Of a DNA stretch of 64,000 nucleotides, positions 1-64,000 are shown in pieces. Below the pieces are notes generated by a model. The model was not told the DNA's origin. It saw nothing but the letters and a program-made list of their open reading frames with translations, and made no database searches. Every line of letters begins with the position of its first letter. Positions within the stretch are counted from its first letter, which is position 1. The DNA is from Halichondria panicea. Taxonomy: Eukaryota; Porifera; Demospongiae; Suberitida; Halichondriidae. Where the stretch lies: the NCBI RefSeq assembly GCF_963675165.1, contig NC_087385.1:2356501-2420500 (forward strand). The letters run 5' to 3'. The position numbers and the translations under genes were made by a program.

Positions 1-11
1 TCTTCATTGAA

Positions 12-3000
12 ATGGATGAATCAAGTTGCGACCTCTTCGATATTGTTCAGAACAATCATTTAGATCAGCTAAAACAGTTTTCTGGAAACAGACTTTTGTT
101 ACAACGAAATAGAGAGGGAATGTCTCTTCTTCATGCTGCAGTAATAAGCAATAATCTTGAAGCACTTCAATTTTTACTCGATGAAAACATAATTCCAATC
201 AACACACAAGATAAAAACAAAGAAACAAGTCTCCACTTATCTGTAAAAAGTGGCAGCACTGGTACCATGACAATGCTATTGAAGAAAGGAGCCGATAACA
301 TGATAAAGAATAGTGATAACAACACACCTCTCCATTTGCTACTTCAGAGCGATAGTGAAAGTGTTGAGCAGCTGTCCGAATTCTTGAAGCATCCGGTTGA
401 CATTTCGGTAAATGGTGCGAACGGTTCTTCAATATTCCATGCTATAGTAGAGAATGACAACATTGAAGCACTCAGGCTAATTGCTCGATTGCAAGTATTG
501 GATACTGCCAAGTACTTCTACAATAACACATTTTGCTTGCAAAATGATTTTGGAATGTCTGCAATCCACTATGCTTCGTTGAGAGGTGCTCATAAGGTGC
601 TAGATTTCATGTTGTCAAAAGCTAGGGAGTCCTCTGATTCTCACCTTAAAAAAGTCCTCTGCCATCTAGATAAGAGACTCAATACACCCCTCCATATTGC
701 AGTAGAGCACGGTCACAAAGGTACAGTTGATATTCTTCTTAAGTATAAAGCCTCACCTACAGCTATCGAAGGAAACAAATTGCCACCGATTCACCTAGCT
801 TGTGTGCAAAACAAGATGGATATCGCTATGGCTATGGTCGAGTCGTTTGGGGTGGAAGTTCTTCTCGGTCTAGATTCCACTGGGGCCACCCCACTTCATT
901 GTTGCTCAAAGAGTGTTTCAGAGGAACTGTTTTGTTTTGTTGTCAACAATGGATCAAATCTAAATGCACAGGACAACAATGGTAACACACCCTTGCATGT
1001 TTCTGTTGTTCACGGAAATGCTGGAAAAGTAGAATTTCTTTTAGCCAAAGGATCTGATCCAACTATTCAAAACAAGAGCGGCTTCAATCCTTTTCATTTG
1101 AGCATATTATCCCGCCGAAGGGAGGCATTTAAAGCCCTTGCAAAGTCACAACATGCCAAACGTCTGAGCCTACTACCTGATAGTCAAGGCTATTGGCCTG
1201 TTCATTTAGCCCTGAAGCACAAATTCAGTCAATCTATCCCCACTCTCGTGTCATTAGCAATGGACTCTGATTCAAATTTTGATGATTTGAATATCTTGGC
1301 CTACAAAGACAAAGATGGCAACAGTTTCCTCCACACTTCTGCAGAATCTATGGATGTGAGTAGCTTAAAGTATCTATTGTCTCTCCGTTGCTCTAGGTAC
1401 TTGCTCAATTGCTTAAACTCAGAGGGACTCCTTCCTCTTCATTTGGCTGCTAGAAGTGGCTTTGTTGCTTCTGTTCGAGAACTGGTAGACCATGGTGCAG
1501 TAGAACAAATATCGTACAACGGAGACACTCCATTCATGCTAGCTTGTCGTCATGGCCACCTTGAAACAGCGAAATTACTCATTGAAGTTTCCCTAATCAA
1601 TAAAAACGAAGTGAATAACGGTGGAAATTCTGCCCTTCACTTGGCTGCAAGAAGTAAGAACGTTGATGTGATTCTCATGTGCCTTGACCTTGGTATAGAA
1701 ATTACCTTAAACAATTCAAGAGAGAGCTTTCTTGATATCATCCTGAGGGATGCGGTAGCAGAGACAGCCATTGCTATATTAAAGCACAAGCGTTATGAAG
1801 AATGCATCAACATGTACTCCCCTGACTTGTCCCATCCTATACTGAGAATTATTGAAACTATCCCCAAAGCTTTTCAGGCACTACTGGATCAATGTATGTT
1901 ATGCTCACCACTACAGCCGGAACACCCTGACTACTGGGAAGAGTATAACTTTAAATATCTCACACTTGATAGTGGAGCACCATCTCTATCACCTCAACGA
2001 GATGAAAGACCAACAGAGAAAAGAGGAAGCTTTCTAACAAGCAGTTGCTCTACGAATGAAGCTGAACAACCACTCACAGTTCAAATGAAGAAAGAAAGCC
2101 AGTACGCAGTGCTCAACCATCTAATCAAGTACAGACACAGAACCTACCTTGTACATCCACTCGTCAACACCTTCCTCAATTTAAAGTGGCGGCGTTATGC
2201 TTTGCCCTTTCATGTTTTTCGATTCATGTTGTTCCTATTATTGACGATTGTCCTCTCAATCTTCATTCTGGTAACTCCCCTGACTGCCCAATCAGTTGAA
2301 ACAACAGCCAATACCACTGCCAACTATTCTGGAGAAGTTAGTTATGGTTTTAATAATTCATCCATCGTATTTCGATTTTTGACGCTGGTCTTGTGTGGTG
2401 TAAACTTTCTAGTATGGTTGCTCGATGTGTATGTGAAAGGTCTCGCTTGCGTCAAGTACCTTCTTGCAGAGAGTAGTGTATGGATGTATGGGATTACTCT
2501 GTTCTTCACTTTCATTTTTACCATACCTTGGCGTGGCTTAGACATTCTGTATTGGGAGTTTGGAGCCATGGCTGTATTTTTTGGCTGGTTTACAGTCGCT
2601 GTTTTGCTTCAGACGTTTGAAGTAGTGGGTATATTTATCACAATGATGTTTAAAGTGACCAGAAATGTTGTGGGTGTGCTTCTTATTACAATTGTCATGA
2701 TATTTGCTTTTGCATTCCCACTGTACATTCTGGTAGGAACAGTACCAGAGTTGACATTCACTACAATTGGTATGTCTTTGTTCTCGATACTGGCTTCACT
2801 AAACGCTGAAATTGATTACAACACGTTTGTGAGACTGGAACTTATGCGACAGTTTCCCTACACTGTACTCACAATCATAGTTGTGTGTGTGCTGACTATC
2901 ATAATGCCTATAGTGGTGACCAACCTACTTATTGGTTTGGCTGTTGGTGACATTGCTAGCATTCAGAAAGAAGCGATTCTCTCACAGCGTAGTGTTGAGG

Positions 3001-3344
3001 TTCGAGCTCTTACTGCAATAGACAAACTGATCCCGAAATTGTACTTCAAAAAATTCTTGCAGCAACAAACGTACAAACTTTACCCTAACAAAAATATTTG
3101 GCTGAAATTCAAGAGAATCATACACAATCTGTGGAGTGAAGTAGATGAACTTGAGGATAAGAACGCCGTAGCAACGACTAGCCAAGATAGCGAGCAATTT
3201 AAAGATAATCGCACGAAAATTTGGAAGTTGGAAAGCACTCTTTCCAAGATAGTTGTTGAACAATCTCAACAAAAAGAAACACTCCAGAGGATGGAAGAAA
3301 TGCTTAGAACTTTGATTAGTCAGAAGGAAAATGAAATAAAATAA
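12..3344 (+). CDS. TRPA1-like: TRPA-type ankyrin-repeat cation channel, single exon
   Basis: The 1110-residue frame is open without introns. About the first 600 residues are ankyrin repeats with recurring TPLH, ALHLAAR and PLHLA motifs. A hydrophobic channel domain follows at roughly residues 725-985, with six membrane segments. The pore-side stretch lies near residue 909. The last segment ends in NLLIGLAVGDIA, which is nearly identical to the S6 and following region of TRPA1. The tail (about 1060-1110) is Lys/Glu-rich and likely a coiled coil. By family this is a plasma-membrane, calcium-permeable sensory channel that works as a tetramer. The length matches TRPA1 (about 1120 residues). The start is the first ATG, 12 bases into the window, so the promoter and any 5' exon are not visible. 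Lack of introns is unusual beside its intron-rich neighbours and could reflect retroposition. An AATAAA overlaps the stop region. The ligand or stimulus cannot be inferred. Confidence 0.9.
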   Translation: MDESSCDLFDIVQNNHLDQLKQFSGNRLLLQRNREGMSLLHAAVISNNLEALQFLLDENIIPINTQDKNKETSLHLSVKSGSTGTMTMLLKKGADNMIKNSDNNTPLHLLLQSDSESVEQLSEFLKHPVDISVNGANGSSIFHAIVENDNIEALRLIARLQVLDTAKYFYNNTFCLQNDFGMSAIHYASLRGAHKVLDFMLSKARESSDSHLKKVLCHLDKRLNTPLHIAVEHGHKGTVDILLKYKASPTAIEGNKLPPIHLACVQNKMDIAMAMVESFGVEVLLGLDSTGATPLHCCSKSVSEELFCFVVNNGSNLNAQDNNGNTPLHVSVVHGNAGKVEFLLAKGSDPTIQNKSGFNPFHLSILSRRREAFKALAKSQHAKRLSLLPDSQGYWPVHLALKHKFSQSIPTLVSLAMDSDSNFDDLNILAYKDKDGNSFLHTSAESMDVSSLKYLLSLRCSRYLLNCLNSEGLLPLHLAARSGFVASVRELVDHGAVEQISYNGDTPFMLACRHGHLETAKLLIEVSLINKNEVNNGGNSALHLAARSKNVDVILMCLDLGIEITLNNSRESFLDIILRDAVAETAIAILKHKRYEECINMYSPDLSHPILRIIETIPKAFQALLDQCMLCSPLQPEHPDYWEEYNFKYLTLDSGAPSLSPQRDERPTEKRGSFLTSSCSTNEAEQPLTVQMKKESQYAVLNHLIKYRHRTYLVHPLVNTFLNLKWRRYALPFHVFRFMLFLLLTIVLSIFILVTPLTAQSVETTANTTANYSGEVSYGFNNSSIVFRFLTLVLCGVNFLVWLLDVYVKGLACVKYLLAESSVWMYGITLFFTFIFTIPWRGLDILYWEFGAMAVFFGWFTVAVLLQTFEVVGIFITMMFKVTRNVVGVLLITIVMIFAFAFPLYILVGTVPELTFTTIGMSLFSILASLNAEIDYNTFVRLELMRQFPYTVLTIIVVCVLTIIMPIVVTNLLIGLAVGDIASIQKEAILSQRSVEVRALTAIDKLIPKLYFKKFLQQQTYKLYPNKNIWLKFKRIIHNLWSEVDELEDKNAVATTSQDSEQFKDNRTKIWKLESTLSKIVVEQSQQKETLQRMEEMLRTLISQKENEIK

Positions 3345-3626
3345 TTATTATGTGTTTTTATACTGCATGCAGTGAACAATAATAATTATGGTGATTGTTA
3401 GTTTTAGTTAATTTTCATAATTAACATTATCAGCTGACTAATTATTAATTCTAAAAACTCAAGTCACACTGATCCATACAATATAGAGACAGAAAAGGAG
3501 AAAACACACACACACACAATTATTGTCAACTATAAAGGAGTCGTACAATAAAGTCACCGAGTGTATACACAACTCATACACATGTGTCCAAGTGTGTACA
3601 TTATATAAAAAAAGAAGGTGTGTTCA
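3345..3626. other. Convergent intergenic spacer
   Basis: This is 282 bases between the stop codons of two genes transcribed towards each other. It is AT-rich, with a short CA run near 3507 and an AATAAA on the plus strand near 3547. It presumably holds both 3' untranslated regions. I see no further gene. Confidence 0.6.
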
Positions 3627-6600
3627 CTAATGTTGATTGAGTTCAGAATTAGCAGCAGATTTTGCTCTATCATTAGCCACAGAAGTAAGAGCTTGCAGGA
3701 ACGAATTTGTTGTAGGTTTGCGAGTCATTGCACCCCCGAGATGTATCCGCTTAGCAGGACTGCTAACATACGGGCTAGCACGGAGGTCCAGTGGTCTCTT
3801 GAGGGCACGATTGATCTCCTGTAGATCCTACAAAGGTATAACAGCACACAAAAAATGATAATGCCACATACAAGAGTAGGTGCAGACTCTATAACAGCGA
3901 AAAAAATTATTGCCTAAAATGCCAACTGAAACACATAACTGAATAATGCACGTACACATGCAGTTAAAAAATTTATGTTTTGTGCTTACAGTTGCGGGGC
4001 TCTTTTGAATGACATATCTCTTTGCAAGAGGAGAGAGCTGCATTTGAGAGGTCTTGTGGGGTGAAACGAAGATCTGGTGATGTTTTGACACTTTCTTTGG
4101 AGAAGAGACTGGCTTTCGGATGACAGGGAGAGGTGACAATTTGGGCATGCCAATGGCAGACTGGAGAGGAAGAAAAGTTATGGTGTGAAAAACTTGAACA
4201 AGAGACTCACTATACATACATTGAGTTAAACAAACAACATTATTGTAGATTCTTATATATGGCATAGCTGTGAATTGATGTGTAAAAGCATAGATATAAG
4301 AAGGGAGAGGGATAGGAAACGCTACGTAAATAGCATTGACGATCCGCGTTTCGGTCAATGTTTTTTTCTTTATTTCCTCCAACCCATGCTTTTAGCTAGT
4401 ACTTGGCTATAAACTAGCTACTGAGCTCCATGTATTAGCAATGGCTAGTGGAACAGTCACAACAAGGTAGCAGCAATAGTTAGTGAGACCCTCCAAGCAG
4501 TAAAAAGCAGCTTGGACAGCAAATTTTTGAGAGGAGCTCTGTCTGTGTACCGTTGAGTATTCCAGTACAGTCACAGACATGATAGAGAATTATGGAAATG
4601 TAGCAAAGTTCTGTCGTAAATTACTGTGCCGATACGATGAACCAACTATTCAATGAATACAAAGAGACATTTACCTACATTCAATCATTGATGTAACTTT
4701 CTAAATAGGTACACAAAAAGTCTGCTTTTAAAAACCAGCTTACTAAGACAAAAATGAACATTACTTACCAACCTAAAGCCAAGTGGCTTTGATTTTACTT
4801 GCATACAATGCCCAGCTACTTAAGAAAGAGGGAATCATTAATATTTTGGGCTGTAGTCACAGCCTCTCCTTGTAGAAGGTACACAAAGCCACTAGATAGA
4901 GCCAAAATGATAATACAACACTCAAAAAACTGCCTTTGAAAGTTTTCAAGCTCTTGGCGAGATACACAACGCTTCTATATGATGCACAGTAGGTGTGGAT
5001 GCTCAGCACAGTACTAAGAGTCCCAGTGGGGAGCTGTGAATGATAGTAATAACATTTCCCGCTGGGTTGGCGGGGTGTCTAGAGCCGAAACGCGGATCCT
5101 TTTGGCATTACACAGAAGTGATTGTGTGCACGTGCTCCGTTTCCCATCTCTCTCCCTTCTTATATCTATGGTAAAAGAAGGAATTTACCCTTGAAGGGAT
5201 TCATAATGGGCATTGTATACATGTATTATGGATTCTCTTATGTTACTATTGAGTAGAGCATAAATGCGCAGACCATGTATGATAGTAGGTAGTACAATGT
5301 ACTATGCTTGTATTCTTATACGGTACAATACATTATTGTTTCATACAATCAGCATTGAACACAAGCACAACTGACATCATCACATGGTGAGAACTTGAGC
5401 ACAAAGTCCTTGACAAGCCCTATGAACACTTTGTTGTAAAACTCGATGACATCTCCACGAGAACCCACGGGAATATCCACCCTATAGAGCAGTTCCTCTA
5501 CGGGTGTGTTTCTGGTCGGCGCCGTATTGCCAGAGAATGAGGTGACAGGCAGCGGGGCAGAGACAGGTGTGTCTTGTTGCCCAGACGATGTGTCTGGCTG
5601 GGGTCGGACCTGATGTCCATTGTTCAGTAGCACACTGCGGTACACCTGCATGCACACAGAAAGTGAGGCAAAGTATACATTAGGTCAAGCATACATAAAA
5701 ATGTTTCTTAAGCACTTGTCATTCACGTAATAATTTAACGTCCCATTTTTCAATAGCTACATGTAGGGCACAATGCAGCCACTATAGGGGTGATTGTACA
5801 CATGCACAAGTCATGTACATGTGTGTACAGAGAGTTTACTCTTGTCATTGTACAGGTGCACCATAAGTGTAGCAATTAGCTACATGTAGGGCAAAATGCA
5901 GACAATGGGATGATTGATTGTACTGTATCACTACGTATAGAGGGGTTTACTCACATGACTCTTTGCCTGGGGCTGGTGGCGATACTGTCTCATTATCTCC
6001 TGAAACGACACTCCCTCAATTCTCAGTGCCTGTGTGAGAGCATGTAATATTTTAACAGTGCATATCTTGCACAGAAAACTGGGTAACTGAAGAGGCCATT
6101 GTGCAATGTAACAAAGTCACACCCTTAATTATCCTTCTACATAAACGATATTTAATAGGAAATGCATAATTATAGCTACAGTATACGGTTAACAAGGAAG
6201 TTACCTTTGCGAGGATGTAGATGGAGCACATGATAAGTTGGTCAAGGTGTCTGTCCCTCATTAGGTGAGCAGATCTCAACACAGAGTGCTCGAAACATGT
6301 CCACACTCTGCATGGGATTATGGCATTATAATTATGGCAATGCATAATTATGTACACCACACAAATCCTTCACTAAATCGTATAGTCATGTACATTCACA
6401 ATGACAGGTGGCTACCTAATAAGCACGCACTAATGACACTACATAATCAATAACGTTGACTCACTTCTGAACAAACTCGTTAGTCATTCCCAGCCGCTCA
6501 CAAAGATCTTTTATCCGGATATACGACAACTGATACATCTTGCGATAAAAGAGAGCGAGAGAGCCTGTCCTCTTTGGCTTAGTGGCAGAGGCACGTGGTG

Positions 6601-9600
6601 TACCCTGCCGTGGTGGTGTGTACAGTTGTGAGTGACGTGGGGAGGGTGTGACCGTGGCCGAGGGAATGGGAGGGGAGGTGGGAATATCTGGACGATGCAG
6701 AGATCCCGGTGACAGCAGACTGCCAATAGTGACTGTGCTGGGTGAAACTTTTGTGCCAGAGAGTAGCTCAGCTGGCGTGATGATGGAGACGGCCTTTGGG
6801 GGAGATGGCATTACCGTGATCGAGACACAGGGGACCCTGATTGGTGTAGAAGGACTGGAGGTGATCGAGGTATCGTCCCGTCTGGAAACTAAGGGAGTTG
6901 ACATGGCCGCATCTGATTGGTCGCCTACTGTTTTCGTAGCTTGAGGGCTTGGAAGGTTGGATTCTTTCTGAGGCGAGAGGGCTTTTAAGATCTGGTTAAG
7001 CTCTTTTGTTAGCATATTCTTGGTCAGGACGTTGCCCTTGAGAGGGGTGATGGTGACTCCCCCCTGTGATGGCTTGGGTGCAATGGGGATATATGACTTG
7101 GGGGGTGTGGTGCCCCCACTGGCTGTACGAGAAGGTGTGGCACCAGTAGGTACAGGGGGCGCTGTGCTGCTCGAGGTGGATCGCTTCGTGAATAGTGCCC
7201 TACGAGCAGAGGAACCAGGGGAGCAGAGTCGCTCTTGCAGTGAGGAGAGAGGGGACTCGCCTGCAGAGGAAATAGCAACATAATTTTACATACAAACATG
7301 TACATGTTCTATACATTATGTATCTATGTACTCGTAGATTGAAATGTAAACCTACAAATGAATATGGTAAAGGCGGTCACACTATTTAAACTTACATGAG
7401 CTCTTTGCTCCACTCAGAGACATGACCCTTGGGTTCAACAGAGCCGAATTCTTGACCCCGCTCACATAGGAAGTGGGGAGTGCCACGTCTTCGTACGATG
7501 GCAATGGACCGGTGGCATCGATGGCATCAAAGAGGGGAGAGCCAGACCTCCAAGCCAAGGAGCTGAGGATCATCTCCTCCACCTGGGTACATATAGTTAT
7601 TATAGGCATGCATTAAATCACTACTCTGTGTACATGTATATGAACATGTGGTGGGCGTAAACACACACTCAATGGAGATTTGGGGGGTTTAACTATCCGG
7701 GTAGCTAGCTCATAATAGTGTACAAATTCAATGTACATTAATAAAAACTCAGGAACGAGATCGTCACATTGCATGAACACGTAAGTACAGTGTGCATCCT
7801 CATATGGGGTCAGGTGGCATATACGGCACCGGATGTAATTTTGGAAGGGGGAGGGGTTCGGGTTAGCTAAGGGAAAACAACAAAAATTAGGGCGTTTCCA
7901 CATCCGGTGCCGTATTAAGCCACCTGATCCCTCACATGAAACACATCGAGTTTGTACAACCCTTCCTTAGCGGTGGCCACCCCTGAGGAAAGGCCAACCG
8001 TGATCTAAAGGCCAAGTACTATGTACCCAATGAACAGCTTGTGCACCCTCCAACAAAGGCCACCTCTGAAACACGGCCAAAATAGGGTGTTGCACTGTTG
8101 TACCGTACGGTTGGTAATTTCGGGGGAAGGGGGAAAATTATGTTTTCGTGGTTGAACACTAGACCACAAATATTTTACCCACGAATGAAGCAACCTTGAC
8201 TACCATTACCTGCAGTGCAGCAGCAACCACGGAAATAAGATCCACGAACTGACTAATTGCTGAACCACGAATACTTTGCCTCCCGAAAATTACCCGCTAT
8301 ACGGTATCTACACACATCACTTGTGAAGATTCCTAATGAAATGGGGACTCACCCTGTTGAGGTGCTTGACAATGGCTCTGGGGAAATCCCTTTCTTGTCT
8401 GATGACTGGCTCTACCAGCTTGTAGAAGTGGTAGGCACTCACATCAAAGACATCCAGTACCCAAGGAAACACTCTGCAACACGAACCATCAGAGCAATCA
8501 CACACACATACACTCTCTATACCGTATTACTAGAATATTTTGCAGATGAAAAGCCTTTAGTAACATGTACAATGATAATTTCAGATTCAAAATTACAATA
8601 ATTATGTGTTCTCCTTGAGTGCTCAGAAAATGGGCTCTCAAATAACCACTAAGTGCCCATTGAGGTGAGTACATTTCTGCATAATGTGCTGTGGGCTGTA
8701 TTGTTACCATGGCCAAGTGAGAACCCATAGGCATTGTACTGTACACAAGAGATGTGGCTAGCCACAGCGGCTCAGAGACAATGCCACACTTTCCCTTGAA
8801 ACCAAGGTACCATATGGGTGGGAGGAAGTAGCCTACTCAGGTGATTAATAAGAGCATTACATTTGCTACGCTCCTTTAGCGGAGGCAACAAATATAAAGA
8901 GGAAGTTACATGATCATTGATAAACCATTGGCTTTAGTGGGAGCTACACATACACTGTATGCATAATTATCACTACATACACATACCAATGGTCTCACCT
9001 GATTTGAGAGTTGTAAGAGAAGAGGACAGTTTCCACGGATAGTGCAAATAGGGAGGTGTGGAAGAGGTTGTATTCTAATATCACCTGGGGGGAAGGAAAC
9101 AGATGATGTGAGCATGTATGGGTTATACATGTATGGTTATACAGTGACATGAATGTGGTCAGCATGTGACGTTCAAGGAAATCAAGCCCGAACAGGCTTT
9201 CCAAAATTCCAAATTCAAGGAAATCAAGCCCGAACAGGCCTTCTAAAATAATCTGCATACTAAGCATATGTGAATTGGGAATATGGCATGCTACCACAAG
9301 TCATGACAGTCATTGTGTAAATAAAGAAGCCTGCTGCTGCATGATTGTGTCAACAATGGCTGACTGCCCTCATTGGGTACATATTCACGACAATGAATTC
9401 ACTAGCACAAGGAAATACTGAGGAACTTGGAACTCCTACACAGCCATTCAGACAAAGCCCACAATGCTAGCGACAGGGTCACAAAGACAAGCTTTAGGGT
9501 TTCACAGCACTAGGAATACAATCCATCAGTGGTTTATCGCTTCCTTGGAGGAAGGTTGTGAATGCTACGTACCACAGAGCTATATTACTGTAGACATAAT

Positions 9601-12600
9601 TATGTATGAATAATTAAGGCACACAAATCAAACCCCCATAACTGGCAACATGACTTCAACGTTAGCAATGCTCATCTGGCATAGGATCATATCGACACCC
9701 CTCACTCAAATACAAGACCAAATTACAAAATTCATCCTTACCTGGAGAGCACCATAGTCAGGGTTCTTCCGTTCCTCGTCTCTCATGATGGAGTCCAACA
9801 GCTTGTAATAGAGGGAGATACTCAACTTGAGACGGACCTTCACAAAGCTGTCTGTTGGCAGGTCTCTCTCCTGCATTGGGGGTCGAGACTAATGTGCATG
9901 CAACTAACGGTACAATATGAAGCGGAGTTGAACAATGGATACTGTACATTAATGGCCGATCTAGTTCCTTTTTGGTAAAACTTCATGTAAAAAATGGCCC
10001 AAAGCAAATTCTATAAGTTCCCTTGAAACATGGACATTTGATTTTTAACATTGGCAGACTTTGAGATTGTTAATAAAGCTTCGACTGAAAACCAACAACA
10101 TATTGAAATTCTTAGGCACTTGCATGCATGACTGTGCATTCTTCTTACCTCAGGAGACTTTGCAATGAATGTATCGCTGAGTCTCTTGACCCGGGCCTTG
10201 ATCTCAGACAGGGGGTTGGACATACACGACCCACACATCTTCGCTAGTGCGTCTGACGGCTCAGGGGGACAGTTTTCAAGAAGGATGTGGAGCTGAGCAA
10301 CAGAATGAGTGGCTTCCGATGCCGGAGTCAATTGATGATCTTGCCTGCCCAGCATTTCTCGTCCAAGGAGGGGGGTTCCGAATTGAACATGATGAGGTGG
10401 TGTATGGACGTCTAGGCTGGAACGGAAGTTGATTCCGCCCACTGGAGTTCCGATCTTCTGGCTGGCACTGGGGTGTAGGAAGACTCTCTCGTCAAAATCA
10501 CCGTGAGTCAAGACATTCATCTCGTACTCGCGATTCAGGGATTTGCTGCAATGAGAAGAAATCAACGAGTGTATAAAAACTCAATGCACAAAACAATACT
10601 ACATTGGCATATCTCATACGTACATGTACATGCAAATAACAATGTGTAAGAAATCAAGACCCTAGTAATGGTATACCATATCAAACTCCACCCAACCCAC
10701 TCTTACTCGTTGGTCTGGAAGTTCCCGGGGTTGAGCATGGTGAGGAATCGCTTGTCCGAGAGAGATACTGTAGCGATATTCGAGCGGAGCACTTTGTTCT
10801 CAAACAGCACGTCAATGGGAGGCTTCCAGTAATAGTTTCTTATCACTCGACACTCCTTCTCAATACCTGAAAGGGTTGAGTATCAAAATCATTACGCTAT
10901 GCTGCAACAACAAAATTGAGCATGAATGTACAGTGTACATGCATATACATACTTTTAGTGCGTTACTCTAGAAGACGTATAAAACTCTAGTGGGTATTTC
11001 TTCCCCACAGAATAAGCCACATTGCACAGTTAAACAACTAACCATTGTACTTGACACAAAGCTCCTTTAGAATGCACGGCATCTCCAGGGGAATGGTGTA
11101 CTCAGGGTCAAAATCCGCCGGAAGAAAAGGACAGTCTAGTGTGTAGAAATGTATGCATGAACACAGTCTGAACAAAGAGGCTACAACCTGATACAATTTG
11201 TTGCAAACAGTTGAAAAGATAAAAAGTATACAGATCTAATTTTCACAAATCTCTCCTCATTCAGCAAGCATGACAGTCACAGTATAAGAACACCTACAGC
11301 TAGTGAAGTTACTTTTCTTTCAAGCACAAAGAGTCAATATATAAAACTTTATACGGGGACTGTTTGATAGAGGGGTTTACATGCAGTGTGTATTGCTTGC
11401 CTGCTCAGTGATTACATGTACTACGTAAAGAGCCACATTACCTGACTATATACAGCTACTACACATGGTCTAACTAATACTTGGTGTGTCACTAATGTCC
11501 CCCTTACCGGGGTTGAGCAAGTCCTTGCGCTTGCCCATGAGGCAGGTGCAATAGAGCATGTCCACACAGCAAAGCAGGAGGTGGTGGGAGTTGACAAGGT
11601 CGTCGTTGATCTGAGGGTACTGGTCTGTTTGTGTGTGGGCGGGATGAATTAATGTGCAATGTGTACATGTAAGTGTATAGAGGTGATTAGTGCATGAAAC
11701 ACTAATAAACCACGAAACCTCACTTACAGAAGGATCACCCATTTTTAAAAAGCCACAATCGAAATACAAACCTAAACAAAGTAATAAAAGTCAAGAACAT
11801 ACTTTTGATGTGGATGAAGAGAGTCCATCCGAACCTGAACACGTCATAAGCAGAGCATGGCCTATTCCTGTAGTGAGATATGTATAGAGATATAGTGACA
11901 GCTGCAGTGTATTGCACACACAGCTGTTCATTGATCTAGATCAAAGAATGTCCTGATAATCTACTACATTAGGAGCCATTAGCATTAATTAATTGTAAAT
12001 TACTATGCAGACTCTGTTAGTAATAAAAAGTGTGAATTACGCTGCCCTTATTAATAAAAAAAAAGTGCATTCCATGTATCTATATCCCATATACATTTGT
12101 ATCTATATAAACGAGAGTTCATTAGGTGTACGCCAAGTGCTGTCACCTAAACACACACCAATCCAGTATCCATGGATACAGGCATACTAGGGTCCACTTA
12201 CCCCCTGGATTTTCTGCTTCTCTGTCTGGTATTACTGGAAACACTCTGGTCCTCCACCAGTAGGAATAAATCCTGAAACACTTTGCGATACTTGTCATAA
12301 ATGATAGAAGCAACTTCAAACTTTCTCTCAAGTGCCTCGATCTTTAGCTGGAAATTCTCAGGCAATTTCGCCATCTCAATCCATTTCTTCATCTTTTTGA
12401 AGAACTCTATCAAACTGCAGAGTAAAAACAGTCAGTGCATGGTTACAGTCATGCACTCCCGTTACAGTGTATGGTGGGTGGGTTGTCATACATGTACATG
12501 ATGAACATGCAAGTATCAAACCAATCTACAACCCAGACAGACAACAACCTACAGGCAATCATGCATATAATAATTATGGTGCATTCTACATGAAATAAGC

Positions 12601-13363
12601 ACTGACACAATCTGCAAATTCACGCACACCCGTCGTGTTAGAGTGTATGGTACTTGGCACGCAACAATCACCCCCACAATTATACACCACAAGGATCCTT
12701 ACACGTATCTATCTGTTACAAATCAACATCACTGTCATGTATACAATACCTAAATTGATTATGACTGAATGACTTGATTCGTTGTGCTCATACAACTGTA
12801 TTGCTACATGTACATACCTATTGCATTTCTATGAAAGTATACACTAAACCTCATATTAAATCTTACTTCAACTTTGTTTCTCGGAGTATCTGAGTGAGAG
12901 AGATGTTATTTCCACTCATGGCTTGACCCTCCACTGTTTCCAGGGAAGAGCTTTGACCAGCCACATAGAGAGCACAGCCTAGCCACTCCACATGCTCACC
13001 CTGTAGTACAGTGAAGATATTTCTAAACCACACTAGTTTTAGTTCAAAGATACAAACAGATAAAATTTACCACAACTTTTAAAGCTGTTTGAGCTCATAT
13101 TATTCGTGCACCCTTGGTGGATTATCTCCTAAATTATATACGATTTTGGGCAGCTTAGCTAGCTAGACATCTCCACCAGTAGCTAACTAGATCTACTGTA
13201 CTGATCACCCCAAGCACCATTAATATCTCACCTCCAAGGTGTAATAGTCTCGAATACTACAGTAAGTAGCCCAAGCCTCGTCTCTGGACTCGGTATCCAT
13301 GTTTAACTGACGACACACGCCATCATAGGCACTCCTGACTAACTCAATCGATGCTTCTTCCAT
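3627..13363 (-). CDS. RBL1/RBL2-like: Retinoblastoma-like pocket protein (p107/p130 type), 18 exons
   Basis: Exons, in transcription order: 13232-13363, 12867-13000, 12202-12414, 11803-11867, 11508-11624, 11043-11135, 10707-10866, 10149-10545, 9742-9870, 8999-9084, 8353-8473, 7396-7582, 6465-7260, 6205-6307, 5955-6029, 5376-5645, 3990-4160, 3627-3827. They join in frame to 1149 residues, close to human p130 (1139). The N-terminal domain includes DDLVNSHHLLLCCVDMLY. Pocket A begins near residue 362 and pocket B near 836 (TGSLALFYRKMYQLSYIR). Between them lies a Ser/Thr/Pro-rich spacer of about 290 residues with many SP/TP sites, as in p107/p130 rather than RB1. The C-terminal region keeps the IFVSPHK motif. 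By family this is a nuclear repressor that binds E2F-DP and is switched off by cyclin-CDK phosphorylation. The 5376 donor (GTCAGT) is weaker than the rest but keeps phase 0. The start is the only suitable ATG before the conserved N-terminus. Confidence 0.95.
4291..5168. repeat. 878-bp element with ~75-bp terminal inverted repeats (family H)
   Basis: The left end reads TAGATATAAGAAGGGAGAG and reappears inverted at the right end. The inner part of each arm carries GATCCGCGTTTCGG (4338-4355) or its complement (5091-5107). The arms differ by small indels. No open frame inside looks like a transposase. It sits wholly in the intron between the last-but-two and last-but-one exons of the pocket-protein gene. 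Confidence 0.75.
7806..7932. repeat. ~127-bp inverted-repeat element (family I)
   Basis: Arms of about 30 bases contain TACGGCACCGGATGT on the left and its complement on the right, separated by a short purine-rich centre. It is intronic in the pocket-protein gene. The size and shape suit a miniature inverted-repeat transposable element. Confidence 0.7.
8101..8306. repeat. Family A miniature inverted-repeat element
   Basis: It starts TACCGTACGG and ends with CCCGCTATACGGTA, preceded by GAAAATTA. The inside carries paired CCACGAA and TTCGTGG words. It shares its ends with elements at 25283, 30402, 34204 and 60306. It is intronic in the pocket-protein gene. Confidence 0.7.
8519..8565. repeat. 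Partial family B element
   Basis: The sequence TACCGTATTACTAGAATATT followed by TTGCAGATGAAAAGCC matches the left end of the fuller element at 24684-24946. No matching right end is evident nearby, so this is probably a fragment. Confidence 0.55.
9172..9249. repeat. Two tandem copies of a 42-bp unit
   Basis: Each copy contains AAGGAAATCAAGCCCGAACA. The second copy is cut short and has a few changes. It lies in an intron of the pocket-protein gene. Confidence 0.85.
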
Positions 13364-13853
13364 TCCCTTATCTTCAAGAAAGCCAACAAGCTAAGAAGCT
13401 GAGGAGCCTTGAACTGTGTGATTTTGTAATCCAGCAAAGATTTGAAGATAGCTTGATCCTACTGGTAGTTGTATACTCTATAATGCTAGCTAGATACTAG
13501 AAAGCTATGTACACCAATGCAAATATGTACCAGATGTACAGATCTTGGTTGTTGATTATGCTGCGTATTGGTAATAAATTTACTTGCTAGGGTGTGGCTT
13601 ATGTTTTCTACCAATCAGATGCATTCCTGGGATAATAAAGGCGCCAAGATACCTTCCTCTAAATTACGCCGCCCTTAATGTGTAATTTATACAAAAATGT
13701 ATATAAAACACTAAATAATTAATTTATACACTCAATATAAATTGCATAAGACCGTCCTTACAATAATTAACACACTCAAATAATTATACACAATCCAAAC
13801 ATAAACTGCATAAGACATCCATAAGATGAAATACAATAATTATATAGCAAAGT
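13364..13853. promoter_or_regulatory. Spacer between NTF2 stop and RBL start
   Basis: This 490-bp spacer separates two genes transcribed in the same direction. It should hold the pocket-protein promoter and the NTF2 3' untranslated region. The part next to NTF2 (13690-13840) is very AT-rich and contains an imperfect direct repeat around AAACTGCATAAGAC / AAATTGCATAAGAC. The element GGCGCCAAG near 13640 resembles an E2F-type GC core, but this is only suggestive. Confidence 0.4.
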
Positions 13854-15519
13854 CTAGGCGGCGGAATGATGAAGATTTAGTCGAAATACTTGATTCGTAA
13901 TGAATAACGAATCGCCGATTTGTTTACAGTAAAACACTTCAGTGAACGGATGTACAGGATCGTTGTCAGTCTGAATTGAAATACAACATAAAGACTCTCT
14001 TGAAAATTCAATTTTCTACCTTTCTAAAATATTATTAATTGAGGAAGTTTATAATTATGCTCTGTCTTAGACCAAGATGAAAATCTCGTATTAGCTATAT
14101 ACACGTATAGAGATAGCTTACTTTCAGCTGCCCAACAACCATTATGAGCAGCCCTGAATCCGGAGTCATCTGACTGTCCACAGTTGTTATCGCATGGTTG
14201 ACGGTTACAAAAGGAAGCTGAAAAGGGGAAACAAAATTAATTATTAAGAATCGAATCAAGTAAAGAATAGAGAGGTTGTCACCACACGGAAGATTACATT
14301 GCCCTATAATTATATAAGCAAGGCGTGTAATTATAATCTTACAGAGGTTAGTTTTTGAAGTATAGCGTCAGGCCCTGTAAACACGTTTGTCTCAAATTGC
14401 AGTTGTGATTGAGGTGTCTGCAGAAAATAAAATAATATGAATTAATCATGTGAGAATAGCATGATTGTGTGTAGATACTTATACATGAAGTTTTAAATTA
14501 CGCACATTGCTGCCAAAATCTAGTAAAATGAAAGCACCGCGGGTGCTACATAACATAAAGCTACTAGCTATTATAACAATAGCTTTTATGGAGGTTTCAC
14601 TGTAGCTGTATATTTTAATGAATATTAATAAGGACAGATGTGTTAAAAATTTTCCAAAAAAGTGTCCAGGATAATTCGATAAATTAGAAGATATATAATT
14701 ATTATAATTATGGTACTTTATCTGAATAATAATTGGTCAATACAGGAGAATCAAAAAGAGTTTTTTTTTCTAATGCAGATAATAGCATAGTTATCAAGGG
14801 AGGATTATAACGGTCGGCATTCGGCTATTTACCCACCCAAAAACCTGAATAACCGGTCAGTTTAGCTCTGGGCTGCCACAATGACCTGTAGATCTAGTTG
14901 CGCACGCTGATTCAGCAAGCTAATTAGCCACAAATTTAACAACCTCCAAAAGTAGCGGCCTCTGGCTTTGTAATTATAAAAAATGTCGCCTTGATTAGAG
15001 GTATTGTGGTAGACTGGAAACCACACCCCTTTCTTTTGGGAAAGGCAGGTGACATCAATGACTCGTCAGTAACCACACTCTTTTCCCTGAACCACTTCCG
15101 CAAAATGTTTGGCGCAATGAAGACGAGTCACTGATAGTCACCTGGTCACTCTCTTTACCAAAAGAAAGGGATGTGTTTTCCAGTCTAGTATTACGGTACC
15201 TTACACAGATGTGCACAAACAGAACAATCATGTAAATAATTATATAGCATTGTGCTTGCAGTATTTATGCCTTGATAAGTCGCACTTAGACTCGCAAGCC
15301 ACTCCTTTTTTCATTTGATTGGACGGGGCAGGGAGAAAAGTGCCACTAGGTTTGTAATTCCCACAAACAACTCTTGTATTTATGTTCAGCTAGAATGGTG
15401 CTCATTATATGGAACGGAAAGCAACTTACATACAAGCCTTGCAAAGAAGCTCTATTAGTGTCAAACGCTGCATAATAATTTGTTACAAGCTTTTGTGCTA
15501 TATCTTCGATGCTGCTCAT
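13854..15519 (-). CDS. NUTF2: Nuclear transport factor 2 (Ran-GDP importer), 4 exons
   Basis: Exons 15430-15519, 14343-14417, 14122-14217 and 13854-13970 all end in phase 0 and give 125 residues (human 127). The start region contains IAQKLVTNYYAAFD, aligning with the NTF2 helix. The middle holds TPDSGLLIMVVGQLK and the end FITNQVFRLNLHHS, both typical of NTF2. The protein is a small homodimeric cone that binds Ran-GDP and FG nucleoporins and returns Ran to the nucleus. The chosen ATG gives the family N-terminus; an upstream in-frame Met would add a basic extension not found in the family. Its start lies 258 bp from the divergent LSM14 start. An inverted-repeat element sits in the first intron. 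Confidence 0.95.
15009..15188. repeat. 180-bp inverted-repeat element (family G)
   Basis: The ends are TAGACTGGAAACCACACCCC and an inverted copy ending CCAGTCTA. Arms of about 40 bases also pair CTTTCTTTTGG with CCAAAAGAAAG. The inside has paired GACTCGTC / GACGAGTC words. It lies in intron 1 of the NTF2 gene. Confidence 0.75.
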
Positions 15520-15777
15520 TTCTTGAAATAGCAGACCATGTACCAGACAGACAGAAAAACCTTTGACTCTGCCTCCTTGCGCCTTCGATCTCTTTTTTAT
15601 TATTACGACTGTGGAGACATTGCGCATGCGCTTTGAGGCCACCTTCACTAAAAGAGGTGGGTCATATAGATCTACATAACAGCCATAGCGTTTGTGTATC
15701 TTTATGAATCGTGTCTCAGGCCGGTGTCTCCAACAGATTATTGTAACCTACAGTTTGCAGTGTGATTCCTTTCGGCC
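15520..15777. promoter_or_regulatory. Divergent promoter shared by NTF2 and LSM14
   Basis: The two start codons face away from each other across 258 bp. The region contains TGCGCATGCGCT at 15621-15632, which fits the palindromic NRF1 (nuclear respiratory factor 1) consensus TGCGCATGCGCA with one difference at the last base. Shared control of the two housekeeping genes is an inference from spacing. No TATA box is evident. Confidence 0.6.
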
Positions 15778-18700
15778 ATGAGTGCTGGAACACCATACAT
15801 AGGCAGTAAAATAAACTTGATATCCAAGGCTGAAATTCGCTATCAAGGCACCTTGTATCAAGTGGATACTAAAGAGGCTACTGTGACCCTGGCCAAAGGT
15901 AAGCCACTGCAATAAGTGCATTTTGTACTGTAGTATGTAAATGGGTGATGTAACATTGCTATCAAGTATTGTATTGTTTCATCACAATTTTCTACGTTCC
16001 ATTAGTTCGCTCGTTTGGTACGGAGAATCGTCAAGTTCCCAAACCAATTCCTCCTCGAAATGAGATTTATGAGTTCATCATCTTTAGGGGTAGTGACATC
16101 AAGGACCTCAATGTCATTGATGTTCCTTCACAGACTGAAGCTGAGGACTCGGCCCCTCAGGACCCAGCTATTGTGTCAGCTGTAAGACTCTTGTGTGTGT
16201 TTGTGTGTGTGTATGTGTGGCTTGTTTATTTTGAACCTCATATCCTACGATAAATTGTATGTTTTCTGCTTGGTGTGTAAGGGCTGCTTGCTACGTACAT
16301 GTATTAAGTAGCAAATTTAAGGCAAACTGCACACATGGGTTTACATACATGTAGGGCATTAATTGAGGTACATGTGTAGATGCTCTCAAAAGAATGGTAG
16401 ACACATTTTTAAAAGGGAATGTCTTATGTACCTTTGTTTGTAAAGAAAGAGGTATCAGCTAGAGAAAACAAGTAATAGTGATGGTACACGTTACACGCAC
16501 CTTGTGCTCAAGATTTACAGTACCTTCTGTACGTGTAGGTTCCAGAATCACTTCAAATGTGTTGATTATTTGTTTGTATTGTTTTCTTTGCAGACGCAAG
16601 CTCCACCCCAGGCCATTCCTCTAATACCGTCCTCGCAGCCGCCCGCCCCTCCACACCCTAGACAACCCACCTACAGCCCGTTCCCACCTCCGAATGTCTA
16701 CTCTCCATTTGGAATGCCATATGTGAGGCCCCCTGTGATGATGGGGACCCGAGGGACAGGACCACCTCCCCCCATGCACCCCTCACACCCTGCTCATGCA
16801 GTGCCCATCCCCACACAGCCAATGGAGACGGCATTTCGCCCCCCAGAGCAGAGCCATACATCAATGCGTATGTCCTCAAATTACATATATACATGTATAT
16901 TAGTCAGAGCTAATATGCATATAATCAAGTGCATGTACAATGTAGATCTCTGGGGTCTGATTGTTACTTCAAGGTGTCCTTTCAATGTTCTTACAGAGTT
17001 CAAACTTTTGTATGGGTCGGTGGCTTCCTTTATTGATTGATGCGAGAATAGAAAAAGCATACACTTTAACCACATCAGTTTGTCTCCTGGCTGTCAGAGA
17101 ATAGTCAATACTTTCTGTGCTGCTAACCCACCCTACAGTGCATTGATATTCATTCAAGTACAGCTGTCAGCCTGTGCAAGTAGACTATGTAGTACATGCA
17201 AAAGTGTGCATACATGTATAATAATTATGCATGTACATGTATTTTATCCTTCAATGCTCTTCTAGCTCAAGTGTCAATGGTGTCTGTTCCTGCCCAAGTC
17301 CAGCCTCTTGCTGTTAGCTCCCAACAGCCGGTTACCGCCTTTTCTCCTGGGGTTGTGGCTGCACCTGCTCCGACCAGCAGTGGAACAGAGCCTCGGGCCA
17401 GCTCCACTCCAATGGTACCAGCCACAGTCACTGCAGGTGAGAGAGTGCGTATACAGTTATGTGGAAAGTTGTGTACACTACATGCACTTTAATGACCCTT
17501 TATCTGATTTTGGGGTTGTCTTTTGGCCACTGACTTTTGCTGAAGATTCATAATTTACAATTTAGTTTGAAGGTGTGTCTTAAGGACCAGTAATCCTTGA
17601 TGGTACAGTAGCCCTCATATAGAAGTTCCCGTTCCGTACCGTTCAATTGCATAAAACGTTTCGCGTAGGAAACAGAGCGAAAATGGAAGTCCTGCTCATT
17701 AAATTTAATACGGGTGTACTGTTTTAATTCTGAAATAACGTTCGCACGTGTAGCTGCATAATTCGTTTGGTAGCTAGCTGGCGCTAGTGTTCCAAGAAAT
17801 CAAGCTGGTGAACTGTTCTACTAAACAAAGAATCGTCATCCTTCACAGACAGCTACGGAGCAGGTGCAGAACCCCTAAGAAGCAAGGTCAAGGCGAGCTA
17901 GAGTACAGTTTGAACATTTATATTATTAGCACTGTACATGAATTTGTTATTCTTCATTTGACATGATGTTTTAATGATACAGGACAGTGTGTATAATTTA
18001 TATTGAAGTGTTCAACAAAAGTAATAATACAATCAGATCATAATGTAGCTGTATCTAAGATTCCAGAGGTCCGGTTGACTTGCTACTGCCAACTTTCTCA
18101 TCTTCTTCCAGCCTTGCATGTAAGTTCTGCAGTATTCCCAGTGCTATTTGTATGCCCCTGGATTACACTACAGAAGTTAGTACATTTGTAGCTTAGTACT
18201 TACAGAATAATTTTATTAACTTGGCAAATTCCACCTGTTTTTTCTCCGTAGAACGGCATACGTAATTACGGTGCGTTTATGAATAATACGCTATGGTTTA
18301 GTAGCGTTTTTCTGACTCCGTAACAACGGAACGTTACGTGCAACTGAAAGACAACGGGAACTTTTATATGAGGGCTACTGTATGTCCTCCCTTTATTTGA
18401 CACACTCTCTACCATGCAGAGACCACCCCCAAGGCGTCTGTTCCTCTGGAGTCAGAGAGTCCTGGACTGATTACTCGAGCTCAACCCTTGGTACCTGTGG
18501 GGGATAGACAGGTACAATTGCCCAGAGTCTGCTTTGGAACACTCTATCGGTGTATGCTCCACTGTAGTCTTGTGTATGCACATGGTGGCCATCATAACAC
18601 CCTTTTCTCAGTGTGTTTTACGGGTGCAGTTGTTGTGTTGCTTGTGTGTACGTACACTGTACATGTAAATGTATGTGTGTACTACATTTACCAAGCGTTA

Positions 18701-21248
18701 ATTGTTTAGATATAGTTTCCCTTGTAAGAAATACCCTGTCGTGTGCTCTACCCAACCTTTAGCTACAGTACACGTGCTTTTACGTGTGTATGACCAATCA
18801 GTATTGGCTGTACCATTAGTCAATATTAACTCAGGAGTGCACTCCTGCTCACGTGTACAGTATTAGCAGGGTTTCATCTAGGATTAAAAGTTTGGGGGGA
18901 AGATTTACGCACGCCGCAAAATGTTTGGTCACTCCCACATTTGTTGACCACACCCCCTATTACATGCTAGTGCTGCATCACAGTAGATCTAGTTACGTAT
19001 TGCACATCATAGACAGTACTAATGTGATGATGTCATTATTATACAAACATTTGGGGGGGGGGGGGGAAGGTTCACCCTAGCCCCCCCCCCCCCCACTAGA
19101 TGAAACCCTGATTAGGCCATTGATGTACAATATAATTATATGATAACTGCTCTTAGCATCTGTCTTCACTCTCCCAGTACCAACCTTCAACTTCACGGAG
19201 TGAGCCTGCTGAGAGTAACCGTGGCCACCAGCCTGTAGTGGACTCTACAACTGAGCCAGATGATGGGTTCGGTGGCAGGGGCAAGGTTGGGCAACAGAGA
19301 GGAGGAAGGAGGGGTCGCAACCAAAACAGACAGTACGATGGGAGAGGAGGATATAGGGGTGAGTCAACTCGAGGCAGTATACACATACATGTAATCTATG
19401 TGTGTTGCAATTTAACGGTATACATGTATAATGATATATTTTATTTGTAATAAGCAGAAACGTAACTTGTTTCCAAGCTTGTACATATACATCAAGCCCT
19501 TCAAATGAATACCACACTTATACTGTTTACACCGCAGACTGTGTTCTGGCTTTTAGTTACTTTGTTGCAAGTTCTGTTTTCGTTTTCTTCGTGTATTTCT
19601 GTTACAGGTTGCTTTAAAATCCTAATTTCAATAACAAAGTTATTTTGTTGCAAGTTCTGTTTTCGTTTTCTTCGTGTATTTCCGTTACAGGTTGCTTTAA
19701 AATCATAATTTCAATAACAAAGTTATTTTCATGTATTCCAGGTTCCAACAGAAGAGGTTTCCGGGGTAATTACCGTGGGACCCCTAGAGGAGGTTACAGA
19801 TCTCAAGGGCAGCGACCCCCTAGAGGGGGTGGGCCAAGCTCCAACGGTCCTGTCTATCGCTACGAATCTGAGTTTGATTTCGAGTCTGCCAATGCACGTT
19901 TCAAGAAAGAGGCTTTCGAGGAAGAGTTCAAGCAGCTGCATGTTGACGATAAGAGTGAGACGAGCTCGAGAGGAGTTAATGAGAGCAATGAAGATGACGA
20001 CACTCCACAGGGGGAGGGGTCAGAAGTGGTAGTGGCTTCAAATGAGGCACAGGCCGAGAATGATGCTGACTCGGCAGATGACGAGTTCTATGACAAGTCC
20101 AAGAGCTTCTTTGACTCAATAAGTTGTGCGAACACGGGAGGGCGGTGAGTGCTGGTGGTGGATGGTGTACTGATCATACCGGTGCTAGTGTTCGAGGGAG
20201 GGGGGGTGTACTGGTCCTTCTGATCATAATTATTAGTTCTAGTGTTGGAGAGTGTTGGAGGACGGTGTACTGATCCTATGGCCCAGGCAGGATCCTCCGG
20301 ACACAGGTGTATATATATATACATGCACATACACAGGAGGATCCCAGACAGGATCCTCCGGACACAGGTGTATATATATATACATGCACATACACAGGAG
20401 GATCCCAGACAGGATCCTCCGGAGCATCCTCTGAACTGGCATGCATTTTTATTAGCTTAGGAAGCACAGGATCCTCCGGACTGTTGGTACTCATACTAGG
20501 ATTGTCGGACACTTGTAGGCAACAGTGGACATGTATGTCCTATGGGTGTTTGTGTTGGTGGGGGGGGGGGTGTACTGGTCCTGTGAGTGCTACATGGCAA
20601 ACTGATGAGTAATCCTATGGTACACGTGCCTTCTATCCCAGTTTCTGTGAATTTTCACATTGTTCCCCCTCACTGTGTTTTTTTTAGTCGTCCTGATCGC
20701 AATGCTGAACGCGAGATGAATACAGAGACATTTGGAGTGAGCAATTTCCGAGGGCATCGTCGCTACCAGGGCAGGGGGCGTGGTCGTGGACGGGGACGTG
20801 GGTACTATGGCAACAGGGGAGGTCAAAGGTATGGTTCACGTGAATGTACGTGTAGGCTATAATAGCAGTGTCGAGAATACAAGCCTATCATTCTGTAATT
20901 ATGGTATATGGAGGTGGCAGTTGTATACATCATTTTAGCTGTTCTAAATGGGTACACATAAATGATTGGTACATACATGTATCAGGAGCCTGTAAAAAGA
21001 ACGTTTTTAGGTTGTGTGCTCCTGCTTATAGGATACGTACATGTTTGACCTTATGAATTGATACCACGTACTTGTTTAGTACATGCGTCTCTGAAAACGC
21101 CCTATGCCTTAAAATATTGTGTGCATATTGAGATACACGCACACGCCAATGTAGATACAGCAGAGGTGGTGATGGGAACTATGGCAACAACAAAGGTCGT
21201 GGGTACTCGGAAAGGAGCAAGGCCAACACAGGTGCCAAACAAGACTGA
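15778..21248 (+). CDS. LSM14: LSM14 / RAP55 / Scd6 mRNP protein, 9 exons
   Basis: Exons 15778-15898, 16006-16181, 16594-16867, 17266-17436, 18420-18511, 19178-19358, 19742-20144, 20688-20828 and 21164-21248 join in frame to 547 residues (human LSM14A 463). Residues 1-80 form the LSm14 domain ([20 protein letters not shown] at the start). A Pro-rich linker follows. Exon 6 carries a first RGG tract. Exon 7 carries the FDF box ([14 protein letters not shown]), the FFD-type box around [11 protein letters not shown], and acidic stretches. The last exons hold a TFG box ([12 protein letters not shown]) and [10 protein letters not shown] repeats. By family it is a P-body and stress-granule component that binds DDX6 and 4E-T and represses translation. 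Its introns contain at least four repeats, listed separately. Confidence 0.95.
17604..18382. repeat. 779-bp element with terminal inverted repeats (family D)
   Basis: The left end TACAGTAGCCCTCATATAGA is matched by the inverted right end TATGAGGGCTACTGTA, and the match extends about 30 bases through GTTCCCGTT. TA dinucleotides lie at both boundaries, as for Tc1/mariner-type duplications. No transposase frame is visible. It occupies most of LSM14 intron 4 and ends 37 bases before exon 5. Confidence 0.75.
18867..19110. repeat. ~244-bp inverted-repeat element with G-run/C-run core (family E)
   Basis: The ends are CAGGGTTTCATCTAG and CTAGATGAAACCCTG. Near the right end, a run of 12 or more Gs faces a run of 14 or more Cs across AAGGTTCACCCTAG, which can form a strong hairpin. 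It lies in LSM14 intron 5, 67 bases before exon 6. Confidence 0.75.
19561..19729. repeat. Two tandem copies of an 83-bp unit
   Basis: Each copy contains TTGCAAGTTCTGTTTTCG and TTACAGGTTGCTTTAAAA, with very few differences. The unit includes a pyrimidine tract plus ACAG, so it carries an apparent acceptor twice just before the real acceptor of LSM14 exon 7 at 19742. Confidence 0.9.
20288..20480. repeat. Tandem 61-bp repeat, 2.2 copies plus a fragment
   Basis: Copies begin at 20288, 20349 and 20410 with CAGGATCCTCCGGA, and a further fragment lies at 20468. Each unit also holds TATATATATATACATG and its own inverted GGAGGATCC, so one unit can fold into a hairpin. It lies in LSM14 intron 7. The copies are nearly identical, suggesting recent expansion. 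Confidence 0.9.
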
Positions 21249-21797
21249 AACCAAAACTCCCACCATCGACAATTTTATTACATGATTGGTCATTCATTCG
21301 CTCTGATTCTGAAATCTGATCCTCGTTGAACTTTCTAATCTCATGATGTACGTATATCACTCTTGCGTGCAAGAACCACCATATTATTGCCTGTGATTGT
21401 GTTGTCATTGTACCTCATTCTCTACCTGCACATAATTATTATGATTAATATCTAAAACCTCAAGACTGTCACAGTGCGTTCATTAAACACCTTGGGGGGG
21501 GGGGGCGGGGGGGAAACCCACTAAAGTTTCATTTAATTAATGGGCGTGTCTACATCTGCAGACTCCATGGAGCCGGAGAGAGCTGCCGTGTAGCTAGTTT
21601 AATAATTAAAAAAGAAAAGTAAGAGTGAGCCTTCTCAGAAGGACATTTGATATATAGTGGAAATACAGTTGTGGAAGGTGACGATTATAAGTATTCATAC
21701 TAGATTAGATCTACCAGGATTAATTAATTAGATCTAGATCTGATCTACTGCACTGCTGATATGTGCCTTTTTTTACTTTTCGTACTAGATCTATATA
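21249..21797. promoter_or_regulatory. Spacer between LSM14 and kelch-kinase gene
   Basis: 549 bp lie between the two genes. The first part is the LSM14 3' untranslated region, with an ATTAAA-type signal near 21483. A G-run of about 18 with one C follows at 21494-21512. The rest is AT-rich with several AGATCT words (21705-21790), probably the upstream region of the kelch-kinase gene. No other gene is seen. Confidence 0.5.
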
Positions 21798-24700
21798 ATG
21801 CAAGCTCGTCAAGCACCAAATGAACAGCAAAAGGATTTTCCTGTTGAACCACCACCTTGTTCTAGCCCTTTCACCGCTGAATATAATGGACGTCATTACA
21901 ATTGGAGAGGAATTGGTCCAGGACAGAGGTCAATCGTCATTTCTGTGTATGACTCAAGAACTGAGCAGTGGAGCCTCTTGCCCACCACTGGACCTCCACC
22001 CCCTGGAGAGTGGGGTGGTCGCTCTGTTTGCGTAGGTCGTTACCTGTACACCTTTGGTGGTGGTGATGGGTCTTCTTGGCACAATGACATGTACAGTCTT
22101 GATCTTGAGAGACTCCATTGGACCAAAGTTCAAACCTCTGGCAGTCAGCCTATTAAAAAATTTGGTTGTGGACTTATCAGCGTTGATGAGAGAACTCTGT
22201 GCTGCTCAGGAGGACACGGTATTGGCCCCACACAACCAGGATCAACATTTACCAAAGACACACGATACACTGATGGAAGTGGATGGACAAATGAGTTCCA
22301 TCTGTTTGATGTTCAAACTGGTAAGTGTCAGTGGCGTATCCAACTATGAGATCAGGGTGCTAAAATTATTACTGTAACTTATTACTGTTTAACTGGGAGC
22401 TATTCATTAAACGGTGAGCAGCACTATGGCTATTCAGATTGAAATCTGGATCTATAGCTAGAGCTTTTGCAGAAGAGGGAGGACACAATTAACCATACAT
22501 ACTAATTTATGGCCTATTCTTTTTTGAACCGGCGATTCATCTTTTCTTGAACACGCCCACTCGCTAAGGAATGCCACATGAGTAGGCGTGTCTAACATAC
22601 GGAGTAAGAAAGGATGAATCGTTCAATTAAAATGTCATAATTAGTGCCTATAAGGTTAATTATGTCCTCCCTCCTCTGGAGCTTTTGCACGTCTAATGAT
22701 TGAGACCACACCCTAATAAAAGTTGTCATGCACAGGAAAGTGTGTGTGGCTTCCTGTACATGGGCGTTTAAACAATTTTGTTTAAAGTGTATAGTTTATT
22801 GTTTATATGAACTGATGTCTGGAGCTGTTTCGTTTCTAAAACATAGATCAGAGCGATTGCTAGTACAGTAGACCCTCGCTAATCTGGACCCTTTAAGTCC
22901 AAAATCTCGCAAATTCGGACAAAATACATGGCAAAATGAAAAGAGGAAGTTCATGTCAGAAGAATAAAAAAGATAAGATGACGACTACACTCTTGCTAAA
23001 TCAGCAATAATTTTATTATACGTGCTCTCAGTCACTGAAAAAGAGCTCACAAGACCCACTCTATATTGGAGAGAAGTTGAGATAGTAGAGTATTCTAGCT
23101 ATACCTTAACCTTCTGGCTGCCTTAAATTATATTCATTGTATATACATGCACGTGCAAAGTGCATGTTTTCGTTAATGATATTCATATAATTGCTTATAA
23201 TGACATCCGTTAATCCGATGTGTTCGGATGGAGTCTGATTCTGCTCTATATATATATATTCGAATTACCGAGGGTCTACTGTACTATAAATGAGTTATTA
23301 ATAACAACTGAGCAAACAGTAATTTGAACTGGCATCCATGAAGCTTGCTCTAACTTCATTCTGCCTCAGAAGCAGTTAGACCAGTTTCCCATGCACGAGG
23401 CTAGAAACGTGACAGCACTATATAGAACACACCTAGTGTATTTTAATACCGGTGCACTCGGATGGACTCGGCTGTGCCTCGATTGTGCAGCACGTTAACC
23501 TCAAGTCCATTCTCGACACACAATTTAACCTCTGCTATAAGTGTGTTCTAAAACACGTTCTTTGTTTGATACATTGAGGGGATGCCTGAGATATTGCAGT
23601 GCATGAATGTAGCAGCAGATCCATGCATGCAAATCAGCAATTGCATGGTTGTAGCTGTTAGCTGGATAAGTTCCTTCTGTGACCCTCATATTAAACAATT
23701 ATAGCATGCAGGGCCATGCAGGGGGCACAACAGCTAATTAACAAACCTATATGCGCTTCAATGTCCGAGAAACCGGAGTTTTATTGCTTGTGATCTGGCA
23801 TTGGAGATGGCATAAACCCCAGCTAGCTTGCCAAATCAAAGGTTTTTTAGGGTTCTATTTATAGTGAGGTGTACTGAGTAGTGATATTATTATAATTATC
23901 ACTCCTTCTTGTGCGCTACGCGCTCTCAGAAATCAGTAATCTCAGATTTTCAGTAATCCTGATGTATGTTCCCAGTGCTCGTACTTATACCCAGCAAAAG
24001 TGAAGATAACTATAATTTTTATCATCCTACATATAAAATGTGCCATCTTGACGTACCACTTTTTTGGTCACACCCCCTTTGACGTATTACTGTGTGTTGG
24101 ACCGGCCTCCTCTGGGTAGGCCTGTGCCAAATATTTCGGAATAATTTTTTGAATAATAGGCAGCCTTTTTTACAATTTGAATAATAGGCACTGTAAAAAA
24201 TAGTTTAATGATATTCATTGAGTTGCACATGCGCAGTAGCTCAGAACACGCCCACATTTTACATGATTGTTAGTCCAATCAATGTTGAAACCACATTTTT
24301 TGTGCTAAAGTTTGTTATTTCGCTGCTGAAATTAAAAAGTAATGACTTCATCCCCCATTTTTTGGTGCTATATAATTTATAGATGTTTTATTTCGCTGCT
24401 GTGTATGTGAATAATAGGTGTCATCAATTTGAATAATAGGCTGATGAAGTTGAATAATAGGCTGATCAAGTGCGAATAAATAATTTGAATAATAGGTGAA
24501 AAAATTTAAATATTTAGTACAGGCCTACCTCTGGGTAATAGCATGCTGACTTAGTTTTAGCCACACCCTATACAGTGGGAGTGTTCACACAAAAATGTTT
24601 GTTTCCAATCCCTCTTACTGTGTTCTATCTATGTTTGCACTGTATAGACTATAATTATAATAATTATGTAGAATCGATTTATCTACCGTATTACTAGAAT

Positions 24701-27700
24701 ATTTTGCAGGTGAAAACCTTTGCGAATGCATGAGCCAAATCAGCAGAAAATTTGACTCGTATTACTAGAATATTTTGCTGGTGAAAAACCTTTGCAAATG
24801 AGCCAAATCAGCAGAAAATTTGACCCTTTGCGATCTAACTATTGCGTTCTGGCAAGGATCGTATGTATTTACTACTAATTTTATTGTTGCGGATTTATCG
24901 ACCATTGCAAAGTTTAATGCTCACAAAACATTCTAGTAATACGGTATATACATTGCCATTACTTCACTTCTTGATGAAACTAGTGCCTTTGTGGGCCATG
25001 CTCAGTTGCTTAATCCAAACCCACTTCCAGGTGTCTGGTCGTCCCCTGAACTCAAAGGAGAGAGACCTCCTCCCTGTGCCTACTTCACGTTCACCAAGGT
25101 GGACAGGCACAGGGCGATCTTCTTTGGAGGGAGACAACCTGACCATAGGGTCAACAATGTCTACGTGTTCAACTTCAGTAACATGGTCAGTTGGTGAAAT
25201 AATAATCACTATAATTATACCTGTATGCATGCATGACTACATTTGCTGTATGGTTCACTACACACACGAAAGTATGACGGTATACCGTATAGCGGGTAAT
25301 TTTCGTGGGGTAAAATATTCGTTATTTTCGTGGGCAGGCTAACCTCCACGAAATTTTATCGTAGGCGTGGCTTATCTGAACGTAGGAATGCCGTGCAGCC
25401 ACGAGATTTTTACTCACGAAAACTACCGTTTCTCGAGTTGAACGAATTTTTTACCCCACGAAACTTACCCGCTATACGGTATGTGTATTCACCATGTGTA
25501 GGAGGTCACTAAAGTGGAGCCAGTACAGGGAGAGCCATGGCCAGTGGGAATGTCAGTACCTGCTGCCTGCTGTCTGAAGTACGGGGAGGACCACCCTCAA
25601 CTACTTGTGTACGGAGGAGTAGATAATGACAAAAAAGCGTTGGGGGATATGTGGATACTTAATGTTGACACTGGAAAGTGGACAGAGGTGAGTTACTCTG
25701 TAGATCGATTAGATACTGCTTAAATACCTTGAACTAAATGTTGTTTGTATGTAAACACAAGTTGCCATACACGTCACATCCCTTTTTCACCCCAGTTCAC
25801 ACCTTCTGAGTCAGTTCAACCACGGTACAACCACTCCACCACTGCCATCAGTCTGGGACCAGCACTCATTGAGGTCCTCGTGTTTGGAGGCCGTCGGGAG
25901 TGGTTGGGAGTTAGCATTGCAGAGACAACTATACTGAGATTTGGTGAGGAACTAGAAGACTACATTGCAGTACATGTAATAGTTGTATACCAACTGTTGC
26001 ACGTTTGCTGCATGGTTAGCCAGAGGAGGTATGACAGGCCCGGTGCAGCTCAAGCAATTGCCTTTGATTGAATACTATTCATCCGTCCACATTGTGTGTT
26101 ATTGCTGAGTGTAATCAGAAGCTCATTGCTTGAGCTGCACTGCGCCTGTCGTATCTCCTCTGATGGCTAGCTAGCTGCACGCGGCCTTTATTTGATTCGT
26201 ATTTACAGCTGAAGTGATCCCGTACCAGGAACAATGGAAGGGATCACTAATAGAAAGCTATTGCGGTTGTTACTTCTTTGCTAGCCCCAGAACATACCAG
26301 GAGCCAAGACACGTTACGGTACAAGTATGTCACTATCAGACCGCGTCTTAAGTGGGTGCGTAGGTGTAACTCCAGGCTTCTTTGCTGACTTTGCTGTGAT
26401 CGTAGTCCACGATGAATGTCTCATACACTGCTAAAACTCCGTTTCAAAAGTTTCGGCATGCCTCTATAGCTCCTGTTACTTGTTGCTTTATAGCCAGCAT
26501 TTATTGTATAACATTCTTTTGGCTGATACATAGATCTTTAGTATTCGTGTGAACAGCTGAGGGTTAGCACTTTAGTGCTCTATAGTTTGTTTGTCTGTTT
26601 GTTTGTGATATCTGAGTCTACTCACCTGGACGCCATAGCGCTGCGTTTACAGCATGGATAGCCTCCACACAATAAGATATTAGATGTTGATGTTAAAGCT
26701 TCATACGTTGTCGAATAAAAGTGAACAAAAGCGAACTTGCATGTTGGCTGGAAGGCTAGCTAGCTACACGCGGCCTTTATTGGGGGTAATACTTCTTCCA
26801 TATAGATTTGCAAATCAAGTGATCCGGGTTACCAGAACAACTGACGGAAATGGAAACCTAGAATTGTAGTTGTTAGCCCCAGAACATAATTATCAGGAGC
26901 CATATATTTCAGCTAAAATTGATTATGACACAAATTAACCTAGCACAGACTCTAGCAGGCAACCCCAAAAAGCTATTTTCCAAAATTGAAACATTTGACC
27001 AAACTCCACGGATCACAATCATCGTTCTGGCTCAATGACCCAATAGCTATTGCAGAAGTCTTCAACTCATATAATAACTCAACTTTTGCTACACAAAGTG
27101 ATTTTGCACTCACAAGTATATCCAATCACTACCAACACCTAGTGAACAACTCTCCCAAATCTCACTCAACACATCTGAAGTCTACCAAACTTTAGCCTCT
27201 CTAAACCCTATAAAGACGTCAGGTATTAGTAGTTTTGGCACCTCCACCGAGGCATCAGCACCCGTGATGCTTTTATATTGTTTTAGTGCTGTCACGTGAT
27301 CTCCAGCCAATTAAAAGTAGTCACTTGACCATGCTTTAACTTAATCCACACTTAAGTGTTGTGCTTTAAGTTCATGAAAAATAACAATACAGCAAATTGA
27401 GCTGTGGCTATTTACTGAAATGCAGCCACTATTCCGGCACTGTCCCAAGGGTGGCTGGATTAACGAGAGTCTACTGCATGTATAGTCGCTAAACGGGACA
27501 GTAATCCGATGCACATGCGCACTATAAATATAGACAGCCACGTGCATGGAACTCTATTTGTTTTCATGGGGGAAGACTCCAGGCTGAGCTATATACAGTG
27601 TGAGCCTATACTACAGTCACAGATATACTATGGTCTCAGTGCGTGTTAGGTGTGTGCTCTATTTGTTACACTCGATATACTTCTTCAACGTTAAATCGAG

Positions 27701-29191
27701 GCACGGGTGTCGTACAAGCTCCTCTGATGTCTGACCACGTACCACTGCCGTTTTCAAAGCTGTGTTCAAATCTCTTTTTTTTTCTCCTGCTGCTATATAG
27801 GTTCTTATGCATGTGTATATGGTACAATATATACTCTGGTTGTAAGACACTATAATATACAACCGCCGAGGGTTTCTAGTTGATTTTGTTAATCCCTTGC
27901 AGAATTGACTGGACCCTCGCCTGGAAAGTGGGCTCTCGTGGATGTTGCCTACAACGACACTAGAGGCTCCGCTCAGCGACTGGGAGAGAAGAGGATAATC
28001 AGACGAGCAACTGCTCGTGCCTCATTAGTCATGGAGACCAGCAACTACTCCTCTCAATACCGGGTGAGGGCTTTGGAACAACAGCTACTAGCATCAGAGC
28101 AGAGAGAGCAGGACACTCAACATCACTGTGAACTACTGTTGCAAGGAAAGGATCGAGAATTGGCTGCTCAAGGTCAAGAATTGACTGCAAAAGATCGAGA
28201 ATTAGCTGCTGAACGTCGAAATTTGGCTACAAAAAAACGTGAATTGATAGAGGCCAACCATCACTGTACAGATGCTGAGAGACAACTCAGAGAATCTCAA
28301 CAAACAGTCCAAGATGCCAACAGGAGAGAAGCTGACCTGTATGCTCAAATCACAGCTCTCAGGGTGGAGTTAGAAGGCAAAACAAAAGAGTTGGCAGCAC
28401 ACAACACAGAGGTGTGGAGGATTCCAGCCAGCAGAGTAAGAACCATGAGAACAATTGGTACTGGAGGGTGGGGGGAGGTGCTGGAGGGAACTGTGAAGGT
28501 GGCCGTCAAACGACTCTTTGCTGCCATTGTCAATCTACGCAATCTGGAGAGACTCCAGAGAGAAATGAGGCTCTTGGCTGAAGTACGGCATCCCAACCTG
28601 GTACAGTTCATTGGGGCAGTGTTTGACCAGTCCCCTCCTCTCATCATCACCGAGCTTTTGGACATGAATCTTCGACAAGCGTACGAGATGAATCAACTAG
28701 TACCAGGAAACCGCCTCTCGATCTTCATTGACATTGCCCAAGCTCTGGACTACTTGCACCAGCGCTACGAGCCTATCATCCATCGTGATGTGAGTGCTCC
28801 CAACGTCCTCCTCCAGCAAATGCCCAACCATCAGTGGAAGGGGAAGGTCTCTGACCTCGGATCAGCCAACTTTCTACAGCAGGCTCAGACGATGGGAGAG
28901 GGGGCCATAATCTACTCTCCTCCTGAAGTCATCCCTCAAGCTGCAGATCCATTTAATCCCCCTCTAAGGCAGTCTGTCAAGATCGATGTGTACAGCTACG
29001 GCATTGTCCTCTGTGAGGTGATCGCTAGTCGATTCCCAAGTGCTGAACATTATCGAGAGATGATTCTCCAAGTACAGAGAGAGCGACCCATTATGTGTGA
29101 GCTGATTGTCCGCTGCACTAAGAGAGACCCCAATGATCGACTCAGTATGGCACAGGTGCTCGTGGAACTGAACAAAATTGTACCTTTTTAA
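21798..29191 (+). CDS. Kelch-repeat / coiled-coil / TKL-like protein kinase, 5 exons
   Basis: Exons 21798-22320, 25031-25185, 25502-25687, 25796-25943 and 27903-29191 join in frame to 766 residues. Residues 1-337 hold about five kelch blades (YTFGGG, FFGGR, LVYGG, LVFGG). Residues 390-508 are a coiled coil with repeated KDRELAA-type heptads. Residues 512-762 are a kinase domain: glycine loop GTGGWGEV (523-530), VAVK lysine (540), catalytic HRDVSAPN (631-638), then DLG (655-657) in place of DFG, and SPPEV. The catalytic Lys and both Asp are present, so activity is likely. The sequence resembles the tyrosine-kinase-like group. The whole last module, coiled coil plus kinase, is in a single exon. 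The protein has no signal peptide or membrane segment, so it should be cytosolic. Its substrate is unknown. I recognise the architecture but no named orthologue. Confidence 0.88.
22864..23283. repeat. 420-bp pogo-like inverted-repeat element (family C)
   Basis: The left end TACAGTAGACCCTCGCTAAT mirrors the right end ATTACCGAGGGTCTACTGTA. The ends resemble pogo/Tigger-type CAGTAGACCCTCG termini with TA target duplication. No transposase is left. It lies in intron 1 of the kelch-kinase gene. A possible partial relative starts near 49661. Confidence 0.8.
24684..24946. repeat. Family B inverted-repeat element
   Basis: It begins TACCGTATTACTAGAATATT and ends ATTCTAGTAATACGGTA. An inner partial repeat of the left arm starts near 24760 (GAGCCAAATCAGCAGAAAAT appears twice). 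It ends 84 bases before exon 2 of the kelch-kinase gene. Confidence 0.75.
25283..25481. repeat. Family A miniature inverted-repeat element
   Basis: It begins TACCGTATAGCGGGTAATTT and ends in the inverted form CCCGCTATACGGTA. The arms extend through TTTCGTGGGGTAAAA. It fills most of the 316-bp intron 2 of the kelch-kinase gene and ends 20 bases before exon 3, so it must supply part of the splice-acceptor context. Confidence 0.85.
26020..26162. repeat. Family L inverted-repeat element, short copy
   Basis: The left end CAGAGGAGGTATGACAGG mirrors the right end CCTGTCGTATCTCCTCTG. The arms continue through GTGCAGCTCAAGCAA and its complement. The same ends bound elements at 37132 and 52933. It lies in intron 4 of the kelch-kinase gene. 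Confidence 0.75.
26165..26905. repeat. Diverged direct repeat pair in kelch-kinase intron 4
   Basis: The block 26165-26310 and the block 26754-26905 both start GGCTAGCTAGCT followed by CACGCGGCCTTTATT. Both also share AAGTGATCC and CCCCAGAACATA...CAGGAGCCA in the same order. The spacing between shared words has drifted. They are either an old local duplication or two copies of one dispersed element. Confidence 0.65.
26930..27370 (+). mobile_element. Decayed LINE (non-LTR retrotransposon) reverse-transcriptase fragment
   Basis: Reading across frameshifts gives, in order, short pieces typical of the region just before and at the start of a LINE reverse transcriptase: NPKKLFSKIETF, then LNDPIAIAEVFNSY, then SEVYQTLASLNP followed by a KTSG-type stretch, then traces further on. 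The order and spacing fit the family. There are several frame changes and stop codons. The call rests on motif recognition alone, and the subfamily is unclear (CR1/L2-like at best). Confidence 0.55.
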
Positions 29192-29749
29192 TAGACCAAA
29201 AAATAGATGTGTGTTAAAAAAAGTTCGATTTGCATTACGTGTTGTATTGTATCAGGAGCAGATTCCTGTTAATTTTGCATGCAGAGAAACTCAAGGAGTG
29301 AGTAATGACGATTTTTTTATACTTTTGAGAGTACACTTAATAAGCAATTATTATTTGTTCATCTGTATCTTCCATTCAACCTTTAAAACACATTCTTTTG
29401 TGCTAATGAATTTGCTACAAATCCGCCAAAATTAGTAGATCTACCCTAAAATCAGAGAAAATATGAAAACGCTAATATTACTACCCGTCTATAATAGTAA
29501 CCTTAAAATAGATATACAGACAAACAGCATGTGTATACTTGATGCAATTGGGTATATACTTTGTTTGTGTTACTGATTATAATTGTTGAGTATTATGACA
29601 AAGAATCTAGCTTGTGTATGGACCAAGTGTATTCCGGAAATCGAGTCTAAGTCCGAATTTGTCTTCCGAGCAACATTTCACAGGGGGCTTTCATCGTAGT
29701 AGCATGAGGGGTCGGTCAACCTAAGGCAGCAAGAGTTTTGCTCAGCACA

Positions 29750-30290
29750 GCCTTAGAACAAAGAGACTTTTCTTTAGTCTTGCCTTGACAATTTGCACAG
29801 CTCTTTCAGCCAATACATATGACGCAGGGTGGTATGAGGCGGTTGTGATAATTATGGTGAATACCATTGACCTTTTGGCCTTTAGGAACGCTATAACGAA
29901 CTCAAAACATAGTAAAACAATTCCTACTACAGTATCAGTCAATCCAAACTGAGAAAACTGGCCCCTCTCTACACCTTTCAATCACAGCCGTGGAGGTTGC
30001 TGTCAATGTGTGTACGGCACTTCGAGTGGGCGCCAATCACGACTATATAATACCATTAATTTTGCCTTCTACAGGGTCCGAATAGTCTGGGCTAGCTCCA
30101 TGCAGGAGTGCAAAGGAGCTTTGGTTGGTTCAGCTCTAGCTGCGAAGCCATTTGTTTTACAGTCCTCTCAATATCCTGATTGATTCTAGGCCACCACATA
30201 AATATACGAGCCAAGCTCTTCGTTTGGACAATTCCTTGGTGTCCTCATGTATCTAGTTGTCTCAGAAGACGTACAATATCATAGATCGTC
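29750..30290 (-). mobile_element. Decayed Ty3/gypsy-type integrase fragment
   Basis: On the minus strand, from high to low coordinates, the sequence shows a piece of the zinc-binding region (GIVQTKSLARIFMWWP, 30185-30240), a catalytic-core piece with GAHSK near 30020, and then YHPASYVLAERAVQIVK (29765-29815). The last matches the conserved end of gypsy integrase cores. Several stops and frameshifts interrupt it, and no long terminal repeats are seen. It is a dead, 5'- and 3'-truncated copy. Confidence 0.75.
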
Positions 30291-30401
30291 AACTCCATGA
30301 TCATTAATGAAGATGTGTATGAATGCTGTAATATACTAGTGCAGCAAGCTGAGTGGTCAGCATGAAATATACTGATGCACGTGCAAGCAACAACAAATTA
30401 A

Positions 30402-30512
30402 TACCGTACATGCAGCGGGTATATTTCGAGGGTATAAATGTTTGTGGCTGCTATTCCGCAAAAATTAAATCAGCGAAAATTTATACCCTCGAAATATACC
30501 CGCTATATGGTA
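30402..30512. repeat. Family A miniature inverted-repeat element, 111 bp
   Basis: It starts TACCGTACATGCAGCGGGTA and ends TACCCGCTATATGGTA. The arms pair TTTCGAGGGTATAAAT with its complement. It lies just beyond the 3' end of the POGLUT gene. Confidence 0.8.
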
Positions 30513-30675
30513 TACATATAATTATGGGCAAAATAATTATATCAAGCTAGTAAACACGGCGATATCGATATCTAGCTAAAATGATGACATTTGTGAGCAT
30601 TTCAAGCTGTGTCAATTCAATAGTTACTGCATTTTCGCAAATGCTGTCAGTTGTGACTTAATCAGTAGCTGAAGC

Positions 30676-30887
30676 CTATAGTTCTTCTCTTGGTATCTTG
30701 TGAATTGACGATCGAATCTAAAAGTATATATAATTATAAGAAGCTAACAACAGCAAGCGATATACTTATATACATGTACATGGCCTTACCTGCTCACAGA
30801 ATGCGGTACAGTCCCGTGGAACTTCTGGAGCAACCGGTTCCATTCCATCATGAATTTTGGGAGTGCCTACCATCAGTTGTCCATAAT

Positions 30888-30938
<51 letters not shown>

Positions 30939-33900
30939 ATAAAGGTGAAATATTGTAAGGCTTCTTCTAGAAGATCACTGCAAATGGACCACCGCACCTT
31001 GCGTGGATGGAGGTTGAGAATATTTAAAATGGCCAATACACTAGGCCTGAAATAATTATGGCTTTGGTTAGCTGGTGTACCAATCTATATATAGCACCTC
31101 AGATAACTGCATATGGCGGGTAATTAATCCCTAATTTTTGACTGTTGAACACCCACGAATCTCTGCCTATTGAAATTCGAATTTAGTCCCTCAAAAATTA
31201 CCTTAAGCAATCGGACAATATAGCAGTAGAGATGCTCAGGTAGTAAGTTCTGTCTGACAAACACGGCTGAGTTCATTGCAATCTTCCTTGCCTGATCATC
31301 ATTTTCTCTCGCCCATTCCACTCTCTCCAGTACATCACTGATGTTTCTGTGGAGGGGTATGTAATGCTCCCACGGCTCGAGCTGGTGGTAGAAGTGTTCG
31401 TAGTATGAGGAGTCCTGTTTCAACACAAGAGACCCCCCAGCGAGAAGATAGGGCAGGCGATATGCAGCAACAGTGCCATCAATGTTGATCTGATACTTGT
31501 ACTGTTATGAGGGTGTGTACAGCAAAATATCAGTGGGCTACACGCAATTTTAGTTTTTGCATAGGGTACAAAACTTATATCATTGTTTGATGCATACTGG
31601 TAATTTACTGCATGGAGACATATACATTATACGGTCAGTCATGCATATATACACCAGGGCTGCATTAATTGAGGGCCTAGGGGGGCGAAGGGGGTAATTT
31701 GCCCCCCCCCCCAGGATCTGGCAGATTCATTTGTACTGCTATAATTCTGATGACTTAGCCCCTCCTACATTTTTAAATTGCCCAATTCGCCCCCCCTGAT
31801 CCAAAATCCTGGATGCAGCCCTGTTAACATGCATATATGCCGGTAAAATAGTCTACCTTAAAGAAATCATGGAACCCCACTCTCTCAGCTTTGGGTCCGT
31901 ACACATTCTCATCGTACTGGAAAAAGAACCAAGCCGTGATGCCGACGTCAAACAACTCACTGTTTCCATGGTGATCTCTGATGAGGTCCAGACGAGCCTG
32001 GTTACTGTCCCTGCCCCTGAAGAAGACTCTTGGGTCTCTGTCCTCCCATCTGGGATGGCCGAGGGAGCGCTGGGCCGTTAGAATGGAGAGGCTGACCCTG
32101 TGGTGCATATATTCATAATGAAACGCATACGGTTTAGTATGACAATACATAGCCTCGTCCCCAGGCCGAGTTGTCTCTAAAATAACGCTAGGTAGTTAAG
32201 CAACCTAGCGTTATTGGAGACAACTCGGGCTAGAATGAGGCAAGACAATACAGAACTATAGCAAAAGGTAAGGCAATGTAGGTAGTTAAGGCTAAAATGT
32301 GGTTTTAACTATACATAATTATGACACCAGTAAGCCACCAATCATCATTAATTTTATATACGCATTAATTCTGGAACTATTCCATTACTTGAGGAGAAGT
32401 ACTTTAAGGTGCATGCATGGACATTAAAAGGAATATTTATCTCTACACTGCTGTAGGTCGCAAGTTTTATGCACAATCGTGATAACAGACTTACAGTATA
32501 CGGAAGACATGCAGACTGGCAAAGGCATAAAATACAGCTAAGATGTAACACATGTGAGAAACCTGACAGCTATATATAATACCCACTTAAATCAATATGC
32601 ATGTTATTGATTTCTTTCCACACGTCAAACCGTGGTGGTGCTGGCATGGGGACAAACCCGCACTGAGCTGCCAAAAAGACGGACAATTAATTTTGTCAAG
32701 CTATTAAATCGAGTGATGACTGGTTGTATACATGTATACGCGTGCGATAGGAAATTGTGCCATAAAATACACACCAAACACAAAATAGAGAGAAACCTGA
32801 TCATAGTGCATGATACACTAAGCAAATCAACATGTTGATAGTGGTCATATATACTCCAAACCATCCAAGGTCAACCACCTATGGTACAGGGGATAGACCA
32901 CCACACTGACCCTGCCAACCATCAATATGCTACGAGTGCAGACTTGTGTATTATGTAATCATGTGTGTTCCTTTTTGTAAGGTCACCTTTAGACCATGTG
33001 CTTCATCCTTTTGTAAAAGCGAGTGTCTTTATTTTGATCGATATAATTCAATACCGGTAAGTTTACGCTAATTTATTATTTGCAAGCAAATATTATGTAT
33101 ATAAAAGATGTGGATATATTTTAAGATCACATGCAAACCATATAGTACTCCTGCATGCATAATTACATGCTCCGCAAATATTTCATTGCAGGAAGACGTA
33201 TAGCACATAAACATGAAGTGGAGCATGATTGCTGTGGCTATTGTAGTTAGTGTACAAGTACTAGTGGCATCAGGTAATTTTCTAATCAGTCATAATTATT
33301 CTGCTACAACTTATATATTATGTACCGAAAGGTCAGCCGCCAGGACCACCAGGACTAATGGGACCTAAAGGGCAACGAGGGATTCCAGGTAGAGACGGTC
33401 GTGACGGTCAACCTGGACCAGCAGGAAGTGATGGGCAAGCTGGTACCCCAGGAAGAGATGGGAGGGATGGACTAACAGGAACACCTGGATTCAGAGGAGA
33501 GCCAGGCCCAGCCAATGGGCCACAAGGACCTAGAGGATTGCCTGGAGTGAAAGGAGAGGCCGGCCCTCGAGGATTTACTGGTGCACCGGGACCAAAAAGC
33601 GGGGGTGTTGTGTACACAAGGTGGGGTAACAGCACTTGCCCGACTGTGTCTGGAACAGAGCGCATATACAGTGGGAGAGTTGGGGGGAGTTATTACAGCC
33701 AGGGAGCAGCAGCAAACCATCTTTGCCTACCTCCAGATCCAGAATACACCTTACCTTATCGAAATGGTGTTCAAGGTCATTCGACTCTCTATGGTGCAGA
33801 ATATGACCTCCCAGTCAGAGGAACACAAGACCACAACGTTCCCTGTGCAGTCTGCCTAGCGTCTAGCAGAGCAACATATCTAATGATTCCTGCTAAGACG

Positions 33901-36900
33901 TCCTGTCCACGTTACTGGACAAAAGAGTACGATGGTTACCTTATGTCCGAGTGGTTCAACCAAAATCCATCAATGTACGAATGTGTAGACAAGGGGCAAG
34001 AGTCGGTGCCTGGAAGTCATGCCAACACTCAAGGTGTTTTGTTCACTCATGTCGAAGTTAACTGTGATAGTGGACTACCCTGCCCTCCCTACAATAACTA
34101 TAAAGAAGTCAACTGTGTTGTTTGCACAAACTAAGACCCCTGCAGCCTGTGCATGTGTCATAAACGTTTTGTATTTTAGCTTTTAGACTCTGTAGTTTAT
34201 AAATACCGTATACATTTCGCAGAAATGCCTTTAGAAAGATTTTCGCAGATTTAATTTTCGTGGAATAGCGCTTTTTGTAGCATGCATGTATGCAATAATA
34301 AATTCGCGGTTATAAATGTTCACGGTCCATCTAATCCGCGAAAACCACGAACATTTATACACTCGAAATATACCCGCTATACGGGGGTAATATATTGTTG
34401 AGTGCTTCAATGCTAAGTGTATTAACATCCGTGTAAAAGTGAAAAACGCATCACTGTCTTAAGTTTCTCCTTTTACTGCGACAAAGGAATCGACACCTTG
34501 GTACATACAAGTATGCTTGGTTGTATTCCACACCATGCATGGCATTTCTATTTAATATGTGCTGGCAGTAGCTATATACATGTAGCACAATGTCACAATC
34601 CCATAACAACACACCACAGCCAATAAAGAGGTTGGCAGGCACTTGCATGGCTATCACATTAAAATTTGAGGGATAAGGCACTTGCTTTTTTATGTACAAT
34701 GCAGTACACTACACAATACCTGTCCATTCCCATGATGGTCGACTTCATGAGGTCCCAAGTGGGCCAGATAATGTCCCAAGTGTCCCCCGATCCACACCAT
34801 GAGAACATGGGGAACGGCGGAGAGCCCTTCTTCACCTTACTGAGTGGCCAGTCCCCTAGGTTCACCATCAACTCCATGTCTGGCAGTACCACCTGTAGAG
34901 AGAAGGGTCGTCATCGATTCTCAAAATTTTACTATATATATAATTATGGAGAGGGGGGAGGAAATAACTCCCACCAATCCCCATAGGACAGAGATCTCAG
35001 TTATATAAATTACAGTACGTAACACACACATGCACACACATAAAGTTTATTGTACCCACATACATAATTTAAATGAATAATGGGCTTATACCAAATAGCT
35101 GAAATTAAGCCCGCCTTTATTAAGTATAGGTGCATGGTCTGGAATATAGCACATTACACAACAATTACTACCGAGTAGATCTACAATGTAAAGTTTATTC
35201 TTGGACAATTAAATTTCATGACAGGGTATCATAATACAATCATTTCATTCTGCATGGATATGTCTAGTAGCTACCCTCTCAGATAACACACTCACACCAG
35301 TCCTGGGAGTACGGCATAGCAAGGTGTGGTAGTCAACAATTCATTACCAGTGAGTGACAGCTGACTATTGTAGCTATAGAAGGCGTTGTGTTGGCGTTGA
35401 AGGCACATAAAGCACCCCCTGGCCACACAATGCATTATGATGATTAACAATATCTCGTATAAATGCACTGTTGGTTAAACATACTTAGTGTCCAGCCATC
35501 TTTACCAAATAGGGTTTCTACTTCAAAACAGAACACAAAATAGTACAGATGTCAACTTCAAACCTAATCGAGTGCTCATTTTTGAGTACTAGTTCTCATG
35601 TTTCCCATTTCAGATAAGGTAAGGTATATGCACTTAAATTTTGAAACTAAAAAATGTCCAATTATCTGTATGAAAGCATGCATGTTGACCCATCCAATTA
35701 AAGCCTAAACAGTTACTATAGTAGCAACAACAAATAAGTCGTCACCATGAGAGGTTTGAATGCTCAGACTTGTTGCTTATTAACCAAGTGGAACCTCACA
35801 CGCTAGTCACAACTATCAATGGCAATACCTGGCAAAACACTGCATAACATTATTGGCTATCTGTTTTGAAGGGAAACTAGCTGCTACGTATATAGATCTT
35901 CACTTGTACTAAACAGTGATCAGAATTGGTACAATAATTATGTTACTGCAATTGCATTATTGCGAGCATACGTGAGCTGACTACACACATGCACCAAATG
36001 AGCTATGAAATTTAATAAGAATGGAATCCACACAACCGCCTTTTACACCAAGATATCAAATTGCCCGAAGGCATTCTTTGAAGCTGGAATGTTATTGGCT
36101 GTGAAACACAGTCCCACAGTAGTAGGGTTTGAGTTTACACAATAAACACCAGAATGGATAGCACCTCATTAATGGTTAAGTGACACTGGGGACCACACAG
36201 AGTTTTGGGGGCACTGGGCATAACAACGTGGTACCCTGTTCGTGGACTTGTGCTTATCAGATCTAAGTTTCCCAGGGCAATCAACTGTTGTACTAAACGG
36301 TGACCATACAGAAATGCAGTTACTGCATGTGTAGTAAAGAGCAATGTAAAGTCTAACTTCAAAATTGCTAAGTGTGCTATGATACCTTAATTATTCAACT
36401 AGGGCATGCATGAGTAAACATGCACATAGCAAAACTTTCCCAGTCAAGGTGAATTTAATGTTTCACGTACATGACCATGCTTGCATGACAGTTGCACAAC
36501 AGAAAGTGTGCGCACTACTTTCAATGCTGATAAGTATTGCACAGATATGCCAATTAGAATACAGACATAAGAAAGGCTTTAAGTTGACTTTCCACTAATT
36601 CTCACCTTCAAAAATCGAAGGGTGTTGAGTTTTAGTGTTAAAGTAGCAAAGGGCCGATAATCATAATTATGACAGAAATTTCAGCAGTGACATAATAGAC
36701 ACTTATAATTATACGTACAACTGCACATTTTCTAACATCCATGGCAACTATGCTTCAGTTGCAATATATATAGAGTTCTGTGTTGCACGGTAATTAAGCC
36801 GTATACACTGTCAGGATGTAAACAACATATGGAGAATGTGAGTCACTCACTGTGAGGACTTCTGAATGGAACACACACACACATTCATGTACATACATTA

Positions 36901-39900
36901 AAGGACTTATAGGTCATCACAGTAACTTCCATTGATTCTTTGCGTTATTGTTGATGAATATTACGTTTCAGCCCATTCACACACAAAAGCCTGAGCAGTA
37001 ACTCTGAGAATGCACACAACCTGCACCTACTGGGCTACATGTAGACAACCCACACCTCGCCACAAATTACGTAAGGCCTCCACTCTAATTAACCCACACA
37101 CCCACAACTGACTCCTCCACAATCCACAACCCAGAGGAGGTAGGACACGCATCATGTGCGCCTCAGTCCATGTTCAACCGCAAAGATTAGAGAAAGATTT
37201 GTGATGATAAGTGCGGATTTTCAAGGAGCCAAAATAGCAGCGATCCCATGCATAGTCATTTTCTCTAAAATATAGTTATCACGTAGTGAAAGGATGGTAT
37301 TAACTTATGGATCAGCGATCCCAGTGGAATCCCGGCTCAATAGCTCGTCCTAGTGGTTTTCACTGTACATAGGCTACTATGGAGAGCAGTCTAGGGGAGT
37401 TAACTCAGGATAGTTGTCGTGTCTTCTAGAGAGCACAACAATAGATCTACCATAGCTACACTGACATCGAAGGAAAGGTCAAAGGTCAAGAGTCTAACGT
37501 AAACATTGTACGCCACACATTCCATTGCCATGTGACTGATGATGCATGTCCCGCCTCCTCTGCCACAACCCATACTTCTACAACCTATACTCCAGTTCCA
37601 TAGCAGCCCACCCCTCCACGCCCACCACCTCCATAACCTCCACATTGTACAGTATCTTCACAGCCCACACAGGACATACCTTGTTGGTCACAGAGAGTAG
37701 GATCATGTCAGAGAGGAATTTGAATCCAACAATGCTCCCAAATGTCCGAGCATACAGCTGCAGGGGTGGCGTAGATAAATTACATTTATGCTTTATTGAC
37801 AAGTAAACGAGTATAAATTATATAATTTGGGGTCCCTGAAACATCATTATTCTCTAACCATACTCATAACATTCTGAGGATAATTTCACAGGCCATCCAT
37901 GTATGCACATAGTCTCATGAATCAGCTGCCCTTCTTATGGTCTTCCCAAAGAAGGGTGACTGATTCATGACACTAGTATATATGTACAGTGGAACCTCCT
38001 CCGAAGAGCAACCACACGCTAGAGAACAGCCAAGAGCTCTGGTCCAGATTAAACTACAATGACTTTAATGTAAAGCAACCTCTCAGGAGCGACCACTTCT
38101 CTACTCCGCACAACGAGCAACTTTCTAGTCCCCAATCAGCTTTAGCAATTAAAAATAACCTCCCGGGAAGGACAGCCACATCTTAAATCAGCAGAAACAA
38201 CATTTTACAATCAAAAATCTAGTTGTTGCTCGAGTCGTCCGTGCAGCCGTTTCATAGCTAAGTTTCAAGGTTCAGGAATTGACTCATAATTATGTGTATG
38301 GCAATTGAAACCTCTAGCTCTCAACTAAGACCACCCTCTCTGTAATGGTAGAAAGGCTGTTCCCCCACATGGTGTTCGTTTTATTGAGTGGTGGTGCAAA
38401 TTGTGACGAACTATGTAGTTAAATTCAGTTCCCAGATAGATAGATTTAGAGCCATATCATATTCCATTTGACAAAGGGACTCAAAAGGAAAGGTCAAATG
38501 TCACAAATTACGAAGGAATGTTTAACACAAAAGAAGAAATGTATCATGCAGGCTCCATGGCAATGTATACTAGCTATAGAGTCGTTTGTTATTGGCTGTT
38601 ACCAGTTAATTCTATTAGCAATTGCAACCATCATGTAAATTAAGTTAGACACCCATAAAACCACTGTGAATTAAGGTTTTAAATGACAACACTTCAGTGT
38701 GATTAACCATTCATGCATACAAGCCTTATAAATGTGACACAATCGCTATACAAAATAAGGAATGCACCTTGGGTAGATATCACGTACGTACTTCACACTT
38801 TTTTGACTGAAGCACTCTCCATAATTATAGCAATTTTAAGGAGTGCCAATTAATACAATTTCTGATACTAACCCACACATGAATGTTGATTGGAATGGAC
38901 ACAATTAAGTTATACGAAACTACCAGTGAATTAACTGCAGCACAGTTGTACTACACATAATTATTATCTGTGTCAACTGCTAATCTGTATCTGAAATGAA
39001 TAGTTCGTGTTCTCCCTTCCCGTGTGTGCAGTATGTGCTATTACTGTGAGAAATTATTTAGCCAGGAAACAACAATTAGAGCTTACAAAAGAGGGGTATA
39101 TTAATAACAATACACTTGGTCATGCAAGGAATCAATATTGACAACGCCATTAGTATGAGTATAATAATCCTTGGGATTTCCCAAAGGAAGTTGCTATACA
39201 GTTAGAATACTCCTTTGCTTTGTAAGGACGGTGCACGACTGCTGTGCTGATGTGATCACTATAACTGTTGGTATAGTAGACACATGCTCAGCAAAACAAC
39301 TTCAGAAAGGATTCAATACAAATTATGTGAATACCGCACTTCAAATAAGGAAAAAAGCAACAAAGCAAATTATTTTCTAGAGGTTTGTAGCAAACAGAAT
39401 GACTCACCTTCCCATCTACAATGGAGTAGTGCACCATGGACGATCTACTGAACATCTCGGTTGCTGTGTCATAGAATTCTGTCACATTCACCCCCTTAGC
39501 CCTGAACGTCTTTAGATCGTTGGCTATCTGTGGCTGAATGGCGGGGCAGTTAAAGTCTTCCAACCATTGGACAGGGCTTCTTAGTGGGCATGCACAGTTC
39601 TCATGCATCAGAGGTCCAAGCTGGTACGGTGACTGAGCGATGGCTCTCCCCTTGTGTCTAATGTGAATAGCTAATGTGTGTGTTTCAGAGAAGATGCGAT
39701 ACTGGTAGAAGAGAAGTCCATCTCCCAGGTTGAGGGTTTCCGTACGGTAGCGGACCTTTTGAGGAGACTCGATGCTTATTGAAAGACTGCTCTCATCAAA
39801 ATCTGTCAAGCTGTTATAGTGTGTGCAGTAAATATAAATTTTAGCGTAGAATGGCAATTTCATAAACGTAGCTATGTAGGACCGCTCAGAGATTCACGAA

Positions 39901-40200
39901 GTTAGTAAATGATACACGCCATGTATACTATACTAGTTACATCATGCATCTATTGGTTGATACCAAACAGGTAACTTTAATACATTCCATAATTTAATAC
40001 ATCAATACACACTTGTTGCCATGCTTGTCCACAGCTTGTATGTAAAAGTAATTGATAGGTAAACTGCTTCTCTTAGGATCAATACCAGGTCCAAACACAA
40101 TGCTCTTCTCGGAATTGAGCTCAGTAGCTTCTAGTTCTTGACACCCCTGACCCAGAATCAGAAAGAACAGGATCAATATCTTCAGCAAGCCATCCTCCAT
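30676..40200 (-). CDS. POGLUT2/3: Protein O-glucosyltransferase 2/3 (KDELC family), 8 exons
   Basis: Exons 40013-40200, 39408-39810, 37680-37757, 34720-34892, 31857-32097, 31202-31501, 30790-30888 and 30676-30717 give 507 residues (human POGLUT2 502, POGLUT3 507). A signal peptide ([20 protein letters not shown]) leads into a filamin-like domain ([20 protein letters not shown]). The CAP10/GT90 domain follows, with [24 protein letters not shown] and [13 protein letters not shown]. The protein ends KIPREEL, an REEL form of the KDEL retrieval signal, so it should reside in the ER lumen. By family it adds O-glucose to EGF repeats of Notch-type proteins. An in-frame Met 12 codons upstream would put residues before the signal peptide, so the 40200 start is preferred. 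A collagen gene lies inside intron 4 on the opposite strand. Confidence 0.95.
30890..30937. repeat. (GT)n microsatellite abutting a splice acceptor
   Basis: About 24 GT units run on the plus strand. On the minus strand this is a CA run that ends ACACAG directly at the acceptor of POGLUT exon 7 (exon start 30888). Confidence 0.95.
31655..31823. repeat. Family F inverted-repeat element
   Basis: The ends are CAGGGCTGCATTAATTGAGG and the mirrored TGGATGCAGCCCTG. The centre has G-run and C-run blocks (GGGGGG, CCCCCCCCCC). A relative with the same ends lies at 53562-53829. It lies in a POGLUT intron. Confidence 0.75.
32152..32241. repeat. ~90-bp near-perfect hairpin
   Basis: The left arm CCGAGTTGTCTCTAAAATAA continues through CGCTAGGT. 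The right arm ACCTAGCGTTATTGGAGACA continues through ACTCGG. The loop is under 15 bases. Outer words GCCTCGT and GAGGC also pair weakly. It lies in POGLUT intron 4. It could be a foldback element. It is too long and regular for a typical microRNA precursor, but that was not excluded. Confidence 0.8.
33213..34134 (+). CDS. Short-chain collagen C4-like protein, nested gene, 2 exons
   Basis: Exons 33213-33273 and 33332-34134 give 287 residues. Residues 1-20 are a hydrophobic signal peptide ending VLVAS. About 85 residues of Gly-X-Y follow, with one break near [10 protein letters not shown] cysteine-rich globular domain of about 180 residues completes the protein, with [38 protein letters not shown] and ending NCVVCTN. 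This layout matches freshwater-sponge short-chain collagen C4 and related invertebrate proteins. It should be a secreted extracellular-matrix or spongin-like component. The gene lies entirely inside POGLUT intron 4 (32098-34719) on the opposite strand. Its acceptor (CCGAAAG) lacks a strong pyrimidine tract, but the frame across the junction keeps the Gly of the first triplet. Confidence 0.92.
34204..34388. repeat. Family A inverted-repeat element just after the collagen gene
   Basis: The left end is TACCGTATACATTTCGCAGA and the right end is ATACCCGCTATACGG. Inner words TTCGCGGTTATAAATGTTC and AACATTTATACACTCG pair, as in the copy at 60306. It begins 69 bases after the collagen stop codon. Confidence 0.75.
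34893..37679. other. POGLUT intron 3 (2.8 kb)
   Basis: A long intron with no supportable nested gene on either strand. It contains the family L element at 37132-37562 and otherwise AT-rich unique-looking sequence. Confidence 0.5.
37132..37562. repeat. Family L inverted-repeat element
   Basis: The left end CAGAGGAGGTAGGACACG and the right end CATGTCCCGCCTCCTCTG are imperfect mirror images. Inner words ATCATGTGC and GATGATGCATG pair. The ends match those at 26020 and 52933, but the interior differs. Confidence 0.65.
37915..37970. repeat. 56-bp hairpin
   Basis: The arm TCATGAATCAGCTGCCCTTC pairs with GAAGGGTGACTGATTCATGA across a short loop with two mismatched spots. It lies in POGLUT intron 2. 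The stem length is compatible with either a small foldback element or a small-RNA hairpin. Confidence 0.7.
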
Positions 40201-40578
40201 TTCTGTAACATCAGCACATTTTTGACTCTCCCACAAATCTTATTATTATCTTCCACTAACATCTGCATGCATGTAGACCAGAGTCAAGTAAAAAATGGTT
40301 TCATATAATAAAATTGTGTGCAAGATTTTATAATTCTGAGATGAAATGATAATATAGATCTTAGCAGCTAAGAAAGTGAACTGACAAAAATAAAAAAATG
40401 TATATCTGAGAAATGTTTACTATAAAAATTAATAGCCAAGCACAAAAGAACAAAAGCATTAGATCGATCATAACAGAAGTCGTACATGTACAATTTAAGT
40501 AAACACACACACATATAGAGAATTAATAAACTAGACAAGACACAGAAACATATTACATTAAGATTGGGCACTGAGAGA
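40201..40578. promoter_or_regulatory. Spacer between CAS stop and POGLUT start
   Basis: 378 AT-rich bases between two genes on the minus strand. It should hold the POGLUT promoter and the CAS 3' untranslated region. No further gene or clear motif is seen. Confidence 0.45.
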
Positions 40579-43311
40579 TTAAACAAATGAGGCACGGCTT
40601 TTGACAGAATTAATCAGGTCTAGAGCTGCTGGTAAAAGCACTTTCAAACTCTCAGTCATTTTATTCTTAGCGATAACACTCGGGAATTGCAGTGCAGCTG
40701 TTTTTGTCGAAGATACAAGATTCTTGATGGAGTCAGTGAGTTCATTACTGTTCGTTAGAATGGTTGCTTTTGTGTCCGTGTGCAAAATCTTTTGCGTGAG
40801 GGCATCGGCAATGTACACCAGCTTGTATGCGGCCACCACAGTCAGTTTGCTTTTGGTCACAAAGTCTCTCGGCGGCTCATTATCCTTGAGGCAATCAATG
40901 AATACGTCAATAGTTTCTCTCAAGCTTGGGATAATCAGATCGAGTTGCTTGCTGAATCTATCCAAGAGCTCACGATCCTCTTCTCGAAGAGGTTGCGGAC
41001 TACTGGTCTGTCGTACGTGATGGGGAATAAGACGTCCATTCGGTCGACCGTAAGGACCGTCCAATATATCAGCAGAGTTAACACGCCTCAGGGCAATTCC
41101 AGTCAATTCTTCGGAGGACCCAGAGCAGCTGCTTAAACTCTGCTCTCTTCGTCTTGAGCGAATGTGAGTAGGACTGGCATCTCGACTGGACCCAGAGTTC
41201 AGGCTTGCAAGGCTTGGCCTTTTGTTGAGGACTATGGAACGGTCTCGGATCTTGTCGTTAATCTCGTCATAATCTTCCGATTGTCTGATGAACATGGGTG
41301 AACCATTTGGGTTTAGATTAACCTCGCTTCCATAAGGACTGTTGGATTGTGACGTCTGTTCGTGAATCACTCTCTTTGGGGTTCGTACAAGTTTTTGCGT
41401 TGTACCGTAATTTGGAGCGTAGGGTAGAGGGGGTAGATGATCGTTTGGTTTGCGTTTACGGAAAGCGTTCATATCGATAATGTTACTTTCACTGAGTGTT
41501 TTCTCAGGTGTTTTGCGTCCACTGACGTATGGAGACTCAACTGGAATTGCGTAATCACCAGATGTTCGGACAGCAACTTGGGGTGGACGTTCAGGAAGTG
41601 GTCGGGCTTCGAGATCTCTCTTGGTGATAACAGGTAGACTGCTCGTGGAGACGTTTCGTACCTTAAACAGGAGAGCTTTATTGGCACCAACTAGTACAGT
41701 GAATTCTGTGACAGCTTTAGGGATAGCTCGAGCAACTTCCAGGAGTGATTTCACAGTGGCCGTGATGCTGTCAATTTCAGAGCTCAGTTGCTCTACTTTG
41801 GAAAGGATATCATTACGATTTTCCAAAAGACCTCTGAAAGCACTGGTGTATTTTTTCTTGAAGTTTGCATCTGAGGTACTCCCAAGAGCATTCACAACCC
41901 CTTTTCCAAATTCTAGCAGAGCCACCAGAGCCCTGTCGAAGTGTTTCACAGCTTGCCGAGTGTGTTTCAAAGTAGCGATTCGCTTTGCTTTATTTTCGTT
42001 GCCCCAATAAGCATCGGGCCCGTACACTGTTTGAAAAAGGACATCGTACGTTGCTTGCATGAGTTGTCGGTAAGAAGTGAGCAATTCTTCGGCCTCGTCA
42101 TCATACATCGTACTGATATCCACTGCAAGCATAGGCAGATCTCTCTCTTCTGTATTCACTGCACCTTTGTGCGGCTTAGGCAAGTCGTAAGTATCCATCA
42201 TTTCTGGAGGAACATCGTATATACAACTGGAGTTCCTTGAGCTACCAACAGAACTAGCACCCATCGAATTGCGATAATTAGAAGAACGATTGCTTTCCAT
42301 TGGGCTGAGTCGAGAAGAGCTAGGTGGGCGGTCGTAGTCCACTCCCTCATCTTGTGGTGCCTCTGGCGGTGGGAGGTCATAATCTCCGTCTGTGATCTCA
42401 ACGTCTGTAGGAGGCAAGTCGTAAATTGGGTTATCAATTTCATCTTTGATTGTTTTTTGTGGGAGGGTTGTACGGGATGACAGTGTTGCCTTCTTTGAAG
42501 GTTTGGGGATATCGTAGCTGGATTGTTCGTGAAAAATCTCCAGATAGTTTGCAGGAACCATACCCACTTTGCCTCTTAGTTCACACAGCCACCAGTCTCT
42601 CTGTTGTTTGAAATCTTTCTTGACAACAGTCACAACGTCCCCTTGTCTAAAGGTGAGCTCATCCTCATTCTCTGCAACATTGTTGTATCGTGCTCTGGCC
42701 AACAGGTGTTGAGATACGTCAACCATTTCCTGTGACAACAGAAAGAATTTGCACATGAAACTTAATTCTCTTTAATGCAAAAATTTAGACTCTTTGGCAA
42801 CAAAAATGAATTTCAACGCTAAATATGGCTATGGCCTATTGTGTATTGCATTCATAGGCAAGTGGCTAGGCACTTGATATACAAGTTGTCTGGTCAACAA
42901 AATAACATGGAATGTTGTGATGAGGGCCTGTAAGGTACTTTGTAGTTTGTGTAGCTAAGTAAATTGGTTGTGTATGCCAGTATTTCACTCCTACATTATT
43001 AAATATAGGCAACATAGCTGAGCCTATAAATGCACATTAGTTGGCTAGTTGCCATCATCAAAATGTACATACTGTGATTCAATGAGTGTAGCTACTATAT
43101 CTACATATAGATCTACGTACATGTATGTAAAATGCAGCTTGCACATACATGACAACCACATCTCATATTAATTTCATAATAATTATATATCATCTACTTA
43201 GCTGTTTATAGCTGTAGCCATTCAATGTGTGATATTGAATCTCAGTTTACAAAAGAAAATGAATCAACACACACTTACTTTGGTTATTTGGGGTAGCAAA
43301 ACTGCTGTCAT
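40579..43311 (-). CDS. BCAR1/NEDD9-like: CAS-family adaptor (p130Cas/NEDD9 type), 2 exons
   Basis: Exons 43279-43311 and 40579-42729 give 727 residues. The first exon supplies MTAVLLPQITK, so translation may instead begin at the Met in exon 2. An SH3 domain follows (LLARARYNNVAENEDELTFR ... WWLCELRGKVGMVPANYLEI). Next comes a substrate region with about six YxxP sites: YDIP, YDLP three times, YDRP and YDVP. A helical serine-rich bundle lies around residues 225-400, then a Pro/Ser-rich linker. The C-terminal domain keeps FVTKSKLTVVAAYKLVYIAD and SSTKTAALQFPS, matching the CAS focal-adhesion-targeting helices. By family it is a scaffold phosphorylated by Src/FAK that recruits Crk at integrin adhesions. 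Human p130Cas has about fifteen YxxP sites, so this one is shorter. It has one divergent neighbour, TMEM170. Confidence 0.94.
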
Positions 43312-43810
43312 CTCAAGGTACACAGGTCACTCTGTCTCTCAAAACTGCCACTAAAAATTGACCAAAATCCTGTGTATCTATTGATTTAGTTTGCTAGCTA
43401 TAATACTACAGAAACCTTTTACTAGCTAGGAATCACACTGCTTTGTAGCTGCTCAAAATTTTGTGAGCTAGCTAGCCTCTCCCTTTTAGTGATGTCCATA
43501 TCAGGAAGTACTAATGTTTAGGAATTTTACCACAACAATGCACAAGGAATGCCATTAATCTGATCTACAGAGTTCAGAGTGCAAAACAATAGATCGAGGG
43601 AGATTCAGACTCGTACCTTGACTGACAAGAACAGTACAGTGCAGTGAATTTCAGAACAGAGGACCTTATCAACTGGCTGAAAGGTACTGTGTACGGTACA
43701 CATTCTCTTCCTTGCTAGCGAGTTTGCTTGTAGGCTGTGCATCTACCTTTTTATTAATACATGTTTCTTAGGTTTATGTGCAGTGCAGTGCAGTGCTAGT
43801 GACTTTCAAG
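43312..43810. promoter_or_regulatory. Divergent promoter region of CAS and TMEM170
   Basis: 499 bases separate the two divergent start codons. Words TAGCTAGC and TTACTAGCTAG recur. No TATA box or known palindrome stands out. The head-to-head arrangement suggests linked regulation, but this is inference. Confidence 0.45.
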
Positions 43811-46800
43811 ATGGGAATTGAAGACATTGCTGATCCTTTGACGCCACTCCTGACTGTGACAGGTAGGTGCCTGGCTTCGTCTATTGTACCGTAGCCACTA
43901 TCCGTATTACGATGCAAGCACACGTATATCCATGCATATGCACTGCTGGTGTTGACGGAGTGGACAGGTACGCGATTATGACTACCGTAAAAAGTATAAT
44001 AAAGGCGCCAGAAATACATGAGCCTCTATTGGCGCTTATTTACGGGGAGGGGGGGGTCCACATTTTGTATGACAGGCCAAGTCACTTCCAGTCAGAACGA
44101 TTAGATTGACGACCACGTAATAAGTTTGATTGGCTTCATTTGGCGCACAATTGAGAGCGAAGAAAAATTAAACTGTTTGAGTGGGCGCTATTAAGATTTG
44201 AGTTGCGCCTTTTTTTTAGATAGATGCTTTACAGTATGAGCTTCATACATGTAGTCTACCTTAAGTGGGCGACCAAGTACTTTTCCTGTTCTAGTAGCTA
44301 GTTTCCCTCCTCACTGACAGTGTCTTTTGACATTATGACTTCAGATGTATTCACAGATATAGATAGTTACGGGAAGTGATTATTGATGTAGGAAAGCACA
44401 GGTAATTCCAATAATTATATGTTCCTAGGTCTTCTAGTCATTGGACGCCACTTGCAGCTAGAACCTGTCCGTACAGGTATATGTTATTTCAGTGTGAATA
44501 CCAAACCCTACGTGATGCATGTGATTGATTTTCTTTGATCACTGTGATTGCAGCTGCTTTTTTTTTGCAGTGACAGCATATTAGGATGATTTCAGAAAAC
44601 ACAATTTATGTGTTCTCTTTCAGCTGTTTATCTCACACTGCATACCTGTTTAATCCCAGCTTGTAGGCTTAGTCTAATGTTATAATAATATTACCGTGCC
44701 TACATTGGAATGTTGTGCATTTGCTCGGCTAACCTGATTAATTTACTGAGATGTGACATCAATACACACAAGATGCCTGCCAAACACATATTGCACAATT
44801 CTACATTTAGCAGGTTGCTATGGTTCACACACTTACTTGAAATGGGGCCACAAAACATTTCTATTGCTTGTTGGGTTGGCTATCAATATTCCTCAGTACA
44901 TAGTAATGGTGGCCAGCTACCATCCCCTCACTAAAGACATGTACACAACTTAAAAACCTACTGTACAGTGGATGTCTAGTATAAGTGGATGTCTACATGT
45001 ACCACATTCGATGGACTGGTGGGTGGGAATGCTTTCCTTACACCCACTATAGTCCATACACTGAGTGGCACTCTAAAAGTTAAGCCAGTTGTAATAGGGG
45101 AAGTATCCATTGTTTGTATGATAATCTGATACAATGCGTACGAATACTTGTGGCCTACGGTGGTCAAGAACGAATGCTAACTTTCAATCTCAATCCTCCC
45201 CCACTCAGAAATGTGGGGCCACGTGCTGTTCTGGTCATTCCTTCTGACCACCGTCACCTACCTTGTTGTGGGGGTCGTATGGGCTGTGTGTCTACGCAAG
45301 TGGAGTAGTCTTCTGGTTCCCCTTGGCTACCTGGGATATGCTGAGTTCACTGTGCTCACTACAGATGCAATAGCAAGTGAGTATACCCTAAAGCCATTTC
45401 CATTTCCTTACTGCCTTGTTCAATTCACTATTGAGTCTAGAAATGCACCCTAACGTGACACACCTATAACATTAGATGTAACTGCACTGTGGGAACAGGG
45501 TCAAAATGTTGTCACGCTTGTAGACTAGGATTCATGGTCTAATCGATTATTCCAAAATTACCGTAGTAATTTTGTCTACAGCTACATGTACCAGCGGCTA
45601 TGGTATGGTGTGTGTAGGTGGGCAGACAATTACCAGAGATGTTTGTGAGCTCATGCCTCTCTCACTAATTGATCATTATACATATTACATATTTGGTTAG
45701 ACGTGTAGGCATGAGAAACAATGCTGCATATCTCCCATAATTAAGTTAGCCGGTTCGTACGAGTCCGATGTGCCTTGTTAATGGATGGCTTCTCAGTATG
45801 TGTGTGTGGTGTCCAGCTGTGTACAGTATCAATGATGTTTGCTGAGGGAAGTGGTTTAGATGTGGGTGGCTGCATGGTGTATGGAAGCCTTGCTCTGCCT
45901 CCATTATAACCCACAAAGTTCATAATAGGCCATTTTATTGAGTCCGTGCATGTTCTGTATGTCGTTATGTTTGATTCAATTTCTGGTGAATTGATATATC
46001 TAGAGACATAAGTTTGTGTGGAAATTTTTTTAAGGATTCAAAAGATAAACTATAGTGTCCTTTTGTGACCTAGTATCAGTGGCTTTGTTAGACATGGCTC
46101 CTGTGACATGTGTTCGTTCTTAGACTCACTTTAAGCAAATCTTTTAGCGATTGTTCACATTTGTGAGATCCTGTTACTGTTGCCTAGCAGTAACCTAACC
46201 TAAAATGGACCTACTGATCCTAACAGCACTATTGAACTATACACTGACCCACCAAGTGATGATGTCACTCATTATGACACATAATTATGTCAACAGTTGG
46301 TAGCCTGAGACCTACCGCAGTGAAACACAGCATAGAATGTACCAATATGCGTCACTAATTACCTGGGAGTTATTTACCTAATATGGCCTAGGGCAGCTGT
46401 TGGCTTGTTTTCACCACCTGATCGGTATTATCATTATCTGGAGTGATACTGTCAATGCACTGTTTGAAGTACCTGTATCAGGGAGCTATTGCTTAATTTA
46501 AGCCTAAACACTGCGTGTATTCATGAATTTGCATGGGCTAACTCAAGAAAGGAATGGGTGGGTACATGCACATGATTATTGACCTAGGCTACATATAATA
46601 TGCTTTATGGACCATTGGAAAGAGCAAAATTTCAACAGCTTGTATAATGGTATCCAAAAGACTCTGATGAATTGTGTCCTGTTTGGTATTGCACAGTGTT
46701 TTGTACAACGCAGTTTACTTGTAATAATATTTACCATTCAGATTATACAATGTTGTGCTTTTGGTTGAAAGGAATGGTGCATGTCCACCTATTTGGGTGA

Positions 46801-49800
46801 GGGATTATCTCATGCTGGCTGAATACCCTGTTAAGATCAATTCAATGCCATATATGTACATGTATATGTCGCAGGTTACTTTTACCTTGATACGGTATGA
46901 CAGCCACTGTTCAGTTATCTAGCTGTTGTTTCAATGAGTGACAGTCATCAGCTGATGTCTCCAAGTAAAGTCGTATTCTCAATTATCGGATTCATAGGCC
47001 AGAGAGATATCAGTCCTTATTGGTCAAGTGATTTCACTCTGTTAATCTCCGGCAATCTTCCCACACACATTCTACAAACTTATACATGTAGTCACTGGCC
47101 TCAAAAATGCTTACCTGTAAGACACTCGAGAATGATTGGCCCTGACCATACTCTGAGGTAACTTTCTTCTTACGGTACTGAAGATCTACAGTGATTAATT
47201 AGTGCTAATAACAAATAAAGGCTAGCACTAACAAAGTGTATAGAGTACCATGCTCTGTTGGTTTCTGCTGATGCAGCCATTCACTTGATTCTTGGTATTG
47301 ATCGTTTTTAATAACAATCATGGTCGATCGTTATTTGATTTCCTCAGAAACGACAGAACTAATGCTATAATGTTAAGGCCACCTGCAACAGAATTAACTG
47401 TGTTGTTGTTCACACCTTCTTTGTAGTGTGTTCTGTATTCTGTAGCAAATTAAACAGTTAATTTGGTGCATTCTGTTAGACAGTTATAAATGTGAATCAC
47501 TTGTGAAACGATCGGCTTTGCCGATTTGCCTGCCATGGCTTGCTGTCACTTGTAGTCCTGCTTGGAGTGTATCAGTTCATTGAATGTATAATTGCAATGT
47601 AAATGTGTGGCTGTCACTATAGTCACTTAAGACAGACTGGAGAATTGTGGCTGCGATGAAGAGGTGGCCTACTATAATTATGCTATGGAGACTCTGGTAC
47701 CCCATTAACTTTGTATCTATAGGGCTTGCTTATAGGGTGATCAAAATAGACAGGTTTTACTGTAGCAACTATCAGTGAAATCAGTAGAGGATATAGGTTT
47801 CAATACACAGCCATAAAATTACATGTCTTGATACAAATTTGACCATGCACATTTTGTTGGTATCTCCTGCCAGAATATTCAGTCGGCATCCTGCAAAAGT
47901 CGTCTTTGCTCATAAATAGTAGGGTTTGTACAGTCACATCCCGTGTGTCTAGCCTTCTGAATTTCTGTTATTGTTGGCTGTTTTATGCTGTACGTATAGG
48001 TATATAGGTATATAGTGATAATTATGTGTAAAGTGTAGTGATCATGGAATTCTAATGTTAATATTTACGCTAGTGAGCAATATGATTAAATTATGCATAA
48101 CAGTATGTGAGGCAATGCTCTGTGCTACATGTACATGTACATGTATGTAGGGGTAGTTCAATACTGTTTTCCCAGATGATCTACAATAACTCAAGTTGTA
48201 CTAATTTGTCTCGTATACCATGTGACCCAGGGCTATTAATGCCAACATGCAGACTTAATGTTTTATTCTTAAAGAACATGGGAAATGTATTGAAAAGCCA
48301 GTGCCAGTTCCATGTTAGGTGTGTGTTGATGGCTCTCTTTCACCAGCTGAAAGGCTCTGTCTGTGTACATAGTGCGGCGCACTGGTAAGGTTAAATATGG
48401 AAAAACCATTGAAACTAACATTGAAATGTCATGTGCCATTAATCGAATATTTTTAGTGACCTAGCTCTTTGTATTTATAGAGACTCATCCTCATGTGAGA
48501 GAGCAACTGTATGAACTGTCTGGGAGCTCAAATGAGAGCAGTGTATTCCATGCATTGCAGTATCATATCATGAGCAGGTACGATCGTTTCATGGTGACGT
48601 TGTTTCCAAGACTGACGTCATTCAGCAGTGATTCTTGTTTACAATTCCGCTGCGTATTTGTGAAGACGTGTTTTGGTAATTTAAATCTAATTGCGCTCTT
48701 TCATGTACATAAGAATGCAATAACAGCCAGAGATTGTTATCTGCTATTAGAGAGCTTTCTTAGTGGATTGAAATTCAGACATATATAAATTATTGTCTCC
48801 CAATATTCACGATTCCTCCTCTTGCAATGTTAACGTTAAGTTCTTAAGGGATGAGTTTGCACCATTATATTCTGTTACTGGACATATACATTACACAAAA
48901 TCCTGTATCATAATTATAACTCATTGTTTACGTACGTATTAAATTTACTATTTACATCTGGAAGACTTTAATGATAATATTGTACATGAGCCATTAAATT
49001 CTTAGAATTAGCATAAATATACGTGTAACAAGGAAACACGGGTGTGCCAAACCTTATGCGTCTATGTTAATTTCCTCTGGTCATTGTGAGATCAAACGTA
49101 TGGTATTGCATGTAATGTCTTGTGTGGATGTGTGAGGTATTTGAATGCTACCCTGTACCCTTGACAATGTCAGCTGAGAGGGTAATAGGGTTGTGTTGAG
49201 GCTATGTCTCTATTCACAGCATTTGAGGCTGAACTCACAGGTAATCATCACTGTGCCATGCTTATAGACACCGTATGCATTACGTGTACATTAATTTCCT
49301 CTTTTCATTGTGACATCAAACGTACGGTATTGCATGTAATGTCTTGTGTGGGCGTGTGAGGTATTTAAATGCTACCCTGTACCCTTGACAACGTCAGCTG
49401 AGAGGGTAATAGGGTTGTGTTGAGGCTATGTCTCTATTCTGAGGCTGAACTCATTAGTCGTTGCAAATATCATCATTGTGTCATGCTTAGACTGCACCAT
49501 TGCTGTTGCTGAAAGTGTCTTACACACTGATTGGTGCCAGCTAGTCTCAATGACCTTTGTCAGGCTTTGTGTGGTCCCACACTCCTGGGCAGCATCAAGG
49601 CTCCATGGTTAAAAAGATGAATTTCATTATTAGAATTTCCACACTTGTGTCCAGACAATACAGTAGAACCTCCATTATCTGGCTGGGCCGGGCAAATTTT
49701 GGTAAAAATTTGTCAAGAAACAGGTGTGTCCCTTAAATGCATTCTATACTGTAATAACTATGCGGCCAAGTAGGTACAGTGTATACACAGTTCAATACAC

Positions 49801-49886
49801 TCAATAGACATGTTGTTTTTGTTATTCGATTCAGTTTCCTAGTCGTTGTCTCGGTACATGTCAGACTCGTGTGTGTAAAAATCCCC

Positions 49887-49939
<53 letters not shown>

Positions 49940-50262
49940 CACACTGTACTAATGTAACTCCAACCCTATATATACATAATTATACGTACAGTACTAATTT
50001 CCCTTTCCACACACACACACGTATTAATTTCACCTTGTCGCCCCACACACGTGTATTAATTTCACCTCACACACACACCCATGTACTAATTCACCTCCTC
50101 CCATCATGCACAACTACAGGTGCGTTTGTAGCAGGAATTTATTGGACATCTGGTTGGACAATGACGACGGGGGTTGCCCTCGGCTGGGGTCTGGGTCTTA
50201 GTCTGTTCTCACTCCTCCTGAACTCCGTCATATCATGTGCTCCACTCTACATATTTCTTTGA
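43811..50262 (+). CDS. TMEM170: TMEM170-family membrane protein, 3 exons
   Basis: Exons 43811-43862, 45209-45376 and 50120-50262 give 120 residues. The conserved EMW sits right at the exon 1/2 junction, followed by three or four hydrophobic segments (FWSFLLTTVTYLVVGVVWAV, then a glycine-rich pair around TDAIASAFVAGIYWTSG, then LGLSLFSLLLNSVISC). The order matches human TMEM170A/B (144 and 132 residues), which also have EMW before the first segment and an AIAGVY-type motif before the last. Sequence identity is modest, so the call relies on layout plus genomic neighbours. TMEM170A is an ER protein that influences ER sheet shape and nuclear-envelope form. Intron 2 is 4.7 kb, long for this window. 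Confidence 0.82.
49067..49455. repeat. Direct duplication, ~170 bp at 224-bp spacing
   Basis: Both blocks contain TTAATTTCCTCT, GGTATTGCATGTAATGTCTT and GCTACCCTGTACCCTTGACA and end in GAGGCTGAACTCA. Differences are few. The copies start at 49067 and 49291. It is a recent local duplication inside the TMEM170 intron. Confidence 0.9.
49889..49937. repeat. (CA)n microsatellite
   Basis: About 24 CA units, intronic. Further short CA runs follow to 50090. Confidence 0.95.
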
Positions 50263-50585
50263 AGTCACGTGACTGTCAGCTGGATCCGAGTGCGGCAGCC
50301 CCTCCCCCTCAGCAACTGATCACTGTATACACTATTGAACAGAGACTATTCCTATTACTAGTGAGTGTTGTGATCTGCTTTGTTGCTTTGTGTAAAGTAT
50401 GCGTATATTAATTCTGTATAAGAGCTGAGTATAATGAGTGGTGTGTTTATACATATCCTATAACGTGGAATTCATTATGAACAGTCAAATTGTGACATTG
50501 TGCACACAGTGAGTGAGTGAGTGAGTAAATGGGTTCAAATAACACAAACATTGGCAGTGTATGTATATATGAATGCCAGGCTATG
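50263..50585. other. Convergent spacer between TMEM170 and SMIM13
   Basis: 323 bases holding two 3' untranslated regions, with a GTGA tetranucleotide run near 50510. Nothing else is seen. Confidence 0.5.
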
Positions 50586-51027
50586 TCAATATTCAGGGGA
50601 CTGCTCTGTTTCTAAACAGTCGCTAGGTTCAGGCGTAACATGATCAAACCACACTTTCTTATTGGGTCTGCTAGTACAGCTGCCTTCTTTAGTTGCATGT
50701 CTTTGTACGAGTGATGATTTTAAATGTTGTCTCGCTTCAGTTCGCCTCTTGTTGGTTTGGTCCCTACTGTCATCATCGGCTGAGTTCTTGCCATTAAATA
50801 ACTCTCTGAACAGACCCAGGCGCGACAGCAAGACCTTCCAGATTATACCCCAACCTGATGACAGAAAATACTCTGTAATTAATTAATTAATTTATGCAGT
50901 GTACTATATTAAATACTAAATCATGGAGCTTACAGAGGAAGATAAATGCAAGCACGATCAGCACACTGAGAAGTAGTACCAGGGTCCCTACTAAAGTCTC
51001 AACCAGGTCATCAACAACGCCAGCCAT
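50586..51027 (-). CDS. SMIM13: Small integral membrane protein 13-like, 2 exons
   Basis: Exons 50934-51027 and 50586-50854 give 120 residues. An acidic N-terminus is followed by one hydrophobic helix (LVGTLVLLLSVLIVLAFIF), then CWGIIWKVLLSRLGLFRELF at the membrane exit. In human SMIM13 the helix is followed by a similar GWYFVWHLFLSKF and FLRELVGD stretch. The C-terminal half is polar and disordered, rich in Lys, Arg and Ser. The function of the family is unknown. It is divergent to CFDP1, with 133 bp between start codons, and convergent with TMEM170. Confidence 0.8.
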
Positions 51028-51160
51028 GTCTTGAAATTGAGTTTACTGCAGAAACTCACTACAACACAGTGGGCTTTAATTCGAAAAGTGTGAGTTTAAA
51101 GGTTATGTGGTAGTAGGTGTGAGGTCACGCCCAGCTATTACTTTAAAAAAGGCAATCAAC
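51028..51160. promoter_or_regulatory. Divergent promoter shared by SMIM13 and CFDP1
   Basis: Only 133 bases separate the two start codons, so both core promoters must lie here. It contains GTGTGAGGTCACGCCC near 51117, reminiscent of a nuclear-receptor or CRE-like half-site. No TATA box is seen. Confidence 0.6.
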
Positions 51161-54100
51161 ATGGCTGACATTTCTAGCGGTGAATCAGATGATGAGGAGT
51201 ACGTCCCTGAAGGTATAATATGAACAAAACAACTGTTAGTACTGATTAATGTTGCATCTGTTTTCTGTTTGGGTTACATATCAAGAGAGGTCTGCATCGG
51301 TGCTTCAACATTAACTCATTTTAAATAGAAACCTTAAAGAGATCGACCTCTCTATACAAAGGACACTGCTTCCATTCACTTTTCTACATAAATATAAATA
51401 CAGGGTTTCTTTTAAGATTTTGCACAAGTGAGTGAAAATGTGGGTTCTAAGTTAAGTACGTATCAAGCGGGTAAAAAATGGGGGTGATTTAATATACAGG
51501 TGCAAGTAGGAATTTAGCGGGTGAAAGGTAGAACATTTCAAGCTGGTGAAAATCTGCACTAAAATATTACTCTCTGAAAAGGACGAACATACCATGAATA
51601 TAATTATTGATTGGCCTCAGAGTTTTATGAAATACAGCTAGGTTCTGTTGCATGTACTTAATAGATGGTTGGTTTGTGCGTATGCAGGGGCATCCAGTGC
51701 GGCCAGTGACGAGTCCGAAGGGGAGTGGAAACCAGGGGGTGTGGTCAAGCGAGTGCGGAGATCGAGCAAGCCGACTAGAAGGAGTTCACGGAAGAGTGTA
51801 ACTACCACCCGAACCAGGTACGTAGTGGAAAGTGGGAAGCAACAGACAAATAAAATAACCTTAAAGCAATGATATAGTGACCGAGATAATTTTTTTTTTT
51901 TTATGAGTACTGTGAGGAGATCCAACATGCAGTATGAATCACTACATGTTCAGTTCTGATAGCGTGATAACATGCAGTCCCAGTGCACTGAACTTGTAGT
52001 GATTCACACTGCATATCGGAGCCCATGTGAGTGAGTTTGTTTTGTAGTTTGGATCTGCTAACTGTTGACCTTCTACAATCAATAAAACTCTTACTGCTTA
52101 TTAGAGCCCGCTAATAAATCATTCACCCATTTGTAGACTGTTTGTCGTGCAATTTTATTGTCTCCTCGTTAATGCAGAAACTGCTTGGCCTCATACATGA
52201 TTGTATGAATGGCCTCTGAATGTGATACCCTAGCTCCCTGAAATTTGACCTAGCTGTAACTGATAATGAATATAACCAGCTAAATATTTCCTATATTATT
52301 ATTATAGCATTGGTATAATTTGGCAATCTTTAATTTGTCGACCCTCACCTGAACTCGCCAAATCAGCCAAAAAGTTGCATAGTTCCTTGTATACAGCCAA
52401 TAATTTCGCTTGTAAGTCTGTACTCTCTCTTGAAGTAAACATTTTCCTTCTGCAAGAATGTCGTTTTTGACCAAACTGTCTAATCAATCACTTAATTTGT
52501 TGGAACCTTCTGAACAACAATGAGTTAGTGTGCCCTTATAATCATTAGAGTTTCTCTTCTTGGAATGCAGTGTGTCACGTACCATACTATACATGTGCAT
52601 GTACATAATTATAATTACGATGTTGCCAAAAAAACCACCAGTGCTCACTTTGAAGTAACCGGCATTGGACAGCTACATGTGTGTGTACCTGCATACTTGG
52701 TTTTGCTACTTGATGTATATCAAATTGCATTCCACCAGTTTTAGCCACAAAATCTCCTTTACCTCATGCAAGAGGAATGATTAGTATTGTCACTGCATTG
52801 TTGTGTATCAATGTGTTCGATACCCTCAGCCAAATACATTGATCTCTCCGGAGATTGCACGGATTGTTTATAGGCAAGTATTGTCTTCTAGGAATGTGTA
52901 TCTGTAGTTGATTGGTTCCACTAGGGGCTACTCAGAGGAGGTTGGACACGATCACGTGCACCACTTTTTTTGCTGAGCTGGCACAAAAATTAACAATGAG
53001 TTCTATGTAAACTTCTAGCTGGTGTTGCACGGTCATTAGAGACTGAAGGCAAACTTTATGTGCCTCGCTGGCTTCTTTTGATATAAAACTTTCATTAACC
53101 AACCCGATCCCCACCGATCCCCTCTATTCTGGTGAGTTATCAGTGCATACAGTGTTTACTAGATTCTTGACAGCCAGTACAATGCAAGCTTCATACAGCA
53201 CTGCGCTAAACTATATTCTACCCTATAGTCTAGCTAATCTTGGTCCAGCCAGACAACAGACACAGCTAGTCCGATGTTACAAGTCAGTAAAGCAAGAGTA
53301 TCCATAACTTTTTTATTACAGTTATTCTGTATCTATGGTAACGTGAGCAGAGACCTTAGGAATGTCACATGATTGATGACGCGTGGCCAACCTCCTCTGG
53401 GGGCTACTGGTAATGCTGAGGACCACATTGATTTGTGGCTGTGATACGTTTGGTTGAGCTCTAGACTTTTACTCCATACAGCGAGGGTCTTTTGAACTCT
53501 ATATTCGTCGGTAGGCCGTACACGTCCAGTATGTAGTTGATACCTCTGTGTGCCATTCATGCAGAGCTGCATTGAGGGGGAGAGGGAGGGGTACCCTGGG
53601 CCTGGTTTTGCCACCTAGATCTAGCAGATTCATTTAAAGACAGTTTGTGCTCCTATAATTATGGCAACTTATGAGCTGAAATTGCCAGAATTAACCCTCA
53701 AATATCCACATTTCCCCGGGGGACCACCCTAGTTTGGAGTGAACTTGGTGCATGCATACGCAGAAGGGGGACTTCGCCTTCCCTACATTTTTCATTTGCC
53801 TCTGGCCCAAAATTTTAGATGCAGCCCTGTCTGGTACATCTAATAGAACACTGCATCTTGTTATTTTTGTTAAAGAGGATGTTTATATACAAAAATTGTA
53901 TAGTTTTTATAAGACTTCTGCACATGCCAGCTCTATCCTTGTCTTGTGGTCACCTGTTTTCAAACAATAGATTTTAATGAATACATTTAGCAGCATTGTG
54001 CACCGATTAGATTTCACTGTTGTGGTGTGTTATAAATTATACTCTTTAACGTTGTTTCAGCACAACTAGGAGACTGCCACAAAAGGTTCGTAATCCATCT

Positions 54101-57100
54101 AATTGCTAGACAAGTAACAGTTTTTCCAGTCGTTACACAATATTCTCACAATTAGTCGTCCGTTTTGGTTTTCTGTGGTTTTCTGTAGGAATGCTTGGAA
54201 TGTATTGGCAGGTGTTGTGTCTAGTACTCTGTTCCCCCGTCATATCTAATCAGCACAACATGGAGTGTTGGTACAAGACCGCCCACCTCTATCTAAATAC
54301 ACCTCCTTGCAGCTGTGTAACATTTTCACTTAATTTCCGAGCTTGGGAAAAATGACATTTGTAGGGTTGTTTGTTAAATTTATTTGAAGTAGATGCCAAT
54401 GGTGTGTGTAATAAGCTTCTGTAAAACTAGCACTATCCTCTTTGTTCTCAGTATTGTTTGCACACAAAGTTGTTTAAATGTTCTTGTGGTATGACTCAAC
54501 AATTAAGTAGTGTTATGCTTGCCCACGTTCCCGTTGTCAGCCTAACGGTCTCCTATACATGTCAGTGCATGTACTCTCTAACTTGTCCTCCCTCGCTATT
54601 TGATGGTTTATATATTTGTAGGAGTAGACGAGGAGGCATCAAACTCAGTAAATATGTATCGAGTGATGAAGACGATGATGATGATGAGGGTGAAGCTAGC
54701 GAAGGAAGTGAGGCTGATGAGGCTGATGAGGGTGTGGATGGTGGTGATGGTGGTGATGGCAGTGAGGGTGGTGATGGTGCTGGCGGTGCTGACGACAGTG
54801 ACACTGATGAGGAGGACGTTGCTACTACTGTGGCCAAGCCATCAAATAAAAACTCTTCAAGAATTGATGATCTCTGGGCCTCGTTTAAAGAAGATGTTGG
54901 AATTCCAGCTAAACAAGAGAAGGACGCCAGCAATGAAAAGGTACATGTAGGCTATGTTGAATAGCATTCCTTGAGTGCCTATAACTTGAGTCTGGATTGT
55001 CTACTGTACACTGTACATGCTCTAAATAATGCACATGTATGTCACATGTGAATGGCAAGAAACCAGTGCTAGTGTACAGTTAGCTATTACAGTGTAATAT
55101 TTAACTACGTAATTATTTTGATCAGTAATTGTCTTCCTGTCAGCTATTGCCCTTGTTTATCATACCCTCTCTTTCCCTATAGCCTAACACACTGTCCTAT
55201 ACACATTAGTTATGAAGTACACGCGCATGCACATGTAGCTAGGTCATTAACGTTTCCATAGCATCCCTGTGTTGTTGTCATGGAAAGCACCGTTTGCCTT
55301 GTTATTCATCACAAGATCCTAACAACACATAGTGTCAGAGTGTGGGAGGCTCTGCCAGCATATGCTTAGTCTCTACTCAGGTAACCAGTCCGAGGGAGTA
55401 GTAACTATACAATGGTGTGTTGTTAAACCTCTGTTGTTTGTCCCAATACATCTGTGGGCACATGTTTATGCTCCACTGGTTCACTGTAAAGGTGGTTTAC
55501 TATTCAAAAAGCTTGGCAACAATTTAGAGCATGTGAGAAGAATGGGCCTATATTATTATATGTACACTGTATGACTTTTTGTGCATGTGTGTACGTTCAA
55601 CTGATTTTACCCCAAACTTGTTGTTTGTGTTACATGGTTCTATTTTCAGTGGCAAGATCACTGCACTGTTGTCTAATAATGTGAAGCAGTTACATGTAAG
55701 ATTAACTGTTGTTCTTTTCCTTGTAAAGGACCCTGTTGCTACTGGCACACTGCAAGCGGAGAAAGAAGACGACATTTTTGCTAAAGAAGGAATGAATAAA
55801 ACTGTGTCCATTAAGACGAAATACGATTTTGCTGGAGAAGAAGTCGAGTGAGTGCATGGGGGCATGTACATCATTATCAGCTGCATGCAGAGAGTAATGC
55901 ATAACTTTGTAGCAGAGTTAAAAATAAAGTTGATGCTGGTTGTCTCCCAATGACATGTACATACGTGGATAGAGTGGGCCATAATTATGGTAGCACATTG
56001 TATAGAGGGTTGCTGTCTCCTTTATTGGAGAGAGTCTTAATGAGTTGTGCCTGCCCTCGATGATTGAATACATACAGTCGCACACCCACTGCTGTGGTTG
56101 CTTAAATATGGTCAGACCTGACAGATTGCCCAAATAAAGCTTTCTTCGGTGGCTCTTTCATTGTGTGACTAAGCTAGGGTTGATGGGCCGTGGGCGAGTG
56201 TGCTTCCCAACTGTGTTTGCCGTGGATACAGATATACGTACACCTGTAATAGTATGTTGCCTACCAACGAAGCTAATGAACGAGTGTTGGTGTCAGCAGT
56301 AACTGCATCATGGGCTACACTACTTTGGTTGGTGTACTAGACAAGTGGGTACTCGTAACATACACCCTGTAATATAACTGAGTCGTACTTCTTTAGATGC
56401 GGACATACATGTATTTATTTATTCAGTGTGGTTTTTACCGTATCATAAAATAAGTTATGTACAAGCTTATAGTTGACTCAGTTTTACACTATGATCCGTA
56501 TTGAGGTCTGTGCCGTATACAATTTGTGATCACCTATAAGTACATGTAGGTCCACCCTCTATAATAATACAGTTTGCGTCTGTATTTGACATGCAATACA
56601 TGTACTCGTGATATTGTGTTCCGGAGTCAGTTGAAGTTTTGAGTCTTTTTACTTCCTCCTAGAGTGGAGAAGGAAGTGCGGGTAGACTCTAAAGAAGCTA
56701 AGAAGTTCTTTGAGAGCCAATCCTCCACACAGCCAGCAGAGAAAATGGATCAGGAGGCTGGTCTACAAACAGGGTGAGGCTAGTTTCATTATTTTTTAGG
56801 TGATATTGGTAAATCGAATTGCAACTTTTTGGTATATGTAAGTTGGTGATCACCATTCTGCACTGCTGCAGTACTAAAAGGAAGGGGTCTGGTCTCGGCT
56901 CAGTCCTGGATTCGATTGGGAAGAAACAGAAAATGAGTACACTGGTGAGTACTGTATGTCAGCGCTTGCATGCAGCTACACGTACGTGTATATGTACTCT
57001 TATTTCTGTGAGCCTGCATGCAAGAACTTTTAATAGGGATTTTACAAATTGCATGGTGAACATTTGGGTACCAGAGGTGACTAGCCTACAATGTAGATAT

Positions 57101-57968
57101 GTAGGATGCTTGATCCTCGCCGACGGCCGTAGCGATATGCACGCTGTTGAATTTTCTGCGTTCTCTGGGAATGATTGTGGGGGGGTTATTTGTAAAATTC
57201 CCACTTATTCCATCACGCTTTAAGCGAGTGAAAAATCACTCAAACCACCATAATTTCCCTCTTCTTGATTTAGTGTTACGTACCTAGTTTTTGATGACTG
57301 TAGAACTTCCACTGTTGAATGTTGGTGCTTTGAGCAGTACACAATGTAACAATGTAAGGAAATCCCTTGCTCATCATTGTTCTATTGTGCAGGAGAAGTC
57401 TCATCTTGATTGGCAGCAGTTCAAGACCAGTGAGGGTCTGGAGGATGAACTAGCTCATGGCACTAAGGACGGGTGAGTGGTGATTGAGTGTGTTCTAGCT
57501 AACACTTCATGTAACTACACGTGGATGGATGTCTCACCGTCCTGTCATAAACATTAAGACATGGCTATAAATATGCAGTTGTGATCATGATCACTGCTGT
57601 GATTGTATTGTACAGTACCAAGCCTACCACCTCAAGCCTAGATCTTTATGGTGGTTTTAGTTCTACTGCTACATGTACATGCAATTATACTTTACAAGTG
57701 ATAACTAAGGATCACTGTGTGTGCAGTGTGCAGTGAACACATTTTTGTTTGTTACCGGTGTTAATATTCAAGTGTCCATTCTATATAGTTAACCATGACC
57801 CATAACAAATTGTATGGATGGAAATATATGTCATGATATCCAGCTTGTACACTTCACTCTCCGGTGTACAGGTACCTAGCGAAGCAAGAGTTCCTTCAGC
57901 GAGCTGACCTGAGGCAGTTTGAGCTGGAGAGAGAACAGAGGCTGAAGAGATTCAAAAGACTACACTGA
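51161..57968 (+). CDS. CFDP1: Craniofacial development protein 1 / BCNT / Swc5 homologue, 8 exons
   Basis: Exons 51161-51212, 51688-51817, 54622-54940, 55729-55847, 56663-56773, 56872-56944, 57393-57472 and 57872-57968 give 326 residues (human 299). The N-terminal half is acidic and low in complexity, with a Gly/Asp/Glu run in exon 3 (GDGGDGSEGGDG). The last 80 or so residues are the BCNT-C domain, with KKQKMSTLEKSHLDWQQF and EFLQRADLRQFELEREQR, nearly collinear with human. In yeast, Swc5 is part of the SWR1 complex that deposits H2A.Z, and CFDP1 is the animal counterpart linked to SRCAP. It should act in the nucleus. Exon 2 to exon 3 joins in frame (Arg codon split AG/G), skipping a 25-base exon-like stretch at 54061. 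Confidence 0.94.
51927..52014. repeat. 88-bp foldback hairpin
   Basis: The arm ATGCAGTATGAATCACTACA pairs with TGTAGTGATTCACACTGCAT with few mismatches, extending through TGTTCAGT / ACTGAACT. The loop is about 30 bases. It lies in CFDP1 intron 2. Confidence 0.75.
52933..53399. repeat. Family L inverted-repeat element
   Basis: The left end CAGAGGAGGTTGGACACG and the right end CGTGGCCAACCTCCTCTG are mirror images and share ends with copies at 26020 and 37132. The arms extend outward through GGGGCTACT / GGGGGCTACTGG. It lies in CFDP1 intron 2. Confidence 0.75.
53562..53829. repeat. Family F inverted-repeat element, second copy
   Basis: The ends are CAGAGCTGCATTGAGGGGGA and AAATTTTAGATGCAGCCCTG-like sequence ending 53829. 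It shares purine-rich and GGCAGATTCATT-type inner words with the copy at 31655. Confidence 0.65.
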
Positions 57969-58155
57969 CACTTTGTTTTCATATACATAGAAATCACTTT
58001 CCATTTTTCTCATCATACCCATCATTAATTTTTTTGCATATAAACACATGATTGTCTACATGTAGTGTTAGTTGACATAATATGATTTGGATTTTTGTTT
58101 TGGTAAAGATCGTTAGATCTGGATCTAATATAATAACATGTAGATCTAAAATGCA
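57969..58155. promoter_or_regulatory. Short spacer before PM20D2
   Basis: 187 AT-rich bases between two plus-strand genes. It must hold the CFDP1 polyadenylation region and the PM20D2 core promoter. Words AGATCT recur near the start codon. Confidence 0.45.
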
Positions 58156-59337
58156 ATGGCCTTAAAGAAGAAAGTAGCTAGTATGGTAGTCGACAGTAAA
58201 GCACAGGAGCTTTCTCAGCTCAGTAGTGAACTACACAGAAACCCTGAGCTTGGTTCTGAAGAGTTCAAGGCTCATGAATTACTGACAAATTTCCTTGAGA
58301 AGGAAGGTTTCACTGTAGAACGCTCCTACACTGGTATCGAAACAGCTTTCAGGGCCACCTTTGGCTCTGGGAGACCCAATGTGTGTGTGATCTGTGAGTA
58401 CGATGCTCTGCCTGAAATCGGTCATGCATGTGGACACAACCTCATAGCAGAGGCTGGAATTGCCGCTGGTTTGGGTTTGAAAGCTATTCTAGAACCGAGT
58501 GATGCCTCGAAGGGAACAGTAATTGTGATGGGCACTCCTGCTGAAGAAACTACTGGTGGAAAATTAAATTTGATAGAAAATGGAGCCTTCAACGATATTG
58601 ATATTGCCATGATGGTCCACCCTTTTCCTCTGAATATTGTTCAACCGGACTTTATCTGCTCAGCTACGAGAATTGTTACTTACACTGGCAAGGCGGCCCA
58701 CGCTGCTGCATTTCCCTGGGAAGGAGTGAACGCACTGGATGCAGCTGTGATGGCCTACACCTCTATCTCTGCCCTCAGACAGCAAATGAAGCCAACTTGG
58801 AAAGTCCATGGAATCATCACCAACGGAGGAGCCAAACCAAACATCATACCAGAGAAAGCTGCTATGGAGTACTATATTCGAGCACCAACTAAAACTGAAC
58901 TTGTTACACTAGTTGAAAAGGTTACTTCATGTTTTGAAAGTGCTGCTTTGGCAACTGGATGTCAAGTGGAAATAAATACGCCTTGTGCAGATTTCTTGAA
59001 TATTGTTCATAACCCAACTCTTTCCGATCTCTACCTGAAGAATTTGACAGAGCTAGGAGAGAAAAGCACAGAGATGATATCTGATTCTCCTGTGAAAGCC
59101 TCTACTGATATGGGTAATGTCTCACACGTTGTACCCTCGATTCATCCCATATACGCTATCGGCTCCGGTGAAATGAACCACACTCGAGAATTCACTGCCG
59201 TGACCAACACCCCTGAGGCGCACACAGCTACTCTGACTGCTGCCAAGGCCATGGCTCACACATGCATCGATGTGCTCACTACTAGCGGACTGTTAGAGAA
59301 GATAAAGCACGAAAAACAAACTACAAATGTTAGCTGA
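58156..59337 (+). CDS. PM20D2: PM20D2-type M20 amidohydrolase, single exon
   Basis: 393 residues in one exon (human PM20D2 436). The N-terminus carries the M20D family motif ELHRNPELGSEEFKAHELL. CEYDALPEIGHACGHNL (about residues 79-95) and TPAEETTGGK hold the expected metal-binding and catalytic residues (GHACGH; E of the AEE pair). The dimerisation domain follows (TGKAAHAAAFPWEGVNALDA). By family it hydrolyses beta-alanyl or gamma-aminobutyryl lysine-type dipeptides and acts in carnosine metabolite repair. It is cytosolic, with no signal peptide. The absence of introns is notable beside intron-rich neighbours and may reflect retroposition or intron loss. An ATG six bases upstream is out of frame. 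Confidence 0.93.
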   Translation: MALKKKVASMVVDSKAQELSQLSSELHRNPELGSEEFKAHELLTNFLEKEGFTVERSYTGIETAFRATFGSGRPNVCVICEYDALPEIGHACGHNLIAEAGIAAGLGLKAILEPSDASKGTVIVMGTPAEETTGGKLNLIENGAFNDIDIAMMVHPFPLNIVQPDFICSATRIVTYTGKAAHAAAFPWEGVNALDAAVMAYTSISALRQQMKPTWKVHGIITNGGAKPNIIPEKAAMEYYIRAPTKTELVTLVEKVTSCFESAALATGCQVEINTPCADFLNIVHNPTLSDLYLKNLTELGEKSTEMISDSPVKASTDMGNVSHVVPSIHPIYAIGSGEMNHTREFTAVTNTPEAHTATLTAAKAMAHTCIDVLTTSGLLEKIKHEKQTTNVS

Positions 59338-59574
59338 TAATAGTCATTCATTTTTGTGGTGCCGTTGCCCGCTCATGAAAAGCAGTTGTCTACTTGCATG
59401 AACTGCAGCACCCTCATTTGTGAATCATCTTTAACTAACCTGAGTAGGCCAATAATATTACACACCATACATGTATATAAATGAAAACTGGTAATAAACA
59501 CACAAAAATCATGATTGAAAAAAATAACACAACGCAGGAGTAAAATAGGAAGCCAGTATAGCATGGCCACAAAG

Positions 59575-62500
59575 TTATCTGTTCCAGCCATACTTGTGAA
59601 CCATTCTCTCAAAGGCAACTGTTGCCTCACTCTCTGAGTACTCCACATCGGGCCGACCACTGTCCAGGCGGGTGTTAGGATCAGAGATGATCTCCGAGCG
59701 TATCTGAACCAGGATGCTCTAAGGAAGGGGAAGAGGGAATGCATGAACGAACTTCAACACATGCTTTAAAATTGGTAAAAAAATGAACACGGTATCCCCA
59801 ACTACGCTTTTTAAATAAATGTAAAGGTTGGGCTGTTTGGCATCTCCTAAACAAGCAATTATCATAATCTTTATAGGACAGGTGTAGCTGTACTGTTGTA
59901 ATCACGCGGGTGAACAAAAATATCAAATATTGAGACAACTAAACGAACATGTATTACATGTACCTCAATGTCATTGGAGGGTGTCCAGCCTGATCTTGTA
60001 AGCATTTGCATACAAATACTACCTCCTACGGTCACGTGACCTGCAGTGGGCGCGAACAATGGGTTAGGATTTTAGGCACTAAAGAACACTCTGCAGCTGT
60101 CACTTTATAATCACAGGGTGTCATACAGAATTGTGAAGTGGAAATTAGAACATTAATTTTTACTAAAAAAAAAGGTCAACTGTTATTTCAATACCCTGTT
60201 AGTATATGTAAAGTGTCCAGCTATGGACCCCAACTAGTACCTGAATGCAAATTTTAGGGGGGGGGATTGGAGCTAGGGGGTATCCCCCTTCCCCCTGCTG
60301 ATAGATACCGTATCTAGCGGGTATTTCGAGGGTATAAATTGTCGCGGATTTAATTTTCATGGAACAGCGCCTTTTTTGCAGCATGCATGCATGAAATATT
60401 AAATTCGCGGTTATAAATGTTCGCGGTTCATGCCTAATCCGCGAAAACCACGAACATTTATACCCTCGAAATATACCCTCTATACGGTATTCATCCTCCA
60501 GATCTGCTTGATGGCAAGATTGAGGTGTTTGACCCCCCTCATGCACACCAATGATACATACGGAAAACTCAACAAAATAAATAGTGGTAGTGTAATAGAA
60601 TTGCACATACCAGTTAGAAACTTGAACCTTGGTCTCAGTATCCTGACAAAAGGAGGGTTCATTGGATAGTCCTTGGGAAACTTCATCTCTAGCTCCACTA
60701 CTGGTTTTCGGTTGCTATTTTTGGCATAGGCCTCCAAGTCCTCGGCTAATGGAGTATCTTTAGGGAAGTCGCTCAGCTCCACACCCCACACAAACAGGTT
60801 GTCCTGGATGCGTGGGTGTGTAGTGGAAATGTGTAGTGGAAGAGTGTGTGTGTGGGTGGGTGGGTGCATATGGGTCTGTGAGTAGGAGGGTGTGAGTATG
60901 AGTGTGTGTTCAGAGCAGTTTGTCTACAATTCTGTTGTGGGTTGTTGTGTCTGTCATTATGAGTACTGAGTACTTTGTTATCTAATGAGTAAAAAAGTAT
61001 GAAGTCATACTACTGGAAATTCCCTGGGAAATTTTAGGTAGGAGCCAATGCAGCACAAATTAAGAAAAGTAATACAGATTTTGAAGATGATCAAGCTATC
61101 AACAGTACTAATAGTAGTGGCAGTGTGCAGTGGGCTACCGAGGAGAGGGAGTTGCTATGGTGAGTAAGCTTGTCTGCAATCAAACAGAATTTTGAGTGTT
61201 TTCAACTACATGTACCATATATAGCTTGAGAGTAAACTTTAGGTGTAAGTGTTATATTATGTTATAATTATTATTATTACATACAATACCTTACCAAATT
61301 AGCTAGAGCAAAACATGAATGCCGTACGTGTAATCTATATTGGTTTCTATAGAAACCAAAAAACTCCCCTCTGACAACACCCTCATGATACAAAAAGGGG
61401 AATGGATTGAGGCCAATATCGTAGTGACTGGTTTGTCTGAGTCTGACAAGAACAGTATATTTATCAGCCTACAAGACACTTGTATCCATTCACCTAACTC
61501 CAACTCCCTGGCCAAATATCTATGGACACGTAGCAGTGACATTTGCCCTCCGTGGGCGGGGACAGAAGAAGATGAACGATGCAAATGGCTTACCATACAT
61601 ATTAAGGGAGATGCAGATAGTCTGAACAATACTAAGATTGGGTGGTGCCACTCAACAGAGGGGGGGACTGACATAAAACCCCAGTACTTGATCATTGTGA
61701 CAACATCTAAAAATTGGACAAGCACCTCAGGGCAAATGAAAACTGAAAGAGGTGAGTTGCTCCTAATGCATGTACATCTACATCTACATCTAAGAGTAGG
61801 AGCCATTGAACAGCAACTCCTAAAGTCACTCTGACTATAACGGAGCTCAGGCAGAAACATTGCACTAGAAAAAACAGGCTAGTGTATACGTGTGTATATC
61901 TGTAAGCAGCCAGTGTAATTTATATAAATGTATGTCAGAGCTAAAGAAGCCATGTAGCCTCATGGAAATCACCAGGGGAATTTTTCTCCCCCCTGCTTAC
62001 ATGATTGTTTACGATCATTACCATTGGCAGGTTTAACTAACACCACTGTGACAGCACTGGGAGTGTGGGTGGGATTGCTCCTGATCATAGTGATGATTCT
62101 TCTCGCCGTATTTGTTACCGTCCTGGCAGTCTGCTTTAAGAAAGTGAACAAGAAAGGGGAAAGGTATGCCAACAAACACCCTTTAATGCAGTGATGCTTG
62201 TTTGTAGTAGTTTTCCATGAACATGCATACAAGGCTGTAATAAGAAAACTTTGGAGCATACTAAAGGCCTGACACCAAAATCTGGTCTTGAGGCATTAGG
62301 TGAACGCCAGAAATATTAATTCTCTCTGTTGAGTGACTAGCACAACAGATTTAACGATGTTCAGATTGAGCCCAGGCTTATATTTGAAACCAAGCTCGAA
62401 CTAAACACGTTTTTCTATTAATTGACTAACCAAGCTTTCAAAATAGGCCACATTTTTACAGCATACATAATTATTGTATGGTACACAATATCATAGGCCA

Positions 62501-64000
62501 CACTACAGTCACACGTACACACTTGTACTAGTTCAAATGCACATTTAACTTAATCTGTTACCACTACAGGATCTAGGAGCAACGTACCGAACAAGAGAGC
62601 TACAGTAACATCGGCATAAACCCTCTTATAAAAAAAACTGAGATTTTAGAATAGTTTGGCAGCAATCACTATTATCAGTCACTCAGTATAAATTGACACA
62701 CATGATTATAACACAATTTTATTGGCGTAATAATTATGAGTACTGTACTTACCCCCTGTGGCTTGCCAGTGATCCCAAACTCTCCTGAAGATTTGTTCAG
62801 ACCTTTTAAGTCTGCAAACAATAGTGCAAGCCATTAACAGTATCGTACGTACGAGTGTCACTTTTGAGTCCAAATCATAAAGCCAATAAGACAACCATAA
62901 TTATAGCACGAAAATTTCGCGAGGCTTAATTTTCGCAGGTTAGCAATCCTCCACGAAAATTAGGTCGACAAAATTATAACAGAAGACACAACATTATTTA
63001 ACCAGATAGGGCGAAATGTATTCAGCTATTCCACGAAATTTAAGTGCCTCAACAATTTTGCACTATTAACAGGGTGTCATACAGGATTTTGAAGTAGAGG
63101 GAGGAAATATCGTACGCAGAGTGTGTTGAGCTAGGAGAACCCAGGGGCATGTCCCCCTGGATTGTTATAATTAGGTGGTCTTAGACACTAGTTGATAAGA
63201 TCTACATGGGAAGTACATGGGAAAAGTGCCTCAGAGCAGGTATGGGACTTAGTATACCTGCAAATTTACTTGCATACCTAGTATTCCGTTGTCAAGTAAT
63301 TATAATGTAGTCAAGTGGTTTGCGCATGCGCACTAGTATCTAAATGAGTTAGACACTGTTTTGTCGGTGTCCATGTGATTTAGAAGCCCTCAGCCACTTG
63401 TAGTACCCTCGCTACGCTCAGGATACTAATCAGTGACTTTGGGCTTCTAAATCCTATAGACACCTCCAAAACAGTTATTATTTAGTGAATTGTGGTGGGT
63501 TTTGGGGTTGCCTTTGCATAGTCATACAACTATATAGTACCTGAATGCAAATTTAGGGGGGGATAATCCCCCTTTCCCCTGTATGACACCTGCTATATGG
63601 TATTAAGCGAAACACCATAAGCAGTGTGTAAGATGTACATGTATGGTCGTAATTATAATTATACTTCTAACATGAACCTCTACGAAGGACCCTTATGAAT
63701 CCACAAACCTGGACAAACTACTGCATGTGGTGTTTCCCTGTAATCTACAACTATGATGATTAATAACTACTGAGTAGCCATGGCAATTACCTGCCAAGAG
63801 CCTGTGCACAGCTGATGGGGTTCCCTGGCCAGTGAAGAAGTCGTCAGCACTGACTGTCTGCTCCACACTGGGACTAGGGGGACAAGCAATCTACTAAATA
63901 TCATGCCATATCTTTTAATTAGAATAATATCCTACACAACATTGCTTAACACTGAGCATTAAACCAAGGCATACTCTACAATCACTATACATACTTCTCA
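59575..64000 (-). CDS. UBE2Q-like: UBE2Q-type ubiquitin-conjugating enzyme, 3' five exons (5' end beyond window)
   Basis: Exons 63791-63873, 62753-62811, 60611-60803, 59964-60040 and 59575-59718 join in frame. The visible part reads VHRLLADLKGLNKSSGEFGI, then NLFVWGVELSDFPKDTPL, then FPKDYPMNPPFVRILRP, then GGSICMQMLTRSGW, ending VHKYGWNR. This is the E2 core. SICM carries the active-site Cys, and PPFVRI plus LTRSGW are typical of UBE2Q1/Q2 and related fungal proteins. It should accept ubiquitin from E1 and transfer it to a substrate. The start and any N-terminal RWD-like domain lie past 64000. The 63873 acceptor leaves one base completing a codon from the missing exon. Another gene is nested in the intron 60804-62752. 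Confidence 0.9.
60113..60298. repeat. Relic of family J element
   Basis: ACAGGGTGTCATACAGAATT at the left and CTGAATGCAAATTTTAGGGG near the right match the larger element at 63070-63592. The right terminus is cut off where a family A element begins at 60306. Confidence 0.6.
60306..60489. repeat. Family A inverted-repeat element, 184 bp
   Basis: The ends are TACCGTATCTAGCGGGTATT and ATATACCCTCTATACGGTA. The arms carry TCGAGGGTATAAAT and its mirror. The inside pairs TTCGCGGTTATAAATGTTCG with its complement. It lies in a UBE2Q intron. Confidence 0.85.
61087..62576 (+). CDS. Unrecognised single-pass membrane protein, nested gene, 4 exons
   Basis: Exons 61087-61159, 61353-61751, 62031-62163 and 62570-62576 give 203 residues. 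A signal peptide is predicted (MIKLSTVLIVVAVCSGLP). The mature extracellular part is about 140 residues with four Cys (DTC, DIC, RCKW, GWCHS) and N-glycosylation sites at NNT, NWT and NTT. One membrane helix follows (VWVGLLLIIVMILLAVFVTV), then a short basic tail KKVNKKGERI. The fold of the extracellular part is not recognised; the spaced beta-like segments and the WIEANIVVTGLSESDKN stretch suggest a small beta-sandwich, possibly galectin-like, which is speculation. It lies wholly inside a UBE2Q intron, on the opposite strand. The last exon codes for only one full codon before the stop, so an alternative end is possible. Confidence 0.72.
63070..63592. repeat. Family J inverted-repeat element with an inner hairpin
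   Basis: The left end ACAGGGTGTCATACAGG mirrors the right end CCTGTATGACACCTG. Within it, 63355-63475 forms a second inverted repeat (ACTGTTTTG...GATTTAGAAGCCC against GGGCTTCTAAATC...CAAAACAGT). It also holds an exact TGCGCATGCGCA at 63321-63332. It lies in a UBE2Q intron. Confidence 0.75.

Follow-up and report, generated by a model that had tools for sequence, protein, structure and literature searches.

The 64,000-nucleotide stretch of Halichondria panicea DNA analysed here (the window) carries at positions 40579-57968 four adjacent genes of the CAS (minus strand), TMEM170 (plus strand), SMIM13 (minus strand) and CFDP1 (plus strand) families within 17.4 kb, arranged as two divergent pairs (CAS/TMEM170 and SMIM13/CFDP1) that are joined tail to tail. 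The gene calls, coordinates, strands and adjacency given in a preliminary description of this DNA were borne out by gene models, Pfam cut-offs and the single full place that each gene occupies in the genome, and the introns of the models are of the GT-AG type with consistent phases. The block is composed of the following features:

40579..42726, minus strand: gene for a 715-aa scaffold protein of the CAS family (related to BCAR1/NEDD9/EFS/CASS4), with a single coding exon; SH3, YxxP motifs, serine-rich region and CAS_C
42727..43810, no strand: CAS-TMEM170 head-to-head gap, 1084 bp between start codons
43811..43862, plus strand: TMEM170 coding exon 1 (protein identical to P0005)
45209..45376, plus strand: TMEM170 coding exon 2
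45377..50119, plus strand: TMEM170 intron 2, 4743 bp, the longest intron between coding exons of the block
50120..50262, plus strand: TMEM170 coding exon 3 including the stop codon; whole protein 120 aa from 3 coding exons
50586..50854, minus strand: SMIM13 (DUF4750) coding exon 2 including the stop codon, tail-to-tail with TMEM170
50934..51027, minus strand: coding exon 1 of SMIM13, where a single hydrophobic stretch is visible by eye; whole protein 120 aa from 2 coding exons
51028..51160, no strand: SMIM13-CFDP1 divergent interval, 133 bp between start codons; candidate bidirectional promoter
51161..57968, plus strand: CFDP1 (BCNT family), 8 coding exons, 326 aa
51161-51212, 51688-51817, 54622-54940, 55729-55847, 56663-56773, 56872-56944, 57393-57472 and 57872-57968, plus strand: CFDP1 coding exons

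The stop codons of TMEM170 and SMIM13 lie 323 bp apart, intron 2 of CFDP1 measures 2804 bp, and an intron acceptor recognized by eye just 5' of the CAS start codon indicates that this gene probably has a 5' non-coding exon inside 42727..43810. Of the 83 open reading frames of at least 60 aa listed for 38-60 kb, which include the coding ones, 10 intronic or intergenic frames of 79-107 aa were searched for further genes between the four, and these gave no Pfam match over cut-off. Four of the tested frames lie in TMEM170 intron 2, where Rfam gave no match either, as was the case at gathering scores for all of 38000-60500. One frame in this intron (48465-48785) was considered as SPACA9 and dropped (E 0.08 only, under the Pfam cut-off), and a sigma-70 scan, whose model is bacterial, was disregarded.

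Gene families and copy number

The CAS open reading frame combines an N-terminal SH3 domain (SH3_9, 49.2 bits against a Pfam cut-off of 30), YxxP substrate motifs (YDIP, YDLP, YDRP and YDVP, several of them kept across a 16-sequence CAS alignment), a serine-rich region (Serine_rich, 28.7 against 26.9) and a C-terminal CAS_C domain (116.1 against 25), as is characteristic of this family. TMEM170 matches Tmemb_170 over residues 14-107 of 120 (48.5 bits against 29.5) and, as the one model of the four set against an annotated protein of this sponge, equals P0005 over all 120 aa, which NCBI names "transmembrane protein 170B-like [Halichondria panicea]". SMIM13 matches DUF4750, which we take to be the SMIM13 family, at residues 11-54 (44.5 bits against 27), while CFDP1 carries a C-terminal BCNT domain at residues 250-320 of 326 (91 bits against 22.2). 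It is very unlikely that the TMEM170 or SMIM13 call is wrong in the sense of lacking orthology: both proteins are short and the SMIM13 call hangs on one 44-residue domain match, but both score over curated Pfam cut-offs, TMEM170 is identical to the protein named by NCBI, and the exon-2 part of SMIM13 is kept in 4/4 relatives found (none of them named or from a vertebrate).

Searches of the sponge's own genome (131 Mb) revealed one full place each for CAS, TMEM170, SMIM13 and CFDP1, so that all four are single-copy, as befits pre-duplication relatives of vertebrate paralogues. At E values up to 1, the CAS query had 17 other matches, all confined to its residues 5-89 in the SH3 part, and TMEM170 had a single match elsewhere (E 0.4). 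A PF10190 family search of the genome gave no match; the TMEM170 protein query did.

Vertebrate counterparts, chromosomal context and origin

Two human loci resemble the sponge block. On chromosome 16, CFDP1 is flanked by BCAR1 and TMEM170A according to passages of PMC10417793, in agreement with the linkage given in the preliminary description, and the same passages call this synteny conserved in zebrafish; the locus has been tied to human artery disease (PMC11259988, in part). It shares with the sponge block the presence of CAS, CFDP1 and TMEM170 genes, but CFDP1 lies between the other two and SMIM13 is unnamed in the passages of either paper. On human chromosome 6, SMIM13 lies tail-to-tail with NEDD9, an arrangement conserved in vertebrates (passages of PMC5826361). 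The third member of the NEDD9/SMIM13/TMEM170B locus as previously proposed comes from other mammals: among the passages at hand, only a pig locus list names all three (GCM2, ELOVL2, SMIM13, NEDD9, TMEM170B, ADTRP and HIVEP1; PMC7823679), while in a mouse list Nedd9 adjoins Tmem170b and Smim13 is unnamed in the passage (PMC3723895). This locus thus unites SMIM13, CAS and TMEM170 like the sponge block, but with SMIM13 tail-to-tail with NEDD9 instead of TMEM170 and with CFDP1 unnamed in these passages.

What is conserved between sponge and human is therefore linkage and not gene order. Of the proposal that one ancestral block gave rise to both human loci, the linkage and, as we infer, the shared descent with the BCAR1 and NEDD9 loci stand; the order differs, SMIM13 having different tail-to-tail partners in sponge and human. 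Its duplication into two copies needs widening: vertebrates have four CAS genes (BCAR1, NEDD9, EFS and CASS4), and the two further copies seem to retain CAS alone.

Among other sponge sequences, SMIM13 protein P0004 and CAS protein P0013 each derive from a contig of 452232 bp, and SMIM13 protein P0001 and TMEM170 protein P0009 each from a contig of 2300 bp. This suggests the same linkage in other sponges, where the same-contig reading follows from equal sizes and source labels only. Scans of a genome and a viral contig collection for sponge contigs with the 16-sequence CAS alignment gave 18 and 26 pattern matches, respectively, none of which was confirmed.

Beyond the block itself, a pre-set test of seven families (VPS35, COG4, NOB1, COQ9, GLG1, SSR1 and NUP93) located four in the sponge genome. 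Three of these (VPS35, COG4 and NOB1) lie on the block's own chromosome C9 at 1.0-1.4 Mb from the four genes, and COQ9 lies on C12; with 5.4% expected for each family, the binomial P is 6e-4 for three of four located and 0.005 for three of seven listed families. GLG1 and SSR1, the latter being the sole 6p24 family on the list, had no match in the genome search. Closer by, RB-like, HYDIN, RPP40, LCAT and GINS3 families are found within 30-132 kb of the block. The human places of these extra C9 families are on 16q, with one at 6p25. Other families close to the four genes fit neither 16q nor 6p24, namely LSM14, kelch, glycosyltransferase-90 and M20-peptidase. We note that the wider link to 6p24-25 comes from a single family, RPP40, that was chosen by eye. 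For a minus-strand gene at 6.5-10.6 kb, an identification by eye as CDT1 was dropped, since the gene matches Pfam RB_A over cut-off (and RB_B under cut-off). Overall, the four-gene block has the appearance of a piece inherited from an ancestral chromosome.

The same genes are thus linked in a sponge and, as known from the literature, in vertebrates, and this neighbourhood probably predates the split of the two lineages. With high confidence, we consider the four genes to be an inherited neighbourhood that was linked on an ancestral chromosome before this split and was later duplicated in vertebrates. Their assembly by chance or independently in the sponge is extremely improbable: the sponge order differs from the human one, but no positive evidence speaks for such an origin, the probability that, in a 131-Mb genome, three given single-copy partners lie no more than 17.4 kb from CAS is about 2e-11 (uncorrected for choices), and further families of the same human arm share the sponge chromosome. 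At the sponge-vertebrate split, CAS, TMEM170, SMIM13 and CFDP1 would already have been linked, and the ancestral chromosome that carried them would be a relative of human 16q (and 6p24-25); in Halichondria they persist as two head-to-head pairs that are joined tail to tail. Vertebrate whole-genome duplication would then have copied the segment, and by complementary loss one descendant may have kept CAS-CFDP1-TMEM170 as the BCAR1 locus and another SMIM13-CAS-TMEM170 as the NEDD9 locus, with changes in local order. In this way, one early-animal neighbourhood can be seen whole, and two vertebrate CAS loci become readable as its complementary remnants. Dating the block to the last common animal ancestor, as proposed, requires either that sponges branch before ctenophores or that ctenophores share the block.

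Neighbouring yet functionally unrelated genes linked from sponges to vertebrates are known as ancient metazoan microsyntenic units, reportedly a subject of Irimia et al. in 2012. Gaiti et al. (2017) re-tested such units in Amphimedon (PMC5429095, in part); compared to the pairs described there, the present block comprises four families and spans two vertebrate loci, and the main text of that paper is without BCAR1 and CFDP1. A literature search covering listings and passages of open-access main texts found no printed statement of the four-gene link: PMC12866310 contains five of six gene names but only listed far apart among many genes, and the main text of PMC8851819 is without BCAR1, NEDD9, CFDP1 and TMEM170. 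New are the layout of two divergent pairs with the 133-bp SMIM13/CFDP1 spacing and the 16q families sharing the sponge chromosome.

Passive retention or shared regulation

The block provides a concrete test case for whether a neighbourhood persists, here for over 600 million years, by shared regulation or through the slow decay of an ancestral chromosome. We lean slightly towards the latter, i.e., passive retention, in which the four genes would belong to a slowly rearranging part of an ancestral linkage group and selection would not act on them in particular. The same chromosome harbours further 16q families and a 6p25 family, some only 30-132 kb away, so that survival of the block needs no special selection, and its intergenic distances are short, so that breakpoints would seldom fall between genes. 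In Amphimedon, head-to-head genes with a possible common promoter are described as frequent (passages of PMC5429095). On the other hand, the nearest outside neighbours do not continue the human order, and linkage alone leaves the direct adjacency of the four unexplained. Selection to stay together, as previously suggested from the tight linkage, may act here, but passive retention accounts for the data at least as well.

More tentatively, CAS enhancers or promoters might reside within introns of its neighbours or in intergenic DNA, forming a genomic regulatory block with bystander genes in which rearrangement is selected against. In humans, the CFDP1 intronic variant rs4888378 reportedly has a long-range effect that implicates BCAR1, which is also reported to be lower in a Cfdp1-knockout cell line (both in passages of PMC10417793). 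The same variant shows associations with TMEM170A and BCAR1 expression but also with LDHD, a gene outside the block (passages of PMC11259988), and shared human eQTLs can arise from proximity alone. Furthermore, BCAR1, CFDP1 and TMEM170A are the genes given for rs77505915 at CFDP1 in a table of migraine loci, and CFDP1 is contacted through a chromatin loop by a retinal super-enhancer of the CTRB2/CTRB1 locus. On the sponge side, adult enhancer-like signatures were described in 43/60 conserved microsyntenic units of Amphimedon (PMC5429095, in part), and both TMEM170 and CFDP1 have a large intron 2 (4743 and 2804 bp), of which that of TMEM170 is a possible site of regulatory DNA. SMIM13 and CFDP1, with start codons 133 bp apart, qualify as a divergent pair (starts less than ~1 kb apart), and together with the human regulatory data this makes shared promoters or intronic enhancers plausible. 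Yet, the set was split in vertebrates. It seems unlikely that the block as a whole is a regulatory unit predating the sponge-vertebrate split, in which CAS, TMEM170 and CFDP1 have enhancers in common with CAS as the shared partner, duplication divided the SMIM13/CFDP1 pair between two loci, and the human BCAR1-CFDP1-TMEM170A disease locus keeps a regulatory arrangement of the first animals.

The four genes most likely work separately, although at least one divergent promoter region (SMIM13/CFDP1) would be shared, and they would have remained neighbours chiefly because a break in DNA so tightly packed would strike promoters or genes. The products of the head-to-head integrin alpha/beta pairs of Capsaspora act together, whereas we know of no shared pathway for the four sponge genes; like the sponge block, these pairs represent divergent genes kept for a very long time (PMC5560861, in part).

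Gene content and arrangement of the block

The preliminary description placed four genes, CAS, TMEM170, SMIM13 and CFDP1, within positions 40579-57968, and this extent proved exact, as both ends coincide to the base with the stop codons of CAS and CFDP1. Their identities and strands are likewise borne out, since all four exceed Pfam cut-offs (CAS_C, SH3 and Serine_rich in CAS; Tmemb_170 in TMEM170; DUF4750 in SMIM13; BCNT in CFDP1) and the spliced models are consistent:

CAS, minus strand: coding sequence within a single exon
TMEM170, plus strand: 3 coding exons, GT-AG introns, consistent phases
SMIM13, minus strand: 2 coding exons, GT-AG introns, consistent phases
CFDP1, plus strand: 8 coding exons, GT-AG introns, consistent phases

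The TMEM170 model is identical to an NCBI Halichondria panicea protein in 120/120 residues, and we regard it as highly improbable that the gene calls are wrong. Each gene has one full place in the 131-Mb genome, 5.4% of which is C9 (7054234 bp), the chromosome carrying the window at 2356501-2420500. CAS gave 17 further matches (E up to 1), all within query residues 5-89, the SH3 part, and TMEM170 a single weak one (E 0.4). No gene was detected between the four among 10 ORFs compared with Pfam, none being over cut-off, and Rfam at gathering scores returned nothing in the block.

The block consists of two divergent pairs with a tail-to-tail junction: the start codons of CAS and TMEM170 are separated by 1084 bp, the stop codons of TMEM170 and SMIM13 by 323 bp and the start codons of SMIM13 and CFDP1 by 133 bp, the last two genes probably having a promoter region in common. 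TMEM170 intron 2 carries a 157-nt direct repeat (49059-49215 and 49283-49439, 93% identity).

Linkage in vertebrates and, probably, in other sponges

The four genes have in all probability been inherited as a neighbourhood from before the split of sponges and vertebrates. Published accounts agree with the two human clusters invoked beforehand: BCAR1 and TMEM170A flank CFDP1 in human, with synteny said to be retained in zebrafish (PMC10417793), while human chromosome 6 has SMIM13 and NEDD9 tail-to-tail in an association called highly conserved among vertebrates (PMC5826361). A list for pig holds GCM2, ELOVL2, SMIM13, NEDD9, TMEM170B, ADTRP and HIVEP1 (PMC7823679), and one for mouse has Nedd9, then Tmem170b, with Smim13 unnamed there (PMC3723895). 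Set against these loci, the sponge layout indicates that linkage was conserved and gene order changed.

In a protein collection, the SMIM13 exon-2 protein is kept in 4/4 relatives found. Among the relatives, SMIM13 P0004 and CAS P0013 (80% identical) come from one source and from contigs of equal length, 452232 bp; SMIM13 P0001 and TMEM170 P0009 likewise come from one source and from contigs of 2300 bp. These are two coincidences among 4 SMIM13, 5 TMEM170 and 106 CAS matches, H. panicea itself included, the CAS matches coming from the best 8000 candidates and many other contigs being too short to judge linkage. Reading equal-sized contigs of one source as the same contig, we infer that members of the block are linked in one further sponge species or more, most likely in two.

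Since the linkage occurs both in a demosponge and in vertebrates, the block goes back to the ancestor that these two lineages share; this much of the proposed age stands, and whether that ancestor also gave rise to every other animal group turns on where ctenophores branch. The pattern fits an early-vertebrate duplication after which one copy would have lost CFDP1 and a different one SMIM13. The vertebrate CAS family has four members, so that in two further copies CAS would have been left without any of its three partners. Ancient microsynteny is already known as a kind; its four-gene form joining two vertebrate loci is unstated in the portions of the literature surveyed, though it may be in supplementary lists.

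Wider linkage and retention of the block

Seven families were fixed in advance, of which VPS35, COG4, NOB1, COQ9, GLG1 and NUP93 lie on human 16q and SSR1 on 6p24. VPS35, COG4 and NOB1 are located on C9, 1.0-1.4 Mb from the block, and COQ9 on another chromosome, C12; the genome search gave no match for GLG1 and SSR1, and NUP93 is also among those without a location. With 5.4% expected, the binomial P is 6e-4 for 3/4 families located and 0.005 for 3/7 listed. As three of the four located families are on C9, this chromosome and human 16q have a common origin, and the block forms a closely packed portion of what they share.

Closer by, 10 of 63 ORFs of at least 140 aa in the 100 kb either side of the window were picked by eye for Pfam. 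Five exceeded the cut-off, namely HYDIN (2 ORFs; human 16q22.2), LCAT/PLA2G15 (16q22.1), GINS3 (16q21) and RPP40 (6p25.1); two had under-cut-off matches only and three none. Nine window ORFs outside the block, given to Pfam alongside CFDP1, yielded RB-like, LSM14, kelch and glycosyltransferase-90 families over cut-off and a UBE2Q-like ORF below it; an M20 peptidase in the window, compared separately, was also over cut-off. The RB-like gene (6464-10580, minus strand; RB_A over, RB_B under cut-off) had been read as CDT1, which we dropped; human RB family members lie at 16q12.2 (RBL2), 20q11 (RBL1) and 13q14 (RB1). Of the nine over-cut-off families outside the block, five, lying 30-132 kb from it, are represented in human on 16q or 6p25, a count tallied after the fact from ORFs picked by eye and without a control region. 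RPP40 is the one family that would link 6p24-25 more widely to C9.

The preliminary description suggested selection behind the tight linkage. Because the block sits inside wider conserved linkage, passive retention suffices to explain it, and we lean towards this explanation, which is compatible with regulation. That regulation holds the genes together is a more tentative proposal, favoured by several reports: rs4888378, intronic in CFDP1, is reported to implicate BCAR1, which is also lower in a Cfdp1-knockout line (PMC10417793); this variant has further been associated with how strongly TMEM170A, BCAR1 and LDHD, the last a gene outside the block, are expressed (PMC11259988). In other papers, a migraine locus is tabulated with BCAR1, CFDP1 and TMEM170A, a CTRB2/CTRB1 retinal super-enhancer loops to CFDP1, and 43/60 conserved units of adult Amphimedon bear enhancer-like signatures (PMC5429095). 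However, this evidence comes from human, a cell line and Amphimedon rather than from Halichondria, and in Amphimedon the head-to-head arrangement is called a common one (PMC5429095). The literature credits TMEM170A with promoting ER sheets (PMC9804665) and presents CFDP1 as a chromatin protein, so that no shared pathway is evident.

Repeated genes around the block

An M20-peptidase-like tandem array on both strands (window 58150-59337 and C9 about 2421500-2443700; only the window copy Pfam-tested) keeps a stretch of ~60 residues nearly unchanged while the remainder has diverged, which looks like gene conversion. On both sides of the block, a kelch gene stands beside a kinase-like gene (window 21789-29188, C9 about 2432300-2436200), suggesting a duplicated pair; only the window kelch ORF was Pfam-tested and the kinases were recognised by eye. 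Tandem immunoglobulin/fibronectin-like receptor genes with repeated similar exons, seen by eye only, lie at C9 about 2457500-2475600, and tandem LCAT/PLA2G15-like ORFs, with one of three similar ORFs Pfam-tested, at about 2488500-2499700.
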